Virus record (IMG/VR): IMGVR_UViG_3300046459_000213
Span: 1 to 34,036 of that record
Length of the DNA stretch: 34,036 bases
Source: a virus
Strand: one strand, 5' to 3'
The position numbers and the translations under genes were made by a program. How positions within the stretch are numbered: position 1 is the stretch's first letter; the number at the start of each line of letters is the position of its first letter. This document shows, piece by piece, positions 1 through 34,036 of the stretch. A model generated the notes under the pieces. That model saw nothing but the letters and a program-made list of their open reading frames with translations. It made no database searches and was not told where the DNA came from.

Positions 1-2
1 AG

Positions 3-503
3 AGTCAGCAAGAATTCACTACAAGAGACGACGTAACTCTAGAGCTAGAGCATTCTCTGGTCTCACTGTCAAAATGGGAGTCCAAACACGAAAAGGCGTT
101 TCTCGGAAAAGTCGAAAAGACTACGGATGAAATTCTCGACTACGTAAAGTTGATGGTGGTGACTCCCGAAGTTCCAGAGGAAGTTTTCGCCAAACTCTCC
201 GAACAGAACTATGAGGCTATCAACGAGTACATCGACGCCAAGATGAGTGCCACATGGTTCAACGAACCGCCCGGAGCTCCAAGAAGCCGAGAAATTATTA
301 CCGCGGAGTTGATCTACTACTGGATGATCACGTTTCAGATCCCGTTCGAGTGTCAGTACTGGCATCTGAACAGATTGTTCACCCTAATTCGTGTATGTAA
401 TGTCAAATCGGCCAAGCCGAAGAAGATGAGTCGAGCTGAAATCGGAGCTCGTAATCGCGAACTCAATGCTCAGCGTCGTAAGCAGCTGGGTTCGAAAGGA
501 TAG
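3..503 (+). CDS. Probable tail assembly chaperone-like protein (5' end cut by window)
   Basis: The frame is open from the first bases of the window with no stop, so the gene begins upstream and only its last 166 residues are visible. The visible part starts with an acidic/hydrophobic segment ([20 protein letters not shown]), continues with a Glu-rich helix, then [20 protein letters not shown] and [13 protein letters not shown], and ends in a basic tail ([20 protein letters not shown]). From memory this pattern is a widely conserved phage protein of Gram-positive siphoviruses encoded among the tail genes, sometimes annotated as tail assembly chaperone. It lies just before the tail tube gene rather than between tail tube and tape measure, which is atypical for a chaperone. 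No frameshifted second product is visible. The family recognition is good; the function is an inference. Confidence 0.7.
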
Positions 504-515
504 AGAGGAGGTGAC

Positions 516-1328
516 GTGGCAACTCTCACATGGGACAAACCTGGAGAACGGATTTACGAAACGGGTGTCGATCGCGGGGTGTTCTACCCCAAAGATGGTC
601 CAGGAGTAGCGTGGAACGGATTTACTGGGATCGAAGAATCCCCTAATCCGGAACTGCAGTCGTTTTACAACGAGGGAATCAACTATTTGAACAATTTGGA
701 TCCGGGAGAATTTCTCGGTAAACTCAAAGCTTTCACCTATCCGGATGAGCTCGAGCCGGTTCTCGGTATCGTAGAGCTTTCTCCAGGATTTGTGTTTCAC
801 GATCAACCATCGAAAAGTTTCGGTCTGACGTATCGAACCCGGGTAGGCAGCGACATTGAGGGAACAGATCACGGATACAAGATTCACCTTTTGTACAACC
901 TTCTCGCCAATCCTGACAGCATCTCGTACGCCAGTCTGACAGATTCGAATGTTTCTCCTGTCGAATTTGCCTGGAATCTCATCGGAACTCCCACTCGAAT
1001 CATAGGATACCGTCCTACGGTTCACGTCACGATTGATTCAAGAAAAACACCTATTGAAATTTTGTCTGTGTTGGAAGGAATCTTGTACGGAACCGACACG
1101 GCAAATCCAAGTCTGCCTCCTATGTCGGAAGTAGCCGAGTTGTTTGGCTATCACGGCGCTCTGATCATCGTGGATCACGGTGACGGATCGTGGACAGCCA
1201 TCGACGAGTCAGATACGTATATCAATATGATTTCGCCAACCGAATTCTCGATTCACGATGCAGATACAACGACCGTCGATCCTGATACCTACACCATCTC
1301 GTCCACAAACGTCAATGCGGGTCCCTAG
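516..1328 (+). CDS. Major tail (tail tube) protein
   Basis: A 270-residue protein starting at GTG 516, 4 nt after a GAGGAGGTG ribosome binding site. The N-terminus (MATLTWDKPGERIYETGVDR) and the sequence AWNGFTGIEESPNPE, followed by YLNNLDPGEF, AFTYPDE, FGLTYRTRVGSDIEGTDHGY and HLLYNLLANP, match the tail tube family common in siphoviruses of Clostridia and Actinobacteria as I know it. The protein would polymerise into the tail tube around the tape measure. The C-terminal 40 residues are Thr/Asp-rich and probably surface exposed. The next gene follows after 8 nt, so the two are probably co-translated. Confidence 0.8.
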   Translation: MATLTWDKPGERIYETGVDRGVFYPKDGPGVAWNGFTGIEESPNPELQSFYNEGINYLNNLDPGEFLGKLKAFTYPDELEPVLGIVELSPGFVFHDQPSKSFGLTYRTRVGSDIEGTDHGYKIHLLYNLLANPDSISYASLTDSNVSPVEFAWNLIGTPTRIIGYRPTVHVTIDSRKTPIEILSVLEGILYGTDTANPSLPPMSEVAELFGYHGALIIVDHGDGSWTAIDESDTYINMISPTEFSIHDADTTTVDPDTYTISSTNVNAGP

Positions 1329-1336
1329 GAGGTGAA

Positions 1337-2101
1337 ATGGCAACAATTACTGGTCTCACAGCGGACAGAATGCTCGAGATCGAAGGGGAATCCGTCGTTG
1401 GTGGCATCATCGATGGAAGCGGACACCTAATTCTCCAGAAATTCGATGGAACAACAATCGATGCAGGTCTAGTTCGGGGTCCAGCCGGTCCTTCGGGTCC
1501 TGTGGGTCCTGCTGGGGGCATGATTCCCGGTGAAGTTCGTATGTGGTCAGGCACAGTTCTTCCTGTAGCAGGTACATACGGAACGTGGGTCTGGGCCGAC
1601 GGTTCGTTCTATAACGTTTCTGATCATCCCTTGGCTGCTGGAAATATCGGCGCTCAGTGGAAAACTTTCGATGGTTCTACCGACCCTGGCGCAGGTAAAT
1701 TCCGAGTTCCAGATCTTCGAGGACTCGTAGCGGCTGGTTTGGATCAAATGCCCGGCGGTGCCCGAGCTAATCGAATGACTCGTACAGTCGCGATCACTTT
1801 GGCGACCAAAACTGGCGAAGAGACTCACAAAATCGTCGTAGCGGAGATGGCCGGCCACGGACACTCGATTAGCTCTGTTGGTGATCACCAGCATACCGAT
1901 AACTTTCAGGTGGCTACACTTGGACAAGCTGGTTCATCTGGTGCTCAGGGCAATGTTGTAATTGGCCTTACCAATCCCGGAGCAATGACCGGTGCTGCCG
2001 GAGGTCATGGTCATAGCGCCGGCAATACTGGTGGAAATACTGCTCACGAGAACGTGCAGCCGACGGTCTTCGTGCCGTACATCGTATATTTGGACGGCTA
2101 A
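1337..2101 (+). CDS. Tail fibre/tip protein with phage tail collar domain
   Basis: 254 residues, ATG 1337 with TAGGAGGTG just upstream overlapping the previous stop. A short N-terminal domain is followed by a collagen-like stretch (GPAGPSGPVGPAGG, about residues 50-63), then a classical phage tail collar domain: GEVRMWSGT, WVWADGSFYN, FRVPDLRGLVAAG (about residues 65-140), and a His-rich tip with GHGHS, GDHQHTD and GGHGHS repeats (about 175-235) ending in NVQPTVFVPYIVYLDG. Collar domains of this type form trimeric fibre tips, and the HxH repeats resemble those that coordinate iron in short tail fibres such as T4 gp12. It probably contacts the host surface. Its position between tail tube and tape measure is unusual. 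Confidence 0.85.
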   Translation: MATITGLTADRMLEIEGESVVGGIIDGSGHLILQKFDGTTIDAGLVRGPAGPSGPVGPAGGMIPGEVRMWSGTVLPVAGTYGTWVWADGSFYNVSDHPLAAGNIGAQWKTFDGSTDPGAGKFRVPDLRGLVAAGLDQMPGGARANRMTRTVAITLATKTGEETHKIVVAEMAGHGHSISSVGDHQHTDNFQVATLGQAGSSGAQGNVVIGLTNPGAMTGAAGGHGHSAGNTGGNTAHENVQPTVFVPYIVYLDG

Positions 2102-2102
2102 T

Positions 2103-2981
2103 ATGAGAATCGAGCTTTCGGGGAGTCTCGTCCAGCCTGATCCTCTACTTATTCGATATTCGGCGAACGATACCTTCCTTCCGGGAACCTATATCGATCT
2201 CGGATATACCCATTTCGAGGTCATTTGCATCGGCGGCGGAGGAGGAATGGGTGGTGGAATCAACACGGTCAATACCGGAACTTTGGTCAGAAATTATGGC
2301 GGAGCAGGTGGTGGAGGAGGTCTTCATCGTGTCCGCGGCCTACTTTCAGCTCTTCCGTCTTCATGCCCTGTTGTCGTTGGTTCCGGAGGAAACGTCGGAG
2401 CAGGACATGCCAGTGACCCTGCCGCAACTATCGATGGTAGTGATGGAGGAGCTTCCACCTTCAACAGCAATACTTGCCGGGCCTCCGGTGGAAAAGGCGG
2501 TAGGCGAGCGCAATCTAACTCGCTTACGGTTTCTACCCAAGCTAATGGAGGTGATGGTGGAGCTGGAAATCGTACGACAGCGGGTGGAGGAAGCCCTGGA
2601 GGAACTGCAGGAACTCCAACAGCTACCGGTCCTGGAACGCCTGGAACGGATGCTACAGATGGAACCTACTTTAACAACGTTGGCAAAGGAGGTGGAGGAG
2701 GCGCTGGCGGAGTTGGAAAATATGGCTCCGGGGGAACAACCTGTGTAGCAGGAACAGCCGGAGGTAAAGGTGCTTACAATCCCGCAGATCTCTCTGTCTA
2801 CGGACCTGGTGCCGACCCAAGTACCGATCCAGATAGTGGTTCGCTAAGTGTCGTTCCTGGGGGTGCAAGCGGTGCAAAAGCTGCGCCTCTTAATGGGCTT
2901 CCAACGGTCTTTGGGAAGTCGGCAAGCTCTCGAATTCAGAGTGATCCGGGAGTCGTTGTCGTACGTCTCACAGCGGAGTAG
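2103..2981 (+). CDS. Glycine-rich minor tail protein (putative adhesin)
   Basis: 292 residues from ATG 2103, one base after the upstream TAA, so translation is probably coupled; there is no clear ribosome binding site. A longer in-frame upstream reading would lie inside the collar gene and is rejected. The first about 45 residues form a beta-rich head (TFLPGTYIDLGYTHFEVICI), after which come many Gly tracts (GGGGGMGGG, GGAGGGGG, GGSPGGTAG, GKGGGGGAGG). Such Gly-rich domains are known from distal fibre adhesins, where they form polyglycine-II sheets. The head resembles the start of the second Gly-rich tail protein at 28833. Likely a receptor-binding or minor tail protein. Confidence 0.7.
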   Translation: MRIELSGSLVQPDPLLIRYSANDTFLPGTYIDLGYTHFEVICIGGGGGMGGGINTVNTGTLVRNYGGAGGGGGLHRVRGLLSALPSSCPVVVGSGGNVGAGHASDPAATIDGSDGGASTFNSNTCRASGGKGGRRAQSNSLTVSTQANGGDGGAGNRTTAGGGSPGGTAGTPTATGPGTPGTDATDGTYFNNVGKGGGGGAGGVGKYGSGGTTCVAGTAGGKGAYNPADLSVYGPGADPSTDPDSGSLSVVPGGASGAKAAPLNGLPTVFGKSASSRIQSDPGVVVVRLTAE

Positions 2982-2984
2982 ATC

Positions 2985-3365
2985 ATGGGTATCGTGATCA
3001 AGACTACTGGATCCTTCGATCACGTTGAGGCCTGGTTGCACCGACTTAGTAGGCTCGAATTGGACAAAGTTCTGAACAAATACGGAACTATCGGCCAAAA
3101 TGCTCTATCGAACGCTACGCCGGCAGAAACAGGGCTCGCCGGGAGCTCGTGGGGATTTCATACCAAGTCTGGGCCGGGATATTACTCGATTATCTGGACG
3201 AACAGCGACATCGAGAACGGATTCCCGGTAGTTGTCATGCTCGTATACGGTCATGGAACTGGTACGGGCGGATACGTTCAGGGGCGCGACTTCGTCATGC
3301 CTGCAATTCTTCCGATATTCGAAGAAATCGCAGCACAAGCGTGGGAGGAGGTGACTAGGATTTAA
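2985..3365 (+). CDS. HK97 gp10-like tail/head-tail joining protein
   Basis: 126 residues, ATG 2985. The central part has TPAETGLAGSSWGF, then a beta region with YYSIIWTNSD, then VVVMLVYGHGTGTGGYVQGR with DFVMPAIL, and a C-terminal helix. This combination (a Thr-Pro-x-x-Thr-Gly turn, an aromatic strand, an YGHGT-GGYV-GRDF segment and a C-terminal helix) is the signature I associate with HK97 gp10-like proteins, which take part in head-tail joining or tail completion. The stop TAA overlaps the tape measure start (TAATG), so the two are translationally coupled. Finding it directly before the tape measure rather than in the connector cluster is slightly odd. Confidence 0.7.
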   Translation: MGIVIKTTGSFDHVEAWLHRLSRLELDKVLNKYGTIGQNALSNATPAETGLAGSSWGFHTKSGPGYYSIIWTNSDIENGFPVVVMLVYGHGTGTGGYVQGRDFVMPAILPIFEEIAAQAWEEVTRI

Positions 3366-6300
3366 TGGCGACTATCGATGACAAAGTTGTATCAATCTCA
3401 TTCGAGAACAGTAAGTTCGAATCGGAGGTCAAGCAAACTATCGCATCGCTCGAGAAGTTGAAGAAATCTATGGAATTCCCCCATGCCGGTAAAGGTCTGG
3501 ACGATCTCGGTAGAGCGGCGGGTCGCATGAATCTTAGTCGCATCGGACAAGGCGTCGAGGCGATTCACGGCAAGCTGAGCGCTCTTTCTGTAGCTGGTCT
3601 CGCTATATTTGCCAATCTCGCTGTCGCGGCAGTCTCTGCGGGTGCGAGAATCGTCAAGGCCTTCGCGCTCGATCCGATTATCCAAGGTTTTCAGGAATAC
3701 TCGACGAATCTGAACGCTATTCAGACGATTCTGGCGAATACCCAGGCCTCTGGAGCAACGCTCAAGGACGTCAACGCGGCTCTGCAGGATCTGAATAGAT
3801 ATTCAGACAAGACGATCTACAACTTCAGCCAGATGGCCAAGAACATCGGTACGTTCACGGCCGCTGGCGTTGATTTGAAGACTGCTACTGCTTCGATCAA
3901 GGGTATCGCGAACCTAGCGGCGCTTTCCGGCTCGAACGCGGATCAAGCTTCGACTGCGATGTATCAGCTTTCGCAGGCAATTGCCGCAGGTTCGGTGAAG
4001 CTTCAGGACTGGAACTCAGTTGTCAACGCGGGTATGGGAGGTACCGTCTTCCAGAGAGCTCTTGCGCAGACCGCTGTGAAGATGGGCACTCTTTCGGATG
4101 GCGCCGTCAAGCTGTCCGGCAAGATGAAGAACGTCAGCATCAACGGCGAGGCATTTCGTCAGTCTCTGTCGACGCCGGGAAAGGCTTCTTGGCTGACATC
4201 CAAAGTCCTGACTAAGACTCTCCAGCAGTTCACCGGTGATCTGTCAGATGCGCAGCTGGCCGCCGAAGGTTTCAACAAACAGGAAATCAAGGCAATTCAG
4301 CAGACTGCCAAGACGGCACAGCAAGCAGCAACTCAGGTCAAGACGATCTCGCAGGTCTTCGATGTTGCCAAGGAAACGATGGGATCTGGATGGGCTAATA
4401 CGTTCCAGATCATCTTCGGTAACTTCACTGAGGCTCGAGGAACGTTCACGGCCCTTTCGAACGCGATCAACGGATTCATCAATACCAACGCTCATGCACG
4501 CAACAAGGTTCTAGCTGACTGGAAAGCTCTCGGAGGACGCACGGTTCTGATCAAGGGGATCAAGACGGCGTTTCAGAATCTGGGCGACATCATCAAGCCC
4601 ATCAAGGATGCGTTCCACGATATTTTCCCGCCAGCCACAGGTAAGAGCCTCTTCAAACTGACCCAAGGATTCGCTAAGCTCGCTGCGGCTATCAAGCCGA
4701 GTCAGCAGACTGTCGAAAATCTCCGGCGGACTTTCCGTGGAGTTTTTGCCATATTTGACATCGCCGGTCAAGTAATCAAGGGCGTTGTGACGATGTTTGG
4801 TCACATGTTCAAGATGATTGGCGCAGGTAAAGGCAATTTCCTCGACTTTGCGGGGAGTATCGGCGATTTCATCGTCAAGATCGACAAGGCACTTAAGAAG
4901 GGAGATGCTCTAGGGAAGTTCTTCGGGACGATCGGAGATATTCTCGGAGCTCCCATCAGACTAGTTCAAGAGTTCGCAAGCGCTCTTGGCTCGATGTTCA
5001 GCAAATTTTCCCCGGGGGAATTTTCCGGAAAAATCAAATCAATGGGCAAGTCCTTCGAGCCTCTAGGACGATTCGTCGACGCCTTTGCGCGAGCATGGGA
5101 CAAGATGATCACGGCGATCAAGAAGGTCGACGTTACTCCGCTACTCGACGGAATTATCAGAGCATTTTCATCTATGGGTCAGGCTTTGAGTAATGCTGTT
5201 TCGAACATCAACTGGGACAGCGTGTTTACGGCGGTTCAGACCGGTCTCTTCGCGGGTCTGGTTCTGATGTTCAAGAAGTTCTTCGGCAAGGGATCGTTCG
5301 AGGATGCTCTCGGTAAGGCCATTGGTGGAGCTGGTGGGGGATTCCTCAATAACTTCAAGAATATGTCCAAGTCGATTTCTGGATCGTTCGATGCTCTTCG
5401 TGGATCTCTTGTGGCCATGCAGAACAACATCAGGGCGAAGACTCTTAAGGAAATCGCAATAGCGGTTGGACTTCTCGCCGGATCTCTTGCTGTCATTTCG
5501 CTCATCAATCCTAAGAAACTCAACAGTGCAATGAGTGCTATCACCATCACGATGGGAGAACTTCTCGGAGCGATGGGCATCATGAGTTCGATTAGTAAAA
5601 GCGTCGGATTCATCAAATTGCCGTTCGTAGCAAGCTCGTTGATTCTGCTCGCCGGGGCCATGGATGTTCTTTCGTTCGCCGTGCTTGCGATGAGTACTCT
5701 GAACTGGGGTCAGCTTACAAGAGGTCTTGTCGGAGTAGCGGGCGGTATAACGATTCTCGTTGCTGCAGCACTTCCGCTTTCGAAGGCTTCTCCTGGACTT
5801 ATTCGTGCCGGAATCGGGATCACTGGTCTCGCTATTGGCATGGATCTACTGGTGTTTGCGGTGTCTAAGCTCGGTGGAATGGATCTGAAGTCGCTCGGAA
5901 AGGGTCTGGGCGCCGTTGCCGTTGGTCTCGGAACTCTCGTTCTCGGAATGAAGGCAATGCCGGCAAAGGGAATGTTCGCTGCTGGCGCGGGTCTGATTGC
6001 TATCGGAATCGGCCTTCGAATCATCGCTAATGTGGTCGGAAAATTCGCAACGATGAACTGGAAGCAGATCGGCAAGGGCCTCACAGCCGTTGGTGGAGCG
6101 CTCGCAATTATCGCAGCCGCGGTGTCAGCTATGCCTAAGGGGATGATCCTCCAGGCGGCTGGACTGGTCGCAATCGCGTTTGCTCTTGGAATGATCTCCA
6201 AAACTCTATCGAAGCTTGCGGGGATGTCTTGGAAGGAGATCGGAAAAGGTCTTGCGGCGCTTGGTGGTGCTCTAGCTATCTTGGCGCTTGGAATGGGTGC

Positions 6301-9040
6301 TATGCAAGAAACTATTGGCGGAGCTGCGGCGCTTGTCGTTGCCGCGTTTGGCTTGAAGATACTCACTGGAGTTTTGAAACAATTCGCAGGCATGTCGATC
6401 GGCAAAATGATCAAGAGTCTAGTAATGCTTGCTGCCACTTTGGCCATTATCGGAGCAGCTGGTTTGGTTCTTACGCCAGTTATCCCATCTCTACTCGGTC
6501 TAGGCGCGGCTTTGATCTTGATCGGCGCGGGTCTTACGTTGATCGGCACGGGTATATTCTTGATTGGTAGTGGACTAAGCGCCATCGTTCTGGCCATCGC
6601 TACAGCTATCGGGTTGCTAGTCACAGCGTTGAAGAACGCAGTTACGGCATTCCCGGAGTTTGTCACCGGATTGACTAGTGGGATCCTCGAGATCGGAGCC
6701 GCCCTAGTGAAACTTCTTCCGGCGATCATAGTTGGAATTATTGCTATGGTGAAGGGTTTCGTCACTGTCATGGCGCAGGTACTACCTCAAGTCGCAGCGG
6801 TTGCGCTAAGCGTCATCACGACTGTCGCAACAACACTTTGGAACAACAAGGGGGCAATTCTTTCTGCTGGAGCCGGCATTCTCTGGTCGATCATCAAGGG
6901 ATTCGTTTCAGTTATTGGATCCCTTGTCTCCACGATTCTCTCGATGATCGCACGACTAATCGCAACCATCGCCAGCCAACTTGGTCGTATGCTTCTTTCT
7001 GGCGCAAATCTGATGCTTTCGTTTATCCGAGGAATCGCGAGCAAGGTCGGACAGCTCGTTTCAACGGGCATTCAAGCAGTTGGGCGATTCATCACAGCGA
7101 TCGCAGGAACTATCGGACGCTGGGTTAGCACGGGTGCGAATCTTCTGACGGGCTTTATCAGAGGCATTCTCAGTAAGATCGGAGCTCTTGTCTCAGCCGG
7201 AATTCAAGCTATTTCTCGGTTCATCAGTAGTCTGATCAGTGCAGGTGGAAGACTCCCAGGGGTCGGGAGCAATATGATGAGTCGATTCATCACCGCTATT
7301 GCCGCAAGAGCTGTTGGTCTCGTTGCTGTAGGAGCTGCTGCTGTCGCTCACTTCGTTTCGGGTGTTCTTTCGGCACTTGGCGGAGCTGCGGCTGCGGTTG
7401 CAGGAGCAGCATTTCATGTTGGAGTAGCAATCGGGCAGGGCATGATCAACGGTATGGCGAGTATGGCCGGATCGATCGCAAGTAAGGCCGCAAGCATGGC
7501 TGAGAGCGCTGTATCCTCAGTCGCAAGCCATCTCCATCTCAAGTCGCCCTCGAAGGTCTTCTACGACATCGGTCAGAACGTCGTTCTCGGTTTCGCCAAT
7601 GGTCTCGACGACCACAAGCAGTCTACGGATGCGGCAATCGGGATGAGTAACAATCTGATCAATGCGGTAAAGGACGTTCTTCAAATCGCATCTCCATCCA
7701 AGGTATTTGTCGAGCTCGGTAAAGCGGTAAATCAGGGATTCGCCAAGGGCCTCATGGGAACTTCGGATGACATCAAGAATGCGTTCGTGTACATGAACCA
7801 GAAGATCACCGAAGCGATGAAAGCCGCTCGAGAGACAATCGCGTCAGAACAGGCCAAGTTGAAGAAGCTACGCGATGCGGATAAGCCCGATGCGAAAGCC
7901 ATCGCTGAAGCACAGGCAATCATCGACCAGAACGAGAAGCTTCTCAAGCGCTCGGTTGCCGCGCATATTCTCCTGACGAAGACCCTCTCGGACGAGAAGA
8001 AGAAGCTCATCGGGTTGTCTGATGACTACATCAAGATCGCGGACAAGTTGAAGGCTGCTCAGCAAGCGTTGAAAGATGCTCAGCAGGCTCGTGCCGACGC
8101 CATCAAAGCGTATACGGATCAGTACTCAACTCTTCCGGACATCGTTACGACTGATGCGGAAGGACACGCGGTCGATCAGCTTGCCGCATATGAAGCGGCC
8201 CTCAAGCATCAGGCCGACGCGGTTGCCGCTTACCAATCAACACTAGATCAGCTACGTAAGTTGGGTCTGGACGATGCGACCTACAAGAAGCTCGTGGACG
8301 AGGGCACTGCTGATCAGGGCTTTGCTGATGCACTTCTGGCCGGCGGTAAGACAGCGGTCGACGCTCTCAACGCTCTCGACACGCAGCTCAAGACCAACGC
8401 CGATGCTCTGGCGAAGCATGCTGGTTCGGATCTCTACGACGCCGGCGTCAAATCGGCGCAGGGTCTCATCAAGAGCCTGAAAGATCAGGAGTCGAAGCTC
8501 TACAAGGCAATGCGTCGTCTCGCAAGGGTGATGGTCAAGGCCTTGAAGGATGAGCTCGGGATCAAGTCTCCGTCGCAGGTCTTCTTCGAGCTCGGAACAT
8601 ATTCGATGGCCGGCTTCGCGAACGGCATCTCTGATTCGAAGCATCTCCTAGGTGCCGCTGTGGAAGAAGCTGGAAACCATGCTCTTTCAGCGATGCAGAA
8701 GACTATGCGTGATATTTCGGATGTGGTAACGAAGGAAATCGACGTAAATCCGACCATCACTCCGATTCTTGATCTCACGCAGATCAGAAACGCAAGTGGG
8801 GAATTGGCAACCCTCACGGCAGTCACGCCGATTACGGCAGCTGCTTCGTACGGACAAGCTTCGGCAATTTCCGCGGAGCAGAGAGCGGCCCTGGCCGACA
8901 ATCCGGACGTTGCCATCGGAGGTACACATCTTTCGTTCGTGCAGAACAACACTTCACCACAAGCTCTAAGTGAGGTCGAAATCTACAGACAGACGAAGAA
9001 CCAGCTGTCTCAAGCCAAAACAGCTCTCAAAATCTCGTAG
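3365..9040 (+). CDS. Tape measure protein
   Basis: At 1891 residues this is the largest protein in the window. N-terminal alpha-helical region with TMP-type sequence (about residues 100-230, GFQEYSTNLNAIQTILANTQ onward), a long hydrophobic middle (about 690-1370), a Lys/Ala/Gln coiled coil (about 1460-1700) and a Thr-rich tail. The hydrophobic part holds about five repeats of 57-60 residues keyed on M-x-W-K-x-I-G-K-G-L (near residues 775, 837, 894, 952 and 1008), followed by shorter repeats with FIRGI and AGIQAISRFI motifs. Three SPS-x-VF-x-x-(I/L)-G motifs occur near 1395, 1443 and 1734. Tape measures set tail length and carry membrane-active segments ejected during DNA entry. Length implies a long tail, using the usual approximation of about 0.15 nm per residue. 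Confidence 0.95.
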   Translation: MATIDDKVVSISFENSKFESEVKQTIASLEKLKKSMEFPHAGKGLDDLGRAAGRMNLSRIGQGVEAIHGKLSALSVAGLAIFANLAVAAVSAGARIVKAFALDPIIQGFQEYSTNLNAIQTILANTQASGATLKDVNAALQDLNRYSDKTIYNFSQMAKNIGTFTAAGVDLKTATASIKGIANLAALSGSNADQASTAMYQLSQAIAAGSVKLQDWNSVVNAGMGGTVFQRALAQTAVKMGTLSDGAVKLSGKMKNVSINGEAFRQSLSTPGKASWLTSKVLTKTLQQFTGDLSDAQLAAEGFNKQEIKAIQQTAKTAQQAATQVKTISQVFDVAKETMGSGWANTFQIIFGNFTEARGTFTALSNAINGFINTNAHARNKVLADWKALGGRTVLIKGIKTAFQNLGDIIKPIKDAFHDIFPPATGKSLFKLTQGFAKLAAAIKPSQQTVENLRRTFRGVFAIFDIAGQVIKGVVTMFGHMFKMIGAGKGNFLDFAGSIGDFIVKIDKALKKGDALGKFFGTIGDILGAPIRLVQEFASALGSMFSKFSPGEFSGKIKSMGKSFEPLGRFVDAFARAWDKMITAIKKVDVTPLLDGIIRAFSSMGQALSNAVSNINWDSVFTAVQTGLFAGLVLMFKKFFGKGSFEDALGKAIGGAGGGFLNNFKNMSKSISGSFDALRGSLVAMQNNIRAKTLKEIAIAVGLLAGSLAVISLINPKKLNSAMSAITITMGELLGAMGIMSSISKSVGFIKLPFVASSLILLAGAMDVLSFAVLAMSTLNWGQLTRGLVGVAGGITILVAAALPLSKASPGLIRAGIGITGLAIGMDLLVFAVSKLGGMDLKSLGKGLGAVAVGLGTLVLGMKAMPAKGMFAAGAGLIAIGIGLRIIANVVGKFATMNWKQIGKGLTAVGGALAIIAAAVSAMPKGMILQAAGLVAIAFALGMISKTLSKLAGMSWKEIGKGLAALGGALAILALGMGAMQETIGGAAALVVAAFGLKILTGVLKQFAGMSIGKMIKSLVMLAATLAIIGAAGLVLTPVIPSLLGLGAALILIGAGLTLIGTGIFLIGSGLSAIVLAIATAIGLLVTALKNAVTAFPEFVTGLTSGILEIGAALVKLLPAIIVGIIAMVKGFVTVMAQVLPQVAAVALSVITTVATTLWNNKGAILSAGAGILWSIIKGFVSVIGSLVSTILSMIARLIATIASQLGRMLLSGANLMLSFIRGIASKVGQLVSTGIQAVGRFITAIAGTIGRWVSTGANLLTGFIRGILSKIGALVSAGIQAISRFISSLISAGGRLPGVGSNMMSRFITAIAARAVGLVAVGAAAVAHFVSGVLSALGGAAAAVAGAAFHVGVAIGQGMINGMASMAGSIASKAASMAESAVSSVASHLHLKSPSKVFYDIGQNVVLGFANGLDDHKQSTDAAIGMSNNLINAVKDVLQIASPSKVFVELGKAVNQGFAKGLMGTSDDIKNAFVYMNQKITEAMKAARETIASEQAKLKKLRDADKPDAKAIAEAQAIIDQNEKLLKRSVAAHILLTKTLSDEKKKLIGLSDDYIKIADKLKAAQQALKDAQQARADAIKAYTDQYSTLPDIVTTDAEGHAVDQLAAYEAALKHQADAVAAYQSTLDQLRKLGLDDATYKKLVDEGTADQGFADALLAGGKTAVDALNALDTQLKTNADALAKHAGSDLYDAGVKSAQGLIKSLKDQESKLYKAMRRLARVMVKALKDELGIKSPSQVFFELGTYSMAGFANGISDSKHLLGAAVEEAGNHALSAMQKTMRDISDVVTKEIDVNPTITPILDLTQIRNASGELATLTAVTPITAAASYGQASAISAEQRAALADNPDVAIGGTHLSFVQNNTSPQALSEVEIYRQTKNQLSQAKTALKIS

Positions 9041-9048
9041 GAGGTGCC

Positions 9049-9888
9049 GTGCTAACCGAAGTTAAGGCATACAGCGCTTGGCGCTCGGCTCCTACACTGC
9101 CCTTGGGTGCTGGCGATCTGGCTGAGACAGATCTGATTCAGGTTCGAAACATCGAGGGCCTGGATCCGGTTAAAGCCGGCGTCAGCACATCTCCATATGG
9201 TTCTATCGATGGAGATTCTGTCACGGGAACAAGTGTACCGAGTCGAAACATCGTTCTTACTCTCCATCCGAACCCGGATTGGAAAGTCTGGACTCCAGAA
9301 GCTCTTCGACGACTTATCTACTCATATTTCATGCCGAAGCTCAGTACTAGGCTTGTGTTTTATAGCAACGATATGCCTCCAGTGGAAATCTACGGCGTAG
9401 TGGAGGACGTTTCCGCCAATAGCTTTTCGAAAGATCTGGAGTACACTGTTTCGATCATCTGTCCGGATCCATATTTCACAGCCTTGGATCCGGTTGTCCT
9501 GACGGGCCTTTCGAACGATGATCCCATCGAGATAGACTACAACGGAAACATCGAAGCTGGCATCCATGTGAAATTGACCAAGACACCAAACCCTCCGCCT
9601 TCAGATATAGGGGTTCAAATCGGAGATCCACAAATTACGTATTTTGCCGTGCTTGCTACCGTTGATGCAACGCTATATTTCGAAATGAGCTCGTTGAATT
9701 TCGCCAAGTACGTTCAGAACGTTGATCTTTCTACGGGTGTCATTACGAACCTCTTGTCGAAGGTTCATATTCAGGAAGGCTCGCTTTGGCCTTTGCTTCA
9801 GCCTGGTGTGAATGAGTTCTCTGTCATTACGGACATAGGTAAACATGACTGGGAGCTGACATATTTCGAGAGGTTCGGAGGTCTCTAA
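9049..9888 (+). CDS. Distal tail protein (Dit-like)
   Basis: 279 residues from GTG 9049; the AGGAGG motif overlaps the tape measure stop. Immediately follows the tape measure, the normal site of a distal tail protein. The sequence begins with a beta-rich domain (IQVRNIEGLDPVKAGVST, then a GDSVTGTSVPSRNIVLTL segment) followed by LRRLIYSYFMPK and a VEIYGVVEDVSANSFSKD strand, typical of the siphovirus tail-component (Dit/gp19.1) N-terminal ring domain. The second half is a galectin-like beta domain ending in a motif that returns to the ring (DIGKHDWELTYFERFGGL). It would form the hexameric hub at the tail tip to which baseplate proteins attach. Confidence 0.8.
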   Translation: MLTEVKAYSAWRSAPTLPLGAGDLAETDLIQVRNIEGLDPVKAGVSTSPYGSIDGDSVTGTSVPSRNIVLTLHPNPDWKVWTPEALRRLIYSYFMPKLSTRLVFYSNDMPPVEIYGVVEDVSANSFSKDLEYTVSIICPDPYFTALDPVVLTGLSNDDPIEIDYNGNIEAGIHVKLTKTPNPPPSDIGVQIGDPQITYFAVLATVDATLYFEMSSLNFAKYVQNVDLSTGVITNLLSKVHIQEGSLWPLLQPGVNEFSVITDIGKHDWELTYFERFGGL

Positions 9889-11018
9889 TGGAGCTGTACA
9901 CCCTAAATCGTGGGTTCCTTAAGCAGCAAGTTGTTGACGGATTCAATTCCTTGATCTGGACCGAGCGTTATTACGGTGACAGCGACATCGAGCTCGTGGT
10001 TCCTATTAGCTCTTGGGCACTTCGCAATCTTCCACTAGGAACGTTCGTTGGTCTAAGCGGTTCTACGGAAGTCATGATCCTCGAGTCAGTCAACATCGAG
10101 AACGGAGCTTTGAAGTACACCGGAATCTCTCTCCTTCAATGGCTGAACAACCGTTTCGTCCGTACGACCAACAAGCACGCGGACAAGTACTGGTATATCA
10201 ACAACCAAGTTCCTGGTCAGATCCTCTGGACCATTGTGTACAACATGTGTTGCCAAGGTAGTCCATATTTGGCCGGGTCCATAGCCACAGGTATCGCGAA
10301 CCCGTCCCGACTCGTAATTCCTGGTCTAAAGCTGGCGGATTATGACAAATCTGGGGTCAAGATCAACGTGGGCGTCCCATTTGGGCCGGTTTACGACGCC
10401 CTTAAGGAGCTAGCTACTACATATTTCGTCGGTATGCGGATTCTTATCCTATCCGCTACTGACACCGCATATTCTCTTGGGTTTCAAAGCTATAAAGGTC
10501 TAGATCGAACCAGTAGCCAGGCAATCAACGCTGCTGTTCGATTCTCTCCACAGATGGATTCTTTTACAGGCATCAAAGAACTTCAGTCGATCGCTGCACT
10601 CAAAACCTCAGCATACGTGTTTGCGCCCAGTGATCCGAATGGTTTGGCAGGCACATCAGCTCCTGGAGTAGCCAACCTGACCCCTTCCTCGGATTATGCG
10701 GGTTTCGATTTGCGCGCCCTTTTGGTATTCGCGGATGACATCACAACAGACAACGGCATCACCACCACGGCCAATCTGAAGAAGGTTCTGGACGCAAGAG
10801 CTTCAGATGCGCTTAAGGCCAACACCATCGTCAAGACCGTGGACGGAGAGATCGTGCAGGAAGCTCAATTCCAGTACGGCAAGGACTACAGCCTCGGAGA
10901 CATCATCGAGGTACAAGGCAATACGGGAGTCATCAACACCGCTCGGATAACCGAGTATATTCGGTCACAAGACAATCAAGGAGAAAGGGCATACCCGACA
11001 GTGGCGATGATCGGATGA
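9888..11018 (+). CDS. Baseplate/tail protein, ReqiPepy6 Gp37-like
   Basis: 376 residues. ATG 9888 overlaps the upstream stop (TAATG). The N-terminus (MELYTLNRGFLKQQVVDGFN, then SLIWTERYYGDSDIELVVP) and the following GTFVGLSGSTEVMILESVNI segment match my memory of the Siphovirus ReqiPepy6 Gp37-like family. These proteins occupy the tail-lysin/hub position downstream of Dit. A C-terminal beta domain near residues 310-376 (QYGKDYSLGDIIEVQG) resembles hub domains of tail-associated proteins. No peptidase or lysozyme motif is visible, so it is probably structural. ATGA overlap with the next gene indicates one operon. Confidence 0.8.
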   Translation: MELYTLNRGFLKQQVVDGFNSLIWTERYYGDSDIELVVPISSWALRNLPLGTFVGLSGSTEVMILESVNIENGALKYTGISLLQWLNNRFVRTTNKHADKYWYINNQVPGQILWTIVYNMCCQGSPYLAGSIATGIANPSRLVIPGLKLADYDKSGVKINVGVPFGPVYDALKELATTYFVGMRILILSATDTAYSLGFQSYKGLDRTSSQAINAAVRFSPQMDSFTGIKELQSIAALKTSAYVFAPSDPNGLAGTSAPGVANLTPSSDYAGFDLRALLVFADDITTDNGITTTANLKKVLDARASDALKANTIVKTVDGEIVQEAQFQYGKDYSLGDIIEVQGNTGVINTARITEYIRSQDNQGERAYPTVAMIG

Positions 11019-11242
11019 CCACGATACTTTATGTGCTCATATTTCTGCTAGGGGTCCTAATAGGCTACTTCCTCAAGACGTGGCGAGCTAGGAGAAGTAG
11101 CGTAGGGACGATACATGTGATTCGGGAAGATACTCGGACTCTGTACTCGCTCGAACTCGAGGACTACCCCGAATCGCTGGCGTTTCGAAAGGCTGTGCTG
11201 TTCAAGGTCGACACTTCTTCGGACGAAGCTGATCGCGACTAA
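11015..11242 (+). CDS. Small single-pass membrane protein
   Basis: 75 residues; ATG 11015 overlaps the upstream TGA. One N-terminal transmembrane helix (ILYVLIFLLGVLIGYFL, residues about 4-20) is followed by a basic stop-transfer sequence (KTWRARRSS) and a cytoplasmic tail with GTIHVIREDTRTLYSLELED. The tail resembles a small conserved protein of actinophages and Clostridia phages that I recognise without a known function. It sits at the end of the tail operon and its stop codon overlaps the first of the TCGCG/TATAAT promoters. Confidence 0.75.
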   Translation: MTTILYVLIFLLGVLIGYFLKTWRARRSSVGTIHVIREDTRTLYSLELEDYPESLAFRKAVLFKVDTSSDEADRD

Positions 11243-11257
11243 AACTTCCTGTATAAT
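11233..11257 (+). promoter_or_regulatory. Promoter P1 (TCGCG-N14-TATAAT)
   Basis: A perfect TATAAT at 11252-11257 is preceded by TCGCGA at 11233, exactly 19 nt from the first T of the -10 box. No TTGACA-like hexamer lies at 16-18 bp. It overlaps the end of the preceding gene and gives a leader of about 20 nt to the gene at 11281. The same spacing recurs at four other sites in the window. Confidence 0.75.
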
Positions 11258-11280
11258 AGAGAATCTATTGAAGGAGTGTC

Positions 11281-11577
11281 ATGTTCTCTCGCCCTAGAGT
11301 GACGAAATTGCATGAACGCCAAATCGAAGACGAACTCAATCGCGTCCTCGTTGTAATGATGCGATCTGATGTGGTCTCTCAAGAGTACGCGAAAGCGTTG
11401 ACAGTTGCCGAAAGACTGCTCGGAATGATGGAAGACGAAAAGAAGCCATCCTCCGTGAGTAAGGACGCCCTGCTCAACGTTGGCGCGAATCTCTTGGGGA
11501 TCCTGATGATCATCAAGCACGAGAACGTGAATGTGATCACTTCGAAAGCGCTCAGCTTCGTAACACGGGTAAAGTAA
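11281..11577 (+). CDS. Conserved phage protein with hydrophobic C-terminus
   Basis: 98 residues. ATG 11281 follows AAGGAG with good spacing. The first half is charged and helical (HERQIEDELNRVLVVMMRSD), including an E-x-A-K-A-L-x-x-A-E-R-L-L helix. The second half has LLNVGANLLGILMIIKHENV and NVITSKALSFVTRVK, an amphipathic to hydrophobic segment that could associate with membrane. I recognise this as a small protein often found next to DUF6353-type genes in phages of Gram-positive bacteria; no function is known to me. It is monocistronic between promoter P1 and a strong terminator, which suggests high independent expression. Confidence 0.75.
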   Translation: MFSRPRVTKLHERQIEDELNRVLVVMMRSDVVSQEYAKALTVAERLLGMMEDEKKPSSVSKDALLNVGANLLGILMIIKHENVNVITSKALSFVTRVK

Positions 11578-11600
11578 CAACATCCTGAAAAGATCCAAGA

Positions 11601-11639
11601 ATGTGGGGGGTCGCGAAAGCGACCTCTTACATTTTTTTT
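11601..11639 (+). terminator. Rho-independent terminator
   Basis: A 14-bp stem (ATGTGGGGGGTCGC pairing with GCGACCTCTTACAT, three G-U pairs) is closed by a GAAA tetraloop at 11615-11618 and followed directly by eight T residues (11632-11639). It lies 24 nt after the stop of the gene at 11281. Confidence 0.9.
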
Positions 11640-11715
11640 GATTTCAATATCTGAAAAATCCCCGGGGGGTAAAAATCCCTCAAGGTCCAGATATTGGCTC
11701 GTAGAGTCTAAAAGC

Positions 11716-11740
11716 TCGCGAAAAATACAGGGCATATAAT
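11716..11740 (+). promoter_or_regulatory. Promoter P2 (TCGCG-N14-TATAAT)
   Basis: A perfect TATAAT at 11735-11740 with TCGCGA starting at 11716, again 19 nt upstream, followed by an A-run (AAAAATA). There is no TTGACA box. It lies downstream of the terminator at 11601 and upstream of the 43-residue gene at 11765. Confidence 0.75.
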
Positions 11741-11764
11741 GAATCTACTACGAAAGGAATTTTC

Positions 11765-11896
11765 ATGACCGCTTCGTCCAAAGAGAATGCTGTTGCCATC
11801 GCGACCGAGATCGCTACGACTATTGTCGTGGTCCTCGTTGTCGAGAAGGTGTACAACATCTACAAGGCACGTAAGGCCAAGAAGAACCTCGTTTAG
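11765..11896 (+). CDS. Small single-pass membrane protein (43 aa)
   Basis: A 43-residue protein from ATG 11765 (AAAGGA ribosome binding site) to TAG 11894-11896. It reads MTASSKENAVAIATEIATTI, then VVVLVVEKVYNIYKARKAKK and NLV: a short polar N-terminus, one hydrophobic helix of about 18 residues and a Lys/Arg-rich cytoplasmic end. It is bounded by its own promoter (P2) and terminator (11902-11933), which strongly supports a real gene in spite of its size. Function unknown; similar tiny membrane proteins occur in this part of related phages. Confidence 0.7.
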   Translation: MTASSKENAVAIATEIATTIVVVLVVEKVYNIYKARKAKKNLV

Positions 11897-11901
11897 TGGC
11901 C

Positions 11902-11933
11902 AAGCTAGAGACCAACACGGTCTTTAGCTTTTT
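11902..11933 (+). terminator. Rho-independent terminator (copy 1 of a repeated terminator)
   Basis: Stem AAGCTAGAGACC (11902-11913) pairs with GGTCTTTAGCTT (11919-11930), one G-U pair, loop AACAC, followed by a T run. The same stem occurs at 15047-15081 with a longer loop. Confidence 0.85.
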
Positions 11934-11936
11934 CAA

Positions 11937-11961
11937 TCGCGAGAAAAACATCACCTATAAT
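11937..11961 (+). promoter_or_regulatory. Promoter P3 (TCGCGAGAAAAAC, TATAAT)
   Basis: TCGCGAGAAAAAC at 11937 and TATAAT at 11956-11961, with AGAAGG just after. The same 13-nt upstream block, spacing and downstream AGAAGG occur at promoter P4. It starts directly after the terminator at 11902-11933. Confidence 0.8.
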
Positions 11962-11965
11962 AGAA

Positions 11966-12033
11966 GGGAGTAGTGTATAATTCGATACATTTCGGAGTGA
12001 ATCCGAGCTACTCCTCTTCTCTTTTTCTTTTTC
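11966..12033 (+). promoter_or_regulatory. 5' leader hairpin with U-rich tract, attenuator-like
   Basis: In the leader of P3, GGAGTAG (11967-11973) can pair with CTACTCC (12008-12014) around a smaller CGGA/TCCG hairpin. A pyrimidine-rich tract (TCTTCTCTTTTTCTTTTTCC) follows. The layout resembles an intrinsic terminator or attenuator ahead of the gene at 12052. The U tract is interrupted by C residues, so termination would be partial. Confidence 0.4.
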
Positions 12034-12051
12034 CCTAATGAAAGGATTATC

Positions 12052-12228
12052 GTGCCTCATTGGCTTCGTTTGACCATCTCGATCGTCGTTCTTCTTTTTG
12101 CTCTCCTGTTCTGGATCATGGCTCTCACCGTGCCGATGATCTCTGCAACCGCTCCCCTCCTGATCGCCGTCATCCTGACCGCCCTCGGCGTCCTGATCTG
12201 GATGAAATCCCGGAAGGAAGTGGTATGA
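12052..12228 (+). CDS. Small two-helix membrane protein (58 aa)
   Basis: 58 residues from GTG 12052 (AAAGGA ribosome binding site 6-7 nt upstream) to TGA 12226-12228, overlapping the next start as ATGA. It begins MPHWLRLTISIVVLLFALLF, continues with a second hydrophobic stretch (APLLIAVILTALGVLIW) and ends in MKSRKEVV. Two transmembrane helices with a short loop are predicted, both ends probably cytoplasmic. A downstream in-frame ATG does not change the picture. It is translationally coupled to the membrane-anchored protein that follows. Function unknown. Confidence 0.65.
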   Translation: MPHWLRLTISIVVLLFALLFWIMALTVPMISATAPLLIAVILTALGVLIWMKSRKEVV

Positions 12229-12617
12229 AGCCAGTCGACATCAATGTAAAAGTTCCGAGTATTGAGGGGGTTAAAGCTCACTGGGCCAATCACAAGCGTG
12301 AATATCTGATCGGTGGCGGCTGTCTCGTGCTGGGATATTTGCTGCATACGCAGATCAAGCCCCCCTCGTACAACATCGCTTCAATTTTCGTGTCCGGCAA
12401 GAACAATACCCTGGAGAACGTCTCGCTGATCTCCGTCGCTAGGCAAGGCCCGCCAAGCTGGGTGGTTTGGTGTAAGGAAACTCAACAACCATTCCTTTCT
12501 CAGCGGTCAGCCGCGTTCAGTAACGGAATTCCAGAAGTCACCCTATCGAGACACTTGAACGGCTTGCTCGAAAATGCGAATGGCCTGCACTTCGAACGAA
12601 TTTGCATGGCAGCTTAA
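12225..12617 (+). CDS. Membrane-anchored protein with NUMOD1-like C-terminal domain
   Basis: 130 residues from ATG 12225 (GGAAG upstream; ATGA overlap with previous gene). A cytoplasmic N-terminus (DINVKVPSIEGVKAHW) is followed by one hydrophobic segment (YLIGGGCLVLGYLL, about residues 26-39). The C-terminal about 55 residues read VVWCKETQQPFLSQRSAAFS, then VTLSRHLNGLLENANGLHFE. This fits the pattern of small NUMOD1-type DNA-binding modules (a C-x-E-T strand, an S-x-R-x-A-A helix, a short turn, S-x-x-x-R-H-L-x-G, then G-x-x-F-E). A DNA-binding-like module tethered to the membrane is unusual. The assignment is by pattern only. Confidence 0.65.
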   Translation: MKPVDINVKVPSIEGVKAHWANHKREYLIGGGCLVLGYLLHTQIKPPSYNIASIFVSGKNNTLENVSLISVARQGPPSWVVWCKETQQPFLSQRSAAFSNGIPEVTLSRHLNGLLENANGLHFERICMAA

Positions 12618-12642
12618 TCGCGAGAAAAACCTGTCGTATAAT
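12618..12642 (+). promoter_or_regulatory. Promoter P4 (TCGCGAGAAAAAC, TATAAT)
   Basis: TCGCGAGAAAAAC at 12618 and TATAAT at 12637-12642 followed by AGAAGG. Upstream block and spacing are identical to P3. It begins directly after the TAA of the preceding gene and drives the gene at 12752 with a leader of about 105 nt. Confidence 0.8.
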
Positions 12643-12651
12643 AGAAGGTAT

Positions 12652-12726
12652 CAGTTCTTAGCCCTGCTGGAACTGCTGGTTCTTAGCTATGCTGGAGCCA
12701 GATGAGCCTTCTTCTTTCTTTTTTTT
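12652..12726 (+). promoter_or_regulatory. Tandem leader hairpins with a conserved loop, then U-rich tract
   Basis: Two consecutive hairpins: CAGTTC (12652-12657) with GAACTG (12670-12675), and CTGGTTC (12676-12682) with GAGCCAG (12695-12701). Each encloses a 12-nt loop, TTAGCCCTGCTG and TTAGCTATGCTG, identical except for two bases. The outer stems differ by compensatory changes. Inside each loop AGC can pair with GCT. A U-rich tract (12709-12726) follows. Likely an RNA control element of the P4 transcript. Confidence 0.5.
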
Positions 12727-12751
12727 GTGTTCAAATTACAGAGGAGCATCG

Positions 12752-13114
12752 TTGTCTCAAGAAGAAGATCAAGACAAACTCAAAGCAGCCATCGAGTTCA
12801 TCCGGAAGACCGGAGCTAGCCAAGTACAGCTGCGATATTCGGACGACGAACATCCGATGATCTGGATGGTCGTGGCAATCTACAACGGTAAGAACCCGAA
12901 GAACATCACCGGCGTAGAAGTCGACGCTTCACTCTCAGCAACTCGTGCCGCCCTTCGACTTTGTGAGAGGCTGGCCGACGGTGGGCAATGTGGACACTGT
13001 GGCAAGCCAACAGGGTTCGAGCCAGACATGATCACGGCGATGCCCCTTCCCGACAGGATCTGCTGGTACCAGTACGACCCCGAGCTCAAGGTGTACAGGA
13101 GAGGATGCGAATGA
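12752..13114 (+). CDS. Conserved phage protein with CxxC zinc-knuckle-like motif
   Basis: 120 residues from TTG 12752, placed by the GAGGAG site at 12741-12746. The N-terminal helix (QEEDQDKLKAAIEFIRKTGA) is followed by an alpha/beta segment (VQLRYSDDEHPMIWMVVAIY) and SATRAALRLCERLADGGQCG. The C-terminus has CGHCGKPTGF, then MPLPDRICWYQYDPELKVYR and a final RGCE. Four cysteines (two in CGHC, one in ICWY, one in RGC) could bind zinc. I recognise the ending as a widespread conserved protein of actinophages and their hosts, of unknown function. An in-frame ATG at 12689 lies inside a leader hairpin and lacks a ribosome binding site, so it was not chosen. Confidence 0.75.
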   Translation: MSQEEDQDKLKAAIEFIRKTGASQVQLRYSDDEHPMIWMVVAIYNGKNPKNITGVEVDASLSATRAALRLCERLADGGQCGHCGKPTGFEPDMITAMPLPDRICWYQYDPELKVYRRGCE

Positions 13115-13257
13115 TCGTCTATGTCGAGAGACGGAAAGGGTACGGATTCTTCAAGTTCATGGGTGACTGTTTCATGGTGTTTCTCACATGTGGGCTCTGG
13201 CTCATCTGGATCTTCGTGCGTGAGATGCGCAAGTCGCGGTCACCCTTCGTCTGCTAA
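13111..13257 (+). CDS. Small membrane protein (48 aa)
   Basis: 48 residues; ATG 13111 overlaps the upstream stop (ATGA) with AGGAGAGG just before. A basic start (MIVYVERRKGYG) is followed by one hydrophobic helix (CFMVFLTCGLWLIWIFV) and a basic end (REMRKSRSPFVC). The pattern, aromatic GLWLIWIF followed by RE-x-R, recalls a small conserved membrane protein of actinophages. It is coupled to the zinc-knuckle protein, so the pair may act together. Confidence 0.65.
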   Translation: MIVYVERRKGYGFFKFMGDCFMVFLTCGLWLIWIFVREMRKSRSPFVC

Positions 13258-13270
13258 CTGAAAGGCATCA

Positions 13271-14074
13271 ATGCATTCTGTATTGGCGCAGAACGTTCTC
13301 AAGGCCAAGCATCTGTTCAACGACAATTCTACAACGATCCTCGCCGCGATGGGAGTTACGGGAACTGTCACTACTGCTGTTCTAACCGGCCGTGCGTCGT
13401 TCAAAGCGGCTGAGATCATCGCTCGAGAAGAGACGTTGCTCAACGCGGCCGAGCCCATGGATACCAACGGGCCGTCCAATCTCGTCCTGACGAAGTCCGC
13501 CAAGTTCAAGAGAGTCTGGCCGCTCTATATTCCGCCAGTGGTCTCTGGTGGTCTCACCATCACGAGCATCATCGTGGGGAACCGAATCTCGTCGCATAAG
13601 ATCGCGGCGTTGGCAGTTTCTTCAGCAATCTCCGAAAGGGCGCTCCAGGAGTACAAGGACAAGGTCGTCGAGAAGCTGACCGAGAGGCAAAGCACGGCAC
13701 TTCGTGAGGACATCGCTCAGGACCGGGTGACGAACAATCCACCTCAGCCGGGGCAGGTCATCATCACGGGTAAGGGCGACGTTCTCTGCATGGATTCTCT
13801 CACGGGTCGATATTTCATGGCTTCCGTAGAGCAGATCCGTGGTGCAGAGAATAGGATTAATCGAGAACTCGTGACCTTCATGAGTTGCAGCCTGAGCGAG
13901 TTCTACAACGAACTGGGTCTTCCTCCGACATCATACACGGATACGGTTGGTTGGAATGCGAATGCTCTGGTAGAGGTGAAACTCTCCACGGCAATGACTC
14001 CAGACAACCGGCCGTGTGTCGTGATCGACTTCTCAACGATGCCGTTCTCGAACTACGATCGATTGTCGGATTGA
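13271..14074 (+). CDS. DUF6353-like membrane protein, copy A
   Basis: 267 residues, ATG 13271 after GAAAGG. Two hydrophobic segments (ILAAMGVTGTVTTAVL, about residues 23-38, and a PPVVSGGLTITSIIVGNR segment, about 92-109) are separated by a charged helix and followed by a helical region ending in EYKDKVVEKL. A C-terminal domain then carries DSLTGRYFMASVEQI, CSLSEFYNELGL and VVIDF. The gene at 15996 shares this layout and clear local similarity (TGRASFKAAEII against ACRATLKMDALL; QEYKDKVVEKL against RDYRMRVVEKF; FYNELGL against VYDMLGL), so the two are paralogues. I associate the family with DUF6353 of phages; no function is established to my knowledge. Confidence 0.75.
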   Translation: MHSVLAQNVLKAKHLFNDNSTTILAAMGVTGTVTTAVLTGRASFKAAEIIAREETLLNAAEPMDTNGPSNLVLTKSAKFKRVWPLYIPPVVSGGLTITSIIVGNRISSHKIAALAVSSAISERALQEYKDKVVEKLTERQSTALREDIAQDRVTNNPPQPGQVIITGKGDVLCMDSLTGRYFMASVEQIRGAENRINRELVTFMSCSLSEFYNELGLPPTSYTDTVGWNANALVEVKLSTAMTPDNRPCVVIDFSTMPFSNYDRLSD

Positions 14075-14077
14075 CTG

Positions 14078-14094
14078 CTATCGGAATTCGATAG
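14078..14094. promoter_or_regulatory. Inverted repeat CTATCG-GAATT-CGATAG
   Basis: A perfect 6-bp inverted repeat with a 5-nt centre starts 3 nt after the stop of the preceding gene. No T-run follows, so it is not an obvious terminator. It may be an operator or an mRNA 3' hairpin. The rest of 14095-14174 shows nothing recognisable except the GGGGAG ribosome binding site of the next gene. Confidence 0.3.
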
Positions 14095-14174
14095 GGGAGA
14101 TCTCACTCTTCCGTGGTGGGATAAGTACCGCACATGTCAACCGTGGTTCCGCGACGAATACGCAGGGGAGTGAC

Positions 14175-14720
14175 GTGCTCAAGAAAACGATCAAATTCAA
14201 CGACCTTGATGGAAACGAGGTCGAGGAAGTTCACTATTTCCACCTGAACAAGGCAGAGCTGGTGGAGATGGAGATGAGTCACAAAGGTGGCTTGTCCGAA
14301 ACACTTCAACGGATCGTCGCCGCAGAAGACGGTCAAGGGATCATCCGAGAGTTCAAGTCGATCATTCTCGGAGCTTACGGCAAGAGGTCGGAAGATGGTC
14401 GGCGCTTCGTCAAGAACCAACAGATTCGTGATGAGTTCGAGTCGAGTGAAGCGTACTCGGCCCTGTTCATGGAGCTGATCACGAATACCGACTCCGCAAT
14501 CGAGTTCGTCAACGGTGTCATCCCGCAGGGGATGGCCGAGGAGGCTGCGAAGTTGGCGGAGGTTCCTGTGGTGGCCCCGCAAGAAGAGGGTGTCATCCAG
14601 GTTGTTCCGAAAGCGGAGCCTCGTCGCATCACAAAGGCTGAGCTTGACGAGACCCCTCGCGAAGACATGCTCGAGCTCGTTCGTCAGATCGCCAGAGGTG
14701 AAGTAATCGTCGACGGGTAG
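14175..14720 (+). CDS. Putative tail assembly chaperone-like protein outside the tail operon
   Basis: 181 residues from GTG 14175 with GGGGAG upstream. The N-terminus (LKKTIKFNDLDGNEVEEVHY) is followed by FHLNKAELVEMEMSHKGGL, then IREFKSIILGAYGKRSEDGR and SEAYSALFMELITN. The pattern, a beta-hairpin followed by F-x-L-x-K-A-E-L, then ILGAYGKRS-DGRRF and AYS-LFMEL, is one I know from small proteins annotated as tail assembly chaperones in phages of Gram-positive bacteria. Residues about 130-181 are charged and look like a linker plus a short helix. It lies 5 kb after the tape measure, which is unusual. The family recognition is good, the role uncertain. Confidence 0.65.
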   Translation: MLKKTIKFNDLDGNEVEEVHYFHLNKAELVEMEMSHKGGLSETLQRIVAAEDGQGIIREFKSIILGAYGKRSEDGRRFVKNQQIRDEFESSEAYSALFMELITNTDSAIEFVNGVIPQGMAEEAAKLAEVPVVAPQEEGVIQVVPKAEPRRITKAELDETPREDMLELVRQIARGEVIVDG

Positions 14721-14721
14721 T

Positions 14722-14746
14722 TCGCGGAAGAAACACGCGCTCTAAT
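14722..14746 (+). promoter_or_regulatory. Promoter P5 (TCGCG, TCTAAT)
   Basis: TCGCGG at 14722 and TCTAAT at 14741-14746, 19 nt apart, followed by AGAAGT. It is the weaker member of the family with one mismatch in the -10 box. It sits directly after the stop of the preceding gene and about 30 nt before ATG 14777. Confidence 0.65.
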
Positions 14747-14776
14747 AGAAGTAGCCCTCAAATTTAGGAGAGGTTC

Positions 14777-15040
14777 ATGTCTGGTGTACTGAAAGTAGCC
14801 AACGTCGCTGTGCAAGTTGTTGCCGGTCTAGGCGTGTCCAAGGTCATCAACGACGTCATCGTGAACAATACGAATGTCATCACCCAAGCAGATGCTGTGA
14901 AGGTGGCGGCAGGAAGTCTTGTCCTCGGTTCGATGGTCGTCGATGCCTCCACGGCACACGTCAACGATCGCATCACTGCACTCGCGAACTGGTTCAGCAA
15001 GCGCAAGACCGAATCCACTCTCGAAGAAGTAGTGGCGTAA
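14777..15040 (+). CDS. Small conserved membrane-associated phage protein
   Basis: 87 residues, ATG 14777 with GGAGAGG upstream. Two moderately hydrophobic helices (VAVQVVAGLGVSKVINDVIV, residues about 9-28, and VKVAAGSLVLGSMVVDASTA, about 42-61) are followed by a charged helix (HVNDRITALANWFSKRKTES). The pattern is familiar from phages with DUF6353 genes, but no function is known to me. It lies between promoter P5 and the second copy of the repeated terminator, giving a compact single-gene unit. Confidence 0.7.
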   Translation: MSGVLKVANVAVQVVAGLGVSKVINDVIVNNTNVITQADAVKVAAGSLVLGSMVVDASTAHVNDRITALANWFSKRKTESTLEEVVA

Positions 15041-15046
15041 TCTGAA

Positions 15047-15081
15047 AAGCTAGAGACCAAGAACACGGTCTTTAGCTTTTT
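15047..15081 (+). terminator. Rho-independent terminator (copy 2 of a repeated terminator)
   Basis: Stem AAGCTAGAGACC (15047-15058) pairs with GGTCTTTAGCTT (15067-15078), loop AAGAACAC, then a T run. Both stem arms are identical to those at 11902-11930; only the loop differs in length. Confidence 0.85.
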
Positions 15082-15103
15082 CCATGTCTAGTCGAAGGGC
15101 GTA

Positions 15104-15739
15104 ATGGAAGATTTCCCACCGAACAGCAAAGCAAGTAAGCAAGGCCCGAAGGACCCAAAGAAGGTGGAACAGGTCGCGACGGGCGGTGTAACTCGGAAGA
15201 AACGGTCAATGCGAAAGCAGTTCTCGGATTCGTTCGTTGCAGGAGATATGAAATCGGCAATGCGTTACGCTATCTTCGATATCGCATTTCCTGCAGCACG
15301 TGACATGGTCGTCGAGATGGGCTCTTCGGCACTTGAAAAGCTGATCTTCGGTGAGTCCAGACGTCGTGGTCCAATGTACCACCCGCAGTCGGGGCCAACG
15401 GGCGTGATCAATTACGCTCGTCAGTCGGCCTCAAACTACGCAGGAAGCAGATTTACTACCGGTCCTCAAAGAGCGATCAGTCGAGAAGCACGTGCTGCGC
15501 ACAATTTCGACGAACTCGTCTTGGACGAACGGATCGAAGCCGAGCAAGTAATCGACAGACTATTCGACCTGGTGAGTCGCTATGGAACAGCCACAGTTGC
15601 AGACCTCTATGAGCTCGTCGGACTTGTTTCTACTCACGTTGATCATAAATGGGGGTGGACGGATCTTGCGGGCGCGGGCGTTTCCCGGATTCGCAGTGGG
15701 TATCTACTCGATCTACCGGATCCTCAACCCCTCGAATAA
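15104..15739 (+). CDS. Conserved phage protein of unknown function
   Basis: 211 residues from ATG 15104 (GAAGGG upstream). A basic, low-complexity N-terminus (about residues 1-40, KKRSMRKQFSDSFVAGD) is followed by a helical, partly hydrophobic stretch (MRYAIFDIAFPAARDMVVEM, then ALEKLIFGE). A middle region rich in Ser, Arg and Tyr leads to a compact C-terminal domain (HNFDELVLDERIEAEQVIDR, YGTATVADLYELVG, KWGWTDLAGAGVSRIRSGYL). I recognise the C-terminal domain as a common conserved phage protein that travels with DUF6353 genes. Function unknown. The Tyr/Ser-rich middle is probably disordered. Confidence 0.75.
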   Translation: MEDFPPNSKASKQGPKDPKKVEQVATGGVTRKKRSMRKQFSDSFVAGDMKSAMRYAIFDIAFPAARDMVVEMGSSALEKLIFGESRRRGPMYHPQSGPTGVINYARQSASNYAGSRFTTGPQRAISREARAAHNFDELVLDERIEAEQVIDRLFDLVSRYGTATVADLYELVGLVSTHVDHKWGWTDLAGAGVSRIRSGYLLDLPDPQPLE

Positions 15740-15753
15740 AAAGGAGACAGCCC

Positions 15754-15987
15754 TTGTCCGGAACAGTTAACCTTCAGGATTTCGCAGAGCGTGTCGAACG
15801 TGTCTGCGAGTTTTTCCTATCCAGGGTTAGCGAAGAGACGAACAAAACCGGTTCGCACGACCTCAAGGTTCTACAGGACTTGAAAGAAGATGCAGCAAAT
15901 CTCCAGTTCCGCGAAGACACTCCGACTTTGGGAGCCGTCACAGGGCTCGATGCTCACATGCGCGGACTTCCCGAAGCAAAAGAATAG
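15754..15987 (+). CDS. Small helical conserved phage protein
   Basis: 77 residues from TTG 15754, chosen because AAGGAG at 15741-15746 gives a normal spacing and because the longer upstream reading would overlap the previous gene without a ribosome binding site. The sequence is mainly helical: NLQDFAERVERVCEFFLSRV, then HDLKVLQDLKEDAANLQF, then TLGAVTGLDAHMRGLP. No motif or membrane helix is visible. It is the link between the protein at 15104 and the second DUF6353-like protein, all within one operon. Confidence 0.65.
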   Translation: MSGTVNLQDFAERVERVCEFFLSRVSEETNKTGSHDLKVLQDLKEDAANLQFREDTPTLGAVTGLDAHMRGLPEAKE

Positions 15988-15995
15988 GAGTCACA

Positions 15996-16880
15996 ATGTT
16001 TCCCATCCCGGCGATGATCACGCAGGTGGTCTCGCGAAGTAGCCTACTGACGAAGAAGAGCTCTCCTGAAGTTCTTCTAGCAGCGGGTGTTGTCGGTTCG
16101 GTCGCGAGTACTGTACTTGCGTGTCGAGCCACACTGAAGATGGATGCTCTCCTGGTAGAGACAAAGGAGAAGCTCGAGACGGCAAGGACGTTGGAGCATC
16201 CCGACTATAGCGAGCACGATCGTCAACGGGATATTCGACTTATCTATACGCAAACGACCGTCAAGACAGTTCAGCTCTATGGGCCGGCGATCGTTGTTGG
16301 TGCACTATCGGTCGCAGCATTGGTCGGTTCCAATCGTATCTTGACGGGTCGCAACACGGCTTTGGTTGCGGCATACACTGCTCTGGATCGTGGTTTCCGC
16401 GATTATCGGATGCGTGTAGTCGAGAAGTTCGGCGAAGAGGAAGATCGACGTCTTCGATACGGAACAAGGGAAGTCGAGATCGTCAATCCAGAAACGGGTC
16501 GAAAGAAACACGTCGAACGCGTAGCACTGACAGGACCATCGGTGTACGCTCGATTCTTCGATCCGGTGTCAAGTTCATGGAATCCAGAGCCAGAGTACAA
16601 CCTGATCTTTCTCCAGTGTCAACAGAACTGGGCGAACGATCAGCTTCGAACAAGAGGTCACGTGTTTTTGAACGAGGTCTACGACATGCTCGGACTCGAG
16701 CGGTCCAAAGCTGGTGCCGTTGTTGGGTGGGTCTTTACCAAAGACGGTTCGACAGACAACTTCATCGACTTCGGCGTATTCAACGGTGAGACGCAGATTT
16801 CCCGAGATTTCGTGAACGGTCACGAAGGGGCGATCTTGCTGGACTTCAACGTCGACGGCGTAATCTACGACAAAATCTAG
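15996..16880 (+). CDS. DUF6353-like membrane protein, copy B
   Basis: 294 residues, ATG 15996 with TAGGAG upstream. Hydrophobic segment 1 (VLLAAGVVGSVASTVLA, about residues 29-45), a charged region, then QTTVKTVQLYGPAIVVGALS with VAALVGSNRIL (about 87-118), a helix ending RDYRMRVVEKFGEEED, and a C-terminal domain (SVYARFFDPVSSSWN, RTRGHVFLNEVYDMLGL, VVGWVF, GAILLDFNVDG). This is the more typical DUF6353 form, with the copy at 13271 as its diverged paralogue. The two membrane segments and large cytoplasmic domain suggest a membrane-bound scaffold, but this is inference. Confidence 0.8.
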   Translation: MFPIPAMITQVVSRSSLLTKKSSPEVLLAAGVVGSVASTVLACRATLKMDALLVETKEKLETARTLEHPDYSEHDRQRDIRLIYTQTTVKTVQLYGPAIVVGALSVAALVGSNRILTGRNTALVAAYTALDRGFRDYRMRVVEKFGEEEDRRLRYGTREVEIVNPETGRKKHVERVALTGPSVYARFFDPVSSSWNPEPEYNLIFLQCQQNWANDQLRTRGHVFLNEVYDMLGLERSKAGAVVGWVFTKDGSTDNFIDFGVFNGETQISRDFVNGHEGAILLDFNVDGVIYDKI

Positions 16881-16887
16881 GAGAGAC

Positions 16888-17703
16888 ATGGCAACTGCAG
16901 CAGTCGCAGAGGAAGTCGCCCAGAATCTCGAAGAGGTGGCAACGGTCGCCAGGAAGATCAATCCGAATACGTTCGGAATCTTCGCTTCGGGAGTCCTGTT
17001 TGGCGCAACGATCGGGTTCTACTTCGGTCACAAGTTCATGAAAGAGAAGATGAGGGCAGAGGCGTTTGCCGAGAGCGAAGAGCAAGTCGCCAAGATTCGG
17101 GAAGCGTACATGGCTCGAGAGAAGCCGGCAACCGCAGAGCAGATCGTCAGAGAGAAAGGCTATATCTCTGGTGATGTAGAGACGAAAGTCGTTCCTGCTC
17201 AGATGGCTCGTGAGATGCAGGCGGAAGGGAAGACGATCGAAGAGATCGCCGAGGCTCTTGGGACTTCCGAGAACACCGTCAAGCTGCTTCTTCGTCCTCT
17301 TATGGCACCGGTCCCTGTCAAGGAAGCAGTTCCCCCGCCGGCTCACACGCCTATCGAGTGGGATTATAGCGCCGAACTAGCGAGTCGCACACCAAACGCA
17401 CCGTACGTGATTCATCAGGACGAGTTTCACTCGAGTGCCGATGGGGTGAACAGAGACGACTATACCAGAATCGTCTATACCTACTACGCCGGCGATGACG
17501 TTCTCGTCGACATGGATAACCATCCCGTTCCGCACGGAGATCTGATCGTGGGACAGGACAATCTCAAGTTCGGACACGGCACAGATGACGAAGATGTCGT
17601 GTTCGTTCGAAACGAGGGACGAAAGCTCGAGATCGAGATCTGCAGAACGCAGGATCGATACGATGTAATGGTCCTTGGAATCGATCCCGATGAAGCCGAT
17701 TGA
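16888..17703 (+). CDS. Membrane protein with internal helix-turn-helix and conserved C-terminal domain
   Basis: 271 residues, ATG 16888 with GGAGAG upstream. A transmembrane segment lies at about residues 30-48 (FGIFASGVLFGATIGFYFGH). Residues about 105-136 form a helix-turn-helix-like unit (EEIAEALGTSENTVKLLL) preceded by a long helix. The C-terminal domain reads PYVIHQDEFHSSADG, then YTRIVYTYYAGDDVLVDM, LIVGQDNLKFGHG and DVVFVRNE. That domain is one I recognise from phages carrying DUF6353 genes. The helix-turn-helix insertion is not part of the usual version as I remember it. The gene overlaps the next one by 14 nt. Confidence 0.75.
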   Translation: MATAAVAEEVAQNLEEVATVARKINPNTFGIFASGVLFGATIGFYFGHKFMKEKMRAEAFAESEEQVAKIREAYMAREKPATAEQIVREKGYISGDVETKVVPAQMAREMQAEGKTIEEIAEALGTSENTVKLLLRPLMAPVPVKEAVPPPAHTPIEWDYSAELASRTPNAPYVIHQDEFHSSADGVNRDDYTRIVYTYYAGDDVLVDMDNHPVPHGDLIVGQDNLKFGHGTDDEDVVFVRNEGRKLEIEICRTQDRYDVMVLGIDPDEAD

Positions 17704-18196
17704 CTATCACTATTTCGCCTGGTTGACATCTCAGGTTAATACACGCCAAGGGCGAACGTACAACGAATTGTTCGATCGGTTGCACAGCATCGAATTTGTA
17801 TGGACGGTTCCCAACGATGACAATCGAATCGCAGACGGAATGGATCTGCGTCGAGAGTTTTCTGAAAGAACCGAGTTCTCTCCAAGTGTGGAGGCAGTGT
17901 CAATTCTCGAAGTGATCGTCGGTCTTAGTCGACGACTGGCATTCATGACAGACTGGGCTGCTGAGATTTGGGCATGGAAACTCATCAAAAATCTCAAACT
18001 GCACAACATGTACGATCCGTTGACTAGCAGAAAAGTCGATATCATCGATGAGAAGATCGAGGCCCTCATCTGGAGAACATACGAACCAGACGGTAGTGGC
18101 GGGTTCTTCCCTCTCAAGAACGCGAAGGAAGATCAAACCAAAGTCGAAATCTGGTATCAAATGAACACATACGTCATCGAGATACAACACCTTTAG
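17690..18196 (+). CDS. Conserved phage protein of unknown function
   Basis: 168 residues from ATG 17690 inside the end of the preceding gene. It has HYFAWLTSQV, then LFDRLHSIEFVWTVPNDDNR with IADGMDLRREF, then VSILEVIVGLSRRLAFM and a final FFPLKNAKEDQTKVEIWYQM segment. This combination (a WTVPNDDNR motif, a helical V-x-I-L-E-V-x-x-x-L-S-R-R-L core and ED-x-x-VEIWYQMN at the end) is a widely distributed phage protein of Gram-positive bacteria with no assigned function as far as I know. It directly precedes the replication polypeptide. Confidence 0.75.
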   Translation: MKPIDYHYFAWLTSQVNTRQGRTYNELFDRLHSIEFVWTVPNDDNRIADGMDLRREFSERTEFSPSVEAVSILEVIVGLSRRLAFMTDWAAEIWAWKLIKNLKLHNMYDPLTSRKVDIIDEKIEALIWRTYEPDGSGGFFPLKNAKEDQTKVEIWYQMNTYVIEIQHL

Positions 18197-18206
18197 GAGG
18201 GATTTG

Positions 18207-21200
18207 ATGGACTTTTATCAGATCCTAACTAAAGAGACGAAAACTGGAGTCGATCTGTATCCAGATTTCGTTATCGGACGTTCACAGGATCTGATGGTGC
18301 AAGGCCGAACTTTCTACGCAATTTGGGACGAAGCTAAAGGTCTTTGGTCTCGTGACGAGTATGACGTTCAACGACTAGTCGATGAAGATCTGGAAGCCGA
18401 AGCAGAAAGAATACGTGCTAAGACAGGAATAATCTGTACGATTAAGTACATGCGCTCTTTCCAAAGCCAATCGTGGGCGCATTTCCGAAAGTTCCTAGCG
18501 CACGTAAGCGATAACAGTCGTCCTCTCGATTCAAAGCTCATATTCGCGAACTCAGAGGTTAAAAAAAGCGATTACGCGAGTAAGAGGTTGAGCTACGCGT
18601 TGGAAGAGGGTGATATTTCGGCTTGGGACGAACTCGTAGGAACGTTGTTTTCCGTCGAAGAAAGAACTAAGATCGAATGGGCTATCGGATCTATAGTGTC
18701 CGGAGACTCGAAGACCTTGCAGAAGTTCTTTGTGTTCTACGGACCTGCCGGATCTGGTAAGTCTACTGTCCTCAACATCATCCAGAAACTGTTCGAAGGA
18801 TACACAACCTCCTTCGACGGCAAAGCACTGGGTCGTTCTGATGGAACGTTCTCTACGGAGGCGTTCAAGAACAACCCTCTGGTAGCGATTCAGCATGACG
18901 CGGATCTGTCCAGAATCGACGACAATACTCGGCTGAACTCAATCGTCTCGCACGAGCTCATGACGATGAACGAGAAGTACAAGCCGAGTTACACAGCAAG
19001 ATCACAGGCTCTTCTGTTCTTGGGCTCGAATCAACCAGTGAAGATCACGGATGCCAAATCGGGAATAATTCGCAGACTCGTAGACATACATCCAACAGGC
19101 GTGAAGATTCCGGTTCGGCACTACCATACTCTTCTAACTCAGGTTGACTTCGAGCTCGGCGCAATCGCAACAAAGTGTCTCAAGGTATATTTGGAGATGG
19201 GTAGGAACGCCTACAACGGCTATCGCCCATTGGAGATGATGTTGCAAACCGACGTCTTCTTCAACTTCATCGAAGCGTACTACGACCTGTTCAAGAGTCA
19301 AGACTACACGACCTTGAAGCAGGCCTACGGGCTATACAAGGAGTTCTGCATAGAAAGTGGCGTTGACAAACCGCGACCGCAATACAAGGTAAGAGAAGAA
19401 CTCCGAAACTACTTCGATGAGTTTCTGGATAGAGGCGAAGTGGACGGCGAAAGAGTCCGAAGCTTGTATCGGGGATTCAACGCCGAGAAATTCAAGTCTC
19501 CGATCGATAAGGGTGAGGACCTTCCAGCATTCTCACTCGTAATGAACGAAACCGAATCGCCGCTGGACGCCCTATTTGCACAACAGCCAGCCCAATACGC
19601 TGGAAAAGATGGAACACCAGCTCGGGCATGGATTCACGTAAACACTACCCTTTCAGATATTGACACTAACAAACTTCACTACGTAAAAGTTCCAGAAAAA
19701 CATGTAGTGATCGACTTCGATCTGAAAGAGATGAATGGGGTGACTGCTCTTGAACGAAACCTCGAAGCAGCCAGTCGATGGCCTCCCACCTACGCAGAGA
19801 TCAGTAAATCGGGAGGAGGAGTACATCTCCATTATGTTTATGCCGGGGATACTAATGAATTGGCCTCAGTGTATTCCGATGGCATCGAAGTTAAAGTCTA
19901 TACAGGAGATGCCTCACTTCGTAGACGATTGTCCCTATGTAATGCGCTTCCAGTTCTGGGAATAAGCAGTGGGCTTCCGCTTAAACAGAAGAAGGAGAAG
20001 ATGCTCAAGGCAAAAACTGTGTCCAGCGAAAAGGGCCTTAGAGAGCTGATCGAGCGGAATCTCAGAAAGGAGATCCATCCAGGTACCAAACCATCCATCG
20101 ACTTCATTGCCCATATTCTCGAAGAGGCCCATGATGACGGGTTGAAGTACGATGTGTTGGATATGCGTCCTCGAATCGTGGCGTTCGCAGCCAATAGCAC
20201 GCATCAGGCGAAGACGTGCCTAGCCACTGTCCAGACGATGGAGTTTCAATCTGAGGCCGAAGTGGGTCCGGACGTCAGTGTCGAAGTGACCGATCAGCGT
20301 ATGGTTATATTTGACATTGAGGTTTACCCAAACTTGTTCGTCGTCTGTTGGAAGTTCAAAGACGACGACACAGTTGTTCGGATGATCAATCCTTCTCGTG
20401 AAGAGATCGAGAACTTGGTGAAGTTGAAATTGGTGGGGTTCTACAACCGTCGTTTCGACAACCATATTCTCTATGCCGCAATTTTGGGTTACTCGGTCGA
20501 ACAACTGTACACCCTGACGCGCAAGATCGTCATCGACAACAACAGGAACGCGTTCTTTGCTCAGGCGTACAACCTATCGTATGCCGATGTGTGGGATTTC
20601 AGCTCGATCAAACAAAGTTTGAAGAAGTTCGAGATCGATCTTGGAATTCTGCACATGGAGTTGGATCTTCCTTTGGACCAGCCTGTAAACGAGAAAGACT
20701 GGGCTAAAGTTGTAGAGTACTGTGTCAACGATGTTCGAGCAACGGAGGCGGTTCTCGAAGATCGTTGGGAAGATTTCGTCGCTCGTCAGATCCTGGCAGA
20801 GCTCAGTGGCCTGACGGTTAACGACACTACCCAAAGACACACCGCTCAAATCATCTTCGGCAAAGAAAAGAATCCTCAGCAATATTTCGTGTACACCAAT
20901 CTAAGCGAGGAGTTTCCCGGTTATGCGTTTGACGCTGGCAGAAGTACTTATCGTGGAGAAGACCCCGGTGAAGGTGGTTACGTTTACGCTGAACCCGGTA
21001 TCTACTCTTCCGTTGCTCTACTTGATATCGCGAGTATGCACCCGACGACGATTGAGATACTCAATCTATTTGGAAAATACACCACCAAATTCTCGGACCT
21101 AAAGAACGCTCGCATATCCATCAAGAGACGCGACTTCGCCACTGCCAGGACGATGCTCGATGGTCGACTGGCGCCCTACCTCGAAAATGAAGATGGAGCA

Positions 21201-21956
21201 GACAAGCTGGCGTACGCTCTGAAGATTGTGATCAACATTGTGTACGGGTTGACCTCAGCAAAGTTCGACAATCCGTTCCGAGATCGTAGAAACAAAGATA
21301 ACATCGTCGCCAAGCGTGGTGCTCTCTACATGATCGACCTGAAACACGAGATAGCGGCTAGAGGAGAACGGGTAATTCACATCAAAACCGACTCCGTAAA
21401 GCTACCTAATGCGAACCAAACAGATATTGACTTTGTAATCGACCACGGAAAGAGGTACGGATACGACTTCGAACACGAGGTGACGTATGACAAACTGTGT
21501 CTTGTTAATGATGCAGTGTATGTTGCTCGTAAAGATCGTACGTGGGTGGCCGTAGGCTCCCAGTTTCAACATCCGTTCGTATTCAAATCGTTGTTCACTG
21601 AGGAAGAACTTGTCTTTGACGACTACTGTGAAAGTCGCAGCGTCATCCAGGGAACAATGTACCTAGACAGAGAGGAAGACCATGCAGATCGCGAGGCTCT
21701 CGATCATCGCCGGATGCGTCACCTTGGTAGGACTGGTCGATTTGTTCCTGTCACACAAGGCGGAGGTACTCTATATCGGGTCAAGGATGACAAGTACTAC
21801 GCCGTAAGCGGGACCAAGGGCCACAAGTGGATCGACGCAGAGATCGCCAAGACGATGCCGGATCTTGAGATCGACATGTCCTACTTCACCAAACTGCAAC
21901 AAGAAGCTATCAAGACCATCGAGCAATTCGGCGACTTCCATGAATTCGTAAGTTAG
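18207..21956 (+). CDS. Single-chain SF3 helicase - AEP primase - family B DNA polymerase
   Basis: 1249 residues from ATG 18207 (AGGAGG at 18195-18200; a TTG 3 nt earlier is too close). Residues about 100-170 look like a D5_N domain. An SF3-type ATPase follows: Walker A GPAGSGKST at 179-187, a Walker B-like VAIQHDAD, sensor FLGSNQ and an arginine-finger-like GIIRRL. Next is an AEP primase-like domain: DFD at 503-505, SGGGVHLHY with His 540, and IEVKVY. Residues about 700-850 are a 3'-5' exonuclease: FDIE (D703, E705), FYNRRFDN (D751), YCVND (Y838, D842). The family B palm has motif A DIASMHP (D940), motif B K1006-x3-N1010-x2-Y1013-G and motif C IKTDS (D1062), where the first Asp of the usual DTDS is replaced by Lys. 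The chain could unwind, prime, extend and proofread. Confidence 0.9.
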   Translation: MDFYQILTKETKTGVDLYPDFVIGRSQDLMVQGRTFYAIWDEAKGLWSRDEYDVQRLVDEDLEAEAERIRAKTGIICTIKYMRSFQSQSWAHFRKFLAHVSDNSRPLDSKLIFANSEVKKSDYASKRLSYALEEGDISAWDELVGTLFSVEERTKIEWAIGSIVSGDSKTLQKFFVFYGPAGSGKSTVLNIIQKLFEGYTTSFDGKALGRSDGTFSTEAFKNNPLVAIQHDADLSRIDDNTRLNSIVSHELMTMNEKYKPSYTARSQALLFLGSNQPVKITDAKSGIIRRLVDIHPTGVKIPVRHYHTLLTQVDFELGAIATKCLKVYLEMGRNAYNGYRPLEMMLQTDVFFNFIEAYYDLFKSQDYTTLKQAYGLYKEFCIESGVDKPRPQYKVREELRNYFDEFLDRGEVDGERVRSLYRGFNAEKFKSPIDKGEDLPAFSLVMNETESPLDALFAQQPAQYAGKDGTPARAWIHVNTTLSDIDTNKLHYVKVPEKHVVIDFDLKEMNGVTALERNLEAASRWPPTYAEISKSGGGVHLHYVYAGDTNELASVYSDGIEVKVYTGDASLRRRLSLCNALPVLGISSGLPLKQKKEKMLKAKTVSSEKGLRELIERNLRKEIHPGTKPSIDFIAHILEEAHDDGLKYDVLDMRPRIVAFAANSTHQAKTCLATVQTMEFQSEAEVGPDVSVEVTDQRMVIFDIEVYPNLFVVCWKFKDDDTVVRMINPSREEIENLVKLKLVGFYNRRFDNHILYAAILGYSVEQLYTLTRKIVIDNNRNAFFAQAYNLSYADVWDFSSIKQSLKKFEIDLGILHMELDLPLDQPVNEKDWAKVVEYCVNDVRATEAVLEDRWEDFVARQILAELSGLTVNDTTQRHTAQIIFGKEKNPQQYFVYTNLSEEFPGYAFDAGRSTYRGEDPGEGGYVYAEPGIYSSVALLDIASMHPTTIEILNLFGKYTTKFSDLKNARISIKRRDFATARTMLDGRLAPYLENEDGADKLAYALKIVINIVYGLTSAKFDNPFRDRRNKDNIVAKRGALYMIDLKHEIAARGERVIHIKTDSVKLPNANQTDIDFVIDHGKRYGYDFEHEVTYDKLCLVNDAVYVARKDRTWVAVGSQFQHPFVFKSLFTEEELVFDDYCESRSVIQGTMYLDREEDHADREALDHRRMRHLGRTGRFVPVTQGGGTLYRVKDDKYYAVSGTKGHKWIDAEIAKTMPDLEIDMSYFTKLQQEAIKTIEQFGDFHEFVS

Positions 21957-21964
21957 GAGAAAAG

Positions 21965-22432
21965 ATGCCACCAAATGACGGAACCGTGTTGATGGAAGGC
22001 GTTCGCATCATCTTCCGCAACTTCGCCGGCAAGGAAGGTCAGTACAACAGAGAGGGAGATCGCAACTTCGCGGTGCTCTTGGATCCGGAGACGGCTGCGG
22101 CCATGGATACCGACGGCTGGAACGTCAAGATACTCAAGCAGCGCGAGGGTGAGGAAGAGGAAGCTCCGCAGGCATATCTTCCCATCTCTGTCAACTTCAA
22201 GGGGCGTCCTCCTCGTGTAGTGATGATCACCTCTCGAGGGCGCACACATCTCGACGAGAGCAGTGTGGAGACACTCGATTGGGTCGATATTCTCAACGTC
22301 GATCTGATCGTGCGTCCCTACGAGTGGAATGTCAACGGTCGTGGCGGAATCAAAGCTTACCTCCAAAGCCTCTACGTCACGATCGAAGAGGATCCGCTGG
22401 AGATCAAGTACTCCGAGCTCGAACAGCAGTGA
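21965..22432 (+). CDS. Probable phage single-stranded DNA-binding protein
   Basis: 155 residues, ATG 21965 with GGAGAAA just upstream, 8 nt after the replication polypeptide. It has MEGVRIIFRNFAGKEGQY, NREGDRNFAVLLDPE, GWNVKILKQRE, ISVNFKGRPPRVVMIT, then VDILNVDLIVRPYEWNVNGR and IKAYLQSLYVTIEED. Alternating strands with basic and aromatic residues and an acidic C-terminal tail (EEDPLEIKYSELEQQ) fit an OB-fold ssDNA-binding protein. The acidic tail is typical for docking replication partners. The family is familiar to me as the protein encoded next to the replicative polymerase in related phages. The function follows mainly from context and fold pattern. Confidence 0.7.
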   Translation: MPPNDGTVLMEGVRIIFRNFAGKEGQYNREGDRNFAVLLDPETAAAMDTDGWNVKILKQREGEEEEAPQAYLPISVNFKGRPPRVVMITSRGRTHLDESSVETLDWVDILNVDLIVRPYEWNVNGRGGIKAYLQSLYVTIEEDPLEIKYSELEQQ

Positions 22433-22527
22433 CCGTTGCCGTTCTCATCGTTGTACCAATTGTAGTTCTGATTAGTGTGGCCTTTGGCTACTTCCTAGGT
22501 GCATCCCGAAACCCTCCTAACGGATAG
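22429..22527 (+). CDS. Tiny single-pass membrane protein (32 aa)
   Basis: 32 residues from GTG 22429 overlapping the upstream TGA (GTGA). It reads MTVAVLIVVPIVVLISVAFG, then YFLGASRNPPNG: essentially one transmembrane helix of about 21 residues with a short polar tail. It fills the gap exactly between two supported genes and its overlap is typical of translational coupling, but there is no separate ribosome binding site. Real but not proven. Confidence 0.5.
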   Translation: MTVAVLIVVPIVVLISVAFGYFLGASRNPPNG

Positions 22528-22533
22528 GAACCT

Positions 22534-22857
22534 ATGGAAACCACCAGCATCACAGAAAAGTACGTTCGCAAGCCGCTGTACGTCGACGCCGTTCAAGTAA
22601 CGGAAGAGAACTTCGGAGATATCGCTCGCTGGTGCTTCGGTGAAGTAGGAAACATCGACGAAAGTCCGGTCGATCGATCCTCTGACTACGAGCCTACAAA
22701 GCAGTACATCCACGTCCGTGTTCATAATCCGAAGAACCCTCGCCAGACTAAGGCGTTCGTCGGCGACTGGATTCTCTACACCGAGCGCGGATACAAGGTG
22801 TACACGACCAAGGCATTCCAGGCCAACTTCACCAAGGTCGCCGAAACTTCCAACTAA
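22534..22857 (+). CDS. Conserved phage protein of unknown function
   Basis: 107 residues, ATG 22534. Sequence features: YVRKPLYVDAVQVTEENFGD, IARWCFGEVG, then KQYIHVRVHNPKNPRQTKAF and VGDWILYTERGYKVYTTKAF. The pattern (a P-x-x-V-D-A-V-Q-V-T-x-E-N start, a W-C helix, an RQT-x-AFVGDW strand and an YKVYT-x-AF end) is a very common small protein of phages from Gram-positive hosts, compact and beta-rich, with no function known to me. The ribosome binding site is weak (GGATAGGAA). Confidence 0.75.
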   Translation: METTSITEKYVRKPLYVDAVQVTEENFGDIARWCFGEVGNIDESPVDRSSDYEPTKQYIHVRVHNPKNPRQTKAFVGDWILYTERGYKVYTTKAFQANFTKVAETSN

Positions 22858-22881
22858 CGGTTCTAGGGAGGGGGTGAAAAT

Positions 22882-23040
22882 TTGCCGAACGCGGAGAACG
22901 AGAACGACATGCTCGAGATCAAGCAGTTCTTCGACAACACCCCCGGACTTCCGTTGAAGGAGGGCGAGTTCAAGGACTTCTGGATGTCGCTGAGCAAGGA
23001 GGAGCGCGACGAGTTCCGGAAGACGAAGCTGGAGAACTAG
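22882..23040 (+). CDS. Small acidic protein (52 aa)
   Basis: 52 residues from TTG 22882, supported by a strong GGGAGGGGGTG ribosome binding site and close packing after the previous gene. It reads MPNAENENDMLEIKQFFDNT, PGLPLKEGEFKDFWMSLSKE, then ERDEFRKTKLEN. Two short amphipathic helices around a PLK-x-GEF-x-DFW motif are predicted. This resembles a small conserved actinophage protein. Base composition is more GC-rich than its neighbours, with mostly G or C in third positions. Confidence 0.65.
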   Translation: MPNAENENDMLEIKQFFDNTPGLPLKEGEFKDFWMSLSKEERDEFRKTKLEN

Positions 23041-23057
23041 AGCCAGCTGCTCACAGA

Positions 23058-23136
23058 AGTGGAGACGATTTCAGCCCTCGCCGAGATCGTCAGGGGATAA
23101 CTGTGAGAGGGCGCGGTAGATCACCCAATTTCCACT
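23058..23136. other. Structured intergenic segment with nested and alternative pairings
   Basis: Within the gene-free 23041-23190 stretch, AGTGGA (23058-23063) can pair with TCCACT (23131-23136) around GCCCTC (23074-23079) with GAGGGC (23107-23112). CTCACAG (23050-23056) is a perfect partner of CTGTGAG (23101-23107), incompatible with part of this. It may be a structured RNA or leader of the lysozyme-like gene. It does not fold as a tRNA. The remaining bases to 23190 hold only the AAGGAG ribosome binding site of the next gene. Confidence 0.3.
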
Positions 23137-23190
23137 AAACCCGAGTCATCGACGTGGCGCCTACCTGTTGTCTAGTAAGGAGATCTGATT

Positions 23191-23535
23191 GTGAAGCGCG
23201 TGCTACTCATTGTCCTGGTAAGCGTCTTTCTTCTGACGCTCACTGTCGATGCTCAAGCGAAGGGTGAATTTCGAAACGTACCAAAGTGGTGGATCAATTC
23301 GGCTCTCTGTGTCCACAAGTATGAGGGATCGTGGACTGATCCGAATGGACCCTACTGGGGCGGTATGCAGATGGATCTGGCGTTCATGACCCATTACGGT
23401 GGGTGGACATATAGACATTACGGAACTGCAGACCGCTGGCCGTGGAGAACACAACTCCTGATCGCGTATCGCGGTTGGAAAGTCCAGGGCTGGGGAGCAT
23501 GGCCCAACACGTCACGAATGTGTGGTCTACGGTAA
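23191..23535 (+). CDS. Secreted lysozyme/transglycosylase-like protein (probable endolysin)
   Basis: 114 residues from GTG 23191 with AAGGAG upstream. A signal peptide is clear: basic MKR, hydrophobic VLLIVLVSVFLLTLTVDA, cleavage expected after AQA near residue 23. The mature part has WWINSALCVHKYEGSW, with Glu45 placed like the catalytic Glu of Rpf/transglycosylase (lysozyme-like) folds, then GPYWGGMQMDLAFM, YGTADRWPWRTQLLIAYRGW and WGAWPNTSRMCGL. The W-G-G-x-Q-M, T-A-D-R-W-P and N-T-x-R-M-C-G-L motifs are shared with secreted actinobacterial transglycosylase-like proteins as I know them. It probably cleaves peptidoglycan during lysis. No holin is recognisable next to it, although several small membrane proteins are encoded in the window. 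Confidence 0.75.
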   Translation: MKRVLLIVLVSVFLLTLTVDAQAKGEFRNVPKWWINSALCVHKYEGSWTDPNGPYWGGMQMDLAFMTHYGGWTYRHYGTADRWPWRTQLLIAYRGWKVQGWGAWPNTSRMCGLR

Positions 23536-23543
23536 GGAGAAAA

Positions 23544-23789
23544 ATGGCTGAGCCCAAACTGCAGATCGAAAAGCGTCTGGACCGGATCGAAATAGCGATT
23601 CTTAAGATGTTGGAATTCGGTTACGGAGACAAAGAAACAGAAGTGATCGAGCAGATCCTTCGGGCAGACGCACGTCCAGAGGAGAGTCAGGATGCCGGTT
23701 CGGAAAGTCAAGGGCGGGTACAAGTACGGGAAGAAGGGAAAGACGTACCCGACGAAGAAGCAAGCAGCGAAACAGGGTCGGGCGATTAA
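23544..23789 (+). CDS. Small helical protein, C-terminus overlaps another gene
   Basis: 81 residues from ATG 23544 (AAGGAG). The first about 50 residues form a helical domain (KLQIEKRLDRIEIAILKMLE, then GYGDKETEVIEQILRADARP). Residues 51-81 are acidic and low complexity and are encoded in the same DNA as the gene at 23692 in another frame. The helical half has a heptad-like pattern and could be a coiled coil. The N-terminal half looks conserved in type; the tail may exist only because the overlapping gene fixes the sequence. Confidence 0.6.
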   Translation: MAEPKLQIEKRLDRIEIAILKMLEFGYGDKETEVIEQILRADARPEESQDAGSESQGRVQVREEGKDVPDEEASSETGSGD

Positions 23790-23814
23790 GGCCAATCAGA
23801 ACAAGAAGAGCTAA
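23692..23814 (+). CDS. Small basic phage protein (40 aa)
   Basis: 40 residues from ATG 23692 (GGAGAG upstream) to TAA 23812-23814. It reads MPVRKVKGGYKYGKKGKTYP, then TKKQAAKQGRAIKANQNKKS. The pattern, a V-x-K-V-K-GGYK-x-G--GK-x-Y-PTK-x-x-A--QGRAI core, is a well-known small phage protein of unknown function. Very basic and probably nucleic-acid associated. Its first 98 nt overlap the previous gene in a different frame. Both starts have good ribosome binding sites. Confidence 0.75.
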   Translation: MPVRKVKGGYKYGKKGKTYPTKKQAAKQGRAIKANQNKKS

Positions 23815-23819
23815 AGCTT

Positions 23820-23845
23820 CCCCCCCTGAGGCCGCTGAGGGGGGG
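23820..23845. terminator. GC-rich hairpin, possible terminator
   Basis: CCCCCCCTGAG pairs with CTGAGGGGGGG around GCCG, with one G-G mismatch. It lies just after the stop of the gene at 23692. There is no T run, so it is not a classical terminator. More G-runs follow to about 23870, then an A/T-richer stretch leads into the helicase gene at 23940. Nothing else is recognisable in 23815-23939. Confidence 0.4.
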
Positions 23846-23939
23846 ATGAGCCGAAGGGGGTGGGGGGACGAGAGGCCTCTGTCAAAGGGACGTTTCCTCA
23901 CCCCTAACGGTTTGTTTAATTTTTCCAACAGAAAGAGAC

Positions 23940-25121
23940 ATGGTAGAACTCAGACCTCATCAACAGATCGCTCTTAGAGATCTCTGCAACGGAAGCATCC
24001 TCTGGGGTCGTGTAGGGTCAGGTAAGTCAAGAGTGGCTGTTGCCTATTACGAGCAACAACATACTGATCGAGATGTGTACGTCATCACAACTGCCAAAAA
24101 GCGTGACAGTGTCGACTGGGAGGGCGAATTCGCCAAGATCGTCGTAGGAAAGGAGCAGAACGCGACTTTACATGGTGTTCTAACCGTCGATAGCTGGAAC
24201 AACATCGCGAAATATACACAGGTGGAGGGAGCATTTTTCATTTTTGACGAGCAAAGGCTTGTTGGAAAGGGAAAATGGGTCAAGTCTTTCCTCAAGATCG
24301 CCAAAAACAACTATTGGATCATGCTCAGCGCTACTCCTGGCGATACGTGGATGGACTATATTCCCGTGTTCGTCGCTAATGGCTTCTACAAGAACCGCTC
24401 GGAGTTCATCAGAGAGCATGTGGTCTATGCTCCTTATTCCAAATTCCCACGAGTGCAGAGGTATCTAGGTGAAAGCCGACTACAGAAGAACAGAAACCGA
24501 ATCCTGGTCCATATGCGGTACGCTAACGAGACGGTTCGCCACTCACAGACGATATTCGTGGATCATAACGAAGATTTGGTTCAGAGCGTTCTCAAGAACC
24601 GTTGGCATATCTATCAGAACCGCCCTATTCGTGACATCTCTGAGCTATTCGGTGTCATGCGTCGCGTGGTCAACTCTGATCCGTCCAGGGTTAAGAAGAT
24701 TGCTGAGCTTCTAGAGCGTCATTCGAAGATGATCGTGTTCTACAATTTCAACTATGAACTCGACATTCTTCGGAGGTTGAACGAGAGTGTCGAGACGGCC
24801 GAATGGAATGGTTGGAAACACCAAGATCTGCCCAAATCTGAAAATTGGCTGTATTTAGTGCAGTATGCTAGTGGTGCAGAAGGGTGGAATTGTGTCGAGA
24901 CGGACACTATGCTTTTCTACTCTTTTACGTACTCTTACAAGCTCTGGGAACAGGCTCACGGCAGAATTGACCGAATGAACACGCCCTTCACAGATTTGAA
25001 TTACTACACGCTAAAATCCAAAAGTGGCGTGGATAGGGCGATTTGGCGGTCTCTGAGCGCAAAACACAACTTTCAGGCCAGAAACTTCGACCCCGAAACT
25101 TATGCCCAAAAAAGTTTCTAA
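23940..25121 (+). CDS. SF2 DNA helicase
   Basis: 393 residues from ATG 23940. It starts with [20 protein letters not shown] and a Walker A motif GRVGSGKS (residues 23-30). Motif II is FIFDEQR (D103, E104; a DEQR variant of DEAH), motif III is LSATPGD (near 130), and motif VI is QAHGRIDR (R342, R345). The second RecA domain is short and contains [14 protein letters not shown]. The family is a compact SF2 helicase I know from phages of Gram-positive bacteria, where it is linked to replication or recombination. It follows the replication region and is single-transcript in appearance, with an intergenic G-run hairpin ahead of it. Confidence 0.85.
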
Positions 25122-25315
25122 AACTCTTCTGATCGCGCGACCCCCAATAAGTAAAAGGCCTTTAGATATTACGTGTAACCCAATAGAAAACTTTTTCCTC
25201 AAGAAATCTTGGCAAAAGCTATTAGCTATTACAAAGAATAAGTTGCCATCCACATCCTCCGCAAGGCTACGCCCTTGCCCAAGGCTCAAAAAAGAATTTG
25301 GAGAGGGGTTAGGGA
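25122..25315. other. Gene-free spacer with a short hairpin
   Basis: A 194-nt region, visibly A/T-richer than its surroundings. GCAAGG and CCTTGC near 25261-25278 can form a 6-bp hairpin. No ORF has a ribosome binding site here, no TATAAT/TCGCG promoter is present, and no tRNA is found. Only the GGAGAGGGG ribosome binding site of the next gene is recognisable at the 3' end. Confidence 0.4.
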
Positions 25316-25810
25316 ATGGAAGAATGGCGTTCGATAGAGGAGTTTCCTGGTTACAGCGTCAGTACTCATGGTAGACTGCGTTCGGACAAGTGGGGAAAGC
25401 TCTTAGCGTTATCGGACACGCAGTACGGTCTCGTTCAAGTTGGGCTCATGCGAGATGGAGTTCAATATCACAGATCGGTTCCGCTTCTGGTTGCTCGAGC
25501 TTTCCTTCCACCGATCACGGAAGCATTCGATACACCGATCAATCTCGATGGTGATCGTCACAATAATCGCATCGAAAATTTAGCTTGGCGTCCTAGGTGG
25601 TTTGCCGTAAAGTACAACCAGCAATTCAAACATCCTGGGGTCTATCACATCGACGCGCCAATTGTCGATCTTCGGTCGGGAGAAGTTAGCGTTGATTCGT
25701 ATCAGTGTGCTTGCCGGTATGGTCTGCTCGAGGAAGATCTTGTTCTCTCGATTCAAACTCGTACTTATGTTTGGCCCACTTATCAAGAATTCGGCATCAT
25801 CGACGATTAG
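25316..25810 (+). CDS. NUMOD4/HNH-like protein with degenerate HNH motif
   Basis: 164 residues from ATG 25316. The N-terminus (EEWRSIEEFPGYSVSTHGRL with RSDKWGKLL) is a NUMOD4 module, normally found on homing endonucleases. Next comes YHRSVPLLVARAFLPP, then INLDGDRHNNRIENLAWRPR, the position of an HNH_3-type nuclease core. In HNH_3 enzymes the sequence is usually N-H-x-D-G; here it is N76-L77-D78-G79, so the metal-facing His seems to be absent while the two Asn of D-x-x-NN-x-x-EN are kept. It may be an inactive or modified nuclease, or a DNA-binding regulator derived from one. The upstream spacer is A/T-rich, consistent with insertion. Confidence 0.75.
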   Translation: MEEWRSIEEFPGYSVSTHGRLRSDKWGKLLALSDTQYGLVQVGLMRDGVQYHRSVPLLVARAFLPPITEAFDTPINLDGDRHNNRIENLAWRPRWFAVKYNQQFKHPGVYHIDAPIVDLRSGEVSVDSYQCACRYGLLEEDLVLSIQTRTYVWPTYQEFGIIDD

Positions 25811-25819
25811 GAGAAAAGC

Positions 25820-26035
25820 ATGGCTAACGAAACTGTGAAACCGTATAGAGATCCTGTTCCTGGACGGGGCTCTATCGAATTGCGCAGAACAGCGGCAGGA
25901 GTCTATTCTTGGGTGATCACGATCTGGACCGACGCAATCGTGACCGACGGTCATCTGATCGGAATGATTGATTCGGTAGAGAGAGTTGATCAAGAACTGC
26001 GTCATAGGTATCCGGAGTCTGGCGATAAGAATTAG
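25820..26035 (+). CDS. Small conserved hypothetical protein
   Basis: 71 residues, ATG 25820 with TAGGAGAAAA upstream overlapping the previous stop. It has a polar N-terminus (NETVKPYRDPVPGRGSIELR), a beta-rich middle (GVYSWVITIWTDAIVTDGHL) and a helical end (DSVERVDQELRHRYPE). No known domain is recognised. It is the last gene before promoter P6 and the second tail module. Confidence 0.55.
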   Translation: MANETVKPYRDPVPGRGSIELRRTAAGVYSWVITIWTDAIVTDGHLIGMIDSVERVDQELRHRYPESGDKN

Positions 26036-26039
26036 ATAT

Positions 26040-26068
26040 TTGGTCTCATAAAATTCGCACAGTATAAT
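26040..26068 (+). promoter_or_regulatory. Promoter P6 (TTGGTC-17-TATAAT)
   Basis: TATAAT at 26063-26068 followed by AGAAGG, as in P3 and P4. At the position of TCGCGA it has TCTCAT, but a -35-like TTGGTC (26040-26045) lies at a standard 17-bp spacing. It is the only good promoter in front of the tail fibre module. The leader to 26138 carries a T-rich tract near 26090-26102. Confidence 0.7.
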
Positions 26069-26137
26069 AGAAGGAAGTAGATCATCCCATTTCTTTTTTT
26101 TCATCTATTGAATCGCAACGCCAAGAAAGGAGGAGCA

Positions 26138-26521
26138 TTGGCGGGTACGATCAACCTACAACCGCAGGTTTTGAATCTTGCGATGTACTCTGGAGATGGA
26201 TTCTCGTTCAAGTTGAAATGCTCAGATGCCAACGGTGCTCCTATCGACATGGGTGGCACCGTCAAAGCCCAAATTCGAAACGATCGTCTACATCCAGAAG
26301 ATTCATCGCTGGTTGATTTCGACGTCAGCACAGTCGACGCCTATCTTGGCATTATCGGTCTTTCTCTTACGGGAGACGACACACAATCTCTGACCGATGA
26401 TCATGGTGACGCCAATGGAAAGTTCAGCGGCGTATGGGATGTTCAATGGACTCCTGCTGGTCTTGAGCCGAGAACCATCTGTCAAGGTATCGCTGAATGC
26501 GTATCCGATGTTTCAAGATGA
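26138..26521 (+). CDS. BppU-like / minor tail protein
   Basis: 127 residues from TTG 26138, set by AAGGAGG at 26127-26133. It begins LAGTINLQPQVLNLAMYSGD, with GFSFKLKCSDANGAPIDMGG next, and has a beta-sandwich-like pattern with KAQIRNDRLHPE, AYLGIIGLSLTGDDTQS and KFSGVWDVQWTPAG. This is the form of a baseplate upper-protein (BppU)-like or minor tail protein N-terminal domain that I know from siphoviruses of Gram-positive bacteria. It is the first gene of the tail fibre module and overlaps the next gene. Confidence 0.65.
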   Translation: MAGTINLQPQVLNLAMYSGDGFSFKLKCSDANGAPIDMGGTVKAQIRNDRLHPEDSSLVDFDVSTVDAYLGIIGLSLTGDDTQSLTDDHGDANGKFSGVWDVQWTPAGLEPRTICQGIAECVSDVSR

Positions 26522-27359
26522 CATCATCGTAGTTGTTAACTCCGACGAAATTCAGATCGAACTCGATGATGCTCCAGACACAGAACTAAGGCTCGAGAAA
26601 GTTCAAGAAGTTAATGTCGTCTTGTCGTATGACGACATTGTGGTTTCATCAGCAGAGCTTACGACAATCACGATCGGACTCGAAGCGCCTCCAGAGATTC
26701 CCCTAAGCATCGTCGAGAATTCCGAGGTGATCGTCCTCGCGGCAGGAAACTTGGGGAACGAAGGACCGCCTGGTCCTGAGGGACCGATGGGACCTTCTGG
26801 TGCACCTGGCCCTCAGGGCGCCGATTCAACAGTTCCGGGTCCGCCCGGCCCAACGGGCCCTCAAGGTATTCAAGGCCTTCAGGGCGTTAAGGGGGATACG
26901 GGAGCAACGGGTCCTGGCGGTGGCGCAACATACTCACAAGTCATCGGTGACGGAACAAATCAATCTTTCACGATTGTCCATAACATAGGTGTTCGTGGTG
27001 TCAGCGTCACTGTTTATCGAAATACTGCGCCCTTTGACGAGATCGAAGCTGATGTGGAATTCACAAGTACAAATGTCGTGACTGTGCGCACTCTACAGGT
27101 TCCGACTCTCGATCAATATGTTGTGTTTGTTTCTGGTCCTGGTGCTGCCGGAGCGGCTGGTAGTGATCTGACTTACATTCATACGCAAAGCAGTCTAGCA
27201 GCAACATGGAATGTTTTACACAATCTCGGTAAATATCCGTCTGTGTCAGTTGTCGATTCTGGCGGATCTGCCATAATTCCGAATGTCAGCTATGCGGGAG
27301 TTAACCAGGTGTCGATTTCGTTCGACGCCCCGACTTCGGGAAAGGCGTACCTCAACTGA
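26508..27359 (+). CDS. Collagen-like tail fibre protein
   Basis: 283 residues from ATG 26508, which overlaps the upstream gene by 14 nt; no clear ribosome binding site, so coupling is likely. The N-terminal about 80 residues are acidic and beta-rich (DDIIVVVNSDEIQIELDD). Then comes a collagen-like Gly-x-y region of about 60 residues (GPPGPEGPMGPSGAPG, GPPGPTGPQGIQG), followed by two similar beta domains (SFTIVHNIGVRGVSVTVYRN and ATWNVLHNLGKYPSVSVVDS), which look like an internal duplication. The collagen rod probably forms a trimer that presents the C-terminal domains as a fibre tip. Confidence 0.75.
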   Translation: MFQDDIIVVVNSDEIQIELDDAPDTELRLEKVQEVNVVLSYDDIVVSSAELTTITIGLEAPPEIPLSIVENSEVIVLAAGNLGNEGPPGPEGPMGPSGAPGPQGADSTVPGPPGPTGPQGIQGLQGVKGDTGATGPGGGATYSQVIGDGTNQSFTIVHNIGVRGVSVTVYRNTAPFDEIEADVEFTSTNVVTVRTLQVPTLDQYVVFVSGPGAAGAAGSDLTYIHTQSSLAATWNVLHNLGKYPSVSVVDSGGSAIIPNVSYAGVNQVSISFDAPTSGKAYLN

Positions 27360-27360
27360 C

Positions 27361-28833
27361 ATGCCCACTCTAGGCGCAGCACTCGACTTCGCAAAATATG
27401 AGGGACGCAATCTGCGTGGGCATCAGCTCGGCACGGCTCCCTCAAGCCCAGTCACTGGTCAGTTGTACTACAACACCGGCGACAACACCCTCTACTGGTA
27501 CGACGGATCAGCATGGGTATCTGCTCGTGGTGGTGCGTCTGCTACTCCTCCCGCAACAACAGGTGCTCTAGGAACTATTCAGTTGGCTGGAGATCTGGCG
27601 GGTACCGCAACTAGTCCTCAGATTGCAACCGGAGTCATCGTTGATACGGATGTGGCTGCAGCAAACAAGGATGGTGTAGCAGGCACGCCGTCCTTGCGCA
27701 CTCTTGGTACTGGAGCACAGCAAGCTGCAGCAGGTAACGATGCTCGCTTGTCGGACGTCCGGACACCCGCGGCGCATCACGCAACTCACGAGCCTGGTGG
27801 CTCAGATCCAATGGCTGTGGACGCAGCCGCAGGTACGGGATCGCTGAGGACTCTCGGTTTGACCGGAAGCAAAGCTATGCCGGGAACGACAACGCTTGAC
27901 GCGATTGCTGTACCAGTTGCCGATGTTAACTTGAACACTCACAAGATTACGAATCTGGCCGATCCCACAGCTTATAATGATGCCGCGACTAAGAATTATG
28001 TGGATAGTTTCACTCAGGGATTGGACGCAAAGCAGTCGTGCAAAGTAGCAACAATCGCAAATATCACACTCGCGGGAGGCGCGCCAAACACGCTCGACGG
28101 AATCTCGCTCGGAGTTACTGATCGTATTTTGGTTAAAGATCAGACGACCCAATCTCAGAATGGTATCTACACCGTGCAAACGCTTGGTACTGGTGCTAAT
28201 GGTACTTGGGTTCGAGCGGTTGATCTTGATGCTCCGGCTGAATTTCCATCAGCATATACATGGGTTGAGCAAGGAACGGTTAACGCTGATACCGGTTGGG
28301 TTTGCACTAACGACGTTGGTCTGATAATTGGCACGACAAATATCACTTTCGTTCAATTTTCTGGAGCAGGACAGATTATTGGTGGTGCAGGCCTTCTCAA
28401 GACGGGTAACACACTCGACGTTGGTGCCGGCGCTGGAATTACTGTCAATGCCGATACGATCCAAGTGGCAAATAACGGAATCACGAATGCGATGATCGCC
28501 GACGGAGCGATCGATGTCAGTACCGCAGATGTCACCGGAACACTGCCTGTCGCAAAGGGCGGTACCGGTGGAACGACGAATCCTACTGCTCGGGCAAGTC
28601 TCGCTGCCGCAGGCTACTATAGCTCGGCCACGCATGGTGCCGGAGCGACAATCTCGATTCCTCAAGCAACTCATGGTCTTCGTGCTACTCGGGGTCTTCT
28701 CGTTCAAGTTCAAGACGAGGCCAGTGGAGCGGTTGAGATTCCGGATATTTCAGTTGCTGCTACTGGGGACGTGACAGTTACCTACGGCGCATCAGTAGCC
28801 GCAAACTCGAAGAGGGTTACGGTGATCGGATAA
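27361..28833 (+). CDS. Modular tail fibre protein
   Basis: 490 residues from ATG 27361. After a short start (PTLGAALDFAKYEGRN) there is a module SSPVTGQLYYNTGDNTLYWY with DGSAWVSARGG that is repeated in the next gene. Later come HHATHEPGGSDPM, NTHKITNLADPTAYNDAATK (as in fibre proteins with KITNVAD-type hinge motifs), the VAKGGTGGTTNPTAR motif, and a C-terminal beta domain. The order fits a phage tail fibre that reaches to the host surface. Starts without a distinct ribosome binding site, 1 nt after the previous stop. Confidence 0.75.
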   Translation: MPTLGAALDFAKYEGRNLRGHQLGTAPSSPVTGQLYYNTGDNTLYWYDGSAWVSARGGASATPPATTGALGTIQLAGDLAGTATSPQIATGVIVDTDVAAANKDGVAGTPSLRTLGTGAQQAAAGNDARLSDVRTPAAHHATHEPGGSDPMAVDAAAGTGSLRTLGLTGSKAMPGTTTLDAIAVPVADVNLNTHKITNLADPTAYNDAATKNYVDSFTQGLDAKQSCKVATIANITLAGGAPNTLDGISLGVTDRILVKDQTTQSQNGIYTVQTLGTGANGTWVRAVDLDAPAEFPSAYTWVEQGTVNADTGWVCTNDVGLIIGTTNITFVQFSGAGQIIGGAGLLKTGNTLDVGAGAGITVNADTIQVANNGITNAMIADGAIDVSTADVTGTLPVAKGGTGGTTNPTARASLAAAGYYSSATHGAGATISIPQATHGLRATRGLLVQVQDEASGAVEIPDISVAATGDVTVTYGASVAANSKRVTVIG

Positions 28834-30005
28834 TGCCAGAATTTGTTGGACGCCTCAGAACTCCGAGACTTTCGGGAGCTCCATCTTCTCCTGTTTCCGG
28901 TGAACTATATTTCGATACAGGAACGAACACGCTTTACTGGTGGAATGGAACTTCTTGGGTTTCCGCTTCTGGTGGAGGCGGAGGCGGCTCGAGTGCTGTT
29001 GATACCCAAGTATTCACAGGCAACGGAACATGGACGAAGCCGGCAGGCGCAAAGACTGTCGAAGTACACGTCTTCGGTCAAGGCGGAGGCGGAGGTGGCG
29101 GAGCCAATCAAGCAGTTGCGACACAGCATAAGGGTGGCGGTGGAGGTGGTTCTGGTGGTCATGTCGAGCAGACGTTTCTTGCAGATAGTCTTCCGGCCAC
29201 TGTTGCTGTTACAGTTGCCAACGCTGCCAACAAAGGAGCCGGAGCTGCTGCGAGCTCAAACGCAAACGGTGGATACGGTTCGCCAGGAGGCGCTTCATCA
29301 TTCGGAACACTTCTGTCTGCCCAAGGTGGCGGAGGTGGAGGACAGGGAGGTAACTCATCAACGCAGAATAGCGTGGCTGGCGGCGGAGCTGGGTTTAATG
29401 CTGCAGGAGTAACGCCAAGTGGTACCAACCCTACTGCTGGCGGTAACGGTGGCGCAGGTTGGTCTGATGGAGGTGGTGCTGGTTCTACTGGTGGTGCTGG
29501 AAACGACGGAGGTCCCGGTAAAGGTGCGCCGTATGGCAGCGGTGCTGGTGGCGGCGGTGGTGGACCGTCTAACGGTGGAATCAACATCAAAATGGGCGCA
29601 GGTGGCGGCGGTGGTACAGGTACCGCTTCCGCGTCGGGAAACGGCGGTAGTTCGATGGCGGGTGCTGGTGGTGGCGGAGGTGGAGCTTCTAGCCAAGCTG
29701 GCTCTGTTGGTGGTGCTGGTGGTAGTTCTTCGCTCACTCCCGGTGGCGGTGGCGCAGGCGGAGCAAGTGGAGCCGTTCCTGTAGTTGGTGCTGTTGGTGC
29801 TGCTTGGAACGCTGGCGCTGGTATCGGTGGTTCTGGTGGTGGCGGAGGCGGCGGAGCAACAGTCGCTGCTGTCGCAGGAGCTTCTGGTGGCGATGGTGGT
29901 CTCGGTGGAGGCGGAGGTGGAGGTGGTGGACCGGGAAACACCACAGGCAAAGGTGGAGATGGCGGAAATGGTGGTGGCGGTTTGGTGGTAGTTATCTCGT
30001 GGTAA
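28833..30005 (+). CDS. Glycine-rich tail adhesin
   Basis: 390 residues from ATG 28833, overlapping the upstream stop (TAATG). It opens with the same module as the preceding fibre (SSPVSGELYFDTGTNTLYWW with NGTSWVSASGG), then a beta domain (TQVFTGNGTWTKPAGAKTVE), after which more than 250 residues consist mainly of Gly tracts. This matches glycine-rich receptor-binding domains that form polyglycine-II. The repeated GGN/GGT codons make the gene prone to recombination and to length changes, and the antisense strand would give a Pro-rich open frame that is a shadow. Confidence 0.8.
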   Translation: MPEFVGRLRTPRLSGAPSSPVSGELYFDTGTNTLYWWNGTSWVSASGGGGGGSSAVDTQVFTGNGTWTKPAGAKTVEVHVFGQGGGGGGGANQAVATQHKGGGGGGSGGHVEQTFLADSLPATVAVTVANAANKGAGAAASSNANGGYGSPGGASSFGTLLSAQGGGGGGQGGNSSTQNSVAGGGAGFNAAGVTPSGTNPTAGGNGGAGWSDGGGAGSTGGAGNDGGPGKGAPYGSGAGGGGGGPSNGGINIKMGAGGGGGTGTASASGNGGSSMAGAGGGGGGASSQAGSVGGAGGSSSLTPGGGGAGGASGAVPVVGAVGAAWNAGAGIGGSGGGGGGGATVAAVAGASGGDGGLGGGGGGGGGPGNTTGKGGDGGNGGGGLVVVISW

Positions 30006-30319
30006 ACGAAGCTCAATACCAAGCCCGTCTCATCAAGAAACTCGACCGACTCTTTCCTGGATGCATTATCTTTAAGATGGATCCCGGCTATCTACAAGGT
30101 GTTCCAGACCTTCTAATTCTTTGGCAAGATCGTTGGGCACTTCTCGAGGTCAAGCGATCGGCCGAATCTCTTGAGCAGCCGAATCAGGCGTACTATGTCA
30201 AGAAACTTCACAAGATGTCGTTTTCTGCGTTCATCTATCCAGAAAATGAAGCGGAGGTACTGAGTGCGCTTCAACAGGCATTTGAAAGTTCAGGGCGAGC
30301 ATGCGTTCCTCAGTCCTAG
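29999..30319 (+). CDS. VRR-NUC-type nuclease (PD-(D/E)XK)
   Basis: 106 residues from GTG 29999 overlapping the end of the Gly-rich gene. It has QARLIKKLDRLFPG, IFKMDPGYLQGVPDLLIL (D37) and WALLEVKRS (E50, K52), the D...E-x-K signature of PD-(D/E)XK nucleases with the GxxD arrangement of VRR-NUC domains. Then NQAYYVKKLHKM and FSAFIYPEN follow, also typical. VRR-NUC nucleases act on branched DNA (Holliday-junction resolvase-like). In this phage it would serve recombination, replication intermediates or packaging. Confidence 0.8.
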   Translation: MVNEAQYQARLIKKLDRLFPGCIIFKMDPGYLQGVPDLLILWQDRWALLEVKRSAESLEQPNQAYYVKKLHKMSFSAFIYPENEAEVLSALQQAFESSGRACVPQS

Positions 30320-30821
30320 TCAGCACCATTGGATTCACTATACGCCAGATCGCCTTCTAGAACGTTGGACCGCAGCACAAGCCGCAGCGTACGGTACTGC
30401 CCAACACGAATACGCCCACCGCGAGATCAACGAAGGGCGCCTTTCGAGTCTTGTTGGAACTGTCGGTCTCTATATCAACGATGCCATCAGATACCGAATG
30501 CAAACCGAGCAAGTTCTCTACTACTCAGAAAACTGTTTCGGAACAGCGGACACGATCTGTTTTCGTTACAACACCCTTCGAATTCATGATCTGAAAACTG
30601 GAGTCTATGCTGGATCTGTCCATCAGCTTGAGGTTTATGCTGCGCTCTTCTGTCTAGAATACGACAAAGATCCTTTCGACATCAAGATGGAGCTGCGCAT
30701 TTACCAAGATAACGAGGTAGTTATATTTGATGTTGATCCAGAAGACATCATGTTCATTATGGAACGAATTCAAGAATTTGATAGACTCATATCCCATCGA
30801 CGAATGGAGGAGGAAACATGA
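30264..30821 (+). CDS. Cas4/RecB-like PD-(D/E)XK exonuclease
   Basis: 185 residues from GTG 30264, supported by GGAGG at 30253-30257. It has QGEHAFLSPSQHHWIHYTPD, AAYGTAQHEYAHREI (the H-x-x-x-H motif), FGTADTICF (D96) and IHDLKTG (D109, K111), then HQLEVYAALFCLEYD, the Q/Y motif of RecB/Cas4 nucleases. No four-Cys iron-sulphur cluster signature is present. It overlaps the preceding VRR-NUC gene by 56 nt in a different frame, which is more than the typical coupling overlap. It probably processes DNA ends. Confidence 0.8.
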   Translation: MRFNRHLKVQGEHAFLSPSQHHWIHYTPDRLLERWTAAQAAAYGTAQHEYAHREINEGRLSSLVGTVGLYINDAIRYRMQTEQVLYYSENCFGTADTICFRYNTLRIHDLKTGVYAGSVHQLEVYAALFCLEYDKDPFDIKMELRIYQDNEVVIFDVDPEDIMFIMERIQEFDRLISHRRMEEET

Positions 30822-33520
30822 TTCGCACCGAAGAAGAACATCTTGCGCATTATGGCATCCTTCGCCGTTCTGGGCGCTATCCGTGGGGTTCGGGTAAAGA
30901 TGAGAATACGCGCAACCGCGATTTCCTCGATATCATCGCTCAGCACAAAAGAGATGGTATGTCCGAGTCAGAGGTCGCAAAAGGCTACGGAATCACTACA
31001 ACTGAGTTGCGCGCAGCCAAGTCCATCGCAAGCGCTCAGCAGAAGCAGGAAAAGCGTCTGACCGCTCAGCGTTTGAAGGATAAGGGTTGGTCGAACGTCG
31101 AGATCGGTAAGCGGATGGGAATCAACGAATCCTCAGTTCGATCGTTGCTTACTATCGGAGCCAGGGATAAAGTCGACGCTCTTCATGCTACTGCCAATAT
31201 GCTTCGCGAACAAGTTACAAAAAAGGGCATGATCGATGTCGGTAAAGGTGTCGAGTATCAATTGGGGGTTACGAAAAGTCGTCTCGACACAGCTGTAGCT
31301 CTGCTCAAAGAAGAGGGCTATGCTGTTCACAACATCAAGATCATGCAGTTGGGCACGGGTAAGTTCACGACCATGAAGGTGCTTGCTCATCACGGAACTA
31401 CGTTGTCTGAAGTTCAGAAGAATCGTGCTCAGATTCAGCAGATCCAGAGTCGATCCAAAGATCATGGTCGAACGTACGAAACATTCCAATCACCAAAGTC
31501 GTTGAGTTCAAAAAGAGTTGGGATTGTATATGGACCAGAAGGTGGCTCCAAATCTGACGGTGTTATCTACGTTCGTCCTGGTGTGAAGGATCTTTCTCTT
31601 GGGCAGAACAACTATGCTCAAGTCCGGATCATGGTTGATGGGACGCACTACATCAAGGGTATGGCGGTCTACAGAGAAGACATGCCTCCCGGTCACGATG
31701 TCATCTTTCACACAAGTAAGAGCAATACGGGTAATAAGAAAGATGTAATGAAGGAGATCTCGAGCGATCCTGAGAATCCGTTTGGTGCGATCACCAGTCA
31801 AGTCACGAATTCAAAGGGCCGCGTTTCTTCAGTAATGAATAAGGTCAACGATGAAGGAACCTGGGACAAATGGTCGAAGAATCTTCCGTCTCAGTTCCTG
31901 TCAAAGCAAAGTCCTACTCTTGCAACACAGCAGCTCAAGACCACGTTCGATAGAAGGACTCGAGAGTATGATGAAATCAGCTCTTTGACAAATCCTTCGG
32001 TTAAGAAAGATCTCCTACTGAAGTTCGCAGACGCAACAGATTCGGCTGCTGTGCATCTCAAGGCGGCTAGTCTACCTCGACAAGCAACCAAAGTTCTTCT
32101 TCCTGTTCCTTCTATGAAAGCCAATGAGATCTATGCACCTAGCATGAGGAATGGCGAGACCGTTTCGCTAGTTCGTTTTCCTCATGGAGGAACGTTCGAG
32201 ATTCCTCAACTCAAAGTTAACAACCGAAATCGTGAAGCGCGAAAGATGTTGGGTACCGCAGCTCAAGATGCGGTTGGTATCCATCATAGTGTTGCTCAAC
32301 GTTTGTCGGGTGCAGATTTCGATGGCGATACTGTTCTTGTTATTCCCAACTCTCACAACAAGGTTAAGAGTAGCGATCCTCTGGATGGGCTGAAAGACTT
32401 CGATCCTCAGTCCTATAAGATCCCTCATGATTCATCCGTTCCTCGAATGACTCCATTTCAGAGGGGTCAGGAGATGGGAAAGATTTCTAACCTGATTACG
32501 GACATGACTATTCGTGGTCAGGGTGGCGGTGCTAGTAGCGATGAACTTGCTCGTGCCATTAGACATTCAATGGTTGTCATTGATGCTGAGAAGCATGGGC
32601 TTGATTATCGTCAGTCCGAGAAAGATCATGGCATCTTGCAGTTGAAGGAGAAGTACCAAGGTAGTAAGAAGGCTGGTGCTACAACTCTAATCAGTCAGGC
32701 CAAGGCACCTAGGGTTATCGAAGAACGTCAACCTCGATCTCCTCGTAGAGGTGGACCAATCGATCCGAAGACGGGTAAGAAAGTCTTCGAACCTACGGGT
32801 CGTACGGTTGCTGAGCGGAAGCTGGTTAGAGATCCAGCAACAGGTGAGAAGCACTATGTGGACACAGGTCGTAGGGTTCCTGCCACGATTCGTGTCCCCC
32901 GTCTAGGAGAAACGCACGATGCGTTTGCCCTTTCCTCTGGCACACAAATGGAAGCTATCTATGCGTCGCATTCGAATAGGTTGAAGAGCCTGGCCAATGA
33001 CGCCCGCAAGCAAGCGCTGGCTACTAAGGCTCATGATAGATCCCCGTCCGCGGCAAAGGCGTACTCAAATGAAGTGGCCTCCCTTAACGCCAAGCTCAAT
33101 CTCGCAAAGAAGAATGCTCCATACGAAAGACACGCCCAGCTCCTAGCAAATGCCCAGGTCTCAGTAAGACGCCAGGCTAATCCACATATGGAGAAAGCGG
33201 AAGTCAAGAAGCTTCGTAATCAAGAGTTGACTAAAGCTAGAGCAAGAACTGGAGCAGGCAAGGACCATATCGTAATAACCCAGGCAGAATGGGACGCCAT
33301 CCAGGCAGGTGCTATCAGTAAGTCTAAGTTGGATGAGATCCTTCGTCATAGCGATACTGATACTGTGAAGAAGCTCGCCCTCCCTAAAAGAAAGCACCTC
33401 ATGACTTCGTCCATGCAGTCTCGGGCTAAGTCTATGCTTGCCTCCGGCTATACACAACAAGAGGTCGCGGATGCTTTAGGCGTTGGCCTCACCACGCTCA
33501 AGGTAGGACTCAATGGCTGA
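30818..33520 (+). CDS. DFDGD protein, RNA polymerase-like double-psi beta-barrel, with HTH segments
   Basis: 900 residues; ATG 30818 overlaps the upstream TGA. Two helix-turn-helix-like units lie near the N-terminus (EVAKGYGITTTELRAAKS; VEIGKRMGINESSVRSLL). A beta-rich region at about 225-310 (VRIMVDGTHYIKGMAVYRED) follows. The key motif is LSGADFDGDTVLVIP with D500, D502 and D504, preceded by VRFPHGGTFEIPQL and HHSVAQR. This matches the D-F-D-G-D catalytic barrel of RNA polymerase beta-prime (NADFDGD), of QDE-1-like polymerases and of phage YonO-type and crAss-like phage RNA polymerases. Downstream helical segments include MGKISNLITDMT. A C-terminal HTH (YTQQEVADALGVGLTTLK) closes the chain. 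It could transcribe phage genes. Confidence 0.75.
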   Translation: MIRTEEEHLAHYGILRRSGRYPWGSGKDENTRNRDFLDIIAQHKRDGMSESEVAKGYGITTTELRAAKSIASAQQKQEKRLTAQRLKDKGWSNVEIGKRMGINESSVRSLLTIGARDKVDALHATANMLREQVTKKGMIDVGKGVEYQLGVTKSRLDTAVALLKEEGYAVHNIKIMQLGTGKFTTMKVLAHHGTTLSEVQKNRAQIQQIQSRSKDHGRTYETFQSPKSLSSKRVGIVYGPEGGSKSDGVIYVRPGVKDLSLGQNNYAQVRIMVDGTHYIKGMAVYREDMPPGHDVIFHTSKSNTGNKKDVMKEISSDPENPFGAITSQVTNSKGRVSSVMNKVNDEGTWDKWSKNLPSQFLSKQSPTLATQQLKTTFDRRTREYDEISSLTNPSVKKDLLLKFADATDSAAVHLKAASLPRQATKVLLPVPSMKANEIYAPSMRNGETVSLVRFPHGGTFEIPQLKVNNRNREARKMLGTAAQDAVGIHHSVAQRLSGADFDGDTVLVIPNSHNKVKSSDPLDGLKDFDPQSYKIPHDSSVPRMTPFQRGQEMGKISNLITDMTIRGQGGGASSDELARAIRHSMVVIDAEKHGLDYRQSEKDHGILQLKEKYQGSKKAGATTLISQAKAPRVIEERQPRSPRRGGPIDPKTGKKVFEPTGRTVAERKLVRDPATGEKHYVDTGRRVPATIRVPRLGETHDAFALSSGTQMEAIYASHSNRLKSLANDARKQALATKAHDRSPSAAKAYSNEVASLNAKLNLAKKNAPYERHAQLLANAQVSVRRQANPHMEKAEVKKLRNQELTKARARTGAGKDHIVITQAEWDAIQAGAISKSKLDEILRHSDTDTVKKLALPKRKHLMTSSMQSRAKSMLASGYTQQEVADALGVGLTTLKVGLNG

Positions 33521-33806
33521 CACATCGTTCGATGGTACGAACCAGCCAACCGAGTACATGCTCACAACTGTGGACAATCCGTTCAGTCCTTTCGATGAGT
33601 TCGAAGAATGGTTGGCCTATGACATCAAGCTAGGGTACAACACCCCAGGTATGCTGGATAGGATAGCACGCGTATCGTACGACTCATCGGAACCTGACCA
33701 AGCACTGGCCATCCAGAGTGCTATCGATGAGATTGTTCAGGAGAACGTAAGTGGAATGTGGAGAAAAGCTTTGAGGAGTGATTATGATACATCGGCTGCT
33801 GCATAG
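33513..33806 (+). CDS. Conserved small protein of the terminase-proximal region
   Basis: 97 residues, ATG 33513, overlapping the preceding stop. It reads EYMLTTVDNPFSPFDEFEEW, then LAYDIKLGYNTPGMLDRIAR, then PDQALAIQSAIDEIVQENVS. The start TTVDNP(F/Y)SPFD is a motif I recognise from a widely conserved protein encoded shortly before the terminase in phages of Gram-positive bacteria. The protein is acidic and helical. No function is known to me. Confidence 0.75.
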   Translation: MADTSFDGTNQPTEYMLTTVDNPFSPFDEFEEWLAYDIKLGYNTPGMLDRIARVSYDSSEPDQALAIQSAIDEIVQENVSGMWRKALRSDYDTSAAA

Positions 33807-33972
33807 GCACTGGCCAGTTTGGTTTCGTGCCGACTACGATGGCCTGACCTGGCGGTACCGATGTGCAGTCTGTGAACCAAATCATCGTGATGCACCTACT
33901 CGAGTCGAGCGAAAAGAAAAATCAATTAAAGTTACAACAAATTTTGGGAGAAAAAAAAATAAAAACTTTTAA
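33784..33972 (+). CDS. Small protein with a possible zinc-binding CxxC
   Basis: 62 residues from ATG 33784 (GAGGAG at 33773-33778). It overlaps the previous gene by 23 nt. The N-terminus (MIHRLLHRHWPVWFRADYDG) is aromatic and basic, followed by RYRCAVCEP, a CxxC, and a very basic C-terminus (RVERKEKSIKVTTNFGRKKN). One CxxC alone makes zinc binding uncertain; a His-rich N-terminus could supply other ligands. The A-rich 3' end merges into the A/T-rich tail of the window. The encoded C-terminus may be poorly conserved. Confidence 0.55.
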   Translation: MIHRLLHRHWPVWFRADYDGLTWRYRCAVCEPNHRDAPTRVERKEKSIKVTTNFGRKKNKNF

Positions 33973-34036
33973 AAAATAAAATCAAAAAATTTTTAGAGGG
34001 GGGGAGGGGTCTCGAAAAAGTAACCCCCCCTAGCAT
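33973..34036. other. A/T-rich and G-run tail with inverted repeat
   Basis: An A/T-rich stretch is followed by AGGGGGGG (33997-34004) and CCCCCCCT (34024-34031), which can pair across a loop of about 19 nt. No gene or promoter is recognisable. It may mark a terminator or the edge of the packaging region. Confidence 0.35.

Follow-up and report, generated by a model that had tools for sequence, protein, structure and literature searches.

The stretch of DNA analyzed here (the window, 34,036 bases) carries tail genes on its left and replication genes on its right. On the + strand at 18207-21956, a continuous frame with zero internal stops encodes a protein of 1249 residues, whose parts are the following:

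18207-21956, + strand: fused replicase gene, 1249 aa; helicase, AEP primase, helical domain, exonuclease/family B polymerase (PolB)
18195-18200, + strand: ribosome-binding site AGGAGG, 6 nt 5' of the ATG, read from the sequence
18207-18596, + strand: N-terminal domain, residues 1-130 (approximate), belonging to the helicase part; beta/helix model with pLDDT of about 89-96
18597-19226, + strand: SF3/D5-type helicase ATPase core, residues 131-340
19227-19556, + strand: C-terminal part of the helicase and linker, residues 341-450
19557-20006, + strand: putative AEP/PriS-like primase core, residues 451-600 (approximate), with D503, D505, H540 and E561
20007-20276, + strand: helical domain, counterpart of the aHD of GP55 (see below), residues 601-690 (approximate), with Y648 and F660
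20277-20786, + strand: 3'-5' exonuclease domain, residues 691-860, with D703, E705, D751, Y838 and D842
20787-21953, + strand: family B polymerase palm, fingers and thumb, residues 861-1249

The distance between AGGAGG and the ATG favors this start over the TTG at 18204. The original prediction of a single open reading frame without frameshift clearly holds, since all 1249 codons are open. The protein matches the family PHROG 4210 (phrog_4210) over residues 1-1248 with E=0.

For residues 1-438, DUF5906 scores above its curated cut-off (E=2.6e-13), and several phage primase-helicase families are matched as well. The helicase core has a Walker A motif (GPAGSGKST, residues 179-187, with K185), a Walker B motif (D231/D233), a sensor asparagine (N275) and the arginines R289/R290, which, together with the fold, characterize it as an SF3/D5-type ATPase. 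When the predicted structure of residues 1-690 (mean pLDDT 85.8) is compared to the PDB using Foldseek, the best match is the SaPI5 primase-helicase (7ola, E=2.3e-12); the NrS-1 helicase (6k9c), AsfvPrimPol and monkeypox (MPXV) E5 are also matched. A profile search of solved structures returned no significant match for the N-terminal domain (residues 1-130). Further along, the match of residues 349-406 to Pox_D5 is weak (E=0.15), and the linker 430-442 is modeled with low confidence.

The middle part contains the motifs of an AEP: DxD (D503/D505), sxH (H540) and an acidic motif III (E561). Residues 439-692 match Prim-Pol (PF09250) with E=8.1e-4 and 20.3 bits, for a curated cut-off of 22.8, and also the primase families phrog_3022 and phrog_695. 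The AEP was predicted to span residues 480-690. Its presence is supported by the motifs, by these weak profile matches and by homology with GP55, but its probable limits had to be redrawn: the core is at about 451-600, and after it comes a distinct helical domain (about 601-690), with modeled helices at 608-619, 627-643, 651-662 and 668-676.

For residues 693-1249, the families matched are phage DNA polymerases (phrog_1252, DNA polymerase, E=4e-42). The search of solved structures with the single sequence gave only marginal PolB matches, so that profile and fold searches were needed. A profile built from 46 relatives matches E. coli Pol II (E=3.5e-6), and the predicted structure of residues 440-1249 (mean pLDDT 87.9) is matched to PolB structures by Foldseek with E=7.8e-17, which clearly identifies the C-terminal part as a polymerase fold. 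The ExoI-III residues (D703, E705, D751, Y838, D842) and the polymerase motifs A (D940), B (K1006/N1010/Y1013) and C (K1060-T-D1062-S) are all present, as expected for family B. Every motif residue listed in the original prediction was thus found, and family searches, predicted structures and a tested homologue agree on the order SF3/D5 ATPase, AEP, and PolB with exonuclease in one chain.

In an alignment of 159 full-length sequences, in which some contigs are represented twice, D503, D505, H540, D703, E705, D751, Y838, D842, D940, N1010, Y1013 and D1062 are invariant, and so are the Walker A K185, D231, N275, R289/R290 and E561; D233 is conserved as well. Position 1006 is a lysine in 152 of these sequences and an arginine in the other 7. 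A second viral scan with the alignment as the query returned mostly the same lineage, at 55% identity or more.

The helicase-AEP-PolB order had been thought not to be described. It is in fact that of GP55 from Lactococcus phage 1706, which Zhang et al. have purified and characterized (NAR 2025, gkaf542, June 2025; PMC12205980), and the record of ReqiPoco6 already mentions a primase-type N-terminal domain and a C-terminal PolB. GP55 has helicase, RNA primase, polymerase and 3'-5' exonuclease activities; alone, it replicates M13 ssDNA de novo and performs strand displacement (PMC12205980). It is a dimer, held together by its helicase part, and more than 1000 homologues have been reported (PMC12205980).

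GP55, as encoded in the genome of phage 1706, and the window replicase share the order helicase, PriS-like, aHD, exonuclease/PolB over their full length (1317 and 1249 residues, respectively). In the multiple alignment they are 39% identical over the full length, with 53% identity in the AEP core and 44% in the exonuclease and polymerase. The seven mutated GP55 residues that were mapped are all identical in the window protein (GP55/window numbering: K189/K185, D509/D505, Y655/Y648, F667/F660, D712/D703, E714/E705, D949/D940). Two of them, Y655 and F667 in the aHD, are essential for priming by GP55 (PMC12205980). In both proteins, motif C reads KTDS instead of DTDS; since GP55 is active, a deviation of this kind from the textbook motif does not preclude activity.

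The primase was also predicted to hand over its primers directly to the polymerase of the same chain. The primers made by GP55 are indeed extended by its own PolB, but its primase and polymerase also cooperate in trans, and T4 or Phi29 polymerase can use the primers too (PMC12205980). Hand-over within the chain is therefore possible, not obligatory. Similarly, the description of the protein as a nearly complete replisome fits the biochemistry of GP55, except that such phages encode their own SSB-like protein and SF2 helicase.

GP55 prefers UTP/dTTP for unwinding, starts with GTP and primes strongly at CCAAC (PMC12205980). The window replicase may share these preferences for nucleotides and priming site, but at 39% identity they could also have diverged. 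Compared to synonymous-codon shuffles, CCAAC and its complement are not unusually frequent in the window genes (z of -0.56 and 2.05), and there is no clear excess in the sampled 1706 genes (z of 1.46 and 0.3). An apparent enrichment of GTTGG in the window (53 occurrences, versus about 30 in dinucleotide shuffles) was discarded, as it mostly disappears with synonymous-codon shuffles (z 2.05, rank 106 of 1024).

The genes around the replicase include the following:

15996-16880, + strand: DUF6353 putative membrane protein, upstream (PF19880, E=8.3e-73), with two hydrophobic segments
17687-18196, + strand: phrog_4678 protein, directly upstream (phrog_4678, E=4.5e-48)
21965-22432, + strand: ssDNA-binding/annealing protein, homologue of 1706 gp66 (PF24083, E=1.3e-65; 39% identical to gp66)
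23940-25121, + strand: SF2-type helicase, homologue of 1706 gp67 (phrog_62, E=2.9e-57; 39% identical to gp67)
30818-33520, + strand: RNA-polymerase-like protein of 900 residues, homologue of 1706 gp75 (PHROG 4291, "RNA-dependent RNA polymerase")

Phage 1706 gp66 (SSB), gp67 (helicase), gp68 (VRR-NUC-type endonuclease), gp69 (exonuclease) and gp75 (annotated as an RNA-dependent RNA polymerase) all have window homologues at 37-40% identity. A DUF6353 protein is also an upstream neighbor of the replicase in phage 1706 (gp51). The literature searched contained no mention of DUF6353. A second DUF6353 protein with predicted hydrophobic segments, apparently a paralogue of the first, is encoded at 13271-14074 (+ strand). 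The RNA-polymerase-like protein has HTH motifs and, with DFDGD at residue 500, an ADFDGD motif reminiscent of the catalytic loop found in YonO and in the multi-subunit RNA polymerases; this protein and the replicase are carried by nearly the same phages. No other DNA polymerase or primase was recognized among the window genes searched, and the window is possibly a fragment. A NUMOD4/HNH-type homing endonuclease-like gene (25316-25810, + strand) adjoins the SF2 helicase, and a glycine-rich tail-fiber-like protein is encoded at 28833-30005 (+ strand), in a region of high local G+C (0.61) with a GC skew of 0.30.

A tblastn search found 252 deposited phage records with a single locus spanning 80% or more of the replicase. 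They are mostly phages of Actinobacteria, mainly of Arthrobacter, Gordonia and Streptomyces, labeled "DNA primase/polymerase"; other hosts are Rhodococcus, Curtobacterium, Microbacterium, Bifidobacterium and Lactococcus. The deposited phage collection has no near-identical phage for bases 1-25000 of the window. The actinobacteriophage proteins of PHROG 4210 (ReqiPoco6 gp072 and proteins of Gordonia, Arthrobacter and Streptomyces phages) are full-length homologues, about 50-62% identical, which differ from the window replicase by sequence divergence only; most of their annotations omit the helicase. The ReqiPoco6, Streptomyces, Curtobacterium and Bifidobacterium relatives retain the upstream DUF6353 and phrog_4678 genes, as in the window.

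More distant proteins have only part of this architecture. NrS-1 PrimPol and the SaPI5/AsfvPrimPol primase-helicases likewise combine an AEP and an SF3-type helicase in one chain, and match the helicase fold; in these proteins, however, the primase precedes the helicase and a PolB domain is absent. The stand-alone PolB of Enterococcus phages is about 24% identical over residues 672-1080 (PolB/exonuclease), a match that excludes the helicase and primase regions. A paper on novel AEP families mentions neither PolB nor 1706. Among the relatives, Bifidobacterium phage BitterVaud1 (L004:3001-7631) has a replicase split just before motif A into ORFs of 959 and 368 aa, separated by a 213-aa ORF without replicase match; this is a natural two-chain version. 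Streptomyces phage Thiqqums encodes, upstream of its full-length replicase, a 165-aa paralogue limited to the helicase core (gp55, L003:2977-3474), in which the Walker A motif is kept despite an apparent internal deletion.

The window gene thus very probably encodes the principal replicase of a tailed phage, namely a four-in-one enzyme of the GP55 family, with a probability of about 93%; the activities are assigned by homology. Within the window, this reading is supported by the domains, the catalytic residues, the homology with GP55 and the shared flanking replication genes. The activities were established for GP55, and the window protein is expected to have the same ones. By analogy, the N-terminal SF3 helicase would unwind DNA and drive strand displacement, the AEP core and the helical domain would make short RNA primers, and the C-terminal PolB would extend these primers while the exonuclease would proofread.

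That the fusion results from an assembly or annotation artifact merging separate genes could be feared, because the window comes from the record of an uncultured virus and may be incomplete. The full-length fusion recurs in the 252 deposited records and in dozens of independent contigs from metagenomes, so that it is neither a chance frame nor an assembly chimaera; GP55 itself was purified. This explanation is refuted for all practical purposes. It is also very improbable, if slightly less so, that the helicase or primase modules have decayed, with only the PolB still working and the phage relying on a primase and a helicase from the host or from elsewhere in its own genome. The weak score of the primase domain against curated models and the separate SF2 helicase gene (23940-25121) would fit such a decay. 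Decaying domains would, however, lose their catalytic residues, whereas K185, D231, N275, R289/R290, D503/D505, H540 and E561 are invariant, and the homologue GP55 is active in every part (PMC12205980).

A third possibility, unlikely but to be taken more seriously, is that the replicase is the catalytic center of a membrane-tethered complex with the DUF6353, phrog_4678 and RNA-polymerase-like proteins, and is not self-sufficient in the cell. The neighbors are indeed constant: among the 70 relatives with enough flanking sequence, all have the DUF6353 gene upstream, 68 have the phrog_4678 gene (median gap of about 27 nt) and 68 have the SSB-like gene. In deposited phages, the replicase, DUF6353, phrog_4678 and the RNA-polymerase-like protein are each found in 95 Arthrobacter, 55 Gordonia and 54 Streptomyces phages, near-identical numbers that were compared as host-genus counts, not accession by accession. 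On the other hand, GP55 alone replicates M13 ssDNA, and the constancy of a core gene block is co-inheritance, which is no proof of shared function or of physical contact.

The helicase-AEP-PolB design is already known, and the window gene adds one sequence to a characterized family. Its value is comparative: residues that are essential in GP55, including Y655 and F667 of the helical domain, are retained in a distant lineage. The analysis also indicates that this replicase family travels with constant neighbors, among them a membrane protein and an RNA-polymerase-like protein; the GP55 paper treats neither of these two as a partner in replication (PMC12205980). Tentatively, the GP55-type replicase might belong to an obligatory phage module with DUF6353, phrog_4678 and the single-chain DFDGD RNA-polymerase-like protein, although the odds are against it. 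If so, replication would be tethered to the membrane and coupled to the phage's own transcription, and in the cell the replicase would not act as an independent enzyme.

Follow-up and report, generated by a model that had tools for sequence, protein, structure and literature searches.

The polymerase-like gene and its surroundings

The DNA analysed here, referred to as the window, is a stretch of 34,036 nucleotides from the IMG/VR virus record IMGVR_UViG_3300046459_000213. Toward its end lies an operon on the plus strand in which two nuclease genes precede a large open reading frame and a short partner gene (Table 1). The large reading frame, described in the preliminary description of this DNA as a DFDGD RNA polymerase-like gene, proved to be real, and its 900-residue product is designated RNAP below. 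It matched the profile of PHROG 4291 over its full length (1229 bits, residues 3–899, E = 0). Both PHROG and RefSeq label this family 'RNA-dependent RNA polymerase', and the family, being already known and annotated as RNA polymerase, is not new. A member is carried by 250 phage records, whereas no match to RNAP was found in plasmids. Other members occur in actinophages, Lactococcus phages of the 1706/P092 type and Faecalibacterium phage FP_oengus, where the gene order is similar and the partner ORF the same. No demonstrated function for PHROG 4291 was found in the literature searched.

Table 1. Positions of genes, protein segments and promoter-like elements in the window.
Feature	Position	Strand	Basis
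Promoter-like element	11232..11262	+	
Promoter-like element	11715..11745	+	
Promoter-like element	11936..11966	+	
Promoter-like element	12617..12647	+	
Promoter-like element	14721..14751	+	
Promoter-like element of the RNAP operon (GTCTCATAAAATTCGCACAGTATAATAGAAG)	26043..26073	+	
Tail-fibre / head-decoration-like gene block, between the preceding element and the RNAP operon	26108..30005	+	
VRR-NUC/RuvC-like endonuclease, first conserved gene of the RNAP operon	30017..30319	+	phrog_93, synteny
Cas4/RecB-like exonuclease, same operon, upstream of RNAP	30264..30821	+	phrog_3953
RNAP, single-chain two-barrel RNA polymerase homologue, 900 aa (PHROG 4291)	30818..33520	+	ATG start
N-terminal tag HYGxxRxSGRYPWGSG, residues 11–26	30848..30895	+	alignment, model
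N-terminal helical region with HTH units, residues 34–136 (HTH_23 at 76–109)	30917..31225	+	Pfam, model
Beta-like barrel region, residues 225–330	31490..31807	+	conservation and superposition, barrel region as a whole
Beta-prime-like barrel region, residues 414–512	32057..32353	+	superposition
Stretch matching Pfam RdRP PF05183 below cut-off, residues 491–603	32288..32626	+	Pfam
Catalytic DFDGD, residues 500–504	32315..32329	+	alignment
C-terminal HTH, residues 864–899	33407..33514	+	Pfam below cut-off, model
Partner ORF, PHROG 4303, 97 aa	33513..33806	+	PHROG match, synteny

The PHROG 4303 partner followed RNAP in 164 of the 166 loci with room for it. It was found in 250 records, as many as RNAP and with the same leading host-genus breakdown; all 250 were kept, 68 of them covering at least 80% of the query. 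The partner had no match in Pfam, its model gave no convincing fold match (best Z of 3.1 among 178 chains) and its only BFVD matches at E ≤ 0.001 were three phage proteins, each uncharacterised or unnamed. On the upstream side, the tail-fibre / head-decoration-like block is missing from the corresponding place in Scap1 and RosaAsantewaa. The proposed position of RNAP near the packaging genes held via the relatives only, in which a single gene separates RNAP from the end of the genome and the packaging genes are at the opposite end; the record of the window stops about 0.5 kb past the RNAP gene.

Helix-turn-helix (HTH) segments had been noted at both ends of the protein. The N-terminal one was recovered (HTH_23, residues 76–109, E = 5.9e-8, above the Pfam cut-off), with a Sigma70_r4 match at residues 88–112 under the cut-off, while the C-terminal one (residues 865–895, best E = 0.0015) was found only below the Pfam cut-off. 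The search of NCBIfam returned only sub-cut-off matches to sigma and transposase HTH. The tag HYGxxRxSGRYPWGSG is almost invariant although it lies inside predicted disorder (residues 1–33, pLDDT < 50).

Predicted fold and invariant residues

The AlphaFold model of RNAP, built on an alignment of 77 sequences, reached a pLDDT of 85.7. QDE-1 was the best match in the structure search (E = 1e-9), and residues 225–738 of the model superposed on residues 681–1196 of QDE-1 (2j7n_A) with a Z of 17.1 and an rmsd of 4.6 over 382 aligned residues. This superposition spans both barrel regions, so that a fold without two double-psi barrels, which would have spoken against a polymerase, was not what the model gave. 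The barrels were judged as regions, in the order beta-like to beta-prime-like within one chain, and this is the order found in the superposition on QDE-1. The phage RNAP P74-26 gp62 (8f5m_B) also superposed on the model (Z = 14.6, 349 residues aligned), and the largest-subunit chains of multi-subunit RNAPs did so from about residue 414 onward. Helices 546–569 and 574–593 come after the catalytic loop and inside the superposed range, neither being individually matched to the bridge helix. The Foldseek match to 6vr4 was weak (E = 2.6e-3).

When solved structures were searched by sequence, using first the single protein and then alignment A2 as query, the matches were sigma-factor proteins, other HTH proteins, designed helical proteins and the like, with no polymerase among them, and the kinship of RNAP to polymerases is thus visible by fold only. 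Likewise, RNAP scored 19.6 bits against the Pfam RdRP family (PF05183), the curated cut-off of which is 23.8 bits, and for this reason it is not filed there, though it would work like its members.

The catalytic motif is contained in SGADFDGDTVLVIP (residues 497–510), and the two segments said to precede it, VRFPHGGTFEIPQL and HHSVAQR, were located at residues 452–465 and 489–495. The stretch D500-F501-D502-G503-D504 was invariant in all 221 aligned sequences (the window and 220 loci, 9 of 229 loci being left out as shorter than 820 aa), as were R270 and K280 of the beta-like barrel region. No homologue that had lost the three Asp while the protein was kept was present among these 221 sequences. 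DFDGD was also found in 73/73 long sequences from a scan with search patterns that did not include the motif (7 of 80 sequences were left out as short), hence its conservation is beyond chance in an unbiased set. The motifs were compared by eye with what we take to be their counterparts in the beta/beta-prime subunits and RdRP. The superposition on QDE-1 together with the invariant DFDGD supports the earlier interpretation of the protein as a single-chain phage RNA polymerase of the QDE-1 class, and as far as the model indicates there is a high probability that RNAP is an RNA polymerase in one piece, akin to the cellular one.

A repeated, oriented element upstream of the operon

A 31-bp element of the form CGCR-n3-WWTACA-n5-TATAAT/TTTTAT-GA was found on the plus strand, mostly in gene gaps, in RNAP-carrying phages of Streptomyces, Arthrobacter, Gordonia, Lactococcus and Faecalibacterium, hosts that belong to two phyla. 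Annotated gaps held 50 of the 54 tested -10-like hexamers, with the next start a median of 39 nt downstream. In a held-out test on nine genomes, in which the matrix was trained on genomes other than the one scored, 74 of 87 chosen sites were recovered at 10 bits, and the minus strands of all nine genomes together gave 3 matches. All six window sites were recovered, with none on the minus strand; the weakest recoveries at this threshold were in Oengus (4/14) and phage 1706 (9/12).

Upstream of RNAP in 229 loci, 223 matches lay on the plus strand vs. 6 on the minus strand, at a median distance of 918 bp from RNAP (quartiles 901 and 942.5). Among the 153 loci with 3 kb of upstream sequence, a plus-strand match within this distance was present in 107 and a minus-strand match in 3. 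In the prophage loci, the element preceded the RNAP operon in 78/80 cases (median 937.5 bp upstream of RNAP) and the minus strand gave 0/80. Against the element as the promoter of RNAP count the 46/153 loci with no match within 3 kb upstream and the 48/139 viral contigs with none within 1.6 kb. When IMG/VR records of at least 40 kb were collected by the element alone, 19 of 20 carried RNAP. The twentieth (G024) stops 394 bp past the DNA polymerase gene, before the position at which RNAP would be reached, and is not informative by itself. Mutual information between column 22 of the element and the RNAP columns placed 29 of the 60 top columns in residues 1–224 (which hold 199 of the 718 variable columns), but this signal is confounded by descent and was set aside. 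No link between element and RNAP was found in print in the literature searched.

Possible roles of RNAP and the element

The analysis shows homology to polymerases, together with a predicted fold, an invariant active-site motif, the order of the genes and an oriented repeated element, mostly located in gaps, that co-occurs with the gene in phages of two host phyla. Beyond this, we infer RNA synthesis on a DNA template, with the element serving as the RNAP promoter and being recognized by the HTH segments. As judged from the sequences, the element is likely the start signal of RNAP. The presence of a promoter-like element does no more than make a role of the HTH segments in promoter recognition more likely. 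The favoured reading, to which a probability of about 0.6 is assigned, is that RNAP is a single-chain DNA-dependent phage RNA polymerase with two double-psi barrels, which would use its HTH segments in place of a host sigma factor to recognize the compact element and would transcribe from it the early small phage genes as well as its own operon. It could also be that the element and RNAP share their inheritance and do not interact.

If RNAP alone reads the promoter, a non-virion RNAP would be unable to start from it, so either packaging or a start read by the host would be needed. An extension of the favoured reading, offered tentatively and at somewhat less than even odds, is that the virion carries RNAP and injects it, HYGxxRxSGRYPWGSG acting as the packaging/ejection tag, and that RNAP would carry out early host-independent transcription from the elements. 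Its own gene would be expressed late from the conserved element, which here also precedes virion genes, and such late expression would make RNAP available for repackaging. In N4-type phages, virion RNAPs are made late, and phage virion proteins commonly carry a HxGxxGxxWG-like tag. The orthologue in phage 1706, orf75, was labelled 'structural protein' by the depositors, a label repeated in the ReqiPoco6 record. The structural proteins of phage 1706 were reportedly identified by mass spectrometry; the literature searches yielded nothing usable on its virion proteomics.

For published systems, the following sources were drawn on: PMC10770324, PMC5467207, PMC11536984, PMC13313380, PMC9302106, PMC10868162, PMC9671010 and PMC5559632. 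In passages of two papers on Gordonia phages Vardy and Conley, a 43–50 bp intergenic motif is read as a sigma-70 promoter, and it appears to be the same as the element described here (Kenosha relatives, intergenic location, TATAAT); in these passages it is connected neither with RNAP nor with phages from other phyla. The elements might be common host promoters of the sigma-70 (sigma-A/HrdB) type that combine a strong -10 with an upstream box specific to the phage, and RNAP a YonO-like middle or late enzyme acting on another promoter. The exact TATAAT present in 5 of the 6 window sites and in 62/91 operon sites of viral contigs fits this, since in actinophage elements it could be readable by the host sigma factor, as does the reported transcription of late genes by YonO. 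However, matches to a -35 box (TTGACA, spacer 16–18) at the elements did not exceed those at random positions; 0/78 prophage sites had the two boxes together, and a passable -35 accompanied 9/91 operon sites of viral contigs. The element therefore lacks the TTGACA -35, 16–18 bp from the -10, that is expected of a sigma-70 promoter. Moreover, the prophage sites carried TTTTAT in 49/78 cases, and A at position 2 together with T at position 6 in only 15/78, so that the -10-like box of most prophage loci does not resemble that of sigma-70 either; the box-to-box layout common to phages of Actinomycetota and Bacillota exceeds what a host factor would need. Host sigma-70 promoters thus appear an unlikely explanation. 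Scans of positions 16000–34036 of the window for sigma-70 promoters and terminators gave fewer sites than shuffled sequences and were not used as evidence.

It is decidedly improbable that the element binds a phage activator or repressor, for instance the PHROG 4303 partner or some other protein with an HTH, through which the host RNAP is controlled, and that the phage RNAP is a passenger of the module. The matching record numbers of partner and RNAP, their adjacency and the inverted arms (AGGGGTCTC...GAGACCCCT) of some actinophage elements would suit such a regulator. The arms are missing from the window, Lactococcus and Faecalibacterium sites, though, the partner lacks any Pfam match or fold match above Z 3.1, and for an element oriented toward the next gene a polymerase is the simpler reader.

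The database name suggests RNA synthesis on an RNA template, or else a primase-like enzyme of replication, and QDE-1, the closest solved fold, was solved with both RNA and DNA templates; the gene also adjoins replication and recombination nucleases. That name derives from homology, however, a weak primase-like stretch (Prim-Pol, by Pfam) is already present in the DNA polymerase of the phage, the HTH units and the operon promoter favour transcription of DNA, and phage two-barrel relatives were DNA-dependent in published assays made elsewhere, which makes this role very improbable. An inactive polymerase fold kept for DNA binding in a structural or regulatory role, as the HTH-only names in many records might imply, is hardly credible given the three Asp, R270 and K280 invariant in 221/221 sequences.

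In terms of the model, the nearest solved relatives of RNAP are QDE-1, RDR2 and P74-26 gp62 / P23-45 gp64. The fold of residues 225–738 is common to QDE-1 and plant RDR2, eukaryotic two-barrel RdRPs, as the weak Pfam RdRP match also indicates; unlike them, RNAP has HTH segments at both ends and is encoded in a phage replication module. The non-virion RNAP P23-45 gp64 / P74-26 gp62 is likewise a single-chain phage enzyme with a superposing fold, and to this comparison belongs the BFVD match A7XX94, but it is shorter (about 600 aa) and was missed by the sequence searches of solved structures. The virion RNAP gp66 of crAss-like phage phi14:2 shares the two-barrel single-chain fold and possibly the packaging, its chain, however, has 2166 residues and its match to RNAP (6vr4) was weak. 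YonO of SPbeta, likened here from its published description, is also a single-chain phage two-barrel RNAP; the YonO paper left its promoter open, whereas a promoter candidate is given for the RNAP of the window.

The family is common in isolated actinophages and gut prophages, yet mostly labelled 'helix-turn-helix protein'. If the favoured reading is true, a single-chain phage RNAP resembling QDE-1 would have a candidate promoter, which would bear on sigma-free transcription start by a two-barrel enzyme. With the element as promoter, the phages would possess a compact transcription system made up of an enzyme of about 100 kDa and a signal of about 30 bp, with no sigma factor. Were RNAP also packaged in the virion, this strategy would be common to long-tailed phages whose Gram-positive hosts range from Streptomyces to gut Firmicutes, and would rest on a single-chain enzyme that resembles QDE-1 and brings its own domains for reading promoters.

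The polymerase family and its predicted fold

The motifs that the preliminary description had claimed for the 900-residue protein of the window (RNAP) were found at their residues. The profile of PHROG 4291 ('RNA-dependent RNA polymerase') matched residues 3–899 with 1229 bits, and the Pfam RdRP profile matched residues 491–603 only, below the cut-off. A tblastn search of 50,697 phage records detected the family in 250, coverage reaching 80% or more in 249 of these; it had no match in the 72,556 plasmids searched. The majority were phages of Arthrobacter, Gordonia and Streptomyces, and the minority hosts were Lactococcus, Rhodococcus, Curtobacterium, Microbacterium and Faecalibacterium. Record names included helix-turn-helix protein, hypothetical, RNA-dependent RNA polymerase, putative RNA polymerase and structural protein. 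The family is thus already known and named, the naming being by homology, and no experiments on it were found in the literature.

Relatives were collected from viral contigs and prokaryote genomes. D500, F501, D502, G503 and D504 were invariant in 221 aligned rows, as were R270, K280, R453, P455, H456 and N558. Because a subset of 73 long sequences had been retrieved by search patterns without the DFDGD motif, its invariance is not a search artefact. The model built from a 77-row alignment had a mean pLDDT of 85.7 and a pTM of 0.73. The top eleven Foldseek matches were QDE-1 chains (best E 1e-9), followed by RDR2 and P74-26 gp62. The structural aligner superposed residues 225–738 onto QDE-1 681–1196 (2j7n_A; Z 17.1, rmsd 4.6, 382 residues), with Z of 16.6 for RDR2 (7roz) and 14.6 for 8f5m_B. 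Cellular RNA polymerases and that of African swine fever virus scored Z ~10 with their largest subunits, which aligned from residue ~414 onward. In the model, such matches form the pattern that a single-chain two-barrel RNA polymerase should show. The RNA-polymerase-like protein predicted earlier was therefore borne out by the QDE-1-like fold and the invariant DFDGD. By eye, residues 280–290 (KGMAVYREDMP) resemble the bacterial beta motif and residues 553–595 the eukaryotic RdRP motif. The fold search was barely informative for residues 1–225 and 740–900; a helix-turn-helix (HTH) above the Pfam cut-off was detected in the N-terminal part.

Two stand-alone proteins resembled only this HTH part: one in the IMG/VR record of locus L284, ~2 kb upstream of RNAP (profile positions 26–207, E 7.8e-32), and A0A5B8WIH5 of Arthrobacter phage Qui, a 95-aa BFVD model. 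They could be regulators of the polymerase.

A promoter-like element in phages carrying the RNAP

A 40-bp direct repeat in two window gaps was the starting point for a ~31-bp element (CGCR-n3-WWTACA-n5-TATAAT/TTTTAT-GA). Iterated matrices listed 120 plus-strand sites in nine genomes, 87 of which were kept as high-scoring and not coding in appearance; the common form was ntCGCaagattTACAngcccTATAATGagAn (29 bits). In a held-out test, the matrix was trained without the tested genome, Scap1/RosaAsantewaa and P092/1706 being left out as pairs. At 10 bits, 74 of the 87 sites were recovered, with 3 matches in total on the minus strands of the nine genomes. Recovery was complete for the window (6/6), Scap1 (7/7), RosaAsantewaa (7/7), Rima (13/13), Arcadia (8/8), Kenosha (10/10) and P092 (10/10), and incomplete for 1706 (9/12) and Oengus (4/14). 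Among phages without the RNAP gene, no element was found in phiC31, R4 (to base 50,000) or TP901-1, and the first 50,000 bases of GTE7 gave two plus-strand matches, both within annotated genes. In five annotated genomes, the -10-like hexamer lay in a gap at 50 of 54 sites, at a median of 39 nt ahead of the next start; the other four were all in Scap1. The majority of sites precede small genes between the tail and DNA polymerase genes.

Actinophage copies (Rima, Kenosha, Scap1, RosaAsantewaa) often extend as GAGACCCCTA as far as a ribosome-binding site resembling AAAGGA. Some have AGGGGTCTC ahead of them, so that an inverted repeat frames the element. A 24-bp repeat of the window, together with its preceding bases, could fold a terminator-like hairpin (AGAGACC...GGTCTTT). 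Its first copy directly precedes the element at 11936, the two likely forming a terminator–promoter unit.

Scanning 229 RNAP loci, unthinned for near-duplicates, with the general matrix at 12 bits revealed 223 plus and 6 minus matches upstream of the RNAP gene, 1 and 1 inside it, and 13 and 3 downstream. Among the 153 loci with 3 kb upstream, a plus match was present in 107 and a minus match in 3, and 46 had no plus match in that region. The distance from the RNAP gene back to the nearest match had a median of 918 bp and quartiles of 901 and 942.5 bp, which places the match ahead of the endonuclease and exonuclease genes. A refitted matrix detected the element in 78 of 80 prokaryote genome loci (median 937.5 bp; minus strand 0) and in 91 of 139 viral contigs, against 2 on the minus strand, which is the fair yardstick for a matrix trained on the same loci.

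Features of the window and related proteins
Feature	Location	Description
24-bp repeat	window 11914–11937 and 15062–15085	96% identical, ends in T run
Fused protein	window 18204–21956	1250 aa; DUF5906 helicase-like, weak Prim-Pol and DNA polymerase part (PHROG 4210)
Operon copy of element	window 26043	upstream of RNAP operon
Collagen-like, DUF5907-repeat and glycine-rich genes	window 26108–30005	match tail-fibre/head-decoration families
RNAP	window 30818–33520 (+)	PHROG 4291
Small ORF	window 33513–33806 (+)	PHROG 4303
Record end after last ORF	window 33907–34036	very A-rich, then G-rich
Stand-alone protein resembling the HTH part of RNAP	L284 record (G030) 23432–23986	
Proteins with HxGxxGMKWG-type tag	Scap1 gp6; RosaAsantewaa gp6; Oengus 40135–40782; Lactococcus 1706 orf7	

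Gene order and possible packaging of the RNAP

Scap1, RosaAsantewaa, Rima, Arcadia and Kenosha share one gene order: DNA primase/polymerase, helicase, VRR-type or other endonuclease, Cas4/RecB-like exonuclease, RNAP, small ORF and genome end, with extra genes interposed at some steps. In P092 and 1706, the nucleases are still upstream, and an endolysin and small genes are interposed ahead of RNAP. Oengus carries an integrase, and its RNAP and small ORF are followed by a ~345-bp gap and a gene run up to terminase. In the window, the tail-fibre and head-decoration-like block separates the operon copy from the nucleases; compared with Scap1 and RosaAsantewaa, only the window has such a block inside the replication/RNAP genome end. 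The end of the record is perhaps near the physical genome end; in ReqiPoco6, for comparison, the cos end lies ~0.5 kb past the RNAP gene.

The small ORF was found in 250 records, with a leading host-genus breakdown identical to that of RNAP, and in 164 of the 166 RNAP loci that have more than 350 bp of sequence after the gene, the gap between the two having a median of 6 nt. Its model (pLDDT 86.4) gave no fold match above Z 3.1. It may be an accessory factor of the RNAP.

In the deposited annotation of Lactococcus phage 1706, the RNAP orthologue, orf75, is labelled 'structural protein', without the 'putative' that its depositors used for other 1706 genes. Two small early-region ORFs bear the same label, also without 'putative', and the label of the ReqiPoco6 orthologue was copied from 1706. 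The N-terminal HYGxxRxSGRYPWGSG of RNAP is nearly invariant in the 77-row alignment within a stretch predicted to be disordered, which is what a short signal would show. A related HxGxxGMKWG-type tag was present in another protein in at least four of the nine genomes, a lower bound as genome left ends were covered in four of nine. This second protein, likewise labelled structural in 1706 (orf7), is probably virion-associated. If the enzyme reads its own operon promoter and early genes carry the same signal, it would be needed from outside. Taken together, these observations are only suggestive of RNAP being packaged in the virion.

Which polymerase reads the element

For phages of Gordonia cluster DJ, five copies of a 43–50 bp motif with TATAAT were described in two announcements and read as a sigma-70 promoter; the motif is taken to be the element described here. 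TTTTAT was the -10-like box at 49 of the 78 genome loci, TATAAT at 11 and TGTTAT at 10. A TTGACA-like box 16–18 bp from the -10-like box was no commoner than at random positions, the TACA box lying 5 bp away, and both sigma-70 boxes occurred together at 0 of 78 genome-locus and 9 of 91 viral-contig sites.

IMG/VR was also scanned by the element alone, using forms from early-region copies, and RNAP content was checked afterwards. RNAP was present in 19/27, 3/5 and 2/2 of the records in the sets checked, the remainder being mostly short. It was carried by 19 of the 20 records of at least 40 kb, three of which (60,899, 56,168 and 53,513 bp) equal the training genomes Kenosha, Rima and P092 in length; the exception (43,769 bp) ends 394 bp past the DNA polymerase gene. 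As a base rate, 250 of the 50,697 records in the phage collection carry RNAP. Such an association could arise from descent alone. Given an HTH-bearing polymerase and a co-occurring promoter-like signal, the simplest reading of the sequences is that the polymerase would itself read the element. The advance over the preliminary description is a conserved signal travelling together with the RNAP family.
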